This document shows positions 1 through 64,000 of a stretch of 64,000 nt of DNA, one piece after another (position 1 is the stretch's first letter; every line of letters begins with the position of its first letter). The notes under the pieces were generated by a model, which had not been told where the DNA came from, made no database searches, and saw only the letters and a list, made by a program, of their open reading frames with translations. The DNA is from Ceratorhiza oryzae-sativae (Eukaryota > Basidiomycota > Agaricomycetes > Cantharellales > Ceratobasidiaceae). The stretch covers positions 124,001-188,000 of the forward strand of contig JARWMV010000027.1 in the NCBI GenBank assembly GCA_030998015.1, written 5' to 3'. Made by a program: the position numbers and the translations under genes.

Positions 1-20
1 CGAGGGATCGTTGGGATTAT

Positions 21-280
21 TTAAGGATTTGTTCTTTGTGCCTTTGGCATACTAATTGAAACGTACTTTGGCACGCTCGACATCGGGCAAGAGACGAAGC
101 AAGTGCTCCACGGCCTTGGCAATGTGGGTCCGAGCTGGTGGCAGTATAATTTGTATTTGATAAATCACGGTGAATTTGCACATACCTGGGAAAATACCTG
201 CCATGGCGAGATTGATTATGAACAAGTGTGCAGAGCGAGGCGGGTTTGGTTTGGTTCAAGGGACCGAAATTGCAAATAGC
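21..280 (-). other. Short coding-like segment, unrecognised
   Basis: Read on the minus strand, about 40 codons from roughly 190 down to 62 look protein-like (an amphipathic stretch containing AVEHLLRLLPDVERAKVRF). They end at a TAG, and possible coding sequence continues beyond it. A GT-AG pair lies just upstream. It could be a 3' exon or remnant of a gene downstream of TF1. No family was recognised and the left edge of the window is too near to judge. Confidence 0.25.
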
Positions 281-422
281 CGCTGACAAGGCTCCGACAT
301 CCAGCGCTTATTTTGGTCACGCGCCAAAGGCAGTGCCCCATTTGGCTAGGGATCCCGCGCTTGCTCTGCGTTTTTCCCAATGTGTGTTTCAAATCGTTGT
401 CAATGTATAGCAGGATGTCGAA

Positions 423-2550
423 TTACGAGATTGGAAGCATGACGTTCCTCGACCGAACATAATCCTCCCAAATGACGGCCCTCCCGTCTCGCCCCGCTCC
501 ATGCCAAAGCTGGTTGAGCACAGGCACAAACTCCATACCCCGACACAGCCATACGCGCGTCTCGTGGAAACTCTCTAGCTTATCCTGGACAATCGCTCGC
601 TGGTTTTCGTATCGTGCTGCGAGACCAGCCTAGTGGGCGATAAACGGCATGTTGGCGAGATAACGGGGATAGGATTTACTTACGACAACACAGGGGATAA
701 AGAGATGAATATCAATCCAAGTGGATTTAATCGCGCCTATCAATCGAATCATTTGTCGAACCGACTCCTGGACCCGAATGTCATCGGAAGAAACGCAACA
801 CATGCCCTGTGCACAAAATCACTTCTTTGCAAGTGCATCGCAATGGAAGAAACCTACCATATAGATATAAATTAAAACCGTATGCCTCCAACACTCCTGG
901 AGCGCCAACCTCGAAACAACCTCGACCGACTCGTCACCCAAAATCTCATCGGCCCTTGGTTTCCACCTGAGCGTTTGTTTCTCCAAGACCTGCCAATCGT
1001 TGACATTCGGAATGCCAGGACATGAAGCTCTCCATGCACTGATCTGCACGATGTTCGCGATCCACTCTATGGGAACACCATGTACCCACTCAAGAGGCTC
1101 AGTATACGAATCTGAACCACTGCAGTCATACTCGAGCAGCGGAGGGAGGCCGAATATAAAAGTAGTCATTGTCTCATAAAAGACGAATCGTCGAACTTCA
1201 TATCGGAATGAGACAAGTGCGCGGCAGAGGGAAACGGCCAGGCTATTTTGTCGCTCGGACCAGAGGGATGAGTCGACCGCCACCAGTTGGAAGAATGTAG
1301 GGCGCAACCGACGAGAAGAGAGTAACCTGCGCTACTGCCGACAAGGATGAATTTGAGAAAAGCAATCTACACAATAAGATCAGTGAACACAATTGAGGCA
1401 AGTTATGAGCTACACACTTCTAGTAGGCCGCTAAGCCGATCCTCGAGCAGGCTAACTGGTGGGTTTCGACGCGGATAGGTTGTGGCCTCCTCATCGAACC
1501 TGTCCATCCAGTACATATAAGGCTGAACATCTTTGCCCCGTTCTTGTTCGTCAAGAGCCTTGAATACGTTGGCACCTAGATAGGCAGACCATATATACAT
1601 GCTATACTTTCGTATTCGAGATATTCTCGCATCTACATCGTGAGGCATTGGACGGAAAAAATCTACGAATCCTTCGTGTTTGGTCTAGCGAGCAATTAAG
1701 CAACATGTGTTGTCTCGACGAACCGCCTGTGCTTACATTCCTTCAAAATCCAGTTAAAATAACGTTCTTTTGTCGCCGCCTGTGTCTGAGAGAATTTGGA
1801 ATTGATAGCACAAGACTTGCATGACTTGAAGTAGATGCTTCATCAAAGGAGAGGATTCGAATGGGCGTAGAGCATGTGGATCAGAATGTTTGCGAGGTTG
1901 TGCAAGCTTGGATCGTGGCAGCACAGGACTCTCGAAATGGATCTGTGGCCATAAGTCATTGAAAGAGGTTTCGTCCGAGCTGCCCGATGTGAACGGGCAT
2001 TCGCTGGAGTAGGCATAGTCGAAGCGATGTGTGGACAAGTAAGACACCAAATCCATAACGGTAACCGTAGCCTGCGAGGATAGATGAGTTGATGGTGGGA
2101 AAGAATCAACAGCCATATCCGAATTGGACGAGTCGGAACAGTGAAGCTCGTCCGCCACGCCTGTGGGCTGAAGCAAGGCATGTTCATCAGACCACACATG
2201 ATAGAAGGCAGAGAAAGGCTTGCCTCGACCGACTCAGCCGGCGCCCTTGCTGACATAGTCTGATCTGACGATTTTGGCACGATCGGATGGAACACTGCCT
2301 TTACACCCCTCCATGTCTCTGGCGATTCGTGTGTTTCGCCCTCATCCTGCCCGAAAGCGTCATAGCCAAGGCAGTTGAACTTGGCTTTGACGCATCTTTC
2401 GCAAACGGTCTAGCTTTGTCGCACTTTTTACGCCTATCATGTAGTTCTACAGTCAAGGATAAGTATGCAGAAGATTGTGACTGGTGGGATTTACCTCTGA
2501 CGACATGTGAGGCAGCTTTGAGCACGCGGACCAGGTTTATGGGGAGACAT
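423..2550 (-). pseudogene. Zn2Cys6 transcription factor paralog TF1, frame broken
   Basis: Fungal binuclear zinc-cluster regulator, expected to act in the nucleus. The ATG at 2550 begins a first exon of 56 nt with the first cluster half (CLTCRQ). A 61-bp intron (2494-2434) follows, then RRKKCDKARP. The second half, with the pattern CERCVKAKFNC, is readable only in the next frame, so one base is missing beside a TTT run near 2410. Downstream exons match TF2: the block ending ECWRHTVLIYIYM (about 870-1300), the block GMCCVSSDDIRVQ with IPCVV (about 670-815) and the C-terminal block with FVPVLNQLWHGAG and WEDYV, stopping at 423. The middle and C-terminal parts resemble fungal-specific regulatory domains. 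It is either a true pseudogene or an intact gene with a homopolymer error; its paralog TF2 is intact at this point. Confidence 0.7.
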
Positions 2551-4650
2551 AGGTTGAGTGAAAAGGAACAAGAAAAATCGATCTGTCTAAATAAACCGCG
2601 ATGAATGCAAATAACGATATCGGCAACAGCCTGGTGGTGGTTGAGCACACTGAGTCACAGCAGTTGCACTGCCACATTACGAATTATGATATCATAGACT
2701 AACGCGGGGAGGGGCTTGGCGCATTAAACTATCGTAGCACGGGGTGAGCCCTGCGGAATATTTCCCCAGAGGTGTCTTTGAGAACCATAATTCTCATGTT
2801 TCGTCCCCCAGGATATCGGAAGTAACCAATGATATAGTCCTGCCGGGCTGTATACACCAACAGATTAGATGACTGACGATTTGATGCTTCCAGAAGAACA
2901 GAGCTCAGCAACCATCGCGAACCTCATTCAAGTCCACGCCGCGAACAGGTCGAACCTCCTATTTTTATCTTGCATTGGAACAAACAGTGATGGCGTTCAA
3001 GTAATATGTTCATTTCGGATATTTGGAGTTCACGCTGGGTGGGTATAGCTGGCATGTTGACTCGGGAGTAGGTCGAGGCGACTTAAGGAATGAATCTAGC
3101 GTTGTATTACTATGTCGCTGGGATGAACCGATCGGCCGCCGCCTCAGACCTGTCGTCCAACTTGGCGACCGAAAATGGAAAAACACGAGTGCAATGGGAT
3201 ATGAGCGACTCAAAGCGGAGGTGCAGGCAGAGAGGTGGCACACAATGCTGACGTAAAGAGAACATACGTCGCATAGCATCGTGCAAGATCTGAAGCCAAC
3301 TTAGGTTAGGTTAGACCATTCTAAAGTCTGGATGAAGTCACATTTCCTAATGATTGATTTCTATATTTTGTAATCCCTCCACCTTTAGGACAGTTTAGTT
3401 TAGCCAAGCTATGTGTTTAGATGTTCCGGAAAGCTATCCATTGATGAAGCGAAAGAGTGCTATGCCAAGCGATCCCAAGGAAAGAAGTGTAACCTAGACA
3501 TGACGTTGTTGCTTGTAATTCTGATTTCGCAACTTACGTGTGCTATTCACTCTGAAGTAGATTCAGGCGGCACTACTTCAAGTAATCCTGGCCACTTTCC
3601 TCGAATCTAAAAGATTGCCTCAGGAGGACCTTGGAGAGACTACTGTTACACTGTGGATTGAGATCGCATAGGCATTACTACACGCATCTACCGAGTGTGT
3701 CAGGTATGCCAATTTACTGGCCAACAGATTTGGACGAGTAAAACTGGTAGAGATCCCAAAGAGCTTCCGTCGCTAATGTACATCTGGCGATCTCATTGTG
3801 TAGCTAGAGGTAAAACTCGATTGGGGATTTTTTCAGCACTAGTCTTGCGGACAAACTACACAAATAACCAGCTCGACCTGGTCGCTTCGGGTTGGATGTT
3901 GAGGTATATGCGAGTCGAGTATACACTGCGTTTAGGAAAGTCAGAACCGCCATGGACGGGCGGCTTAGACTCTGAGCGTGAGGATCTCTTATAGCCAAAA
4001 CCCATCCAGGTAGGCGTGGGCGAAACGCTCCCAGGTGGCGCCAGCCGCACATCGGGGACTCCACCACCTCCCGCTCATATTCTTGCCAAGAGCGGGTCAC
4101 TTGGTTTACTGCTGTCCCCTTCTGTATCACTGACTTGCTCCGTGTTTGTGTTGGTTCCTTCTTCTGTCCCATTCGACCCTTGTGCTAGTTTAGGAATTCA
4201 AAATGTGTATGCAAAAAAAGGAGAGTAGCGTGCGCTGTGCGACCCTCCATGTCGGTCGAGTGTGTCAAGGGCTTCCTCCGCGGGATACGTCTCTCTGCTT
4301 CATCAACTATGTATAATGCGTAACTGTTCTTCAGCATACATTGGGGGGTTCCATACACAGAGAGCGAAGAAAAATACGATCAATTTTGGACCCATGCAAG
4401 ATGTGTCGGATTGCTCGACACACAACTTTTTTGGGGGTGATTCTGGCACAATATATATGCCTTCCTGAAGATTAATAGAGATATTTAGGACAAGGAAGCG
4501 AATGAATATTGTAGAATTTGAATGAAGTAGGGCATGGTTCGAACCACTGCTATTGATGGCAAGTCAAGCAGGAGCGGCCACTAACTGGGGTATGCCAAGT
4601 TGCATCTTTATGATTTCGATAACTTGGAATCATCAGCTGATAATGCGAAA
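2551..4650. other. Intergenic region, no gene recognised
   Basis: No convincing gene was found. Short open frames near 2729-3279 resemble no family I know. The stretch 3280-3430 is diverged but clearly related to 21890-22045 (shared order: rearranged taggtt/ctaaggtctggatga, then cctttaggacagttta-like sequence, then gtgtttagatgt). Together with the lectin and regulator paralogs, this shows that gene and intergenic DNA were duplicated as blocks. Confidence 0.5.
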
Positions 4651-6960
4651 CTAGGCGCAGGCTGGTGCCCATACAAACATGAGTCCATTAAGATGCTGGG
4701 AACTGAAATCGAGAGTCTCAGTGTGAATTACATCCGGATTTATCTCAACACACCTTTTCCCAACAATGGACCGTAGCCACATAGACGAGCCATCCATAGC
4801 GGCTGGTGCCTTTAATTTGAACGACCTTCCACTGCTCCGACCGTACTTTGAACTGGTTCTGTCTTTAAGAAGAGAAACGAGCTGGTCAGACTTACACCCG
4901 CAACTATGCATTTTTGGCGATTATACCTCGATTAGTCTGAAAGCACAGTTGCATGATTTTGGCGCCGTCGTGTCTCCCTGAAACGCTGTTGATGAATTCG
5001 CCTGCTTCTAGTTGAAAAGTGTCTTCCAGACCTCCAGTGCCGCCGTGAGGCCACGAAGGCGCTATGAAGGGTTTGCCATTGATTTCCCCCCTGTAAGTTA
5101 CCTGAAGAGTTTTGAATAAATCGCCGTCACAAAATCATCAAGTCCCTAAGTCCCAGCATACCTGAATGCTGTGGATGTAGGACCCACTTCTGACTCTAAT
5201 GCAGGATACATGGGCCGCGCACGAGTTTTTCAGGAGCTGCCAGTCACAGAAGGGTTCCCCCTCAGTTCCTCCTACGTAATCAGAACATATCTGCTCCTGA
5301 GTAGCATCGGGGGGTGCTAAATAATGGCGCCAAATCGTCTGGTTCACTAGGTCACTCGTGTGATTGACTATGACGAAGGAACTGACCTGCAATTTACAAA
5401 TAACCCCATGTCGCAGCTCGTGATCGTGTCTAATATAGGTTGAGAACCCAACAAGAACTCCACCGTGGCTTTGTAGGACGCTGGGTCGTCCACCGGTTCC
5501 GCCATAGTTCTGAGAAACCCTTCCCTTATTCGTCAAGAACTGAAGCGCACAGAGCCGCTCTTCGTCCGACCAGGCGAGTACTTCGATAATGAATTCATCT
5601 ACAGCATGGTTTTTAGGAAGCAATCATATGCTCCCTTCCTCTTGACAGACATTACCTTTACGCAAAGAAAAAGATTGTGCCTGTTTCTCACTAACTGCAC
5701 CATGTGGATGATACTGAGTCTCGTCCCAGTAATTGATGGAAAACGATTCCATAGTATCGCCAGAGTATAGTATCACTTCGCGAATCGTCTTCAAGGCGTG
5801 ACCACCTCCATCCACAAAGCGCTCCATGGGGCCGGCCCTAACGTCAGACTTGGGATCGTATGATGTAAGCTGCGCATACAGCTGCTCAATACGGATTCGA
5901 AGAGCGTCTGGTAGCAGTGAGGTCACAGGGACAACTGCAGATACCTCAATTTTTGCCCATCGCTCGAATGTCACTAGCAATTGTCAGTATATTCAGACAG
6001 TATTGGCCACGAAAATACCTGGCTTGAGTAGCCATGCTGCAACGTCTTCTGGTGCGATGTCTGTATCGCCACCCTGAATTCATGATAAATATCCGTGTTG
6101 ATAGTTACATGGGGAGATGATACCTGGGTCCGCATTCGGGCCGCTGGGAGTGCGGATATATCCTCAAGCCGAAGTTGGGAAGATAAGTCCAGGGACTAAG
6201 ATAGTTTATGATAAGTCTCTGAAAGTTTGAGAGATAAATCCCTACTTCGATCATATCGGAGCTACCGGTTGCGGTGACTGATGTGCCGAGGTCAATATTC
6301 TAGATGAAGGGCAGGCCATTATCAGTACTACTGCAAGATGATCATGCATGAGAGACTGTACCAATGCTATAACATCCCCCCTATTGATCTTCATTTTTCA
6401 ATCGAACCGCCGGTTTAGTGTACAAATAACAACTCACCACTTATCCAGGACCGTGTTGAATCCTTGGAAACGTTCGTAGTCTGTTGCCATTCCGAGTGCC
6501 CTTTCTACGTCAGCCACAAACTCTGAAGAAGCCACAAGACTCTCTAAAGGTATGCGAAGGTTAAGGCGTCGAATAGCGGCCGTGTGAGTAATCCAGGATC
6601 CTTCGCAAATCGGTTGATTTCGGCGCGAAATTCTTGATGCCACCCAAGGTACCGAGCTCCATGCACCTGCGCTAGGCCAACCATGATGTGTGTAGTTGGA
6701 ATCGTAGTCATTCTGAGTTCGAAGCGTCCCAGTTGTGATTTTCCCAGCTTGCTCATCCTCATTTTTCCAGAATAAGTTGCCTGACTCGCAGCTTGCGATT
6801 TGTAAGCTTGCTGTTCGAGGGCCCAGTTTATCATCAATGTGAACGCCGGTGAGAACTTGAAATCAAGCATGGCGTAAGTCTTCAGATGGATCGGAGTACA
6901 AGACTATCTGCTGCTCACGCTTGTGATTGCGCAGCTTACGTATCAAACACGATTCAGTTG
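4651..6960 (-). CDS. Jacalin-like multi-domain lectin L1
   Basis: Paralog of L2 and L3 with the same order of parts. An N-terminal block of about 110 residues carries DSNYTHHGW and ends FNTVLDKW; the short exon GDVI follows. Then come jacalin-like units: one around 5640-5980 (GGGHALKTIREV, later SFSINYWDE), one around 5400-5620 (ALQFLTNKGRVSQNYGGTGG) and one around 5150-5340 (YVGGTEGEPFCDW, then GSYIHSIQV). A last exon ends NGLMFVWAPACA at 4651. Jacalin folds bind carbohydrate through loops near the GG motif and the C-terminal strand. The N-terminal block may be a fungal MACPF-like fold, but I cannot confirm that. At least six small introns are needed. The 5' end is unresolved: no in-frame ATG is visible upstream of the first matched exon near 6910. 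Confidence 0.7.
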
Positions 6961-7339
6961 CCCAAACAATGATAATACCATTAGGAATGGCTTACAATAT
7001 CTCGAATATGGGGATTGATCAATTTGAGGGGCTCCATATGGCGTCACGAATTGTATTCGGGGACGAACTCGAAAGACAATCTAGTGGTCAGGGAATTGAT
7101 ACGTAGCCACTCCTGATTGATTGATAACCACACGTGATATGCTGAGGGAGCCACCACGTGGTTCGTCCTCCTGACCATGCTCTGTTTTTAGTACGCCGTT
7201 TGGCTGTTCGATCTCTGTCTACCGTTTCGCTTTTCTGTGCCACGCGTCGGCACGTTTTTATCTGCTGCTGTGTTAGACGAGTTCGAACGTTGTGTTCGTT
7301 TAAGTCGCTAAATATGTATCCCAAAAAAAGGAAGGAACC
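6961..7339. other. Spacer between L1 and the truncated LINE
   Basis: No gene recognised. It contains the upstream side of L1 and ends at the first copy of the LINE target duplication (7340-7355). Confidence 0.5.
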
Positions 7340-7355
7340 ACCACGTGACCTACGC

Positions 7356-8518
7356 TTTTTTTTTTTTTTTTGCATTCAATTTTTACGAGCTACATGAACA
7401 CATCGGTCAAACCGCTCGGGACACAGTCCGGGAAACAGGAAGGAGCAGCCCTAAGGGCGGGGAACATCAGCGAGGCAGGAGAAATAACAGGGGCATGTAC
7501 AGGGGGGGAAAAAAGTAGGGCCCGAAGGCAACGCGGACACGACGAACTAGATAGTAACCGAGTCGGTATAATTAACTTTACGGAACGCAGAAGTGAGTTT
7601 CAAGAAAGTGGCCATAACCCGAAGGCCCGAGATGGTGCCGAACAGGTCAGATAGAAGCAGAGGCTTGGAGGCCTTGCGTAGAATGTGACAGCGCGTGTCC
7701 CACAGTGTGCACTCCCTGAGCACGTGCGAGATCGTTTGCCTGGTCTGAAAATCACATTGACATTCTGCCATATTGCCCCCTGGTGGCGGTGACATGAGGT
7801 TGAAGCGGTTGTAGTAGTCACCAAAGAATCCATGTCCAAGGATGATCTGGATGAGGCGACAGTGTATGGCCCTTTCTCCTGTATACCCAGTATGGAACTT
7901 GTGAAGTTTCCAAGTCGGAGCACGATTGAGAGAGATCTGGACGTGATCAGAGTGGGGTTTGGACTTCCACCTATGTCCCCAGCAGGAAATGGCTCTAGAT
8001 TTAGCCCTAGCCTTGGCCCAAGCTATGGTGTGGCTGAATGGTGGAGTGGGTGTTAGAGAGGTCGCTTTGAGAGCTAGAGTGTCTGCGCGCTCATTGCCTG
8101 CAATCTTCGAATGACCTTTGACCCATTGGACTGTGATGGTGAGGTCTGGGTGGGTGCTTAGGAGGTCGTTGACTATGTTGCGGAAGATGATAGAGGCAGC
8201 TTGAGCTGTATGCATGGATAGGCTGGTGATAGTCTGGACCGCTGCAAGGTTGTCTGATGAAAAAAGCATGTGTTGGACTGGTGTGTTGTGGGATGGGTTG
8301 TTCACTAGAACCAACGCTCGCTTAGCAGCAATAGCCAGAGCCATCATTTCTGCATCATAGATGTCGGAGTGTTGTCCAAGACTTAGCAAGCCAGTAGTGA
8401 CCTCATCTCTAAACCTGGAGATGGTGAAGCCGCAGCCAACCTGTCAGACATTATGAAGGATGTGTCTAGACCCATCACTGAAAGCCAGGATAGATCCGTC
8501 TGATTGGGCTGTGCTGAA
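7356..8518 (-). mobile_element. 5'-truncated LINE, RNase H end only
   Basis: A minus-strand non-LTR retrotransposon tail. The open frame 7547-8389 encodes an RNase H-like domain (DAEMMALAIA, SSDNLAAV, VKGHSKIAGNERAD) followed by the C-terminal Cys/His knuckle (CQCDFQTRQTISHVLREC) typical of these elements. A T-run at 7356-7371 is the poly(A) tail on the minus strand. A perfect 16-bp target duplication, accacgtgacctacgc, flanks it at 7340-7355 and 8519-8534. Endonuclease and reverse transcriptase are missing, as expected from incomplete reverse transcription. Its tail type, poly(A), differs from the TCA tail of the large LINE, so it belongs to another family. Confidence 0.93.
7547..8389 (-). 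pseudogene. LINE ORF2 C-terminal fragment (RNase H)
   Basis: About 280 codons remain open. The RNase H active-site pattern is partly visible: an E in DAEMMALA, a D in SSDNLAAV and a D in NERADTLA. The first acidic residue would lie upstream of the truncation point. The C-terminal zinc-knuckle-like CxC...H...C follows. It has no start codon of its own and cannot make a complete reverse transcriptase. Confidence 0.9.
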
Positions 8519-8534
8519 ACCACGTGACCTACGC

Positions 8535-9426
8535 ATTTAGACAGGACACTCTCGAATAGATGTCAGGAATAAGGTTAGAGAGTATATGATATCTTGTATC
8601 CATAATAGATTACAAGGTCATTTCGATAGGATAGGACCTCGTTTTCGTGTGGCATTTTTGGTTTGTATTTAATTACCAATATATTCTAACTCGATACTCC
8701 ACGACATGCTTGTTTATCATGTGTTGTGTCTCTCCAAAGCCTATCACAAACGGGGTAAGTGCAAATAGCCCACGTGGCAGCTAGCTTTACTCAACATCTC
8801 GCGATAATTCGATTATTTTTGCCTATTTCGTACACTTTAAGGCTGATTTGCAGTAAGAAGTATAGGACATGTTACTGCGAGGGACTGGGTGATGGCACTT
8901 GGAGGCTCAAAAATCCGTTCAGTGACTTGAAATTCTAAGTGTCACACTTCCCCGGCGCTCGCGGTAATACATATCCATTCCATCAGCACTTGCACTGCAA
9001 AGCCAAGTAGATGTGCACTATCATGTGTTTACTGGGTACGCGCCACATTCCCTTTTGCCTTTGGCATCTATTCATGTAGCCATGTTGACAAAAGAAGTCT
9101 ATCCATTTTTTTTTTGGAATCAAGTATTATTTAGCGTCGTTGCGAGGCGAAGTCTTATGGTGCGACGTGCTACAGAGAGCAAGGGAGCCTGAGAAGATGC
9201 AAAGAAGAGACAACAGACGAACTGAGATGCGAGAGGCGGTACGGAATGCGAGAAGCTGTAGGTACAGGGCGGAGGACTAAATATACACTATTACACATTG
9301 AAAGCAAGAGCTACTACATATTGGAAAGAGAAACGACTATGTAAGGGAGCCCGAAAAGCGGCCGGTGGCCTTGACGTAGTCAAAGAGAGGACAAGAGGCC
9401 TCAGACGCGTAGAGAAGTCTATCCTG
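8535..9426. other. Intergenic region, no gene seen
   Basis: AT-rich spacer between the truncated LINE and the 3' end of TF2. No open frame, RNA gene or repeat could be supported. Confidence 0.5.
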
Positions 9427-11291
9427 CTATCCACCGCCATTTCCAAGGGGTAAAATTTCACATCTAGAAACGACATAATCTTCCCATGTCGTAGGACTCC
9501 CATTAGCACCTGCGCTGTGCCAGAGATGATCTAGGATAGGGACCATATCAACGGCAGGGACAAGCCAAATATGATCAACTCGGGCGGAGAATAGTTTGTT
9601 TCGCAATAATGCACGGTGTTTCTCCAACCGAGCTGCAATACCAGCCTGATAAGACAGTTAACATCAGGTCGGGGCTAGCAGGTGTATATAAATGCTCACA
9701 ATATAACATGGTACGAATACATGGGTTTCAAGAGATGATCCGGTTTCAAGGGTGCTCGCTAGTTGAGCGACCTGCCTTACTGCAGCTTCCACACGAGGAT
9801 CAGCAGAATTCACCATGCACATTCCCTGCCGGACCTTCGTTAGCTCACCGAAATAAGCTTGGGTCAAAGACATACCATGTAGAGATAAATTAAAGCGGAG
9901 TGCCGCCAGGCTTCGTATATTGCAAATCTGCCGACCATTTTGGATGGTTCATCAAGGTATTCGACTGATGGACGCCAGCGCTCAATCTGAGCTTGAACCT
10001 CCTGCCAAGTAGGAATTTGAGTGTCTGTTTGGCCTGTCCATTGGGATAATCTCCAGGCATTGATCGTTCCAAGGGATAAAAAAATATCCACAGGCCAGCC
10101 GTACACCGACTCAACGATGTGGGATGTGAGATGGGTTGGAAGATCGGCGTGATAAACCGTATCATATAGGACCAGTGGGGGAGTTGCAAACAGCATGGAG
10201 AACAAAGTGTCAAAAGACGCGAAGCGAGAGATGCCGTAACGCGGTGAGGCCAATGCCATGTGGAGTGAGATAGCAAAGTTAGGATGCTGAAGCTCGGGGG
10301 ACGAATTGGCCAATTCCAAGAACAAAAGACTGCTCCGTTTAAACAGAGAATATCCCAACTTCGTTTCCGATTCCAAAAGGGTGTAGAGTGAAAGCTATAG
10401 GATAGATGATTAGTAGTTGAACGAAACCCCGTATAGAAAAACTGCACTGACATCTTGACAACACATCAACCGAGTCTCAAGCGAGTTGCCGGCCGGGTTA
10501 GTGAGAGATTGATGGTGCAGTCGACGAATAAGCCCGCTGCAGTTTTCTTTTTTAGTCCCAATCGATATGTTTTCCATGACTCTTGCTCCGAGGTACATGG
10601 ACCAACGTGAGAGGCTGGAGTGTTGAAATAGCCGTACGATACCTTCTTGAATTGAAAAACGCAATGGTCGAAAAATTCGGTCTGCAAACGACATGTCTAG
10701 ATGATATAGCCTTCTGGCTCTGTTCCAAGGGTTGGGCTGCGCGTGATTGGATACGCTTACATCGCGGAACAATGAAATCCATAATATCAATCTGATTCGA
10801 CGGACCAACAGGCAGAATCTGGAGAAAGTTACTGCGAAAGTGCGTTAAGTATTCTGCGCCCAAGGGGCAATTGCGGCTGACAATTTCCCGAGGTGCTACT
10901 ACCTTCATAGGCATAGAATCAGTACATGTTACCTCCGATTACCAGCCATACAAACCCCTGGATCGCGGTTCACCGGCCCCAGCTGAATAGCCACCTCCTG
11001 CGACAAAGCGAACTGAGTTTGTGCCGCGGGAATCGCAAGCTCGTGCGTCCGTTTTCGTTGGTATGTAGATGCACAGAGTATATCCAGGTGGTCATAGCCA
11101 AGGCACTGAAATCTACCCTTGGTACATCGATCACAGGTTGGCTTCTTTTCGTCGCATTTCTTTCTCCTGGGTACACAGACGTAGAGGTTCGAGACGTAAA
11201 TCTAAGTTCGGGTGTGATGGTCAAGAAGAGCTGACCTTTGCTTGCACGTTAAGCACCCTCTTGCGGATCGACTCGGAACAAGCGAAGACAT
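9427..11291 (-). CDS. Zn2Cys6 transcription factor TF2
   Basis: Fungal zinc-cluster DNA-binding regulator. The ATG at 11291 starts a 56-nt exon ending in CLTCKQ; a 69-bp intron (11235-11167) interrupts the cluster, which resumes RRKKCDEKKPTCDRCTKGRF and then QC. All six cysteines have the standard spacing. Later exons include FADRIFRPLRFSIQEG (about 10680-10740), a long block ending EAWRHSALIYLYM (about 9880-10376), an intron with gtatgt donor at about 9878, then CMVNSADPRVEAA (about 9750-9830) and the C-terminal block with ILDHLWHSAG and WEDYVVSRC, stopping at 9427. It is a close paralog of TF1 and TF3. Its position between lectin genes L1 and L2 hints at local co-regulation, but nothing in the sequence proves that. 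The right-arm copy starts at 63142. Confidence 0.83.
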
Positions 11292-12605
11292 CTTCGCTGG
11301 TAGTGTTGAAGTTATTTATAAGTTAAGATCAGATTCTAAGCAACCCCGGCGTGCGGGAGGGATGGTTGTCAAACAAAGGGACACAACTCACACGTGATCG
11401 CACCGCCACGACGAACCCGTCGGAATAACCTCAGCTAATGGTCTCCACTCGTGGAGGCGCACGCAACGGGTTGGAGGTAACGTCCTACTAATTGATATAC
11501 TACCCAGGAAACAGAGGGAATGGGAAAACCCGGCGCTTCGCTCCAAGAAGGCTTGACTGAGACGCAAGCAGGACGGGCGGGCGGGCGGGCGAATACCCTG
11601 GGGGCAATTATAACAAGCAGGCCGACTGGTTGGGAGTCCGAGAGAGCTAAAACCTATATCGCCTCTATGGCGGCGTATGTTTAAACATTAGGCGCTTGAG
11701 TGTATTTGTTTATTTGCCAGCCACGTGAGTGAATGAGCATGATAATCGGCGATTAGTAGGCATCTAACATCTTAATATTTAAGCGCAGTGAGCCCCGCTC
11801 AGAGTGGCATAATGTGGCAAACGTACAGAATGGTGTATGTATTTGCTTTAATATATTGTTACGGATCAGCAAGGTGAGCTGTCATAGTGTTCAGTACAAA
11901 TCAACCAATTCGGACGGTGAAGATCATTAGCTAGGTAGCGACGCTGTCTTGTGTTGGTTTTGTCCAGTTCGCGGCTAGGTTCAGTCATGTAAGCGTGTCT
12001 CTTTTATTGTATCACACCGTGCTGTGGACTCATTGAAGGTGCATGGCACACAAACATTGAACACTGGCGCACGCCCCACGAATCGTCATGGTCAGCCGGT
12101 CCCCCACGTCGCGAGCACTTGAATACCAGTCAAGTGCGCCACCCTACCCTTAGCTACCAACATTGTGGTTAAGCAGTGCGAAGATAAAATCGGGAATGAC
12201 TTACGGTATCTGGAGTATGGAGGTCATTCGGTCTAGGTTATTACACATGTCGCATATAAGCATATTTCAAGCCACTAGACCCTGTCAGTGCCTGAAGCTG
12301 GCGAGACGTCGGGCCTAGTACCTGCTCCAAAGCTTGCTTAGACGTTTGGACCAAGTTCGCGTTAGTTAGGCCCTCAGCTTTCGGTCAAGTTGGAAAATCG
12401 CCACGCACCCACGTCTAATTGATCACCAGCCACATCTCATATGCTTAAACAGGCACTACGTTTACACGTTTGGACCATAATAATTTCGTGGTTCCTCGAA
12501 TTCTTGTTCTAATAAAGCACATTCAGGCTTTCATGCCTGACCACACTCATCGTGTATTTGAATTTGATTCAATGCTCTCAAACTTCACTAATAACACAAC
12601 CCGCT
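11292..12605. other. Spacer upstream of TF2 and downstream of L2
   Basis: No gene seen. It contains a short GGGC tandem run near 11573-11591 with four units, against three in the mirrored copy near 62850. This length difference is one of the few between the arms. The spacer includes the TF2 promoter side; no defined element could be assigned. Confidence 0.55.
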
Positions 12606-15032
12606 TTACACCGGAGCCCAAGCGAGCAGAAAGCCATCGAGACGGTCAGAGCTATAGGAACACGGTCAGTAGAGCGTTCTAAACGCTGAGTATCGATATA
12701 CCTCTTCCCCATGATGAAGGCGAGGCGCATGCCTTCTGGGGCTTCACACTGGAACTCGTTGCCCTCGCCGCTTCTCCCATAAATTGATGTCGATCGACCT
12801 GTTAAAAACATCGTTATGATATCAGTATATCTTGTGATATAAACACAAGCATTCTCACCGCGGTTCGTGATAAAGCACAGTTGAATAATGTAATCACTAC
12901 TTCTCCCTTGAACCTTCACAAAATATTCACCCGGTCGCAATGTAAAAGCGTACATATCCCCATTTGTCTCACCGTGTTGGGGTTTCTGGATAATTTGGCT
13001 TTGTGCACCGTTGGTGATAGTGTATGTGGCCTATGTGTGTGTATGTTGTCGTTGTTATATCGTCCTTGTTTGGGTTCTTACCTGGATACTATCGATATAT
13101 TTTCCCCCCTGAATGGCTATGCCTGACACATACGCACTCTCTGCCGGTCCCATGTACGGCCAGTCGTTGAAAGGTGAACCACCTATGCCTCCGACGTACG
13201 TTGAGTACTTGTGTCCGTGCGGCAAATCTAGAGGTACTATATTATGCCGCCATATAGCCTTCAAGAGTGGGCTAACGTTTTTAAGCCATGCACCTTAGAG
13301 TCAATTGGCGAAGCTGACCTGGATACGATACACCGCATCCTTCTTCGAAGAGGAATTTTTCTTTATCCTTCCAGATAAAGCGGAGAGTGCCACGCCGTCA
13401 CAGTTATAGACGCTGGGTACCCCCCCCTCACCACCATAGTGGGGAGAAACTCTGCCCTTGGAGGTTGCAAACTGAATCCCCATGATCGTTTCTTGATCTG
13501 TCCAAACAAATATTTCTACGATGAATTCATCTGCGCGAAATGATCAGACCCAAACCAGTATCAAAACTAGATGGCGATACCTTGTTCGAGACAAAACGTC
13601 TGCTCGTTACCTCCGAGACCTCCCAAGCGACCAGTGTCAATGCCGTCGGTGTATGCGACCTTCAGGGCGTCCACTAGGCGATCAGAATATATCGTAATGC
13701 CCTTAATTGTTTTGTATGCATGCGGGGTGCCGTCAAACGAGCGCCCTCCGATACTGTTGCCTTCCATGACCAGTGGTCGATAGGAGAGTAATTTCGAGTA
13801 TAATTTGTGTAATTCCTGCTTGAGATCATTTTGCAAGAGGTCCGTTACTGGAATAACTCTGATGATCCTAGCCATAGACCATTGGGACGGATGCCCTGCA
13901 GGGGTAAAAGGTCTCGTTAAACCCCATTTAACATAACGCAACCAACTTACCCATCTTTGAGAGCCAGGATATAATCTCCTCAGGGGCAGAAAGAGTGTCA
14001 CCGCCCTGCAGGCCGAACAGAGTCAACCCGCATGTGATTAGAGATTAGCTGGAGAATTGATCAGTTTCACCCACAAGAATATTGACACCAGTCGTTTTAT
14101 ATGTACTTTGATCCTAGAGTTGAAAGTTTGAGTCAGTGGTCAATAGCAACGAAGGCCGTTCGTGGGGACAGGTAATTCATCAGCTTGTGCACTTACTTCT
14201 GCGGATTCAGACACTTGATCCGATATCGCTAAAGACGCTCCGAGCTCGAAGACCTATATCCAGGCGAAATGGTGTAATTGAATGAGCGAGCGACACAGAC
14301 CGTGGTACATACAGTTGCTATGACGTCACCCCTACAGATGCTATCTCTCAAGCAGCTGCCCCTATAAATAGATCATAAGAACACATACCAGTTTTCAAAT
14401 ACACGATCAAGAGCTGTAAATTTCGCAGGCGGTGTTTCTTCCGCTAGCGCCTGGCGGATATCTGATTCAAAATCTGGATGTGGAATGAGGTCCGCTGGGG
14501 GGATATTGAAGGACAGACGCTGGAATGTCGTCCGTTTTGTCCTCCATTCTCCACTTTGATCCGCTTCGTGATGTTGTCCAATGCGGGCGACCGCCCAAGG
14601 TGTAATTGTCGAACAAGCTTCGATCGACCAGCCACAATGTATATAGTTGGTGATCCGGCTGGATTTCGTTGAGATGGTTTCACTAATGATATTATCTTTC
14701 TCTTCGATCCAGTGAGAAGAGTGGTGTTTCCCCTGAACCTTATACCGTGCCACTGTGTGAATCGATTTCCGAGGGATATCATTGCCGTCAATAAGAATTC
14801 CATGCAGAACTTGAGTGGAATGAGATTAAGTATAAGTTTGTACGGTGTTATTTTTGACGTACATCCTTTCTCGTTCAACTGGTGGGCCAGGCTGCGATCA
14901 GTGCTCTGCTCATCGGCCAAGGAGAACTCTACGAACCATGGCTGCTTTCTCAGAATCGCTCAAATTGCGGAACAGGACAACAGGATGTTGCGCCTGATTG
15001 TTTCCATCTGAAGGTTGCGACTTGGAAAGCAT
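12606..15032 (-). CDS. Jacalin-like multi-domain lectin L2
   Basis: Second lectin paralog. The proposed ATG at 15032 gives an N-terminus collinear with L3. The frame then shifts by one base near 14930, in both palindrome arms, before the block SLAHQLNEKG. An intron of about 50 bp with a gtacgt donor follows, then LHGILIDGND, the conserved NYIHCGW and the block ending FTALDRVFENW. Next come short exons GDVIAT and VFELGASLAI, then jacalin-like units: GGRSFDGTPHAYKTIKGI, GIQFATSKGRVSPHYGGEGG, and YVGGIGGSPFNDW with GKYIDSIQV, then a Gly/Glu-rich unit with GRSGEGNEFQCEAPEG. A gtatat...cctatag intron leads to the last exon ending LDGFLLAWAPV, stop at 12606. The GDV...LG.SLA segment could belong to a MACPF-like fold; this is tentative. 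Sugar specificity is unknown. Confidence 0.72.
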
Positions 15033-15452
15033 GTGAGGCGTTGTGGGCGATGGTGGTTGATTAAACGTTGCCACCCAGCCACTTTGGATCCGGCAGGGTA
15101 CAGCCACACAGGCTCCATTTGTACATGCCACGGCCACGCAGTCCGACTTGAGCGAGGAATACTTTCTCATTGATCAACTAATCAATCTGTGACATGAGGG
15201 ACTGTATGAGTGACATTGCATCTTCAGGAATCTCTTGAACTGCTGAGTGGACCGCGACGACCACCACAAGCGCTCTTACATAAAACTGCCTACCTGCCAT
15301 ACTCTGCTGTTTTTGTCGTTTTTGCTGTCTTTAATTTCTTTATATGAACGAAGGGGGATCCCAACCCCCAGCTGCCTGAGTCTCCTAGACGAACTGCCGG
15401 TACAAAGAGGTCAATCGCTGATTTTAAGCGTCCTACAATTCCATTCAACTTT

Positions 15453-17369
15453 GTGGGCACCACCCCACTGGCTTCACTTAATTCTTTATTTTCCGGTCCT
15501 GAGCCAAACCAACCCTTTACGCCTGGCGAAACCCAAGCAGACAAGCTGTTGAGTCCAAGGGAGGGCGCTAGTTCTCCTATACCCATCCCCATTGATCACT
15601 CCCCGAAAACCAGCAAAAAAGCTAGAACAGGCGATATCTCAGACGTAATGTCAAACCCAAGCAATGCCAACCTGATTAATCCCGCCCAGTCTGCAACCTC
15701 TGCGACCAGTAGCACCAACACGCTCTATACCCCCTTTTCTTCTTCTGGCTCTGCCCCAGCCTTGGGCGCACCCAAACCTCCTTTTAATTTATTTTCTCCT
15801 GCCTCGAATCCTGTTCTCTCTATTCAAAATGCTCTTAACACTCTGGAAACTCTTGCTAAAGACGCCAACAACTGTATTCTCTTCAACGTTCCTGATATCA
15901 AAAACCGCATAGAAAAACTTGTACATGACACATATAACACCAATGTTACGTACGAACAAAATAACTTCACTCAAGCCATCTCCGCGATGGAAAACCGACT
16001 AGTAAGCATGATACAAACCAAATTCTCTTCTATTGAAAGCGCCTATACCCCCGAGAAGAACCAAATTAACAATTCAGACACCAATGATGGTCCTAACAGT
16101 ACAAGGCCTACCACCAAATCTGCAAATCCTACCCCATTCAAGCCCTCCCGACCCAGCCCAAACACGAACACGAAACCCACACCCAAGCCCCTAACACGCC
16201 CTACCACAGCCGGACACCCCTCCAGGATCATTGCGACCGTAAACAAGAAATTTGACCTCAACAAAAAGTTCAGAAACAATGTGGTTGAAAAGATCAATGC
16301 AGCACTCTACAACCTCACGAAAGACCATAGCCTCAGCATCATGGGTATGATGACTTCAGCACGCGGAAACCTCATATTATATGCAAGACAAACAACAACC
16401 AGAGAAATCCTTGCTCCGTACATCGAAAAAATCAACAAAGTCTTCGACCAGGAAGGTTTCACAGTCACCAAAGCAGAACCCGACGCATGCTGGGTAACCA
16501 TCCAAATTGACGGAGTACCAACCCGCCCAGGTGTAGGAGGTAGCATTGACTCAGCGCAATGCACTGACATTATACAAGAACTCAAATTCTCTTTCCCGAA
16601 TCTAGAAAAATCTTGGAACGAAGTCAAGAAATCAAAATGGTTATGCTTGTCCACACAGCTCGAATCCCTTGAACGCAGGCACGCCTCAATGATCATCACC
16701 TTCACGAACAAATCCTCGGCCAAACCCGTCCTCGATATCGGCAAAACCTTCCTATTCGGCGAAAAGATCAAGTTCCGCCACCACACAGAAGGCACATCCC
16801 CCTTACAATGCACCAATTGCTGGGGCCTCAACCACCTAGCAAATCGATGTAAGAACAGCACGAAGTGCGGTAAATGCACTGGACCACATCTCACTAACGA
16901 ACACAAAAACTGCTCCAAATGCAAACTTGACGCTAACACTCTCTGCATTCACGAAGCCAAAATCCGAAAATGCGCCCTCTGCGGATCCGCAGAACACCCA
17001 GCCACCTTCAAAGGATGTCCCGAACGCACACGCGCCAAACTCGGCTCCAAAGCCCTTCAGAAACCAACACCCTCCAAACCAAAAACCCAGACGACACACA
17101 GACAAACCAATCCCTCAGACATCACGATCAAAACAGCAAAACCGAACAACAACCAAGTAAGAAAGCTCATCAACGAAATCTACGCCAAGCTACCACACCT
17201 CAACACGCAAATCATACACAAGAAACTCAAATCCTACGACTTTGACATGGAAAAGACAATCCAAGCTCTAACCATCGAAGAACCCAAGTTCCAGAACCCC
17301 AACACAGAAAACCCAAACTCTAACATTCCCAAGCCTACGCCCGAAGAAGTCATGGACATCTCGAAATGA
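15453..17369 (+). CDS. LINE ORF1, Gag-like zinc-knuckle protein
   Basis: About 638 codons, open from 15348, but with no in-frame ATG until about 15648. An out-of-frame ATG at 15344 precedes a GGGGG run, so a one-base frame error at the start is plausible. The N-terminal half is low-complexity (Ser/Pro/Asn/Thr). A middle globular region is followed by three Cys-rich knuckles at about residues 450-525: CTNCWGLNHLANRC, CGKCTGPHLTNEHKNC and CALCGSAEHPATFKGC. The protein would bind LINE RNA in the ribonucleoprotein particle. Its stop codon overlaps the ORF2 start as ATGA at 17366-17369, which fits coupled termination and re-initiation. Confidence 0.85.
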   Translation: MGTTPLASLNSLFSGPEPNQPFTPGETQADKLLSPREGASSPIPIPIDHSPKTSKKARTGDISDVMSNPSNANLINPAQSATSATSSTNTLYTPFSSSGSAPALGAPKPPFNLFSPASNPVLSIQNALNTLETLAKDANNCILFNVPDIKNRIEKLVHDTYNTNVTYEQNNFTQAISAMENRLVSMIQTKFSSIESAYTPEKNQINNSDTNDGPNSTRPTTKSANPTPFKPSRPSPNTNTKPTPKPLTRPTTAGHPSRIIATVNKKFDLNKKFRNNVVEKINAALYNLTKDHSLSIMGMMTSARGNLILYARQTTTREILAPYIEKINKVFDQEGFTVTKAEPDACWVTIQIDGVPTRPGVGGSIDSAQCTDIIQELKFSFPNLEKSWNEVKKSKWLCLSTQLESLERRHASMIITFTNKSSAKPVLDIGKTFLFGEKIKFRHHTEGTSPLQCTNCWGLNHLANRCKNSTKCGKCTGPHLTNEHKNCSKCKLDANTLCIHEAKIRKCALCGSAEHPATFKGCPERTRAKLGSKALQKPTPSKPKTQTTHRQTNPSDITIKTAKPNNNQVRKLINEIYAKLPHLNTQIIHKKLKSYDFDMEKTIQALTIEEPKFQNPNTENPNSNIPKPTPEEVMDISK

Positions 17370-20300
17370 ATACTAAACCCATAAGTATTTTATGCCTAAA
17401 CACTCACAAATCCAATCCGATTATGCACACATTACTGAACACATGCTCAAATGCCACAGGTAAAGAAAAACCGTACTTCATATTAATTCAAGAACCATGG
17501 TGGTGCGACATAGCTGGTGGCAACCGCGGCTCAGTTTCCTACCGTGGATGGAATACCATCATACCCAAACCCGTAATAGCTAACAACGAAACCCCTAGAG
17601 TCATCACATATCACCGCACCCGCGCAGACGTCACAGTCACTCTCCGCTCTGACATTTCTCAAGACCTCGACTGCATGTACCTCGAAATCACACAACCTAA
17701 CTTCAATCCCTTCATCATCGCCAATATTTACAACCAAAAATCGCCCACCAACGACACCAACTGGACTTTCGACCGCCTCAAAAATCACAGAATACCTCTC
17801 GGCCCGACCATACTATGCGGAGACTGGAACGCTCACCACTTCCTGTGGGAACCAGACAGACCCGAATCTCAAAACCCAGCTCGCCGCGACATCGACCTAG
17901 TTGAATGGCTAGATGAACATGACTTTTCTTTAAACAATGCACCTGGCGTACCCACCCACGCCACAACAGTAAGAACAGCCAATGGCGTAAGAACATCACT
18001 CACCACCATCGATCTCACGTTCAGTAATCTTCATGCTAACGCTATTGACCTTGTCAAAAACTTCTATATAGACGACAAAGTGTCCGGCGCGTCAGACCAC
18101 TTCGCCCAAAGATTTCATATTGACCAAGGTCAAGTCCCGATAGAGAACCTTATCCCAGAACGATACAACTGGGGAGCTGCCGATCTAGACGACTACGTCC
18201 GGAAATTAGCCTCTCGACTGGAAGAATCTGCTGAGTATTTCACTACCCTAAGACTAAATCCGAACCCCACCGTCGAAGAGATTGACACCTGCGCGGAAAT
18301 CCTAGAAAGATGTTTCGTCGAAACTGCAGAAGAATTGGTACCAAAATACCGACCAAGCGCACATGCGAAAGATTGGTGGACAAACCATCTTACCCAAAAA
18401 GTTAACGAAGTCGTTGACGCGGCACGGTTAACCTGAGACCGTAACATCACTGACCCCGAGATGCGACTAATCCTCATAGCAGAACACACACGCCGCAAGA
18501 ATTTACTGCGACGAGAACAAAAGAGAGCCAAAAAGGAATGGATAGAAACGATCACAAGTGAAGCGACTCATAGAAACATATGGCACCTCAACAAATGGTG
18601 CGCAGGCACACGCACATACCCGTCCCCGCCCATGTCCCAAGGCCCGGGACTCCCACCCGCCATCAAACACAAAGATAAGTGCAACGTCTTACGACAGGGC
18701 TTATTTCCTCCCCCGCCAGAACTACCTGATGTAGCCGAACCTGATTTGACCACGCCCATACCAAACGAATACGAATGGCCCCAACTCAAGTATCACGAAC
18801 TCAAAAAAGCCATTTTCTCAAGTTGATCGACGTCAGCCCCAGGCCCAGACGGCATCCCATACCTCATACTCAAATTAGCTTGGGGCACTGCAGCATCCGA
18901 AATGTACGCAGTCGCCCAAGCATGCGTCAAAATAGGCTATCACCCCTGCGTCTACCGTTCTTCAATATCGGTCGCGCTTGCAAAACCTGGTAAACCAGAT
19001 TATTCTATCCCCAAAGCTTACAGACTCATTCAGCTATTGCGCACCTTTGGCAAAGCAATTGAGAAAATTATCGCAGCCAGACTCACTCACCTGTGTTTGA
19101 AATACGACATCATCCCAAAATCCCAATTCGGCAGTATGACCTCTAGATCAACAACCGACGCAGCCCTCATCGTCAAACACGACATACAAAACGCTGCTGA
19201 CCTCGGCCTGGTCTCTAGCTCACTCAGCTTCGACATCAAAGGCTTTTTCGACAACATCTCACACAAAGTCCTCCTCAACACAATGCGAGAGTCCAGACTC
19301 CCACTCCCGCTCATCAAATGGACGCAACACTTCTTATCTGACCGACATACCGTTGTCCTGCTAGATGGCATAAAAGATGAGATGAAACCAATAAAAACAG
19401 GCGTACCCCAAGGTTCCTCGGTCTCCCCTCCGCTATCTGGAATACTCACCGCACCACTTATAAAAGATTTTGAGAGATGCGCTAAAATAGAAAACGAAAA
19501 GAGGTACTCACACCGAAACTACAAAACAATCCCGGCCCCATGCCTCCTTATTATCTACGTCGACGATGGCTTCCTACTCACCTCGTCTCCATCTCACACC
19601 ACGAACTCACACACCCTAGCTCAAGCTTACAGCAAATGCGATACATGGGGCGCAAGCGTCGGAATTGCATTCGACGAAGGCGACAAAAGAGAGCTAATAC
19701 ACTACACCTACAGAAAGCGAACCGCATTTGAATCGTTACCCGCGGTCACCCTCACAAACAGAGACGGAACCCAAGCCACAGTCCTACCACAAGAAACAAT
19801 TCGATGGCTAGGCGTCTTCTTCGACCGAAACCTCAACTTCAAAAATCACATCAACCGACTGACATGTAAAGCCAACAAAACATTACAAGGCCTCAAACTC
19901 CTCGCCAATTCGGTCAGAGGTATGAGACAACACAACCTCCGCATCTTATACATGGCCTGCTGCAGATCAATCCTCACATACGCTTCACCAGTGTGGTGGA
20001 ACAACTCAAAGACACTAATACGCCCACTCATCCTCACACAGAACAAAGCCCTTAGATGGGTCAGCGGCGCATTCAGAACCACTCCAGTCCGAGCTCTCGA
20101 AATCATAACATCAACACCTCCCCTACATCTGATCCTCGATCAAATCAACCGACAAACGGCCATACGCCTCAGCAAACTACCCGAAAACCACTTGATCCTA
20201 CACCGACTAGACATTGGATGGTTACCTCGCGAAATCGAACGAGTAGACCCCCCTAATAAAATACGACCATTGGTCTTGGAAGCATACCGAGACCCAACAA

Positions 20301-21439
20301 TCCGACAACGAGACTACTCAACACTATACGAAATCGCCAAATTCAATTCACCCCTCAACGAACGATGCAACCCCCTAACCTTACCGCCATGGAAACGCGC
20401 TCACACCGACCCGGAACTCCGAAACAGAATCTCAATAACTCCATACGATGGACACACATCAAAAGCAACGCTCAGAGAAATCCACAAGCAGGTAATAGAC
20501 CGCTGGGAAACCGACGCTGACCATCTAGTTTGTTACACGGACGCTTCTCACTGGACCGACCCCGGCGAAAATCTAATGGGAGCCGGGATAGGCGTAACCA
20601 TATTCCACAAATCCACACGAATACATTCTATCTCGCAAAAGGTAAAGAATCGAGTCGAACCTTGGGACCTCGAACTCGAAGCCATAGAAGTAGCAATCAG
20701 AACAGCCATCGAAATCACCTCCAGGTTCGAACCGAACCCACCCAAAAACATCCACATCTTCTCCGACAACACCTCAGCAATCGAAGTAGCACTAGAAGGT
20801 CACGCAAGAGCAGGCCAGAAAACCTGTATGTCGATCCGAAATCACACTTTCAACTTCATAGACTCCCATCCCGAACACTTCGTCTCGATCCAATACTGCC
20901 CAGCACACGAAGACATTCGAGGCCACGACCTCGCTGACAAACTAGCCAAACGAGCCTCATCTCACAGAAGAAGTATTACCGGATTGAAAACACTGACCAA
21001 CATCAGACGAGAGTCGAAAGCCAAAATCACAGACGACTGGTTCGAAAACTGGTCGACACACGAACCCAGGGGCGTTTTCGCACCCGCAGACCGCATCCCG
21101 CCCTCGACCAAACCCAGCAATACCTTACTCAATACTACTCGCCCTATTTTTTCACGCCTCACCCAAGTCCTAACAGGACACGCATTCACGGGAGAATACT
21201 ATGACCGGTTCGTCCCAGATGAAATTAAGGCATGCCCATGCGGCGAACGCCTCCAAACTCGAGAACACATACTCCTAGAGTGCCCAAACTACGCTGACTT
21301 CCATCACCTCTTTGTTACAGAACGCGGAGATGTACTCACGCTCCCCGAGATTCTTGGCTCGACCAGAGGCATCGAGAAACTCATTGTTTTCCTCGAACAC
21401 ACAAATGCCTTCACCAAACAGAACAACCCGTTCGGTTAA
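17366..21439 (+). pseudogene. LINE ORF2: endonuclease, reverse transcriptase, RNase H
   Basis: One continuous frame of about 1357 codons with two internal TGA codons (18434-18436 and 18824-18826). Order: APE-type endonuclease (LIQEPWW near residue 42, CGDWNAHH near 152, SDHF near 243), reverse transcriptase (SAPGPDGIP, KPGKPDYSIPKAYRLI, TGVPQGSSVSP, and YVDDGF near 731), RNase H (CYTDAS near 1057, SDNTSAIE near 1133, HDLADKLAKRA near 1190) and a C-terminal CPCGERLQTREHILLEC. Both TGA codons sit where CGA (Arg) would fit, as expected from C-to-T change at a CpG. Apart from these two codons the element looks intact, which suggests recent activity. The RNase H domain points to a Tad/I-like group. 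Confidence 0.9.
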
Positions 21440-21708
21440 AATTCACGCTCCAGGCGTCTTCTATCTCTTCTCCTCTTCCTTTCGTCTTGTGTCTCGGACG
21501 CCGCGCTCTCTGTGCCTTGCCATAATGTTACACCTCCCCCACGTGACTCGCCTCTGGCGTCTCGCTCGGACTTGACTCGCTCCTAGCACTACAATCTCTT
21601 TCCCTGTACCCCCGGTGCAGGGTGTTGCCCGGTTTTTTCTTTCGTGATTCTGCCGGGACCGCGCCTTGGCTCTTTGTGAGACTGCTAGCGGTATACAAAT
21701 TATAGATT

Positions 21709-21730
21709 TCATCATCATCATCATCATCAT
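21709..21730 (+). repeat. TCA microsatellite tail of the LINE
   Basis: About seven TCA units form the 3' terminus directly before the target duplication. Simple-repeat tails replace poly(A) in several LINE groups and arise during target-primed reverse transcription. Confidence 0.85.
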
Positions 21731-21743
21731 TGAACTGCTGAGT

Positions 21744-23449
21744 CGATTCAGCTCCGTTTCACCTGGATGGACGCCGTAGGAGATTTTAATTTTGGACTGA
21801 ATGCGAAGGGGAGGACAAATTTCAAGACTGAAAATTTCCAATGACTGACTGAGTTTCAATCTTGGGGTTTTCCCTGCATATATGCTCCAAGTGATGACAC
21901 AGGGCAGATTCCCGCAAGACCTAAAGCTGAGTTAGGCTACCTTCTAAGGTCTGGATGACTTGACATTTTACTCATATCCCCTACTCCTTTTGTAATCGCT
22001 TGACCTTTGCGATAGTTTAATTTAGCTAAGCTGTGTGTTTAGATGTCGTGGGAGGCCACTCACACCCTAGCTCCTCAAGACTATATTTCTACCGATTTAA
22101 ATCACCCTTTCGCTTACGAGAGTAGGAGGAAATAATCGACCAGGTATGCTGGGTTGTATTCAATGCAATAATATAGGAGGCACTGCCGAAAATATACGGC
22201 AATTCGGCAATATGCACTGACCTGTTCTACTGAAGCGAACGAAGCAAGATACGCTTCAGATGTACTTAGCGCAGTGAATAAAGCGATTGAACTCAGTAAA
22301 TGAAGCACACAAGTAAAAGGGGTAAAAGTCGCTGATGAATGGAGGCGACAAGTTCATTCAGTTATATACGAGAGAGCGGAAAATACAAAGGAGAATACAT
22401 GGGTGTATCTAGCTACTGTATCTACGTATGGAGATAATACATGAATATCGGACTACAGGGGGAGTGAGATAGGAACAATGTCGACACAATATCGACGTTA
22501 GCACGGGTTCATTCAACATTTTCTTTCGCTCTTGTTCCTTTCTTCTTCTTTCCATGGTTTGAATGCGCTCCTAGAATATGTCCCCGTCATCTTGCTACTT
22601 TCCTACGTTAGAGAGTTCTTCTTTTAATTCCCTTCCCCATGCTCATTGGAGGTACACAGTAGCATGGTATACTCACTCGCTTCATCCTACCCTTCGGATG
22701 CGTCCGGCTCCCGGGGGAGGGGGGTGGGGGCGCAAGTCCGAGTGGAGGCTACGTGGAAAAGGATAGTGGCGCCATGCCATGCATTTAAGTATTTTGGATG
22801 TTCTATCTTCATAGTCGATGATGAAACTATAAGCGTAATAAAACGAGGGAGAGAAACCGACTTGCCGTCGTCTGAACCGGAGGGGTTGGGAAACCTGGAG
22901 CGAAGCAACGTGGGAACCCGGGGCGCCGAGACGTGAGCGAACTCACGGGCCGGGCAGCCACCGGACAACGGTAGTCGGATGTCAGGGTGGTGGGAGGGCG
23001 TAGGCGAGAGAGTGGGGGACGCGGGTAGCCATAAGACGCGCCAGAGTGTATGGACGTATAAGTTTGCCGCGTGTATGGGGAAGTTGAAGAGGAAGGAAAG
23101 AGGGGTGGCGGCCGGGAAAAGGACAAACGAGCACACAGAGACCGAAACGCAGACTCGGCCAGTGCTGGTGGCAAGTGGGAGCCGGTACTCGTGGTGGAGT
23201 TACAATGGAAAAAAGGGCGGAGTCGCGCCACGGGGTCGTCCGCGAACCTTGTGGGCAAGACTGGGCTCTGTGCCTCAGGAAGCTGCGGCAAACAGCCCCT
23301 ATTACTCCAGTTTGTGTCGTCCAGTATCAGGAGTACCTAATTCATTCTCTCTCCATCTGCTCTTCAATGTCCCTTAGCTGTAGTCCCACCGCAAGGCCTG
23401 GCCTCAGCACGACTCTAAATACATGGTTTAAAAAGAGATAGGCGGGTCG
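21744..23449. other. Spacer between L2 and L3
   Basis: No gene recognised. It begins with the promoter side of L2. The part 21890-22045 is related to 3280-3430. A GC-rich part (about 22690-23320) has overlapping open frames on both strands with no recognisable product, and a short perfect hairpin cgtgag-cgaa-ctcacg at 22931-22946. The mirrored copy is 57486-59191. Confidence 0.5.
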
Positions 23450-25931
23450 CTATTCAGTTGTTTGTGCCGGCAACCACACAAACATCAAGCCATGCAACCA
23501 ATTAGAACTGTATAACGCAGGTATGAATAGTCGCCCTAAGCTCGCTATCCAAGTGCTGACTTGCCTTTTCCCCAGTATGTAGCCGAGTCCCATGAGTTGT
23601 CCGCGCTCATCCCGAGGGGCTTCAAACTCAAACACCTCCCCTGCTTCTCCACCACATGGTTGACTCTTGTGTCCTGAATGCTGTCCGTAAGTCATGGAAC
23701 TTTAGCATTATATTTATGCTTACCTAGATTGGTAACTAATTGCAGCCCAGAGATATAGCCTATGTGGACTCGAACAAGGACCCTGGTAATGCGCTCGCCA
23801 TTCTCAAGGTGAAACACCTCTTCGGAGCCAACACTGCCACCATGGCAAGGGGCTGTGACATTCACCATGCCTTGAGGTCCCTTTGTCACATATTCAACCT
23901 ATTTGCCATTAAATTCAGACTTGCGGTTGAAAAGGATCAGACCATGGTGTAGCTTACCCGGATGCTTTCAACATACCACGATTTATCATACCGACTCCTG
24001 GTATATATGCTTGAAATAGATGCCATATCAGAGTCCCCGAAATATGCTCTATCGTTAAATGGGTAGCCTCCCGAGCCGCCAAGGTAGGGCGAGAATTCAA
24101 AGTGCAAGGTTCTTGCCATGTCGTGACGCCAAATGCTCTACCCCCGAGAACAATATTGCTTTGAGGTTCAAGTCATCTTCCCGTTCATAAAGCTCACCTG
24201 AAGTTGGTCAATCATGGTGGCCTTGGATTGGGAGTCCTCGACTAATCGCCCACAAAAGCCCACCAGGCACCCGTCTTTGCTATTATACATGCGCGGATAA
24301 CCGCCATGGCCGCCGTAGTGCGGGGAAACCCTTGCTCGACTAGTCATAAATTGTATTCCAGATAGTGCTTCTTGCTCTTGGTCCCGCCATACAACTACTT
24401 CAGTTACGAATTCACCTGGCAAAAATTATTGTAATAGTTATTTTTTATGCATATAAGGATATCGATTCTACTGACCGTTGCGCAAGTTGAAATTGTGCTT
24501 CCACTCGCTTGATACTCCGTACTGTCCAGACTCGGGTCCATCGGCATAGTGAACTGCAATTGAATGGATAAGACCTGCACACTGAACAGAGATACTTGAT
24601 ATTGTTCGAAAGGCGTGATGGGTCCCATCAAAGGATCCACCACGCTCGGCGACACCACCAAAGTATGAAGGGGAGTAAGATAGCAATGTAAAGTAGAGAT
24701 CCTGTAATTGTAGCTCGAGCTCCCTATCAAGCAGATCGGTCACCGGGATGACCCGTGCAACCCCTGTTTGGACCCATTGGTCAGGATCTATTGGTGGAAG
24801 AGGGACATTGGTATACATTAGACTGTCACCCGAGAACAGTGCGCCACAGATTAGGCTCACCTGCACTCTCAAATGAGGTGAAAAGGTCCTCTTGATAACC
24901 AATATTGTTACCTGCCTGATGCGGAAACGGATATCATCATAGCCGGTGGATAGCGGGGTATATCTCTCACCTGGATGCTAAACCGCCAATTTCTGGTAGG
25001 AAGATCGCGCACACGCATTTCCAAGGAGGCATCTGGAAACTGTTTATTTTCAGATTGATGAATGGCTTTAGCACTCGCTATCTTACCACCGGGAGATCTG
25101 ATCCAGCGCTTGTGGCTATCATAGCCAACCCTACATCAAAAACCTTGTTACGGCAAAATAAGCCACTAGAAAAACAAGGGGGTTGGATATACGCATACCA
25201 GCGGAACAACGTCACCCCTAGTGGTGATTCAGCACGATGATACAGTAGGTGGCGTGAGGCCGCTTATGCAACCAGCCAACTGCTCACCAGAATTGGAACA
25301 CCCGATCTAAACTCTGAAATCGCTCAAGCAAGGTTGGTTCCCCCAGCGCGGCTTTGATGGCAGACACAAACTCTGGCATTGGTACCAAGCTATCCAGTGG
25401 GATATCCAGAGTCATCCTGCCGAAAACTATCCTTTTCGTTGTCCAACGTCCGCGTGCCAGCGTTTGCTGGTTCTTCGCAGTCCTCACACCCACCCAAGGC
25501 GGATTAACCTTGATCGCAATCTCCGACCATCCAGAATGGACATAACTCGCATCCCGATTATTAGCAGTGTTGATAGTCTCAGTAAAAGTCCCATTTTTTT
25601 CAATAATCCAATCTGCTGAATGATAGTGTTTGTCGGATTTATACATTGCGACAGGGTGGGTAGCTGTTCTTGGACCATCATTTCCATCAATTCGTACTCC
25701 ATGTAGACCTTTGTTCCATGCATTAATCTGCTGCTTAGGGAGGCAGACAAAATATTCAAATACTTACAGCCTAGCTTGCGAAGCTGCCCGCCCATCATGA
25801 TGATCAACAAATGCAGAATTATCCTTGGCAATTCTCACCAGTGCAGCTTGGCGTTCTGCTTTCCAGTTGTAAACATGAGGAGTTGACTTGTTGTTACTTT
25901 CTGGAGGTGTATTTGCTTCGGTCGGTTGCAT
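23450..25931 (-). CDS. Jacalin-like multi-domain lectin L3 (left copy)
   Basis: Third lectin paralog and the best preserved. The ATG at 25931 begins a 93-nt exon ending in ERQAAL. Its intron has a gtgaga donor and a tandem acceptor aag/cag/cag. Then come QINAWNKGLHGVRIDGND, SYVHSGW and the block ending FQSLDRVFQFW, short exon GDVVPL, and VFDVGLAMIATSAGSDLPV. Jacalin-like units follow: GGSFDGTHHAFRTISSI, GIQFMTSRARVSPHYGGHGG with GFCGRL and IDQLQV, YLGGSGGYPFNDR with WYVESIRV, and a Gly/Glu-rich unit (CGGEAGEVFEFEAPRDERG). The last intron (23564-23508) has a GC-AG border; the final exon ends HGLMFVWLPAQTTE. The product should be a carbohydrate-binding protein. The N-terminal part may be a pore-forming (MACPF-like) module, but this is a guess from fold-like patterns. 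Confidence 0.78.
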
Positions 25932-26141
25932 GGTTTATAGGTTTAGTGATGGTCAAAGATGAATGTGAGCGCTGCACACGCAACCTCGTATGACATAACC
26001 ATATGCACAGCCGCTTGAATGTCCCCGTGGTTGCATTGGATTTCAATATTACTGCACAAGTTGTGAAAAGCCGAGGCACCACCACCAATTCAACAGAAGG
26101 CAGAGTACCATATCAATGTATATACAGATGCAATCCAAAGT

Positions 26142-26400
26142 CTAAAGTGCAACAAACATGTTATCACATTGAATGGTATGATAATTACAATCTCTACAGT
26201 CAAGGTCAACAACCTCTCTCCTTGAGTTTGCATAGTATTCACATGTCACAGGCTGGCCACCTGCCCTAGTGCCATGCCATAGATGATCCAGGACAGATGC
26301 AAAGTCAATACCATGGAGCAGCCACATCCTACAATACTGTAGTGCAGCCTCAGCAAAAACTGAAGGTGCAACAATAAAGGTGGGTTTTGTAATGGTGTTA
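26142..26400 (-). pseudogene. TF3: 3' remnant of a Zn2Cys6 factor, left copy
   Basis: The minus strand reads AEAALQYCRMWLLHGIDFAS, then VLDHLWHG and an SR-containing tail stopping at 26142. This matches the C-terminal exon of TF1 and TF2 (FVPVLNQLWHGAG and ILDHLWHSAG). Nothing of the zinc cluster or central domain remains: the coding sequence is lost within 40 bp of the Tc1 element at 26441. It shows that the regulator/lectin alternation once continued beyond L3. Confidence 0.75.
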
Positions 26401-26693
26401 TCACAAGTAATAACACATGATTACACACTTATGTGATATACACTGCCACGAAAAATGATTGCACCATGTGACTGTACACCCACACATCATCCTGTTGCCG
26501 GCGAACTAGCGCATTTAAGCAGACTCAAAAAGTGCGATTCGATAGAGCTAAGATATAGATACATGCTCAAAAAATAAACAGAGAAATCGATAGGAAACTG
26601 ACAGAGAAAAATGCAAAAAACTGGCTGGAAGTGGTGCAATCATTTTGCATGACATAAGCATGGGCTGAGGACTCTTGACAACCTCCAGTTTGC

Positions 26694-27151
26694 TTGCCCA
26701 CTACTATCACCCCCTGTTCTCTTGTGGCTGCTGGTACATCACCCTCCAAGCATGCTCAACTCATAGAGCTTAAAAACAAAGGTCTAAGCAATTGCAAAGT
26801 GGCCTGTCAGCTTGGTAGAATTGATCATACCACAGTCAACAGGATCTATTGCAGCTACCTCAAGGGCTGGGATATCTTCAAACCTAAACACAGCACTGGA
26901 CAGCCACAGAGTCTTACCTCATGCAATGTTCATTGGGCTGGAATGTTGCTTGCCTGTGGCCTTGCAAAAACTGCTGCTGAACTTCAGTGCAGGTATTTCC
27001 CACATGTTCATCCTGATACAATCTGATGGTATCTCAAATGGATTGGACTTCATGTATTCAGGAGATGAAAGGTCCCCTTCCTCTCTCTCAAAGCAAAATC
27101 AAGGCAGCAGATTTGGGCAAGGATTTTCACCACATGGATAAAGGCCAATTG
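26694..27151 (+). pseudogene. Tc1 transposase, N-terminal part (left copy)
   Basis: Contains the paired helix-turn-helix region (AQLIELKNKGLSNCKVACQL, later HTTVNRIY, then a basic stretch). It breaks frame near 27026 with a TGA and is cut by the solo LTR at 27152. The catalytic part continues at 45085. Confidence 0.85.
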
Positions 27152-27442
27152 TGTTATGACCTGTCAAACAGACATAACAGAGTAACCAAATATTTTATGG
27201 ATTTACAGCATTTTTCCTGAAGCAGAACTAGCCATAAACAAGGTCATGTGACCTTGGCACTTACCCAGCACCTATGGTTGTTACCCTGAACTTGCTCCAG
27301 CATTTCTCTCCCATGTTACCTGGAGTGAGGAGCAAGTTATCATGTGACCTCAGCACTTAAATCATGTGACCCTGGGACCTCATGCAGCTCTATAAGATTT
27401 GGAGCTGCACAAACTTAAGATAAACAATTACCTAACCCATAG

Positions 27443-28178
27443 TGTCGTGACCCTCTGGAGGCTCCCTTGTGGAGCACTTAAGTAGTGGCTGCGTTGACGG
27501 TTTGGTGCTATGCAGTATGTATTGAGTGTTCTAGTTACAGTGTTTGCTATGGTCTATGGTGGTTGACAAGATAAAGCAAGCTGAGGCATCCAGTCTTGCT
27601 TTATCCTCCTTATATATACCTGTGGCGGTGGTGGCTGCGGACGTATTATCTGAGCACACTCCGCAGTAGGTGTAGGTTATGTACAGTACTATGGGTTAGG
27701 TAATTGTTTGTCTTAAGTTTGTGCGGCTCCAAATCTTATAGAGCTGTGCGAGGTCCAAGGGTCATGTGACCTTTTTGGACTTAAGCACGCCGGCGAGGTC
27801 ACGTAACCTCGCTCCAGGTAACTGAAACACTGGAGCGAGTTCAGGGCGGCGCTTAATCGTTAGGTAAGCGCCGAGATCACGTGACAACTCGCTCCTTGCT
27901 CCAGGTAACATGGGAGAGAAACGCTGGAGCGAGTTCAGGGTAACCACTGGCGCTTAATCGTTAGGTAAGCGCCGAGATCATGTGACAACTCGCTCCTCAC
28001 TCCAGGTAACATGGGAGAGAAACGCTGGAGCGAGTTCAGGGTAACCACCGGCGCTTAATCGTTAGGTAAGCGCCAAGATCATGTGATCCTGTTTATGGTT
28101 TGTTCCGCTTCGGGAAAAATGCCATAAATCTGTACAATATTTGGTTGTTAGGTTATGTCTGCTAGGCGGGTCATAACA
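27443..28178 (-). repeat. Element A 3' LTR (736 bp)
   Basis: Begins TGTCGTGAC and ends GTCATAACA on the plus strand. It contains two and a half units of a roughly 101-bp tandem repeat (starting near 27849, 27950 and 28051). Each unit has a gcgcttaatcg...taagcgc hairpin, a TCACGTGAC-type palindrome and a short inverted repeat around gctccaggtaacatgggag. A TATA-like stretch is near 27610. It differs from the 5' LTR partly by repeat content. Confidence 0.93.
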
Positions 28179-28192
28179 TTATCCCCCCCTTT
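28179..28192 (-). other. Polypurine tract of element A
   Basis: On the minus strand a purine run of AAAG6-7 type ends ATAA directly before the 3' LTR. This is the normal plus-strand primer position of an LTR element and confirms that the cargo lies inside the element and not beyond it. Confidence 0.8.
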
Positions 28193-28255
28193 GGACATGT
28201 CTTGGGGGATCTCGAGGCATGTTTCTTTTCTGGGTTCTAAAAGTTTCTAAAAGGT

Positions 28256-28380
28256 ATCTCATATATCGAGGAGGTTAAGGGCGCTGGACTCGAACCAACG
28301 ACCTTCTGTTCAATGTGTAATTGATTAGCTAGGAGATGATGAGTCAGGCTAGACCCCTTAACCTCTACGCTACATGAGAT
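28256..28380 (-). other. tRNA-like hairpin with A- and B-box-like motifs
   Basis: On the minus strand a 7-bp stem (ATCTCAT/ATGAGAT) encloses a perfect 11-bp stem (GAGGTTAAGGG/CCCTTAACCTC, 28271-28281 and 28355-28365). Inside is an ideal TPsiC arm, GTTGG-TTCGAGT-CCAGC (28283-28299), which also matches a pol III B box. TAGCGTAGAGG at 28362-28372 resembles an A box. No register gives a full cloverleaf with a sensible anticodon. It may be a decayed tRNA, a pol III unit or a structural RNA element. It sits between the Rep stop codon and the PPT. Confidence 0.4.
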
Positions 28381-28475
28381 TACTTTCTCCTTGCTTATTT
28401 CCTTGTTTAAGCTTACTTCTCAACACATTGTCTGTGAATAAAACAAGCTTATACAAAGATAATTTATTTTTATTT

Positions 28476-29762
28476 TTAAGGAAAAATAAAAAATGGCTTC
28501 CCTCCTGAGTATACCCAGTCTACGTTTTTGGATACCCATAATTCCCCTTCTTCCCCCTCTATGTCCGTCCAACACTTCATTATGGCCGACCGGCTATTCC
28601 CCAGGATCACTGTCGGCCGTACCTTCATTGACTTCACATGAGCATATCTGCCTGTGAAGTCTGCTTCATACTGGCTCAGGGCTTTGAGCAAGTACTTCCC
28701 GTTTGACTGGACCATGTCATCCAGGATCCAGATGTTGGCGTCCTCCGACAGATTCCCCACGTTCCAGACATTGCACATCCGGCTATGGGAGCCCTTGGAT
28801 CGTGCATACGCCGTCTTCCCAGTTCCTGTTTCGCCTTCAATCACCAGGATGCGATGGTGCACGCCCCTCCCTCTCTTCTCAGCCTCTTCCGCAAACCATC
28901 GGTCCGCCCTGTCGATGTGCACCCGGTCTTCTGGGACTTCCAACTCCACCGGGATTGCAGGCATGCATCCCCGGTCCTCCTTATACATGTACTCAGCATA
29001 TGCTTGTACCGAGTTCCACGTTGTCACCATCTGGAGGGGGCGCAGGCGCTTGAATGCCTGGTAGTATTCTTTTTTTGTCGCTGAGGCAACAATCTCTGCC
29101 CCATCCTCCAGGTCCGCCTCCGCCCTTGACCTTTTCCTGCCCTTTCCCTTCACCAGGATTTCCTCTAACCTCTCCAAGGTCAGGTCCCCCGCCATCAGCT
29201 CCTCTACCTCCTCGCCGTTAGCTCCGACATCCTTCCAGAGGTAGTTGAAAGCCTCCCTTGCAGGGTTGCCTCCTGGTCCGTCCTTGAGGTCCTTCGGCAG
29301 GATGTTGGGGTGTTGCCCCTCGAAGTCCCAGAACCGGGTGTTCTGGGTGTTCCAGCTGCCCTTCCGCTCCTGACTGATGGAGAGGGCGTGGATATGGAGG
29401 GGCCGGGCTGGGTCGTAGTTCGGTTCCTCGGGGTTGTGGCGTTCCACCACTGCCAAAGTCGCCCAATGATTTGGCCGTTGGCGGCAGAATGCCTCGTATC
29501 GGGCGACGAGCCCACTTGAGGGCTGATCGCGTAGCTTCGACCAGGTCAGCAGCACCGCCCTGGTCTGGACGCGGAACCGAGGGGCCGGCGCGGTTTCGGT
29601 CAGCTCTTCGGACCCTCGATCCGTCGGCGTAGGCCGCATAGAAGCGGGTGAGTGGGCTCGGCTTGATACCGAGGGCGCTGGCGATGGCGACACCGACCTC
29701 CGCCCTTCGCTTGATCCGCTTGGCTGGGGTGTTGCCGCGTTCGATCCATTTCCGCTTAGCAT
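28476..29762 (-). CDS. CRESS-DNA-type replication initiator (Rep), geminivirus/genomovirus-like
   Basis: The 428-codon frame has the two-domain layout of Rep proteins of circular ssDNA replicons. HUH endonuclease: motif I AVLLTWSK (residues 69-76), motif II PLHIHALSI (121-129) with the metal-binding HxH, motif III FNYLWKD (172-178) with catalytic Tyr174 and Lys177. A linker with a basic KGKGRKRSR patch follows. SF3 helicase: RADRWFAEEAEKRG (285-298), Walker A GETGTGKT (310-317), Walker B IWILDDM (344-350), motif C VILGN (385-389). Such proteins nick an origin, stay bound to the 5' end and unwind DNA. No internal stop is present, and every catalytic motif is kept. The N-terminal 60 residues in this frame are Ser/Pro-rich; an overlapping frame from 29805 looks more protein-like there. 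It lies inside a retrotransposon, GC-rich against its surroundings. Confidence 0.88.
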   Translation of the reverse strand: MLSGNGSNAATPQPSGSSEGRRSVSPSPAPSVSSRAHSPASMRPTPTDRGSEELTETAPAPRFRVQTRAVLLTWSKLRDQPSSGLVARYEAFCRQRPNHWATLAVVERHNPEEPNYDPARPLHIHALSISQERKGSWNTQNTRFWDFEGQHPNILPKDLKDGPGGNPAREAFNYLWKDVGANGEEVEELMAGDLTLERLEEILVKGKGRKRSRAEADLEDGAEIVASATKKEYYQAFKRLRPLQMVTTWNSVQAYAEYMYKEDRGCMPAIPVELEVPEDRVHIDRADRWFAEEAEKRGRGVHHRILVIEGETGTGKTAYARSKGSHSRMCNVWNVGNLSEDANIWILDDMVQSNGKYLLKALSQYEADFTGRYAHVKSMKVRPTVILGNSRSAIMKCWTDIEGEEGELWVSKNVDWVYSGGKPFFIFP

Positions 29763-29805
29763 CGTTTACAGTTTTAGAGGTATTTGGGGACTGGGAAGAG
29801 AGCAT
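29617..29805 (-). other. Overlapping upstream frame, possible true Rep N-terminus
   Basis: From the ATG at 29805 about 60 residues read as a plausible helical basic segment (NDAKRKWIERG, RIKRRAEVGVAIASALG, then FYAAYADGS). After this the frame turns into low-complexity sequence while the Rep frame becomes the good one. A TATA-like TATATA at about 29839-29845 on the minus strand lies about 35 bp upstream. Either Rep starts here and a one-base change near a GGG (about 29605-29620) separates the frames, or this is a separate short leader frame. No intron of usable size fits. Confidence 0.45.
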
Positions 29806-30305
29806 GAGAGTGCGGATTATCTCGGGCCTTGTGCTTGTCTATATAAGCTGCAAGGTCCGTTTTGATCGTCACATGACTCCGTCTTGCATTTGTTGTGATC
29901 ACATGACCTTGTTTTGATGATGACGCATCTCCGAGGGGTGCCCTCCCATCCGTTCCTCCGCGTCGGCCTTGATCCTCGCTACGCTCGGGGCCTCCGCTCC
30001 CCCACTTCGGTCGGTGCCCCCTCTCCGACCCCTCCGGTAGTTAGGGGATAGCGTATATTCACGTGACTAGGCTAGGTCATGTGATTCCTGTGCTTTGTTG
30101 TTTTGTTTTCTGGCAGGTGGTCATGTGACTAGGCTAGGTCATGTGATTCCTGTGCTTTGTTGTTTGTTTTCTGGCAGATGGTCACGTGTCTGTTGGTGTC
30201 ACCTGACCAGACCTTGTTTTGATGTTTGTGCAAGTTATTGTGTTGCACCATGATTTTTTAATGTTTGTGGTTTTGTTGTTTTCCTTCCTCATCCTGTTCT
30301 TTACT
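29806..30305. promoter_or_regulatory. Divergent intergenic region of the cargo with repeated motifs
   Basis: Lies between the divergently transcribed Rep and Cys-rich genes. It holds two direct tandem units of about 60 bp at 30060-30181 (cgtgactaggctaggtcatg, then tgattcctgtgctttgttg). Several TCAYRTGAC-type palindromes occur (near 29869, 29889, 30059, 30079, 30119, 30139 and 30181). Repeats beside a rep gene recall origin iterons, but no TAATATTAC-like nonanucleotide on a stem-loop was found. The same palindrome type occurs in the LTRs of element A. Confidence 0.5.
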
Positions 30306-30847
30306 ATGCGCGTTATTTCCCTTAACTACAATCCCCTTGACTGCACCTGCTGGTCTCTCCCTGAGGGGGAGTACTGCGCCTACTGTGATGCCGTGTGTGA
30401 CGCCTCCCTTGAAGACTTCTATCAAGGTGTTGGGGACTGGTTCTTCTGTGGGGTGCCAGGTATGTGTGTTCATTCTTCGTCATTCTCACGTAGCTAACTC
30501 ATTCTGTAGAAGAGCGCATCCTCCTTGATGGTCGGGCCCATGAGGCCACCCTTGAGCGTGTCTGGGCGCTCGTTGATCAGGACTACAAGTCCTTTGAGGA
30601 GCGGTCCCACCAGGCCGCTCTTGCTGAATTCTTCGAGGAGGGCTCTGCTCCCTTGTTTGATGAGGCTTCGCCCTTTGCAGCGTCTGGTTCTGGGTGTTTC
30701 CAGAACTACATGGCCGACTTCCCAGGGGGGGAGGCCCCCTGGCTGTTGCCTGAGAACCGGGCTGGTGGTTCTGCGGCCCGTACTACTAGGAAGGATAAGA
30801 AGGCAAAAAAACCCTATACCCGGCCCCTCAAGGGCAAGAAAAAATAG
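30306..30847 (+). CDS. Small Cys-rich spliced cargo protein, unrecognised
   Basis: Two exons, 30306-30459 and 30510-30847, with a 50-bp intron: donor gtatgt, branch-like tagctaac, acceptor tgtag. The splice restores one frame of about 163 codons. Exon 1 has a Cys cluster (CTCWSLPEGEYCAYCDAVCD) that could bind zinc. Exon 2 has an acidic helix-like part (FEERSHQAALAEFFEEG) and a strongly basic tail (TTRKDKKAKKPYTRPLKGKK) suited to nucleic-acid binding or nuclear import. An intron in plus orientation inside a minus-strand retroelement would not be spliced from the genomic RNA, so it survives retrotransposition. No family recognised. Confidence 0.7.
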
Positions 30848-30927
30848 AAACATTTTGAAATGTATTATTATATGATTATGAAAATTATTCTTAAGACATT
30901 CCAAAAAACGTGTGATAGGCCCGATAA

Positions 30928-31779
30928 TCACAGGGGCTCCGGGGCCAGCAGGGGCACTTCCTCCAAGGCGTCTGCCAGCTCATCCTCCCATTTGGCCCAA
31001 TCCGTTTGGACTCCCTCTTGGGCAGGGTCTGGGGTTGGTTCCTTTATCGTTACTCTTGGCTCCTCCTCCTTCACCACCAGGGACTCCAGGCTTGCCATGA
31101 GGCTCGACATATCTGTGTCGTAACCGTGCGGGTTTGGGCGTACCTTCACCCAGTTACGGAAGTCAGCCAAGTTTGCTTCCTTCAACCTGATGGCAGTAAA
31201 CATTTCATCAGTGGTAGTGGCCTCAAGCAGTCCCACATACGGTGCTGCCGGTGCCAGCTTCCACTGCTCCAACAGTGCCTTTGCCTGGCGCTCCACCTCC
31301 CAGTCCCCTCCGTCTGGTATTTGGCCTGTGGCCCTCCTCTGTTGCCTTGCTGCCTTGGTCACCACGTCGACTGTTGGTCCCACAATATTGTCGACGACAT
31401 ACATTGGTGTTCTTAACAAGGTGTTTCTCGTCGTTGGCTTCCGGCTTCCATGCCATGTCAGGACCCCTAGCCTGGGATCCAGGTACTTGTCATCATCAAT
31501 CCAGTTCCTTTCATCCCTTAACTTCTTTGGGATGTATACTAGGTTAGCCCCTGGCAACAGTTGTTCGGCGTACCTCTGGGCGTCTTCCACACTGGAGCAG
31601 TACATCCCTGGTTTAGGACGATTTTCCCTGCCAGGGTAGGGTGCTGGCCGCCTGGTGGTGGGTGGCTGCCGAAGTGGGGCCACCTGATTTTCGGCAAGTG
31701 GGGTGTAACGGTTGGGATGTGCGACTGGGTGAGTGGCAAAAGGCATGTTTTGGGGTTTCGCAGGTGTGTTGTGGTGCAA
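30928..31779 (-). CDS. Unrecognised 283-residue cargo protein
   Basis: An uninterrupted frame whose ATG lies about 54 bp after the chromodomain stop of element A integrase. It converges with the Cys-rich gene, 80 bp away. The N-terminal 60 residues are Pro-rich and basic (REARLY-type low complexity, for example RQPPTTRRPAPYPGRENRP). The middle looks globular (SSVEDAQRYAEQLLPGANLV, RLGVLTWHGSRKPTTRN). The C-terminus is acidic (EEEPRVTIKEPTPDPAQEG, WAKWEDELADALEEVP). No capsid, protease or envelope signature was seen. It could be a structural or accessory partner of Rep, or an extra ORF native to this retroelement family. Confidence 0.55.
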   Translation of the reverse strand: MHHNTPAKPQNMPFATHPVAHPNRYTPLAENQVAPLRQPPTTRRPAPYPGRENRPKPGMYCSSVEDAQRYAEQLLPGANLVYIPKKLRDERNWIDDDKYLDPRLGVLTWHGSRKPTTRNTLLRTPMYVVDNIVGPTVDVVTKAARQQRRATGQIPDGGDWEVERQAKALLEQWKLAPAAPYVGLLEATTTDEMFTAIRLKEANLADFRNWVKVRPNPHGYDTDMSSLMASLESLVVKEEEPRVTIKEPTPDPAQEGVQTDWAKWEDELADALEEVPLLAPEPL

Positions 31780-31832
31780 GTGAGGTGGTAGAGCAGGCTC
31801 TGGCCTTTCTTGGGTATCTTGGATGGCTCTTT

Positions 31833-33102
31833 TTAAAGCTTTCCCGATCCTTGTTTGGTTCTCTTTGTCCTGCCTTTCGAGTCACCTGAGTGCTGACTTG
31901 TCTTGACTGGCATTGGTGCGTCTGGTAAGCGCCTTTGCAAGTCATTTAGAACCTCTTTCATGTCAGCAAACTTGCTGGCACGTTCCATTGTGTCTTCTAT
32001 TGGGTCGTAGCCCTTCCATCTGATTTGGTAAAAAAAGCTTGCCATTCCGCCATTCATAATTTGCAATGTGGTCCACCTCGTATTCCTCCTCTCCTTTTTC
32101 CGTTATGATTGGTGGTGGCTTGGCCTGCCTTCTTCGGAAGTCTTTATCTTCTGTGAATGGCGAGAGGAGATTTACATGGAATACATTGTGTACACGTATA
32201 GTTTTAGGTAGGTCCAGGTGATATGCGTGGGATGAGATCTTTTCTGTGATTTCAAAGGGCCCCCCTTTTCGGTTGTCCAGTTTCTTGGAGGGTCTCTTGG
32301 ACGAGAGGTTTGTTAGGAGCAGCCAAACCTTGTCTCCTACCTTGAATTCCCTCCCTTTCTTCTCCATTTGTTGGTGTAATTCCATTGAGGCTCTTGCCTC
32401 ATCCCATACCTTTTCCATTTGATTACGCATGTTGTCTGCGGCGGGTGCCTCAGATGGTTCTTCTCCCTCTCGGACAACCCATCTTGGGTTTTTTCCATAT
32501 ACTGTTTCAAATGGGGTTTGTCCTGTTGTAGCATTTACGTGGTTGTTATGGCAGAATTCGGCAATGGGTAACCATTTTACCCAATCATCTTGTCTATAAT
32601 TGCAGAAGGTTCTTAAGAACCCTTCTACCCATTGATTTGTCCTTTCCGACAGACCATCTGTTTCTGGATGGAAAGCAGTGGAGAATCTGGGCTTTGTCCC
32701 AATTCCTTTGTATAGGGCCTTTAGGAATTGGCTGTTAAAGGTTGGCCCTCGGTCTGAGACAGTAGTTTCTGGGGTCCCGTGATGTCTCCATACTTCCCTT
32801 ATGAATATTTCTGCCAGTTCTTCTGCATTGGTGCTCTCCAGACATGGTACAAAATGGGCCTGCCGGGAGAAGCGATCTACAACTGTCAAAATACTGTTGT
32901 ACCCTTTTGAGACGGGTAATTTGACAATGAAATCATATGCAACATCTGCCCATGGTTTCCATGGGATTGGTAAAGACTTCAGGGAAGTGCCTTGTTTGTG
33001 TCCTTTGCTTCTTTGACACGTTTCACAAGATTCCACGTATCGGTTTACTTGGGCCTTCATTCCTGGCCAATAGTAATCCCTTGATAGTAATTCTAGTGTT
33101 CG
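31833..33102 (-). pseudogene. Element A integrase, C-terminal part, with chromodomain
   Basis: Continues element A pol after element B. Zinc-binding end (ESCETCQRSKGHK), catalytic core (AYDFIVKLP, SDRGPTFNSQF, SERTNQWVEGFLR) with the D,D,E residues kept, then the GPFEI and HVNLLSPF blocks. The chromodomain start (EYEVDHIANYEWRNG) and the rest (FYQIRWKGYDPIEDTMERAS) are in different frames, separated by an A7 run near 32028-32036. The chromodomain is expected to direct insertion to marked chromatin. The single frame break in a homopolymer may be real or a sequencing error. Confidence 0.9.
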
Positions 33103-33479
33103 TGTCACGAACTGACACGCATATATCCACTCTATAATATTTTCTCGATTTTCTACATTTTATGAGATCATCTTCAAAACATACTTGCCTTTTATGGTAT
33201 ATCTGTGTCATGTGACTCAGGGAATGTTCCGGACCGGTAACCGAGATGTATTTCAACTCTGATGTGAAATTCCGCAGTTCCGCAGTCGCTTCTACTGCTT
33301 CTATCTCTTATCTGTTGTGACTCACTGTACAGACTTGTTTGTTATGATGTGGCTCGTATTATGTATATAAACCAGGTCAAGTTTGCAGAGGACCCCTCAA
33401 GAACTTGACCTCTCGTCGAATACAAGTTCTTTTACTTTTCTTACTATTTTCCTCATCGCCTGACTTGTCGTCGTCGACA
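33103..33479 (+). repeat. Element B 5' LTR
   Basis: Begins TGTCACGAAC and ends GTCGTCGACA. TATA-like TATATAAA at about 33363-33370. About 98.4 percent identical to the 3' LTR by direct reading. Confidence 0.93.
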
Positions 33480-33771
33480 TCAGGTCAAGTTCTTGACAAT
33501 CGTAAGTCTCAGTGTCGTCTGGGATACGTTTGGAACGCCGTCGGCGTCGTCTCGAGATAACTCCTCGTTGCCTTCCCCAATCCCACTCCACCTATCCACA
33601 GTCACGAGATATCGTTGCCCTATACGTGCCTCTGTGAAACCTTGCATAGCCAGGTCCCTCACACGTTGTAACAAGCTTCGGTTCTCTAATCTCTTTCGTC
33701 AACAAGAGGTGGGGTCGCTCATTGCCCTTAAGTAGCTGAGCAACGGAGGTCGCCTTCCTATTCCCATAGAC

Positions 33772-34555
33772 TTGGGAAAGGGTCTATTTTTCTCTTTTAT
33801 CTTGCTCTTGCTCGAGTACGTCTCTGACGGAACGCACGGCCCTCAAGTGGCACAACCTTTTACAGAAGACCAGCGCTGCCGTCTGTGTGGGTGGTTCGGA
33901 CACCTGTCGATCCACTGTTTCACCCTCAACTCGGTCGAAAGTATCCTTGAAGAAGCTGGGCACATTGATTTCAACCAAGTAGTAATCATCAAAGTCCGCC
34001 CCCAAAAAGTCGGACGTGCCCAACAAGCCTTTGTCACCGAGCCAGGCGCCCCTGAGTGCAAAATTTGCCATTGGGCAAACGGAGCCACCTTCCCAGCGCG
34101 CTGCCCTTACTGTCCTAAGAAGGACAAATTCCTTTATTACTACACCATCCCCCGCAACCAGCTATAAGCTGGAGAACCTTGGCCAACAGCTTCTTCGTCA
34201 CCTGCTAAACACTATCGAAAACTTCCAAGACAGGTACCGTTATTACCGGAATAAGTACGAAGAAACCTGTGAAAAACTTCACGAAGCCGAGGCCCGTTGC
34301 GCATACTTAACCGAGCGTTTGCGCGAACACCAGGAGGACTATCTATCCCTCCTCCAAGACCATCTCAGACTAGAAGCTATAGTCCGAGAAACAGTTGAAC
34401 CCCACGAGTACGCCTTCCCCGTCTTCTCAACGCCGTCAGACCTCCCTCACCCTACCTTTCTAAGTGGCACGGGCTCGCCAATTCAGGAAGAAGCACCCCT
34501 TCTGGCAGCCCAAATCAATCCTCCCCAAGGAAGCACTCCTTCGGGATCAAACTAA
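33772..34555 (+). pseudogene. Extra ORF upstream of gag: zinc knuckle plus coiled coil
   Basis: The first frame (33772-34167) has a CCHC knuckle (CRLCGWFGHLSIHC) and a further Cys set (CKICHWANGATFPARCPYC). The second frame (34184-34555) continues with a strong coiled coil (YRNKYEETCEKLHEAEARCA, YLTERLREHQEDYLSLLQDH). The frames abut with a one-base offset at about 34160, so this was probably one protein. It lies between the 5' LTR and gag, where Ty3 elements normally have no gene. A role in RNA binding or particle assembly is possible but unproven. Confidence 0.6.
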
Positions 34556-34765
34556 GCTAAGGAGGGTGGAGCGCCCCTATCGTTGCCAAGACACCAAAAG
34601 TTGGGACTTGGACGATACTTGGTTGAGGTTTGCAGGAATCGGGAACTTTGAAATTTATAGACTTGTGAGGGGGACGGAAATCATTTATTACCAAAACAAC
34701 TCTCAATTCCCTGTACTTCCGTACCGTCTCCGCCGCCTTTAAAATTTTATCAAACCTTCCCTGAA

Positions 34766-36157
34766 ATGGCGTCTCAACCTCCTGCCCCTGCTTGGGCGAA
34801 TATGTCTGATGAAGATAAGGTCATCTATATGCTTCGATCAATGGACGAACTTCGAGAGCGAACCAACAACCTCCAAAATGATATTGGGGACGTCGAACAC
34901 AATAATAAAACGTACACAGATTCACTCGAGGCCAAGCTTACCACAAATCAGACGAAAGTAGATGTGGATGTGGCCGGACTAGCCACCAATGTCAACAACT
35001 TAGTGGGAATGTTAGCCATTCTCCAAACTACTATCACGCGCATTGAGGCGCAAATCAACACCTCCATGGGTGGCTCAGGCGCTGCTCAAGTACTAGCTCC
35101 CACTGGTACAGCTCAACCACAACCAACAGCACCTGCTCCCTCTGGGGGGTCGACTGCAAAAGTAAAGATGGCCGCCCCTCAAAAATTTGATGGCACAAAA
35201 CGGGAAGACGCCATCTCATTCAGAATTGCATGCGCCCGATATATCAATACAAACATGAGTGGGCACTCGGCTGACCAAGTGGTCGCCTTCATCACCTCTT
35301 ACCTCGAAGGGTCAGCAGCTGAATGGGTTAACTCATACGAAGAATTCGAAATTCTCAACCCTGGAACTGCAATCCCCTGGCTTCACGATGCCAATTTATT
35401 CTGGCAAGAATTTACTACCCGATATGGGGACCTGAACCGCACTGAAAATAACTGCGACAAGTGGCGGAAGTTGAAACAATCTAAGACGGTTCAGGACTAC
35501 CTCACCCTATTCAACTTATATTCCACAGGCCTCAACTACAACGATGCCGCCATGCGTGATCAGTTCTATGATGGTCTGTCATCAGATATAACAGATAGCA
35601 TGGTGGCCCAAAACTATGATCCCCGCACAAAGACATTTGCCCAGCTCACACAGCGGGCCCTGGAAATCGACTGCCACCTGATTTCCTTCGGTAGCAAGAG
35701 GACATCTCATGGGGGTAATAAGTCCAGCAGCAACAATGCCTCGACTAGCAGGCCCACAAGTAACCCCCAAAGCGCTCCCCAAAAGGAGAAATTCAAGAAC
35801 GGGGAACGCATATACAAGATTAAAGATGGCAGGGCTGTAAAAGGTCAAATCGTAGCCATCGGTCCCAATGCAAAGGGCTTCACAGTTCCAACCGTCTGTT
35901 ACGATGGCAGTAATGCCAATATACAAGAATCCTTCAAGGACATAAAGAAGGATAACCATCCACCGGCGGTCCCAAAGGCAAAAGATCCAGACGCAATGGA
36001 TCTGGATAGCGCAGGAAAAGGAAAGGGAACGAACACCTGCTATAACTGTGGAGGACGGGGTCATATTGCAGCCAAATGCCCCTCAGCTAAGATGTCAGGA
36101 TACGAGGCAGTGGTCGAGGAGGTAGAAACAACCGACGATGAGTCGGTAAAAGAATGA
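34766..36157 (+). CDS. Element B Gag
   Basis: 463 codons. A heptad-rich N-terminus (LRSMDELRERTNNLQNDIGD) precedes a Retrotrans_gag-like central region (PQKFDGTKREDAISFRIACA, later WRKLKQSKTVQDYLTLFNLY). The C-terminal zinc knuckle is CYNCGGRGHIAAKC near residue 430. The ATG at 34766 follows a short leader. The stop codon (36155-36157) overlaps the next ORF's ATG as ATGA at 36154-36157, implying termination-reinitiation, since no -1 or +1 slip site is evident. Gag forms the virus-like particle and binds element RNA. Confidence 0.92.
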   Translation: MASQPPAPAWANMSDEDKVIYMLRSMDELRERTNNLQNDIGDVEHNNKTYTDSLEAKLTTNQTKVDVDVAGLATNVNNLVGMLAILQTTITRIEAQINTSMGGSGAAQVLAPTGTAQPQPTAPAPSGGSTAKVKMAAPQKFDGTKREDAISFRIACARYINTNMSGHSADQVVAFITSYLEGSAAEWVNSYEEFEILNPGTAIPWLHDANLFWQEFTTRYGDLNRTENNCDKWRKLKQSKTVQDYLTLFNLYSTGLNYNDAAMRDQFYDGLSSDITDSMVAQNYDPRTKTFAQLTQRALEIDCHLISFGSKRTSHGGNKSSSNNASTSRPTSNPQSAPQKEKFKNGERIYKIKDGRAVKGQIVAIGPNAKGFTVPTVCYDGSNANIQESFKDIKKDNHPPAVPKAKDPDAMDLDSAGKGKGTNTCYNCGGRGHIAAKCPSAKMSGYEAVVEEVETTDDESVKE

Positions 36158-37912
36158 GCTCAAACCGTGCCAGGGGGGCGGTCTTGGGCGCTATGTTACA
36201 AAATGCGCATAATGAAAATAAAAATATGGAAATGGAATGTATGTCGTTAGGAAACCAATCACAACTACAGTTTTTCTTTCATGCATTCCCTCTGCGCATA
36301 ACCCCCAAACACAAGTCTGCATATAACATGAAAAAATTCAACGGATGGGCCATGATCGACTCAGGGGCCACGTCAGTATTTATACATGAAGATTTGGTTA
36401 AACAATACCGTGTTCCTACTGTTGCCCTAAAAACACCCAAGAAACTAGGGTAATCGATGGAAGGGAGATAGACTCTGGGTCTGTGACCCATTACTGCACC
36501 TTTGAGTGTGCATTCAAGAGCACCGAGAAATCCTCAGTGCCTATGTTGTGAACGTTGGCAAAAACGATTTAGTCCTGGGCATGTCATGGCTCAAATTCCA
36601 TAACCCCAACATTGATTGGGATGGAAAGACATGAAGTTCAACTCACCAATATGCCTGAAGCATTGCATCACAAAACCCTTGCACGTGCGTGCAAATGAAC
36701 CTAAGGAGCTTCAGCTGGACTCCCTAGACTCCCTCCCAACAAAATATAAAGAGTTCCAGAAAATATTCGCCGAAGAAGACGACGTCCAACCACTACCACC
36801 CCATAGGAAGTGGGATATGGAAATAGATTTAAAACCAGATGCCAAGCCAAGGCATGGTCCCATATATAGTGTGGGTGTCAAGGAAGATGCAGAATTACGC
36901 AAAACCTTGGATCGCCAACTGAAAGCAGGGCATATCAGACCCTCAAGGTCACCAATGGCATCTCCAGTCATATTTGTCAAAAAAAAGAATGGGAAGCTGC
37001 GCATGTGCATTGACTACCGCGGCTAAACGAAATGACTGTCTCCAATGTGTACCCGCTCCCACGCATCAATGATATTGTGGAAACCTTGCGTGGGGCAAAG
37101 ATATTCACCAAGTTTGACCTAAAGTGGGGTTTCAACCTCATACGAATTCGGGAAGGAGACGAATGGAAGGCCGCTTTCAAGACCAAATACGGGCTGTATG
37201 AGCCCTAGTCATGCAATTTGGTCAAAAGAACGCACCAGGAACCTTCATGGCCATGATCCGAGAAGAATTCCAGGACATCGAGGCATTTACGTTGTAATTA
37301 CATGGACGACATATTAGTATTCTCAAAAACCAGGAAGAACACATGAACATGTCAGAGAAGTCCTGCGCCGCTTCAAAAGGCTGGCTATACTGCGCCTGGA
37401 GAAATGCGTTTTTGATGTCACTGAAGTGGACTACCTGGGAATAGTAGTGACTCCCCAGGGAATTAAAGTAGACCCAGCCAAGGTCGAAAAGGCTGTTGAA
37501 TGGCCAACCCCTACCAACCCAACCGAAGTCCTGGAAGGGTTGGGGTTTGCAAATTGGTTGAGGCACTTCATAAAAGACTTTTCGAAAATCACAAGATGTC
37601 TTTATGAACTTGTCAAAAAGGACGTAAAATGGGAATGGACAGAAGAAAGGGATCAAGCATGGAATCTGCTGAAGCAAAAATTAAAAGAAGCCCCCTCCTA
37701 ATTCAGCCAGAGCCCAACAAACCATTCATTTGGAAACCGACGCCTCAGGCTATGCCACAGGCGCTGTATTATTACAATATGGAGAGGACGGAATGCTCCA
37801 CCCAATTTCCTATTACTCCAAGGCAATGGTCCCAGCAGAAGAAACTACGATATTTACAACAAAGAAATGCTGGCAATTATCAAGGCCCTTAAACACTGGC
37901 GTCATTTGTTAG
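36154..37912 (+). pseudogene. Element B protease, RT and RNase H, frame broken
   Basis: Protease with AMIDSGATSVFIHEDLV (aspartic DSGA), RT with [39 protein letters not shown] and a YMDD box at about 37300, then DYLGIVVTPQGIKVDP, and RNase H with ETDASGYATGAVL. The frame changes at least six times (near 36453, 36560, 37022, 37206, 37295 and 37700-37730). Each checked change is one missing base in or next to a short homopolymer. With LTRs this similar, so many independent deletions would be surprising, so sequencing or assembly error is a serious alternative. Confidence 0.9.
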
Positions 37913-39669
37913 AAGGGGCTGAACACCCAGTAAACATTGTCTGTGACCACAAGAATTTGGAGTATTGGAAGACAAATCGGCCACTGAACGGCCGGGTCAC
38001 ACGGTGGCATGAGTTCTTATCCAGGTTCGAATTCAAGATTTTATATGTTGAAGGGGCAAAGAATGGCAGGGCAGACATACTCTCTAGGCTGTCAAGACAC
38101 ATCCCTAAAGAGGGGGGTGAGAGCCAAGCTCTGCTTGCACAAAACCAATTTTTGGAATTAAAATCTCTGTGGTTACAAGCAATCACACCAGACCATGACC
38201 TGGAACAACTCATTAGGGACACTATCCCAGGGGATGAGCACCTGTCAAAAGTGCTAAAAGCCCTAGATGACAATGAGAAGGTCAAAGATTGGGAATGGGA
38301 TGAAGGACTCTTACGACACAAGGGCAGAATCTACGTCCCAAATAACAAAGAACTTCGCAAACTGGTCATCGAAAGCCGTCACGATAACCCAGCAGCAGGA
38401 CACCCAGGACAGTTCAGAACATATGAACTGTTAAATCGCAAGTACACGTGGTTATCAATGAAAAAATCAGTCAACGAATATGTCACACACTGCGAGTCAT
38501 GCATCAGGAACAAGCACAGCAACCAAGTTCCCCCAGGGCTCTTAAACCCAATACCTGCACCAGAAAAACCTTGGGAGGAAATTACTTATGATCTGATCAC
38601 CGGGCTACCCCTGTCAGAGGGATTTGATGCCATATTTACAGTTGTCAACCGCCTGACAAAAATGGTCCACTTTATTCCATGTCAATCGGAAGCCAGTGCT
38701 ATGGATTGCGCCAACCTGTTCCTAACATATGTATGGAAACTCCATGGGTTACCACGGAAAACAATCTCAGACCGTGGCCCCAACTTCGCATCCAAATTCT
38801 TAAGGCACTTATACAAACGACTGGATATAAAACCCTCCTACTCCACAGCATACCACCCTCAGACAGATGGCCAGTCCGAACGGGCCAACCAAGTAGTGGA
38901 AGGATACATCAGACACTATGTATCAGATAGACAAGATGACTGGGTCTCGCTCCTACCATTAGCTGAATTTGCTTACAATAATGGTGTCAACGCCTCAACT
39001 GGCAAATCACCATTCTTTGCAAACTACGGTTTCCACCCAAGGCTAGCAGTCGGGGACAGGGAGGAACCAGAACTCCCTTTAGCGGACAACCATGCAGAAT
39101 GGCTCCAAAAGGGCCATGACGAACTTAAGGCAGCCCTGGAAATAGCAAACCAGAGAATCAAGGAATACTATGACCAGAAGCATCGGACCCCTGAAGCTAT
39201 TAAGGTTGGAGACAAAGTCTGGCTTGATACCAAAAACATACGGACACAGCAGGCCTCCAGGAAACTGGCCCACAAAAGAGTTGGACCATTCAAGGTGGTA
39301 GCACAACATGGCACACATGCCTACAAACTGGACCTACCGATAACCATGAAAATACACCCAGTGTTTCATGTCTCACTTCTGACCAAATATAAAGACGACC
39401 CCTATGGCCGTCAGGTTCCCCCACCACCACCTGTGGTAACTCCTGAAGGGGAAGAAGAATTCGAAGTGGAACAGATCATAAAGTCACGATACAACAAAAG
39501 ATCTAACATCTTTGAATACTATGTCAAGTGGCTTGGCTACGACGAGCGACAATGGTTAACCTACGATGACCTGGTGAACGCGCCAGAACTCATCGCCGAC
39601 TATGTCAAGTCGCACCCAAAAGCACCTCAGGACCCCCGTGCCTTGAAGGGGGGAAGTGTCACGAACTGA
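37867..39669 (+). CDS. Element B integrase with chromodomain
   Basis: 600 codons open after the RNase H end. Zinc domain (GHPGQFRTYELL, CESCIRNKHSNQ), catalytic D in TYDLITGLP (about 240), D in SDRGPNFASKF (about 301), E in SERANQVVE (about 337), the GPFKVV and HPVFHVSLL blocks, and a chromodomain at about 531-588 (FEVEQIIKSRYN, YYVKWLGYDERQWL). It inserts cDNA into chromatin. It is part of a polyprotein and has no start of its own. Degenerate copies of the same gene lie at 47377-48800 and 50105-50954. Confidence 0.92.
   Translation: MLAIIKALKHWRHLLEGAEHPVNIVCDHKNLEYWKTNRPLNGRVTRWHEFLSRFEFKILYVEGAKNGRADILSRLSRHIPKEGGESQALLAQNQFLELKSLWLQAITPDHDLEQLIRDTIPGDEHLSKVLKALDDNEKVKDWEWDEGLLRHKGRIYVPNNKELRKLVIESRHDNPAAGHPGQFRTYELLNRKYTWLSMKKSVNEYVTHCESCIRNKHSNQVPPGLLNPIPAPEKPWEEITYDLITGLPLSEGFDAIFTVVNRLTKMVHFIPCQSEASAMDCANLFLTYVWKLHGLPRKTISDRGPNFASKFLRHLYKRLDIKPSYSTAYHPQTDGQSERANQVVEGYIRHYVSDRQDDWVSLLPLAEFAYNNGVNASTGKSPFFANYGFHPRLAVGDREEPELPLADNHAEWLQKGHDELKAALEIANQRIKEYYDQKHRTPEAIKVGDKVWLDTKNIRTQQASRKLAHKRVGPFKVVAQHGTHAYKLDLPITMKIHPVFHVSLLTKYKDDPYGRQVPPPPPVVTPEGEEEFEVEQIIKSRYNKRSNIFEYYVKWLGYDERQWLTYDDLVNAPELIADYVKSHPKAPQDPRALKGGSVTN
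39644..39656 (+). other. Polypurine tract of element B
   Basis: Purine run GAAGGGGGGAAG directly before the 3' LTR, the expected plus-strand primer. Confidence 0.8.
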
Positions 39670-40033
39670 CACGCATATATCCACTCTATAATATTTTCTC
39701 GATTTTCTACATTTTATGAGATCATCTTCAAAACATACTTGCCTTTTATGGTATATCTGTGTCATGTGACTCAGGGAATGTTCCGGACCAGTAACCGAGA
39801 TGTATTTCAACTCCAATGTGAAATTCCGCAGTTCCGCAGTCGCTTCTACTGCTTCTATCTCTTATCTGTCGTGACTCACTGTACAGACTTGTTTGTTATG
39901 ATGTGGCTCGTATTATGTATATAAACCAGGTCAAGTTCGCAGAGGACCCCTCAAGAACTTGACCTCTCGTCGAATACAAGTTCTTTTACTTTTCTTACTA
40001 TTTTCCTCGTCGCCTGACTTGTCGTCGTCGACA
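39657..40033 (+). repeat. Element B 3' LTR
   Basis: 377 bp, same ends as the 5' LTR. Differences are about six transitions, four of them at CpG/TpG-type positions. Confidence 0.93.
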
Positions 40034-42183
40034 GTTCAGGCTTGTCCCTGATGACCTGCCACTGGGGCGTCATGGCACTCCTCAAGGAGACTCAACCTCA
40101 AGTCCTTGTCATCTGGGATGTAGAGCCTATCGTCATACCTTAATAGGCCCTCCTTCATTTCATACCGTCTAAATTCCTTCTGTACTGAGGGCGGTAGTTG
40201 TTCCTTATTTGCCACACTCAGCCTTAAGGATCTGATAGATTCATCTTCTTCCTGAGCTTCTTTAAGCTCTTCCCAGAAATCCCCCTGTACTTCTGCCATG
40301 AAACCTATGAACCTTTCTTCTGGAATCATGATCTGTGGTTCCATAGGGGTATCCCCATGGTCGCTCCTTCTGGAAAGGGCATCTGGCTTCTGTGAGAGTT
40401 TCCCTGGCCTGTACACAATCTGAAAATTGAAGGGTGCCAGAGTGAGATACCATCTGGCATGCCTTCTATTCCACATCTGGGCATTTTGCCAGTACTGGAG
40501 GTTCCTATGGTCAGTGTATATCACAATGGGTTCCTCTGTCCCTTCTAAGTATAACCTCCAGTGCTCTAAGGACCTAACAATTGCAAGTAACTCCTTGTCG
40601 TAGGTGTCATAATTTTTCTCTGGTGGGGTGAAGCTCTTTGATAGGAAGGCAATTGGATGCAATCGGTTGTCATCACCCTTTTGGCTTAGTACCGCCCCCA
40701 TGGCCACTCCTGAGGCGTCTGTTTCCAGTATGTATGGCCTGCTTGGGTTTGGGTGGATCAGGACCGGTTCTCTTGCTACTGCTTCTTTGATGGCTTCAAA
40801 TGCTTCCTGTTGTTTTCTTTCCCACAGGAATTTGACATCTTTTTGGGTGAGATCTGTGAGGGGTTTGGCTAAGGTGCTAAACTTCCCTATCCACCTTCTA
40901 TAGAACCCCACGAAGCCTAGGAAGGCTTGGACTTCTTTTACTGTGTTAGGTTCTGGCCATTCTAGAACTGCTTTTACCTTTTCCTTTTCCATCGATATCC
41001 CTTCTGGGGATATGACAATTCCAATGAAGCTTACCTCCTTCACGAAGAACTGACACTTGTGTGGTTTGAGGAAGAGGTGGTTTTCCCTCATTCTTCTTAA
41101 CACTTCCCTGACATGTTGTACGTGTTCTTCCCTGTTTCTGGAAAACACTAGTACATCGTCCATGTAGATTACCACATAATCGTCTATTATGTCACGGAAC
41201 TTTTCCATCATGAACCTGGTAAAGGTTCTTGGTCCTTCTTTTACTCCGAATGGCATGACCAAGCATTCAAACTGGCCTTCTCCTGTCCTGAAAGCTGTTT
41301 TCCATTCGTCTCCCTCTTTTACCCTGATGTTGTTGAACCCCCATCGAACATCCATTTTTGAATAGATGGTTGCATCCTTCAGTCTCTCAATCAATTCTAT
41401 CTGGATTGGAAGTGGAAACCTGTCTGGCTTGGTGATGTCATTCATCTTACGGTAGTCGACTACCAACCTAAGCCCTCCATCTGCTTTGTTCACATAGAAA
41501 CAGGGTGCAGCTACAACTGACTGGCTGGGCCTTATTTTCCTGTTCCTCAGTTCCTCCTCTAGGTACTCCCTGAGCGCCTTTGTTTCTGCTGGTGACATAC
41601 TGTACCTCTTTGCAGGCTTTGGCAGCTCCGCTCCCTCGATCAGGTCCATTTTGAAGTCTAGGTTACCTCGGTGGGGTGGAAGTTCTCGGAAACCTTCTTC
41701 CCCAAATAGGTCTTCAAAATCCCTAAATTCTTCTGGGATTTGTAGGCTTTCACTTGCTGCCCTTGCCTTGATTTCGTCTGGGTATGAGATGGTAAGGTCT
41801 TTCCAATCTATGATAGGTTCTGCTTCTTCAAGCCATTCTTTCCCTAGGACTATGTCGGTGTCACCTAGGGTCATTACATAAAGGGAGCATTTTAGTGTCT
41901 TCCCTTCCACTTCGATGTTTAGGTCTGCCCTTTCTTCTATGGCATCCTTGATTTCATTTCCATCAATGGCCACAATTGATTTCTTGTGTTTGAGGGGAGT
42001 GGTTGGAATCCCTTTTTCCCTTGAATAGGCCTTATCGATGAAGTTGGTTGAAGATCCTGAGTCAATCAGCGTTTTAGCTGGTTCCATGATTCCCTCTACC
42101 GTAGTGTATATTATTGATTGATTACTAGACTTCTTGAGGTAACATACATCTGCGGTAGGGGTTATATTGGGGTCCTCCAACAT
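40034..42183 (-). CDS. Element A protease, RT, RNase H and start of integrase
   Basis: 715 uninterrupted codons from the ATG at 42183. Aspartic protease (TLIDSGSSTNFIDKAY), RT (LRLVVDYRKMNDITKPDRFP, KMDVRWGFNNIRVKEGDEWK, CLVMPFGVKEGP, VIYMDDVLVFSRN), RNase H (LETDASGVAMGAVLSQ, TYDKELLAIV, TDHRNLQYW) and the integrase zinc-domain start (CHDAPVAGHQGQ), where element B interrupts. Its ATG lies about 18 bp beyond the gag stop on the minus strand. This part looks functional; integrase is split by element B. Confidence 0.93.
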
Positions 42184-42200
42184 GGAAGTGGTAGGACCAA

Positions 42201-42575
42201 TTAGTTTTCCAACTCAGAGCTGCTTTCTTCCTCAACTTGTCTGCTGGCCTTCCCTTGTATCTTAGCTTTGTCGTAGGTCCACTGGCCTCGGCACTCCTTC
42301 AGGACATGCCCTGATTTACCGCATTTGATACAGAGTCCTTCTTTCCTTTGCCTGTCCTTTTCACTGTTTGGTATCCTTACCATGTTGTTGGTTTGGGTAT
42401 TCCCCTGTTTGCTGCTGGTCCCTAAAGGCTTGTTTCCCCCTTGTTTGTATTTCGCTGGTGCCCAGGTTGAATTTGATGAGTTGCTGGTCCTTGTATTCAT
42501 TTTCTGGTTTGCAAACTGCATGTCATCCATTTTGCAGGCAAAGTCAATTAATTGATCTAGGGTATTGATGGACCT
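42201..42575 (-). pseudogene. Element A Gag nucleocapsid tail, shifted frame
   Basis: Carries the zinc knuckle CIKCGKSGHVLKEC and the gag C-terminus, stop near 42201. It is in a different frame from the main gag frame; the switch occurs near 42560-42575, where the main frame meets TAG. It is most likely one original gag gene with a one-base change, or a frameshift-dependent extension. Confidence 0.8.
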
Positions 42576-44035
42576 TCAGCCTCATTTGCCAGTACTTCAA
42601 TCCTTAAGATCTCTTGTCGTACTTCAGGTTTTAACCCTTCCCTGAATTGGTCCTTGAGTGCTTCCTGGTTCCAGTCTACCTCTTGGATCAGGATCCGGAA
42701 TTGGGTAGCATAATCCAATGCGCTCTTGGTCTGTGTTAATTTCCTTAGTTTCCAGATGGTCTTTTCCTTTATGACTGGGTCATTAAAAGCATCCAGGAAT
42801 CCCTTCCTGAAATCCTTCCAGGATGCAAGAATACCTGTGTGTTCGCCTACTAGTAGTTTCCGGCGGTAGGGTTGTGCCCAGTTTGCTGCTTCCCCGTCCT
42901 CCATGTTCATTAGCACAGCAGATATCTTTTTTCGGTCATCAAAGGCTGACTCATCATAGTCAGCAAAGAAAAGTTCCATGCTGATTATGAAGTTCTCTGC
43001 TTCCTTCCCCTTTTTCCCATTAAATTTGCTGGGTCTCCCTAGTCTCGCCTCCTTAGGAGTGTGGTTTGCAGCAAGGGTAGGTTGGTTTGCTTGGGATGGA
43101 GGTTCCGTTCGGGGTCTTATTGTGGACTCAGCCTGGAAGGTTCTTCCCAGAAAAGGTGTTCGTACTGGGGAGGCTGAGGGGGATCGTGAGGGGCTTCCTA
43201 TGACCACCCTAGTTCTTCCCCTGGTTTCTTCTGTCCTTTCCCTTGGCCTTCCTGCTTCAGTTGTTTTCCGGAGCTCATTTCCTAGATCGGTTACCTGTTG
43301 TTCTAGTGCGATTAGGATCTCCCCTGTGTTTTCGGTTTTCTTCTCTAAGCTTTCAAGCTTTCGCTCTTGCATTCCCAGTACCCGGTTTATTTCCATGGAG
43401 ATGTCCTTTAATTCTTTTATCAGGTTCCCCATTTCTGCTTTCAGGTTGTCCTGGTTCTTTGCCACATAGAGGACATTTTTGTTGGATGTTTCCATAGACC
43501 TTACCATCCAGTCCACGTTTCCTTCTTGTCGGGTTAGTGATATTTGACACTGACTTATACCCGAGATTGCCCTTTCTAGTTCCCTATGATTTTTGTCTCT
43601 AAGTTCCTTGAGCCCCGCCCTGATGGCTGTGGCAATGGTGTGAATAGGGTTGGCAGTGGCTATGGTTCCGGGACCTGGCTGGGGTTGTGTCCTTGCCTCT
43701 TCCGCCAAGGCTGTGCCTTGTTCGTATATGGTTTGGGTCATATCTTCTACCTCATCCCTCTCTGGATTTGAGATATCTTCTGGGTCTGGATTTATCAGGT
43801 GAGTTGGTGGTTGAGGGCTGCGGAGTGGTATTCCCCCTATTTCCCCTCCCAAGATGGGGGCCCAAGTGGGGTTGGGTTGAGCCACTGGTTGTGGGTTTTG
43901 TGGCAACCCCCCTGGCATTCCTTGGAGGGTCTCATCTGGGTTACCTTCCGCCTCTGGGGAAGCAATGGGTTTGGGTGATTGTGGCCTACTATTTGCCACT
44001 CTGCTTTGAGATCGAGTTTGTGGTCTCTGTGACAT
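42557..44035 (-). CDS. Element A Gag, main part
   Basis: 492 codons from the ATG at 44035, 121 bp after the 5' LTR. A Pro/Gln-rich N-terminus leads to a long coiled coil (about residues 190-270, for example ELKDISMEINRVLGMQERKL). A Retrotrans_gag-type domain follows (PSKFNGKKGKEAENFIISME, WKDFRKGFLDAFND, KLTQTKSALDYATQFRILIQ). It would form the particle shell. Confidence 0.9.
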   Translation of the reverse strand: MSQRPQTRSQSRVANSRPQSPKPIASPEAEGNPDETLQGMPGGLPQNPQPVAQPNPTWAPILGGEIGGIPLRSPQPPTHLINPDPEDISNPERDEVEDMTQTIYEQGTALAEEARTQPQPGPGTIATANPIHTIATAIRAGLKELRDKNHRELERAISGISQCQISLTRQEGNVDWMVRSMETSNKNVLYVAKNQDNLKAEMGNLIKELKDISMEINRVLGMQERKLESLEKKTENTGEILIALEQQVTDLGNELRKTTEAGRPRERTEETRGRTRVVIGSPSRSPSASPVRTPFLGRTFQAESTIRPRTEPPSQANQPTLAANHTPKEARLGRPSKFNGKKGKEAENFIISMELFFADYDESAFDDRKKISAVLMNMEDGEAANWAQPYRRKLLVGEHTGILASWKDFRKGFLDAFNDPVIKEKTIWKLRKLTQTKSALDYATQFRILIQEVDWNQEALKDQFREGLKPEVRQEILRIEVLANEAEGPSIP

Positions 44036-44156
44036 AGTTTCTTTGTGTTCTCTTATGTATCACAGGAGTTAGCTGGTTTTCTCGTGTACTCAGCCCTTAG
44101 TATCTGTGCAGTATACTTATGTTCACCACTAGTTAAGTTAAGAGCTTGCTTTATAA

Positions 44157-44835
44157 TGTCGTGACCCTCTGGAGGCTCCCTTGTGGAGCACTTAAGTAGT
44201 GGCTGCGTTGACAGTTTGGTGCTATGCAGTATGTATTGAGTGTTCTAGTTACAGTGTTTGCTATGGTCTATGGTGGTTGACGAGATAAAGCAAGCTGAGG
44301 CATCCAGTCTTGCTTTATCCTCCTTATATATACCTGTGGCGGCAGTGGCTGCGGACGTATTATCTAAGCACACTCCGCAGTAGGTGTAGGTTATGTACAG
44401 TACTATGGGTTAGGTCATTGTTTGTCTTAAGTTTGTGCGGCTCTGAATCTTATAGAGCCGCGCGAGGTCCAAGGGTCATGTGACCTTTTTGGACTTAAGC
44501 ACCCGGCGCTTAATCGCTGAATAAGCGCCGAGGTCACGTGACAACTCGCTCCTCGCTCCAGGTAACATGGGAGAGAAACGCTGGAGCGAGTTCAGGGTAA
44601 CCACTGGCGCTTAATCGTTAGGTAAGCGCCGAGATCACGTGACAACTCGCTCCTCGCTCCAGGTAACATGGGAGAGAAACGCTGGAGCGAGTTCAGGGTA
44701 ACCACCGGCGCTTAATCGTTAGGTAAGCGCCGAGATCACGTGATCCTGTTTATGGTTTGTTCCGCTTCAGGAAAAATGCCATAAATCTGTACAATATTTG
44801 GTTGTTAGGTTATGTCTGCTAGGCGGGTCATAACA
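44157..44835 (-). repeat. Element A 5' LTR (679 bp)
   Basis: Same ends as the 3' LTR. Tandem units start near 44506, 44606 and 44706 with the gcgcttaatcg/taagcgc hairpin and TCACGTGAC palindromes. It lacks a partial extra unit found in the 3' LTR near 27800. No convincing primer-binding site was identified next to it. Confidence 0.93.
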
Positions 44836-45084
44836 CATAGTACTGTATATAACCCATACCTACTGCAGACTGTGCTTAGATAAGACATCTGCAGCCACCA
44901 CAGCCACAGGTATATAAGGAGGATACAGCAAGACTGGACACCTCAGCTTGCTTTATCTTGTCAACCACCATAGACCATAGCAAACACTGTAAACTAGAAC
45001 ACTCAATACATACCACATAAAACCAACTGTCAACACAGCCACTACTTAAGTGTTCCACAAGGGAGCATCCAGAGGGTCACAACA

Positions 45085-45684
45085 AATTGGGCACACATTG
45101 GATTTTCAGATGAATCTAAATTCAAGGTTTTTGGACCTGGTGGCCCCAAAGTCTACTGGAAGAAAAGAGGGGCCCATATGAGGCCAACCAACTTCAAACA
45201 GCTGGTGAAATTTGGTGGAGGGAGTGTAATGATGTGGGGGTGCATCACCTGGCTGGGGGTGGGTAAATTGTTTTGTATACTAGGCATGCTGAATACATCC
45301 AAATATATCCAAATCCTATCTGATGAGTACCTAGGCACCCTCTCTATGTACAGCTCATGGCAATGTGATCTCATCTTCCAACATGACAACAATCCCAAAC
45401 ATACTTCTCAAGGCACCCAGAAATGGTTGATCAAAAACAGCATTTGGGTCCTTCCTTGGCCTTCAAGTAGTCTGGATATGAACCCAATTGAGCATGTATG
45501 GGCATACCTTGAGCAGCAGGTTCACATGCACCCTGTACTTCCCTGGACTCATGACTGGCTTTGGGAGGCTCTCAAGGAGGAGTGGTATAAGATCCCATCA
45601 CATGTTATTAGTAGTCTTTACAACTCAATGCCTGATCAAATTGTGGCACTTGTAAAGGCTCAAGGTGGTCATACTTCTTATTAA
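45085..45684 (+). pseudogene. Tc1 transposase, catalytic part (left copy)
   Basis: Continues the transposase from the second target-duplication copy (aattg, 45085-45089). The catalytic triad is visible: D in FSDESKF (about 45110), D in FQHDNNPKHTS (about 45384) and E in DMNPIEHVW, with 34 residues between the second and third (DD34E). The C-terminus is at 45684. The catalytic residues survive, but the gene is split by more than 17 kb of inserted DNA and cannot act. The right-arm copy (52786-53154 and onward, minus strand) has an additional frame break after HPVLP. Confidence 0.88.
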
Positions 45685-45961
45685 TTTTACCAGATTTTAT
45701 GTGGTACATTTGCTCTCCAACAGGCAAGTGTTCCTTGACTGACTGAAGGCATGCAGAATGATTGCACCACTTCCAGCCAGATTTTTGCATTTTCTCTGTC
45801 AGTTTCCTATTGATTTCTCTGTTTATTTTTTGAGCATGTATCTACATCTTAGCTCTATTGAATTGCACTTTTTGAGTCTGCTTAAATGTGGCAGTTTGCC
45901 AGCAACAGGATGATGTGGGGGCATACAGTCACATGGTGCAATCATTTTTTGTGGCAGTGTA

Positions 45962-46176
45962 ACACTCATGCTATTACATGTGATTACCTGTGATTACACC
46001 AATTACACTGTTACAAAACTCCTGTTATTATTTCACTCAAATTACATGTTATAATGTGTAGTTATCCATGGATAGTTTTGCTGAAGCAATCACAGCTCTA
46101 AACCAAGTTCTGTCCAATTCACTCTTTGTGCATAAGCTTGCCTGCAGGTCAAGACAGTTGGTCTCCAGGTCTCAAA
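45962..46176. other. AT-rich flank of the Tc1 element
   Basis: Holds repeated gtgattac/taattac-like words and no gene. The mirrored copy is 52156-52370. Confidence 0.45.
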
Positions 46177-46458
46177 TCATGTGCATGAGATGAAGACAAC
46201 ACAGACCAGTAGGACAGGGATCATTGTGAAACCTATGGGAAAAGGCTGGACCAGACATTGGCAAGAACTCAGCAAAAAATTGCACCCCTTTTGGAGCCAT
46301 TCTGCATGTTTGTCTACTATTGGAAGTGAGGCCTCAGTTTTATCCCCTACAGCAAATCTTGGATGGAACCCATAGTTTGCAAAGAACAGGGTTTTCCCTG
46401 TGGATGTGTTTACCCCATTATTGTATGCAAATTCTTCCAAGGCAACAGTGAGGCCCAT
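46177..46458 (-). pseudogene. Ty3 integrase fragment (left inner copy)
   Basis: A short piece with EEFAYNNGVNTSTGKTLFFA and HPRFAVGDKTEAS, matching the end of the catalytic core of an element B-like integrase (EFAYNNGVNASTGKSPFFAN). It ends at the LTR-like block at 46483. Mirrored at 51873-52160. Confidence 0.8.
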
Positions 46459-46482
46459 TCATCCTGTCTGTCTGATCTGTAA

Positions 46483-47000
46483 TGTCATGAGCCATGATAA
46501 AGGGTCTTGTGGCTAACCATCAGTTTCCCTTGTTTACCTTTTTCATCTTGTGGCTTGACCACTTTCCTTTGTGAGTAAGCACCTCCACTTGCTTACTGAG
46601 CCATGTTCTATTTTTAGTCACTTGCTGACTGATCACTGCCAGTCACCTTACTCATCATACTATTATTAGTTACTTGCTGACTGATGAATGTACTATTATT
46701 AGTAACAGGCTGACTGATCACTGCCATTCTTTCTTACTCATCCTGCATGTATGCTTAGTCATTCCCTTGGTTAGAATAGTATAAAAGCAAGGAGAGCAAG
46801 CTGGGGTAGACCAGCTTGCTCTACCTTGTCAATTCCCCTCTAAAGCACCTTGTGTGAGAAACAGTCCCTAGCTGACTTATTAGCTTAAGTAACAGCTGGA
46901 AGGGCCTTGAGTCAAGGCCACATTGCAATCCCAGCACTAAGCATCTGACTTAGCTGCTGTCCACAGTTGCTTACTCAACAACAGGTGTCCATCAGCCACA
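46483..47000 (+). repeat. LTR-like block (left inner copy)
   Basis: 518 bp starting TGTCATGAGCC and ending CAGCCACA, with TATAAAAG at 46780-46787, sitting between integrase sequence and another LTR. It contains two to three imperfect repeats of a word like ttgctgactgatcactgcc. No target duplication was seen. Mirrored at 51331-51848. Confidence 0.55.
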
Positions 47001-47376
47001 TGTTGACAACAACAAGTCAGGCAACAAGTAAAATAGTAAGAAAAGAAAAGAACTTGTATTCGATGAGAGGTCAAGTTCTTGAGGAGTCCTCTGCGAACTT
47101 GACCCAGTTTATATACATAGTACAAGCCACATCATAACAAACAAGTCCATACAGTGAGTCATGACTGATAAGAGATAGAAGCAGTAGAAGCGACTGCGGA
47201 ACTGCAGAATTTCACATCGGAGTTGAAATACATCTTGGTTATCAGTCCAGAACATCCCCTGAATCACATGACACAGATATACCATAAAAGGCAAGTATGT
47301 TTTGAAGATGATCTCATAAAATGTAATAAATTGAGGAAATATTGTGGAGTGGATATATGCATGTCAGTTTGTGACA
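47001..47376 (-). repeat. Element B-like LTR remnant (left inner copy)
   Basis: About 376 bp, reverse-oriented, with the same start and end words as the LTRs of element B but with many C-to-T/G-to-A changes. Mirrored at 50955-51330. Confidence 0.85.
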
Positions 47377-48800
47377 CTTCCCCCCTTCAAGGCATGGGGG
47401 TCATGGGGTGCCTTTGGATGTGACTTGACATAGTCAGCAATGAGTTCTGGTGCATTCACCAGGTCATCATAGGTTAACCATTGTTGCTCATCATAGCTGA
47501 GCCATTTGACATAGTATTTGAAGATGTTAGACCTTTTGTTGTATTGTGACTTTATGATCTGCTCCACTTCAAATTCTTCTTCCCCTTCAGGAGTTACCAC
47601 CAGTGGTGGTGGGGGAACCTGACAGCCATAGGGGTTGTCTATATATCTGGTGAGGAGTGAAACATGAAACACTGGGTGTATTTTCATGGTCATCAGTAGG
47701 TCCAGTTTGAAAGCATGTGTGCCATGTTGTGCTACCACCTTGAATGGTCCAACTCTTTTGTAGGCCAGTTTCCTGGAGGCCTGTTGTGTCTGTATATTCT
47801 TGGTATCAAGCCAGGCTTTGTCTCCAACCTTAATAGCTTCTGGCATCTGATGCTTCTGGTCATAGTATTCTTTGATCCTCTGGTTTGCTATTTCTAGAGC
47901 TGCCTTAAGTTTGTTGTGGCCCTTTTGGAGCCATTCTGCATGGTTGTCTGCTAAGGGGAGTTCTTGTTCCTCCCTGTCCCTGACTGCCAGCCTTGGGTGG
48001 AAACCATAGTTTGCAAAGAATGGTGATTTGCCAGTCAAGGTGTTGACACTGTCATTGTAGGCAAATTCAGCCAGTGGTAAGAGTGAGACCCAGTTGTCCT
48101 GCTGGTCTGATACATAATGTCTGATGTACCCTTCTACTACTTGGTTGGCCCTTTTGGACTGGCGATCTGTCTGGGGGTGATATGCTGTGGAGTAGGAGGG
48201 TTTTATATCCAGCTGTTTGTATAAGTGCCTTAGGAATTTGGATGCAAAGTTGGGGCTGTGGTCTGAGATTGTTTTCCATGGTAACCCATGAAGTTTCCAT
48301 ACATATGTTAGGAACAGGTTGGCGCAATCCATAGCACTGGCTTCTGATTGGCATGGGATAAAGTGGACCATTTTTGTCAGGTGGTCAACAACCATAATTA
48401 TAGCATTGAACCCTTCTGACAGGGGTAGCCTGGTGATCAGATCATAGGTGATTTCCTCCCAAGGTTTTTCTGGTGCTGGTATTGGGTTTAGGAGCCCTGG
48501 GGGAACCTGGTTGCTGTGCTTGTTCCTAATACAAGATTCACAATGTGTGACATATTCATTGACTGATTTTTTCATTGACAACCATGTATATTTGCAGTAT
48601 AACAATTCATATGTTCTGAACTGGCCTGGGTGTCCTGCAGCTGGGTTGTCATGACAGCTTTCAATGATCAGCTTGCAAAGTTCTTTGTTATTTGGGACAT
48701 AGATGCAGCCCTTGTATCATAAAAGTCCTTTGTCCCATTCCCAATTTTTGACCTTTTCATTGTTGTCTAGGGCTTTTAGCACTTTTGACAGGTGCTTGTC
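47377..48800 (-). pseudogene. Element B-like integrase remnant (left inner copy)
   Basis: Corresponds to the integrase of element B from its zinc domain to the chromodomain. The frame 47364-48605 is long, but key residues changed: SDRGPN reads SDHSPN, SERANQ reads SKRANQ, RQDDW reads QQDNW. Almost all changes are G-to-A or C-to-T at former CpG sites, so the catalytic Glu is lost. The palindrome partner covers only the part left of 48225. Confidence 0.9.
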
Positions 48801-50104
48801 TGTTATGGATCACTAACATTTTCTATTATTTTAGTCTGCTCTGCCAACAAGCGATGCCTCTGTAATTAAATTGTGAAATACTCGAATTTGTATGCGCCCT
48901 GAATTGTACTATTTTCGGTTTCATTAAATAGTACAAAATTCCCGCTCTCCAACGCATATTTTATTAAGTTTTTACGATAAGATCTCAGAGAGATACAGAG
49001 GTTGCGATATTTCCTCTTATCAGGAGATATTGATTACAACATCGCACCGCTCATATCTCGGCAACCGCTTACGCTATCAAAGCGATCTTGTGCTCTATCG
49101 ATAGCCAATCTTCGGCAGTATCTGCTGCCCGAAGATCGTCGCGATCCACCGGATCCTCGCGCCGGAATGGCCTGAAGATCATTAGAATCTTACTGGACCA
49201 TCAATCAAGATCTAATGACTCCAGTGAGTCAGGAGAGCTTCCCAAATTGATCCAGAAGCTTCTCTGACTCACTTTATGACTCACTGAGATGTAGCCTCCA
49301 TTCATTACATGTATATACTATGATAATATGATCTACAAGCCAATAGCAGGTCTCAGATGCATCAATGCCTTCGATCCACACCCTGTCTTTACTCTTTTAT
49401 CCTATACTGGGCTAGGGTGTACCCCAAGTATAGCAGTACCCTCTTTTGATGATCACACTGGCATGCATGTATCTATTTTGCTCTGGAATGCCCTCCTCAG
49501 GGTATAAAAGGACCTCCTCTGAGGCCCTTCCAGACCACCTTCCCTTCACTACTCAACCCAGACCGGTTATTGGTTTCTTTTTCTCTTTCTATTTCTCTTG
49601 TCTGTGTGTGATTTCTTATATAACTAGTACTGAGGAATAAAGTACCATATTAGTCATATATTGTCTGAGTCATTGTATCTTATATACAGAGATATATAAG
49701 GATACAATATTGCCTGATTGAGTGACATTAAGTACCAGCTATTAGAGGAAATCTAAGTACCTGTAGCTGAGGAAGTACATGCATTAGGCAGCCCACCATC
49801 TATCCTATAAGCTATCGCTTAAGTCTAGTATTAAGATTAGTATCAGTTAGTCCAAGCAACTAGGGCTGAACTACATTTAAGATATCTAAGGGAACCTGAC
49901 CATAGTAGTCTTGCTCTTTATACCTATAAATTAGTCAGTTTACACTGTGAAAGATTAAGACTACCTTGAGTGTTACTTGATCGCATTGCAACTACTTTGA
50001 GCCTTCTTACTCTAGTCTAAGAAGTATTGAGTATGATTAGTGTATACTAACATATCTACATTTGCTTAAGCTCTAGATATTCAAGTGTACCCTGACCTGT
50101 AACA
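48801..50104 (+). mobile_element. 1.3 kb solo LTR at the palindrome centre
   Basis: Begins TGTTATGGATC and ends CTGTAACA, the TG...CA form of an LTR. TATAAAAG at 49503-49510 and a following polypyrimidine stretch suggest promoter activity. No internal retroelement genes are present. The 5-bp flanks (ttgtc and actta) do not match, so the expected target duplication is missing. Integrase sequence of about 570 bp present on the left side of it is absent on the right. Confidence 0.65.
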
Positions 50105-50954
50105 ACTTATACAAATGGCTGGATATAAAACCCTCCTACTCCACAGCATATCACCCCCAGACAGATGGCCAGTCCAAAAGGGCCAACCAAGTAGTAGAAG
50201 GGTACATCAGACATTATGTATTGGACCAGCAGGACAACTGGGTCTCACTCTTACCATTGGCTGAATTTGGCTACAATAATGGTGTCAACGCCTTGACTGG
50301 CAAATCACCATTCTTCACAAACTATGGTTTCCACCCAAGGCTGGCAGTTGGGGACAGGGAGGAACAAGAACTCCCCTTAGCAGACAACCACACAGAATGG
50401 CTCCAAAAGGGCCACAATGAACTTAAGGCAGCTCTGGAAATAGCAAACCAGAGGATCAAAGAATACTATGACCAGAAGCATCAGATGCCAGAAGCTATTA
50501 AGGTTGGAGACAAAGCCTGGCTTGATACCAAGAATATACAGACACAACAGGCCTCCAGGAAACTGGCCCACAAAAGAGTTGGACCATTCAAGGTGGTAGC
50601 ACAACATGGCACACATGCTTTCAAACTGGACCTACTGATAACCATGAAAATACACCCAGTGTTTCATGTTTCACTCCTCACCAGATATAAAGATGACCCC
50701 TATGGCTGTCAGGTTCCCCCACCACCACTGGTGGTAACTCCTGAAGGGGAAGAAGAATTTGAAGTGGAGCAGATCATAAAGTCACTATACAACAAAAGGT
50801 CTAACGTCTTTGAATACTATGTCAAATGGCTTGGCTATGACAAGTGACAATGGTTAACCTATGATGACCTGGTGAACACACCAGAACTCATGGTTGACTA
50901 TGTCAAGTCACATCCAAAGGCACCCCATGACCCCTGTACCTTGAAGGGGGGAAG
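50105..50954 (+). pseudogene. Element B-like integrase remnant (right inner copy)
   Basis: Mirrors 47377-48225. It starts abruptly inside the catalytic core (corresponding to about 38807 in element B) and reads through the chromodomain, with a stop at GYDK. It shows the same CpG-type changes as the left copy, so they arose before the duplication. Confidence 0.9.
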
Positions 50955-51330
50955 TGTCACAAACTGACATGCATATATCCACTCTACAATATTTCCTCAA
51001 TTTATTACATTTTATGAGATCATCTTCAAAACATACTTGCCTTTTATGGTATATCTGTGTCATGTGATTCAGGGGATGTTCTGGACCAATAACCAAGATG
51101 TATTTCAACTCTGATGTGAAATTCTGCAGTTCCACAGTCACTTCTACTGCTTCTATCTCTTATCAGTTGTGACTCACTGTATGGACTTGTTTGTTATGAT
51201 GTGGCTTGTACTATGTATATAAACTGGGTCAAGTTCGCAGAGGACTCCTCAAGAACTTGACCACTTGTCAAATACAAGTTCTTTTCTTTTCTTACTGTTT
51301 TACTTGTTGCCTGACTTGTCATTGTCAACA
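50955..51330 (+). repeat. Element B-like LTR remnant (right inner copy)
   Basis: Mirror of 47001-47376, preceded by a purine tract (gaaggggggaag) and a complete integrase 3' end. Confidence 0.85.
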
Positions 51331-51848
51331 TGTGGCTGATGGACACCTGTTGCTGAGTAAGCAACTGTGGACAGCAGCTAAGTCAGATGCATAGTGCTGG
51401 GCTTGCAATGTGGCCTTGACTCAAGGCCCTTCCAGCTGTTACTTAAGCTAATAAGTCAGCTAGGGACTGTTTCTCACACAAGGTGCTTTAGAGGGGAATT
51501 GACAAGGTAGAGCAAGCTGGTCTACCCCAGCTTGCTCTCCTTGCTTTTATACTATTCTAACCAAGGGAATGACTAAGCATACATGCAGGATGAGTAAGAA
51601 AGAATGGCAGTGATCAGTCAGCCTGTTACTAATAATAGTACATTCATCAGTCAGCAAGTAACTAATAATAGTATGATGAGTAAGGTGACTGGCAGTGATC
51701 AGTCAGCAAGTGACTAATAATAGAACATGGCTCAGTAAGCAAGTGGAGGTGCTTACTCACAAAGGAGAGTGGTCAAGCCACAAGATGAAAAAGGTAAACA
51801 AGGGAAACTGATGGTTAGCCACAAGACCCTTTATCATGGCTCATGACA
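51331..51848 (-). repeat. LTR-like block (right inner copy)
   Basis: Mirror of 46483-47000; same ends, same length. Confidence 0.55.
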
Positions 51849-51872
51849 TTACATATCAGACAGACAGGATGA

Positions 51873-52160
51873 ATGGGCCTCACTGTTGCCTTGGAAGAAT
51901 TTGCATACAATAATGGGGTAAACACATCCACAGGGAAAACCCTGTTCTTTGCAAACTATGGGTTCCATCCAAGATTTGCTGTAGGGGATAAAACTGAGGC
52001 CTCACTTCCAATAGTAGACAAACATGCAGAATGGCTCCAAAAGGGGTGCAATTTTTTGCTGAGTTCTTGCCAATGTCTGGTCCCAGCCTTTTCCCATAGG
52101 TTTCACAATGATCCCTGTCCTACTGGTCTGTGTTGTCTTCATCTCATGCACATGATTTGA
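51873..52160 (+). pseudogene. Ty3 integrase fragment (right inner copy)
   Basis: Mirror of 46177-46458, same reading with minor differences near the C-terminal end. Confidence 0.8.
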
Positions 52161-52647
52161 GACCTGGAGACCAACTGTCTTGACCTGCAGGCAAGCTTAT
52201 GCACAAAGAGTGAATTGGACAGAACTTGGTTTAGAGCTGTGATTGCTTCAGCAAAACTATCCATGGATAACTACACATTATAACATGTAATTTGAGTGAA
52301 ATAATAACAGGAGTTTTGTAACAGTGTAATTGGTGTAATCACAGGTAATCACATGTAATAGCATGAGTGTTACACTGCCACAAAAAATGATTGCACCATG
52401 TGACTGTATGCCCCCACATCATCCTATTGCTGGCAAACTGGCACATTTAAGCAGACTCAAAAAGTGCAATTCAATAGAGCTAAGATGTAGATACATGCTC
52501 TAAAAATAAACAGAGAAATCAATAGGAAACTGACAGAGAAAATGCAAAAATCTGGCTGGAAGTGGTGCAATCATTCTGCATGCCTTCAGTCAGTCAAGGA
52601 ACACTTGCCTGTTGGAGAGCAAATGTACCACATAAAATCTGGTAAAA

Positions 52648-53247
52648 TTAATAAGAAGTATGACCACCTTGAGCCTTTACAAGTGCCACAATTTGATCAG
52701 GCATTGAGTTGTAAAGACTACTAATAACATGTGATGGGATCTTGTACCACTCCTCCTTGAGAGCCTCCCAAAGCTGGTCATGAGTTCAGGGAAGTACAGG
52801 GTGCATGTGAACCTGCTGCTCAAGGTATGCCCATACATGCTCAATTGGGTTCATATCCAGACTACTTGAAGGCCAAGGAAGGACCCAAATGCTGTTTTTG
52901 ATCAACCATTTCTGGGCACCTTGAGAAGTATGTTTGGGATTGTTGTCATGTTGGAAGATGAGATCACATTGCCATAAGCTGTACATAGAGAGGGTGCCTA
53001 GGTACTCATCAGATAGGATTTGGATATATTTGGATGTATTCAGCATGCCTGGTATACAAAACAATTTACCCACCCCCAGCCAGGTGATGCACCCCCACAT
53101 CATTACACTCCCTCCACCAAATTTCACCAGCTGTTTGAAGTTGGTTGGCCTCATATGGGCCCCTCTTTTCTTCCAGTAGACTTTGGGGCCACCAGGTCCA
53201 AAAACAATGAATTTAGATTCATCTGAAAATCCAATGTGTGCCCAATT
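52648..53247 (-). pseudogene. Tc1 transposase, catalytic part (right copy)
   Basis: Same D,D,E residues as the left copy. A frame break occurs after the HPVLP segment (about 52786), where the left copy reads on. Other differences are single substitutions. Confidence 0.85.
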
Positions 53248-53783
53248 TGTTGTGACCCTCTGGATGCTCCCTTGTGGAACACCTAATTAGTGGCTGTGTT
53301 GACAGTTTGGTTTTATGTGGTATGTATTGAGTGTTCTAGTTTACAGTGTTTGCTATGGTCTATGGTGGTTGACAAGATAAAGCAAGCTGAGGTGTCCAGT
53401 CTTGCTGTATCCTCCTTATATACCTGTGGCTGTGGTGGCTGCAGATGTCTTATCTAAGCACAGTCTGCAGTAGGTATGGGTTATATACAGTACTATGGGT
53501 TAGGTAATTGTTTATCTTAAGTTTGTGCAGCTCCAAATCTTATAGAGCTGCATGAGGTCCCAGGGTCACATGATTTAAGTGCTGAGGTCACATGATAACT
53601 TGCTCCTCACTCCAGGTAACATGGGAGAGAAATGCTGGAGCAAGTTCAGGGTAACAACCATAGGTGCTGGGTAAGCGCCAAGGTCACATGACCTTGTTTA
53701 TGGCTTGTTCTGCTTCAGGAAAAATGCTGTAAATCCATAAAATATTTGGTTACTCTGTTATGTCTGTTTGACAGGTCATAACA
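53248..53783 (-). mobile_element. Old solo LTR, unbroken right copy
   Basis: 536 bp with flanking duplications caatt at 53243-53247 and 53784-53788. Related to the LTRs of element A but shorter and CpG-depleted (for example tgtgaccctctggatgctcc), so it is an older member of the family. The site at 53492-53500 is the empty target of element A. Confidence 0.9.
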
Positions 53784-54241
53784 CAATTGGCCTTTGTCCA
53801 TGTGGTGAAAATCCTTGCCCAAATCTGCTGCCTTGATTTTGCTTTGAGAGAGAGGAAGGGGACCTTTCATCTCCTGAATACATGAAGTCCAATCCATTTG
53901 AGATACCATCAGATTGTATCAGGATGAACATGTGGGAAATACCTGCACTGAAGTTCAGCAGCAGTTTTTGCAAGGCCACAGGCAAGCAACATTCCAGCCC
54001 AATGAACATTGCATGAGGTAAGACTCTGTGGCTGTCCAGTGCTGTGTTTAGGTTTGAAGATATCCCAGCCCTTGAGGTAGCTGCAATAGATCCTGTTGAC
54101 TGTGGTATGATCAATTCTACCAAGCTGACAGGCCACTTTGCAATTGCTTAGACCTTTGTTTTTAAGCTCTATGAGTTGAGCATGCTTGGAGGGTGATGTA
54201 CCAGCAGCCACAAGAGAACAGGGGGTGATAGTAGTGGGCAA
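53784..54241 (-). pseudogene. Tc1 transposase, N-terminal part (right copy)
   Basis: Mirror of 26694-27151: helix-turn-helix region and start of the catalytic domain, with the same frame break near 53909. Confidence 0.85.
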
Positions 54242-54534
54242 GCAAACTGGAGGTTGTCAAGAGTCCTCAGCCCATGCTTATGTCATGCAAAATGATTGCA
54301 CCACTTCCAGCCAGTTTTTTGCATTTTTCTCTGTCAGTTTCCTATCGATTTCTCTGTTTATTTTTTGAGCATGTATCTATATCTTAGCTCTATCGAATCG
54401 CACTTTTTGAGTCTGCTTAAATGCGCTAGTTCGCCGGCGACAGGATGATGTGTGGGTGTACAGTCACATGGTGCAATCATTTTTCGTGGCAGTGTATATC
54501 ACATAAGTGTGTAATCATGCGTTATTACTTGTGA

Positions 54535-54793
54535 TAACACCATTACAAAACCCACCTTTATTGTTACACCTTCAGTTTTTGCTGAGGCTGCACTACAGTA
54601 TTGTAGGATGTGGCTGCTCCATGGTATTGACTTTGCATCTGTCCTGGATCATCTATGGCATGGCACTAGGGCAGGTGGCCAGCCTGTGACATGTGAATAC
54701 TATGCAAACTCAAGGAGAGAGGTTGTTGACCTTGACTGTAGAGATTGTAATTATCATACCATTCAATGTGATAACATGTTTGTTGCACTTTAG
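54535..54793 (+). pseudogene. TF3 remnant (right copy)
   Basis: Mirror of 26142-26400: C-terminal exon of a Zn2Cys6 factor, cut close to the Tc1 element. The identical truncation in both arms shows it predates the inverted duplication. Confidence 0.75.
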
Positions 54794-55003
54794 ACTTTGG
54801 ATTGCATCTGTATATACATTGATATGGTACTCTGCCTTCTGTTGAATTGGTGGTGGTGCCTCGGCTTTTCACAACTTGTGCAGTAATATTGAAATCCAAT
54901 GCAACCACGGGGACATTCAAGCGGCTGTGCATATGGTTATGTCATACGAGGTTGCGTGTGCAGCGCTCACATTCATCTTTGACCATCACTAAACCTATAA
55001 ACC

Positions 55004-57485
55004 ATGCAACCGACCGAAGCAAATACACCTCCAGAAAGTAACAACAAGTCAACTCCTCATGTTTACAACTGGAAAGCAGAACGCCAAGCTGCACTGGTGA
55101 GAATTGCCAAGGATAATTCTGCATTTGTTGATCATCATGATGGGCGGGCAGCTTCGCAAGCTAGGCTGTAAGTATTTGAATATTTTGTCTGCCTCCCTAA
55201 GCAGCAGATTAATGCATGGAACAAAGGTCTACATGGAGTACGAATTGATGGAAATGATGGTCCAAGAACAGCTACCCACCCTGTCGCAATGTATAAATCC
55301 GACAAACACTATCATTCAGCAGATTGGATTATTGAAAAAAACGGGACTTTTACTGAGACTATCAACACTGCTAATAATCGGGATGCGAGTTATGTCCATT
55401 CTGGATGGTCGGAGATTGCGATCAAGGTTAATCCGCCTTGGGTGGGTGTGAGGACTGCGAAGAACCAGCAAACGCTGGCACGCGGACGTTGGACAACGAA
55501 AAGGATAGTTTTCGGCAGGATGACTCTGGATATCCCACTGGATAGCTTGGTACCAATGCCAGAGTTTGTGTCTGCCATCAAAGCCGCGCTGGGGGAACCA
55601 ACCTTGCTTGAGCGATTTCAGAGTTTAGATCGGGTGTTCCAATTCTGGTGAGCAGTTAGCTGGTTGCATAAGCGGCCTCACGCCACCTACTGTATCATCG
55701 TGCTGAATCACCACTAGGGGTGACGTTGTTCCGCTGGTATGCGTATATCCAACCCCCTTGTTTTTCTAGTGGCTTATTTTGCCGTAACAAGGTTTTTGAT
55801 GTAGGGTTGGCTATGATAGCCACAAGCGCTGGATCAGATCTCCCGGTGGTAAGATAGCGAGTGCTAAAGCCATTCATCAATCTGAAAATAAACAGTTTCC
55901 AGATGCCTCCTTGGAAATGCGTGTGCGCGATCTTCCTACCAGAAATTGGCGGTTTAGCATCCAGGTGAGAGATATACCCCGCTATCCACCGGCTATGATG
56001 ATATCCGTTTCCGCATCAGGCAGGTAACAATATTGGTTATCAAGAGGACCTTTTCACCTCATTTGAGAGTGCAGGTGAGCCTAATCTGTGGCGCACTGTT
56101 CTCGGGTGACAGTCTAATGTATACCAATGTCCCTCTTCCACCAATAGATCCTGACCAATGGGTCCAAACAGGGGTTGCACGGGTCATCCCGGTGACCGAT
56201 CTGCTTGATAGGGAGCTCGAGCTACAATTACAGGATCTCTACTTTACATTGCTATCTTACTCCCCTTCATACTTTGGTGGTGTCGCCGAGCGTGGTGGAT
56301 CCTTTGATGGGACCCATCACGCCTTTCGAACAATATCAAGTATCTCTGTTCAGTGTGCAGGTCTTATCCATTCAATTGCAGTTCACTATGCCGATGGACC
56401 CGAGTCTGGACAGTACGGAGTATCAAGCGAGTGGAAGCACAATTTCAACTTGCGCAACGGTCAGTAGAATCGATATCCTTATATGCATAAAAAATAACTA
56501 TTACAATAATTTTTGCCAGGTGAATTCGTAACTGAAGTAGTTGTATGGCGGGACCAAGAGCAAGAAGCACTATCTGGAATACAATTTATGACTAGTCGAG
56601 CAAGGGTTTCCCCCCACTACGGCGGCCATGGCGGTTATCCGCGCATGTATAATAGCAAAGACGGGTGCCTGGTGGGCTTTTGTGGGCGATTAGTCGAGGA
56701 CTCCCAATCCAAGGCCGCCATGATTGACCAACTTCAGGTGAGCTTTATGAACGGGAAGATGACTTGAACCTCAAAGCAATATTGTTCTCGGGGGTAGAGC
56801 ATTTGGCGTCACGACATGGCAAGAACCTTGCACTTTGAATTCTCGCCCTACCTTGGCGGCTCGGGAGGCTACCCATTTAACGATAGAGCATATTTCGGGG
56901 ACTCTGATATGGCATCTATTTCAAGCATATATACCAGGAGTCGGTATGATAAATCGTGGTATGTTGAAAGCATCCGGGTAAGCTACACCATGGTCTGATC
57001 CTTTTCAACCGCAAGTCTGAATTTAATGGCAAATAGGTTGAATATGTGACAAAGGGACCTCAAGGCATGGTGAATGTCACAGCCCCTTGCCATGGTGGCA
57101 GTGTTGGCTCCGAAGAGGTGTTTCACCTTGAGAATGGCGAGCGCATTACCAGGGTCCTTGTTCGAGTCCACATAGGCTATATCTCTGGGCTGCAATTAGT
57201 TACCAATCTAGGTAAGCATAAATATAATGCTAAAGTTCCATGACTTACGGACAGCATTCAGGACACAAGAGTCAACCATGTGGTGGAGAAGCAGGGGAGG
57301 TGTTTGAGTTTGAAGCCCCTCGGGATGAGCGCGGACAACTCATGGGACTCGGCTACATACTGGGGAAAAGGCAAGTCAGCACTAGGATAGCGAGCTTAGG
57401 GCGACTATTCATACCTGCGTTATACAGTTCTAATTGGTTGCATGGCTTGATGTTTGTGTGGTTGCCGGCACAAACAACTGAATAG
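55004..57485 (+). CDS. Jacalin-like multi-domain lectin L3 (right copy)
   Basis: Mirror of 23450-25931, with the same exons and start. First exon 55004-55096; first intron 55097 to 55201 or 55204, because the acceptor aag/cag/cag offers a choice. The last intron, 57371-57427, begins GCAAGT and ends ACAG (GC-AG). The protein differs from the left copy by very few residues, so both could be expressed from the same promoter sequence. Domains are as described for the left copy. Confidence 0.78.
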
Positions 57486-59191
57486 CGACCCGCCTATCTC
57501 TTTTTAAACCATGTATTTAGAGTCGTGCTGAGGCCAGGCCTTGCGGTGGGACTACTAGCTAAGGGACATTGAAGAGCAGATGGAGAGAGAATGAATTAGG
57601 TACTCCTGATACTGGACGACACAAACTGGAGTAATAGGGGCTGTTTGCCGCAGCTTCCTGAGGCACAGAGCCCAGTCTTGCCCACAAGGTTCGCGGACGA
57701 CCCCGTGGCGCGACTCCGCCCTTTTTTCCATTGTAACTCCACCACGAGTACCGGCTCCCACTTGCCACCAGCACTGGCCGAGTCTGCGTTTCGGTCTCTG
57801 TGTGCTCGTTTGTCCTTTTCCCGGCCGCCACCCCTCTTTCCTTCCTCTTCAACTTCCCCATACACGCGGCAAACTTATACGTCCATACACTCTGGCGCGT
57901 CTTATGGCTACCCGCGTCCCCCACTCTCTCGCCTACGCCCTCCCACCACCCTGACATCCGACTACCGTTGTCCGGTGGCTGCCCGGCCCGTGAGTTCGCT
58001 CACGTCTCGGCGCCCCGGGTTCCCACGTTGCTTCGCTCCAGGTTTCCCAACCCCTCCGGTTCAGACGACGGCAAGTCGGTTTCTCTCCCTCGTTTTATTA
58101 CGCTTATAGTTTCATCATCGACTATGAACATAGAACATCCAAAATACTTAAATGCATGGCATGGCGCCACTATCCTTTTCCACGTAGCCTCCACTCGGAC
58201 TTGCGCCCCCACCCCCCTCCCCCGGGAGCCGGACGCATCCGAAGGGTAGGATGAAGCGAGTGAGTATACCATGCTACTGTGTACCTCCAATGAGCATGGG
58301 GAAGGGAATTAAAAGAAGAACTCTCTAACGTAGGAAAGTAGCAAGATGACGGGGACATATTCTAGGAGCGCATTCAAACCATGGAAAGAAGAAGAAAGGA
58401 ACAAGAGCGAAAGAAAATGTTGAACGAACCCGTGCTAACGTCGATATTGTGTCGACATTGTTCCTATCTCACTCCCCCTGTAGTCCGATATTCATGTATA
58501 ATCTCCATACGTAGATACAGTAGCTAGATACACCCATGTATTCTCCTTTGTATTTTCCGCTCTCTCGTATATAACTGAATGAACTTGTCGCCTCCATTCA
58601 TCAGCGACTTTTACCCCTTTTACTTGTGTGCTTCATTTACTGAGTTCAATCGCTTTATTCACTGCGCTAAGTACATCTGAAGCGTATCTTGCTTCGTTCG
58701 CTTCAGTAGAAAAGGTCAGTGCATATTGCCGAATTGCCGTATATTTTCGGCAGTGCCTCCTATATTATTGCATTGAATACAACCCAGCATACCTGGTCGA
58801 TTATTTCCTCCTACTCTCGTAAGCGAAAGGGTGATTTAAATCGGTAGAAATATAGTCTTGAGGAGCTAGGGTGTGAGTGGCCTCCCACGACATCTAAACA
58901 CACAGCTTAGCTAAATTAAACTATCGCAAAGGTCAAGCGATTACAAAAGGAGTAGGGGATATGAGTAAAATGTCAAGTCATCCAGACCTTAGAAGGTAGC
59001 CTAACTCAGCTTTAGGTCTTGCGGGAATCTACCCTGTGTCATCACTTGGAGCATATATGCAGGGAAAACCCCAAGATTGAAACTCAGTCAGTCATTGGAA
59101 ATTTTCAGTCTTGAAATTTGTCCTCCCCTTCGCATTCAGTCCAAAATTAAAATCTCCTACGGCGTCCATCCAGGTGAAACGGAGCTGAATC
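57486..59191. other. Spacer between L3 and L2 (right copy)
   Basis: Mirror of 21744-23449; no gene recognised. Includes the GC-rich part at about 57615-58245 and the short hairpin cgtgag-ttcg-ctcacg at 57989-58004. The empty LINE target site follows at about 59197-59210. Confidence 0.5.
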
Positions 59192-59408
59192 GACTCAGCA
59201 GTTCAAGAGATTCCTGAAGATGCAATGTCACTCATACAGTCCCTCATGTCACAGATTGATTAGTTGATCAATGAGAAAGTATTCCTCGCTCAAGTCGAAC
59301 TGCGTGGCCGTGGCATGTACAAATGGAGCCTGTGTGGCTGTACCCTGCCGGATCCAAAGTGGCTGGGTGGCAACGTTTAATCAACCACCATCGCCCACAA
59401 CGCCTCAC

Positions 59409-61831
59409 ATGCTTTCCAAGTCGCAACCTTCAGATGGAAACAATCAGGCGCAACATCCTGTTGTCCTGTTCCGCAATTTGAGCGATTCTGAGAAAGCAGC
59501 CATGGTTCGTAGAGTTCTCCTTGGCCGATGAGCAGAGCACTGATCGCAGCCTGGCCCACCAGTTGAACGAGAAAGGATGTACGTCAAAAATAACACCGTA
59601 CAAACTTATACTTAATCTCATTCCACTCAAGTTCTGCATGGAATTCTTATTGACGGCAATGATATCCCTCGGAAATCGATTCACACAGTGGCACGGTATA
59701 AGGTTCAGGGGAAACACCACTCTTCTCACTGGATCGAAGAGAAAGATAATATCATTAGTGAAACCATCTCAACGAAATCCAGCCGGATCACCAACTATAT
59801 ACATTGTGGCTGGTCGATCGAGGCTTGTTCGACAATTACACCTTGGGCGGTCGCCCGCATTGGACAACATCACGAAGCGGATCAAAGTGGAGAATGGAGG
59901 ACAAAACGGACGACATTCCAGCGTCTGTCCTTCAATATCCCCCCAGCGGACCTCATTCCACATCCAGATTTTGAATCAGATATCCGCCAGGCGCTAGCAG
60001 AAGAAACACCGCCTGCGAAATTTACAGCTCTTGATCGTGTATTTGAAAACTGGTATGTGTTCTTATGATCTATTTATAGGGGCAGCTGCTTGAGAGATAG
60101 CATCTATAGGGGTGACGTCATAGCAACTGTATGTACCACGGTCTGTGTCGCTCGCTCATTCAATTACACCATTTCGCCTGGATATAGGTCTTCGAGCTCG
60201 GAGCGTCTTTAGCGATATCGGATCCAGTGTCTGAATCCGAAAGTAAGTGCACAAGCTGATGAATTACCTGTCCCCACGAACGGCCTTCGTTGCTATTGAC
60301 CACTGACTCAAACTTTCAACTCTAGGATCAAAGTACATATAAAACGACTGGTGTCAATATTCTTGTGGGTGAAACTGATCAATTCTCCAGCTAATCTCTA
60401 ATCACATGCGGGTTGACTCTGTTCGGCCTGCAGGGCGGTGACACTCTTTGCCCCTGAGGAGATTATATCCTGGCTCTCAAAGATGGGTAAGTTGGTTGCG
60501 TTATGTTAAATGGGGTTTAACGAGACCTTTTACCCCTGCAGGGCATCCGTCCCAATGGTCTATGGCTAGGATCATCAGAGTTATTCCAGTAACGGACCTC
60601 TTGCAAAATGATCTCAAGCAGGAATTACACAAATTATACTCGAAATTACTCTCCTATCGACCACTGGTCATGGAAGGCAACAGTATCGGAGGGCGCTCGT
60701 TTGACGGCACCCCGCATGCATACAAAACAATTAAGGGCATTACGATATATTCTGATCGCCTAGTGGACGCCCTGAAGGTCGCATACACCGACGGCATTGA
60801 CACTGGTCGCTTGGGAGGTCTCGGAGGTAACGAGCAGACGTTTTGTCTCGAACAAGGTATCACCATCTAGTTTTGATACTGGTTTGGGTCTGATCATTTC
60901 GCGCAGATGAATTCATCGTAGAAATATTTGTTTGGACAGATCAAGAAACGATCATGGGGATTCAGTTTGCAACCTCCAAGGGCAGAGTTTCTCCCCACTA
61001 TGGTGGTGAGGGGGGGGTACCCAGCGTCTATAACTGTGACGGCGTGGCACTCTCCGCTTTATCTGGAAGGATAAAGAAAAATTCCTCTTCGAAGAAGGAC
61101 GCGGTGTATCGTATCCAGGTCAGCTTCGCCAATTGACTCTAAGGTGCATGGCTTAAAAACATTAGCCCACTCTTGAAGGCTATATGGCGGCATAATATAG
61201 TACCTCTAGATTTGCCGCACGGACACAAGTACTCAACGTACGTCGGAGGCATAGGTGGTTCACCTTTCAACGACTGGCCGTACATGGGACCGGCAGAGAG
61301 TGCGTATGTGTCAGGCATAGCCATTCAGGGGGGGAAATATATCGATAGTATCCAGGTAAGAACCCAAACAAGGACGATATGACAACGACAACATACACAC
61401 ACATAGGCCACATACACTATCACCAACGGTGCACAAAGCCAAACTATCCAGAAACCCCAACACGGTGAGATAAATGGGGATATGTACACTTTTACATTGC
61501 GACCGGGTGAATATTTTGTGAAGGTTCAAGGTAGAAGTAGTGATTACATTATTCAACTGTGCTTTATCACGAACCGCGGTGAGAATGCTTGTGTTTATAT
61601 CACAAGATATACTGATATCATAACGATGTTTTTAACAGGTCGATCGACATCAATTTATGGGAGAAGCGGCGAGGGCAACGAGTTCCAGTGTGAAGCCCCA
61701 GAAGGCATGCGCCTCGCCTTCATCATGGGGAAGAGGTATATCGATACTCAGCGTTTAGAACGCTCTACTGATCGTGTTCCTATAGCTCTGACCGTCTCGA
61801 TGGCTTTCTGCTCGCTTGGGCTCCGGTGTAA
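59409..61831 (+). CDS. Jacalin-like multi-domain lectin L2 (right copy)
   Basis: Mirror of 12606-15032 with the same ATG, exons and TAA. The one-base frame offset after the first 40 codons is present here too, so it existed before the duplication. Near 60448 this copy has a two-base deletion relative to the left copy; it falls close to an intron border, so its effect is uncertain. Confidence 0.7.
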
Positions 61832-63141
61832 AGCGGGTTGTGTTATTAGTGAAGTTTGAGAGCATTGAATCAAATTCAAATACACGATGAGTGTGGTCAG
61901 GCATGAAAGCCTGAATGTGCTTTATTAGAACAAGAATTCGAGGAACCACGAAATTATTATGGCCCAAACGTGTAAACGTAGTGCCTGTTTAAGCATATGA
62001 GATGTGGCTGGCGATCAATTAGACGTGGGTGCGTGGCGATTTTCCAACGTGACCGAAAGCTGAGGGCCTAACTAACGCGAACTTGGTCCAAACGTCTAAG
62101 CAAGCTTTGGAGCAGGTACTAGGCCCGACGTCTCGCCAGCTTCAGGCACTGACAGGGTCTAGTGGCTTGAAATATGCTTATATGCGACATGTGTAATAAC
62201 CTAGACCGAATGACCTCCATACTCCAGATACCGTAAGTCATTCCCGATTTTATCTTCGCACTGCTTAACCACAATGTTGGTAGCTAAGGGTAGGGTGGCG
62301 CACTTGACTGGTATTCAAGTGCTCGCGACGTGGGGGACCGGCTGACCATGACGATTCGTGGGGCGTGCGCCAGTGTTCAATGTTTGTGTGCCATGCACCT
62401 TCAATGAGTCCACAGCACGGTGTGATACAATAAAAGAGACACGCTTACATGACTGAACCTAGCCGCGAACTGGACAAAACCAACACAAGACAGCGTCGCT
62501 ACCTAGCTAATGATCTTCACCGTCCGAATTGGTTGATTTGTACTGAACACTATGACAGCTCACCTTGCTGATCCGTAACAATATATTAAAGCAAATACAT
62601 ACACCATTCTGTACGTTTGCCACATTATGCCACTCTGAGCGGGGCTCACTGCGCTTAAATATTAAGATGTTAGATGCCTACTAATCGCCGATTATCATGC
62701 TCATTCACTCACGTGGCTGGCAAATAAACAAATACACTCAAGCGCCTAATGTTTAAACATACGCCGCCATAGAGGCGATATAGGTTTTAGCTCTCTCGGA
62801 CTCCCAACCAGTCGGCCTGCTTGTTATAATTGCCCCCAGGGTATTCGCCCGCCCGCCCGTCCTGCTTGCGTCTCAGTCAAGCCTTCTTGGAGCGAAGCGC
62901 CGGGTTTTCCCATTCCCTCTGTTTCCTGGGTAGTATATCAATTAGTAGGACGTTACCTCCAACCCGTTGCGTGCGCCTCCACGAGTGGAGACCATTAGCT
63001 GAGGTTATTCCGACGGGTTCGTCGTGGCGGTGCGATCACGTGTGAGTTGTGTCCCTTTGTTTGACAACCATCCCTCCCGTACGCCGGGGTTGCTGAGAAT
63101 CTGATCTTAACTTATAAATAACTTCAACACTACCAGCGAAG
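61832..63141. other. Spacer between L2 and TF2 (right copy)
   Basis: Mirror of 11292-12605 with three GGGC units instead of four near 62850. No gene seen. Confidence 0.55.
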
Positions 63142-64000
63142 ATGTCTTCGCTTGTTCCGAGTCGATCCGCAAGAGGGTGCTTAACGTGCAAGCAAAGGTC
63201 AGCTCTTCTTGACCATCACACCCGAACTTAGATTTACGTCTCGAACCTCTACGTCTGTGTACCCAGGAGAAAGAAATGCGACGAAAAGAAGCCAACCTGT
63301 GATCGATGTACCAAGGGTAGATTTCAGTGCCTTGGCTATGACCACCTGGATATACTCTGTGCATCTACATACCAACGAAAACGGACGCACGAGCTTGCGA
63401 TTCCCGCGGCACAAACTCAGCTCGCTTTGTCGCAGGAGGTGGCTATTCAGCTGGGGCCGGTGAACCGCGATCCAGGGGTTTGTATGGCTGGTAATCGGAG
63501 GTAACATGTACTGATTCTATGCCTATGAAGGTAGTAGCACCTCGGGAAATTGTCAGCCGCAATTGCCCCTTGGGCGCAGAATACTTAACGCACTTTCGCA
63601 GTAACTTTCTCCAGATTCTGCCTGTTGGTCCGTCGAATCAGATTGATATTATGGATTTCATTGTTCCGCGATGTAAGCGTATCCAATCACGCGCAGCCCA
63701 ACCCTTGGAACAGAGCCAGAAGGCTATATCATCTAGACATGTCGTTTGCAGACCGAATTTTTCGACCATTGCGTTTTTCCATTCAAGAAGGTATCGTACG
63801 GCTATTTCAACACTCCAGCCTCTCACGTTGGTCCATGTACCTCGGAGCAAGAGTCATGGAAAACATATCGATTGGGACTAAAAAAGAAAACTGCAGCGGG
63901 CTTATTCGTCGACTGCACCATCAATCTCTCACTAACCCGGCCGGCAACTCGCTTGAGACTCGGTTGATGTGTTGTCAAGATGTCAGTGCAGTTTTTCTAT
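63142..64000 (+). CDS. Zn2Cys6 transcription factor TF2 (right copy, partial)
   Basis: Mirror of the 5' half of the left TF2. Exon 1 is 63142-63197, the intron is 63198-63266, then the rest of the zinc cluster. It runs off the window edge inside the FADRIFRPLRF region. Only the first half can be judged; that part is nearly identical to the left copy. Confidence 0.8.

Follow-up and report, generated by a model that had tools for sequence, protein, structure and literature searches.

LTR retrotransposons are placed in one replication class and rolling-circle replicons that encode a Rep in another. In the window (the whole 64,000-nt stretch of DNA analyzed here), an open reading frame with the motifs of a Rep lies within an LTR retrotransposon, raising the question of whether a Rep of the circular single-stranded DNA (ssDNA) replicon type has become a regular, functional part of a retroelement. 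A sequence-only reading of the locus had described a 428-codon frame with HUH endonuclease and SF3 helicase motifs, located inside an element delimited by LTRs, a polypurine tract, and a target-site duplication; both parts of this description are borne out by the evidence below.

The host, designated element A, is a Ty3 chromovirus on the minus strand, extending from 44835 to 27443. By flank comparison, it is bordered on both sides by the target-site duplication CTATG (27438..27442 on the right and 44836..44840 on the left). The LTR pair consists of a 736-nt 3′ LTR (27443..28178, minus strand) and a 679-nt 5′ LTR (44157..44835, minus strand), which are 96.76% identical over 679 sites with 57 gap columns and differ by 20 transitions and 2 transversions; a G-rich polypurine tract, read in the sequence at 28179..28191 (minus strand), adjoins the 3′ LTR. 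Internally, also on the minus strand, are the gag region (42200..44050, assigned from its position and from sister-locus matches), the RT-RNase H part of pol (40035..42140, assigned from the domains of a sister copy), which contains one stop, and the C-terminal part of the integrase (31963..33110, from domain and locus comparison), whose chromodomain is frameshifted in this copy. Locus comparison places a nested Ty3 element, element B, at approximately 33103..40033 on the plus strand, interrupting pol. In the sister copy, the RT, RNase H, and integrase zinc-binding domains score above the Pfam cut-off and the integrase core reaches 29.5 bits against a cut-off of 32.6, while the chromodomain (PF00385) behind the integrase in locus L050 falls 0.6 bits under its cut-off (E = 2.5e-5; 24.5 bits versus 25.1). 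Element A has the LTR pair, target duplication, and RT-RNase H-integrase order of a Ty3 chromovirus, and it shares with fungal members of this group the LTRs, a 5-bp duplication, and the RT, RNase H, and integrase domains, together with a probable chromodomain. It differs from them by a module of ~3.3 kb comprising ORF-X, ORF-Y, a hairpin, and Rep: past the chromodomain, the order is ORF-X, ORF-Y, an intergenic region, Rep, a block resembling a pol III promoter, the polypurine tract, and the 3′ LTR. Given the nested element B, the chromodomain frameshift, and the stop in pol, the copy in the window cannot be autonomous.

The Rep ORF (28476..29762, minus strand) comprises 428 codons without a stop and encodes HUH motifs, a GRS-like motif, and SF3-type helicase motifs, in the following order: LLTW (residues 71-74), HIH (123-125), HPNI (151-154), YLWK (174-177), GETGTGKT (310-317), ILDDM (346-350), and LGN (387-389). 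The segment FWDFEGQHPNI occupies the place of the GRS between motifs II and III and is taken by us to resemble GRS sequences from known viruses; its HPN is present in 30 of 30 sampled copies. In genomovirus Reps, according to the available part of PMC11052389, the corresponding definitions are uuTYxQ, xHxHx, YxxK, GxxxxGKT, uuDDu, and uxxN, with the GRS between motifs II and III; the order in element A is the same, and all definitions fit except motif I. Here (LLTWSK), the hydrophobic pair and the threonine are retained and tryptophan replaces the tyrosine of the definition, LLTW being found in all 30 copies. Motifs II (LHIHA) and III (YLWK) agree with the definitions, with H123, H125, Y174, and K177 likewise present in 30 of 30 copies; Walker A, Walker B, and motif C read GETGTGKT, ILDDM, and ILGN, and one copy has lost a Walker A glycine, so that all ten catalytic residues are intact in 29 of 30. 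A seven-motif pattern, which was composed with the protein of the window in view and permits tryptophan in motif I, matches this Rep and none of 200000 shuffles of the same protein. The pattern also matches 11 of the 28 database relatives longer than 380 aa; those that do not match include truncated and re-spliced gene models. The ORF is taken, with high confidence, to be a divergent CRESS-type Rep.

To what extent the Rep belongs to the element was determined from other copies in the genome (48.8 Mb, 253 contigs). Because the searches scored only the best candidates (98 of 254, 112 of 1164, 142 of 234, 150 of 194, 150 of 195, and 150 of 193), the counts are lower bounds. At least 165 distinct Rep copies are present, 136 of them with both N- and C-terminal parts; by visual count, 29 of the 99 copies listed are full-length and stop-free. 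In all 20 loci fetched over 8.3 kb, ORF-X, ORF-Y, the intergenic region, Rep, the pol III-like block, and the LTR follow in the same order, and the Rep block occupies the same position, with no insertion borders of its own of the kind that a single chance insertion would leave. The integrase precedes the module in 19 of these 20 loci, the stretch at L048 beginning inside ORF-X; single copies show deleted or interrupted parts, and L048 has two cassettes. L033 and L048 were considered as tandem products of rolling-circle replication and rejected: both show an LTR directly followed by a truncated internal part, and since the LTR ends at its terminus, nested insertion into another copy is the probable explanation.

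The possibility, raised by the earlier reading, that other copies of the element might lack the Rep applies to a small minority. Among the 112 best of 1164 integrase candidates, 97 are at least 80% identical, and 91 of these are followed on the same strand by a Rep no more than 14 kb away: within 3.2 kb in 78 cases and at 3.2-14 kb in 13, which are taken as interrupted copies; the remaining 6 show none among the matches listed. The more distant integrase matches (n = 15) have a Rep downstream in 10 cases and none, among the matches listed, in 5. Likewise, of the best 142 of 234 ORF-X matches, 137 are followed by a same-strand Rep at a distance of up to 14 kb. A second family, with an integrase ~72% identical, also bears a Rep. 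In this family, the integrase at C238:1008491, for which no Rep is found among the matches listed, is 93.8% identical to the Rep-bearing C20 integrase, so the absence looks like a loss in single copies rather than an older Rep-less state. The date at which the Rep was gained is not derivable from the integrase tree. Rep-type proteins are also known, as proteins, from several Ceratobasidium assemblies, with one cluster containing 38 member sequences. The sequence-only proposal that a Rep of the circular ssDNA replicon type is a regular part of a Ty3 element thus holds structurally.

Whether the Rep copies evolve neutrally, the other outcome contemplated at the outset, was assessed by dN/dS among the 30 best-scoring loci, a nonrandom sample in which pairwise ratios are not independent. 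The ratio is 0.41 at dS <0.05, then 0.32 and 0.26, and finally 0.10 at dS 0.35-0.5, the last value resting on one contrast of 4 versus 26 copies; when codons touched by CpG in any copy are left out, it declines from 0.22 to 0.05. Such a decrease with distance is expected if copies are selected while active and decay neutrally afterward. Against L051, from a more divergent subfamily, the ratio is 0.19; for L052, the oldest copy read, synonymous sites are saturated. At small distances in the same loci, dN/dS is 0.21-0.22 for the integrase and 0.13-0.16 for pol, and at equal small dS, the Rep (0.41) is less constrained than either the integrase (0.22) or pol (0.16). The Rep is under purifying selection, and that a Rep-type module is fixed in the element A lineage and selected there can be stated with great confidence.

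The Rep is not the only constrained gene of the module. ORF-X (30928..31746, minus strand; 272 aa), taken from the ORF list, has a dN/dS of 0.18-0.29 at dS >0.2. ORF-Y (30306..30847, plus strand) is antisense to the element and consists of two exons (30306-30459 and 30510-30847) that encode 163 aa with a basic C-terminus; its dN/dS is 0.12-0.17 at dS >0.2 across 27 loci. The pattern of its 50-nt GT-AG intron recurs in 23 of 30 loci with lengths of 48, 50, and 52, indicating that frame-breaking indels are tolerated within the intron; of the other seven loci, L029 does not span the intron and six are diverged or interrupted at this place. Both ORFs evolve as proteins. Pfam searches with the two gave no match, no capsid gene was recognized, and a protein database search with ORF-X gave no relative. 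On the other side of Rep, a block at 28275..28410 (minus strand), found by blastn in 20 of 20 loci, contains A-box- and B-box-like sequences, which resemble the boxes of a tRNA-like pol III promoter. Sought anywhere in the locus, the exact B box occurs in 20 of 30 loci and the exact A box in 21 of 30; ARAGORN found no tRNA in the block, and Rfam gave no tRNA match.

The intergenic region between ORF-Y and Rep contains a conserved hairpin block with a G-rich tail (30015..30047, minus strand), delimited by pattern matches and locus alignments and reading CCCCT-AACTACCGG-AGGGG-TCGGAGAGGGGGCA, where AACTACCGG forms the loop. A 22-nt core is matched at 166 genomic places when up to three mismatches are allowed, and the stem with a free loop of 7-14 nt has 138 exact matches, versus 0 for the reversed control in each case; of the 100 core matches listed, 96 are followed within 6 kb by a Rep on the same strand. 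Permitting C/T and G/A changes, the hairpin is present in 30 of 30 loci, and in 5 of these it is doubled within one intergenic region, the copies lying ~260 nt apart. Among the matches listed, the loop reads AACTACCGG or a near variant of it, GAACTACCGG in a second copy ~260 nt away, or TATACTGG, the last belonging to the divergent Rep copy at C7:195632, which has the stem 433 nt upstream (C7:196502). In some lineages, the sequence next to the hairpin block toward ORF-Y has been replaced and the block itself is kept. The lone hairpin folds no better than shuffles, and the whole intergenic region has a folding z of -4. We take the begomovirus word TAATATTACCGG to resemble TAACTACCGG, as a lead only. 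Beside the hairpin, a pattern search revealed two tandem repeats with TCACRTGA-type palindromes (30059..30170), which were considered as iterons and rejected: of 17 GTCACRTGAY matches in the window, 2 are intergenic and 7 are in the LTRs of element A, and with the palindrome more frequent in the LTRs, transcription factor sites are the more likely interpretation. In the main family, the divergent arrangement of ORF-Y, hairpin, and Rep resembles that of a circular ssDNA replicon, and the hairpin is a candidate nick site or origin.

The explanation that is preferred as a whole, with modest confidence, is that a captured ssDNA-replicon cassette persists as a selected module whose Rep nicks the hairpin, with element circles being copied further. 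On this view, a gemini- or genomovirus-like cassette, made up of Rep, a hairpin serving as origin, and a second gene in divergent orientation, would have been acquired by a lineage of Ty3 chromoviruses in a Ceratobasidium-like fungus, and it would since have been inherited and amplified with the element between the integrase and the 3′ LTR. Spread by RNA, reverse transcription, and integration is established for the Ty3 family, and the cassette would travel in the genomic RNA, where the ORF-Y intron would survive because it is not expected to be spliced in antisense orientation. An intergenic promoter of its own would most likely drive Rep expression, and the protein would enter the nucleus, where its tyrosine would nick the conserved hairpin of double-stranded DNA copies of the element and its helicase would unwind them. 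LTR elements commonly give rise to circular by-products, which would offer Rep a natural substrate, so that unintegrated, probably circular, element DNA may be copied further; Rep action could yield additional element DNA, help at a step of integration, or serve regulation. The individual steps are less secure: nicking and unwinding by Rep at the main-family hairpin has a little under an even chance, and rolling-circle amplification of element circles is doubtful, both estimates having been lowered because the second Rep-bearing family has no match to the hairpin pattern. The possible link between two replication modes that the sequence-only reading had raised is suggested by the conserved hairpin, the divergent layout, and selection. 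In its specific form, in which Rep nicks the hairpin of nuclear circles after reverse transcription and amplifies them by rolling circle, it is a tentative proposal and rather unlikely as stated. If true, rolling-circle copies would supply more DNA for transcription or integration, and RNA- and DNA-copying replicons would be fused in one selected element.

The strongest competitor, which has an appreciable though clearly less than even chance, accepts Rep as a selected module and assigns it a role other than rolling-circle replication: namely, as a nickase or helicase aiding cDNA processing, opening of the integration site, escape from silencing, or regulation. Selection and a fixed position would suit any element-borne function. 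In addition, no hairpin-pattern match was found among the listed contigs for Reps of the second family (C12, C14:25975, C20, C30, and C90), and a looser pattern allowing C/T and G/A freedom (163 matches; control, 0) likewise misses them among the matches listed. Additional ORFs are known from LTR retrotransposons in plants, where, according to the available part of PMC7264820, they lie in sense and antisense orientation between pol and the 3′ LTR and their roles are not known, and bdelloid elements carry nuclease ORF3s (PMC5408684, available part). Against this alternative stand the main-family hairpin, whose loop is nearly fixed and which is kept just upstream of Rep even where the ORF-Y side is replaced, and the retention of all Rep motifs.

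It is improbable that the cassette is an independent small replicon for which the retrotransposon is only a vehicle, with Rep, hairpin, and ORF-Y exiting as their own circle. The divergent layout would be that of an ambisense replicon, the two hairpins ~260 nt apart in 5 of 30 loci would suit such an exit, and 27 of 165 Rep copies lack ORF-X and integrase among the matches listed. However, one of these 27, C164 (= L034), does have integrase, ORF-X, and LTRs; the cassette adjoins the 3′ LTR of the element in all 20 loci read over 8.3 kb, and no cassette-only insertion was seen among them.

Searches beyond the genome bear on the suggestion that the protein is not an HUH Rep at all and is instead an unrelated P-loop ATPase with chance motifs. 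Gemini_AL1_M, the geminivirus domain preceding the helicase, recurs as a weak match in 10 of 30 members of the family (at best 19.5 bits, versus a cut-off of 24, and E = 0.001), and Gemini_AL1 matches 1 of 30 (E = 0.23); no Rep-related Pfam family reaches its cut-off in members of the Rep family, and unrelated Pfam families score alike (Jiv90, E = 0.0048; P53_TAD, E = 0.0052). Matches to general ATPase families occur in a larger number of members and are weaker, all below threshold (nSTAND3 in 18 of 30 and AAA_22 in 14 of 30). With Rep as the query, phmmer and profile searches retrieved 50 and 77 proteins, respectively, of which all those with an organism name are from Ceratobasidium; the profile search, with 7997 candidates scored, reached no known CRESS Rep. 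Sequence searches of PDB, PHROGs, and NCBIfam gave no credible match, viral contigs had no Rep match by alignment or by a degenerate Walker A pattern, and tblastn against plasmids (with the relative P0009 as query) and phages reached E of about 9 at best, one phage stretch at this level being inspected and dropped. A PF00799 search of the own genome found no match, but neither did its controls, so it carries no weight. A full-length model from the 30-sequence alignment had a pLDDT of 35 and was not used; a weak model of the HUH domain alone (pLDDT 54; pTM 0.49) gave no Rep among the matches listed by Foldseek (PDB and BFVD) and VIA-align. The general ATPase matches and the fold search would be compatible with a chance resemblance, but this is very improbable in view of the seven motifs in Rep order, a pattern absent from all shuffles, the HPN that is never lost in the sampled copies, and a Gemini_AL1_M match that, in the eight proteins with coordinates, covers nearly the whole profile and stops at Walker A.

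Least probable of all is plain capture of an inert viral gene amplified passively with the element, which the sequence-only reading had kept in view and which is now unlikely: the copy in the window is itself broken in pol and many Rep copies contain stops, mostly TGA as expected from decay at CGA, but dN/dS falls with distance to its minimum in the widest contrast, the catalytic residues are intact in nearly every sampled copy, and relatives of 427-442 aa with 68-76% identity occur as proteins in three Ceratobasidium assemblies (P0001-P0008).

Helitrons, among known eukaryotic transposons, rely on the HUH enzyme for their own movement and have a helicase of the SF1 type. Element A resembles them in combining an HUH nuclease with a helicase; unlike in Helitrons, these functions travel in an LTR retrotransposon, and the helicase has SF3-type motifs. 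Helitrons are also named in the available part of PMC6668415. With Geminiviridae, Genomoviridae, and related plasmids, as described in the available parts of PMC11052389 and PMC6668415, the element has in common motifs II and III, the GRS position, Walker A and B, motif C, an intergenic hairpin (in the main family), and a divergent second gene. It differs from them by having LLTW rather than uuTY, no recognized capsid gene, and no nonanucleotide TAATATTAC (0 exact matches in the 64,000-nt window), and its Rep has no sequence-level match above cut-off to a known member of either family or of the plasmids. A multicopy gemini-type Rep in a fungal mobile element has a parallel in the geminivirus-like transposons of Tuber melanosporum (Liu et al. 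2011; PMC3198968, available part), which have terminal inverted repeats, transposase ORFs, an interrupted Rep ORF, and no obvious target duplication. Element A, in contrast, is an LTR retrotransposon whose Rep is under selection, with nearly a third of the listed copies full-length and stop-free. In the LTR elements Grande, RIRE2, and Retand (PMC7264820) and in bdelloid Vesta/Juno (PMC5408684), the extra genes are env-like, unassigned, a DEDDy exonuclease, or a GDSL esterase, with no mention of a Rep in the available parts of these papers. Judged by titles and the beginnings of abstracts, no report of a Rep in an LTR retrotransposon was found in the open PMC literature. Element A is a chromovirus with a new, selected replication module; with a complete-looking Rep, a hairpin, and a divergent partner gene, all in >100 copies, dual replication becomes a testable question.

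The locus also informs where Rep begins. A candidate Rep promoter, TATATA (29840..29845, minus strand), lies upstream of two possible start codons and is identical in 11 of 12 aligned rows, and the first ATG past it, at 29805, is in a frame other than that of the Rep ORF. This upstream frame (29580..29805, minus strand) overlaps the Rep ORF and, by dN/dS calculated for each frame, is the one selected here: for the stretch 29763-29580, pooled values between lineages are 0.28 for the upstream frame, 0.76 for the Rep frame, and 1.46 for the third frame, whereas from 29579 onward, the Rep frame is the constrained one (0.22 versus 1.07). In the first 14 codons of the upstream frame, constraint is not clear (0.65), and 8 of 30 copies have a stop within its first 75 codons. 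The upstream frame is the probable true N-terminus of Rep, and the working start is probably 29805, with a frame change near 29580, either by frame shifting during translation or by a processing step that was not seen. This assignment is based on the dN/dS of the upstream frame, on its peptide AAYADGSRVRRAD, which is also present in P0007, P0011, and some other gene models from Ceratobasidium AG-Ba, and on two natural copies, at C143:14525 and C186:4307, in which the upstream part and Rep are joined in one frame (open frame of 449).

An overlapping frame located 5′ of Rep (29580-29805, minus strand), the probable CRESS-type replication gene lying between the integrase-chromodomain and the 3′ LTR of the Ty3 chromovirus element A, is under purifying selection, suggesting that production of full-length Rep involves a frame change near 29580. 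Rep is separated from the 3′ LTR by a block of tRNA-like sequence (28275-28410, minus strand) that contains A-box and B-box motifs and is also found in sister loci, i.e., other loci of the same genome carrying copies of element A; neither ARAGORN nor Rfam called this block.

Two sister loci, L034 and L043, have the middle of gag-pol deleted, while both LTRs and the part extending from ORF-X (a 272-aa ORF of element A) to Rep are retained; they are possible non-autonomous forms of the element that keep Rep. L043 is flanked by a 5-bp duplication (CTCAC), and no target duplication was found at the borders of L034. For L050, L041, and L044, age varies among segments of a single copy, pointing to recombination between element lineages; L050 matches the window copy at 98% in integrase and 90% in Rep.

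Since both flanks of element A consist of inverted LTR-like sequence (27150-27440 and 44838-45060), its insertion target seems to have been an older related repeat. Within the pol of element A is nested a second Ty3 element, element B (33103-40033, plus strand), which has a gag ORF at 34766-36157 and an LTR pair with 98% identity across the 300 nt compared. Ty3 integrase remains are located at 47634-48575 (minus strand), with 89.5% protein identity to the element B integrase, and at 50107-50697 (plus strand). By its motif, the 45060-45600 region resembles a Tc1/mariner transposase relic. A LINE-type element (17366-21439, plus strand) encodes an endonuclease (Exo_endo_phos_2), followed by an 845-aa ORF bearing reverse transcriptase and RNase H.
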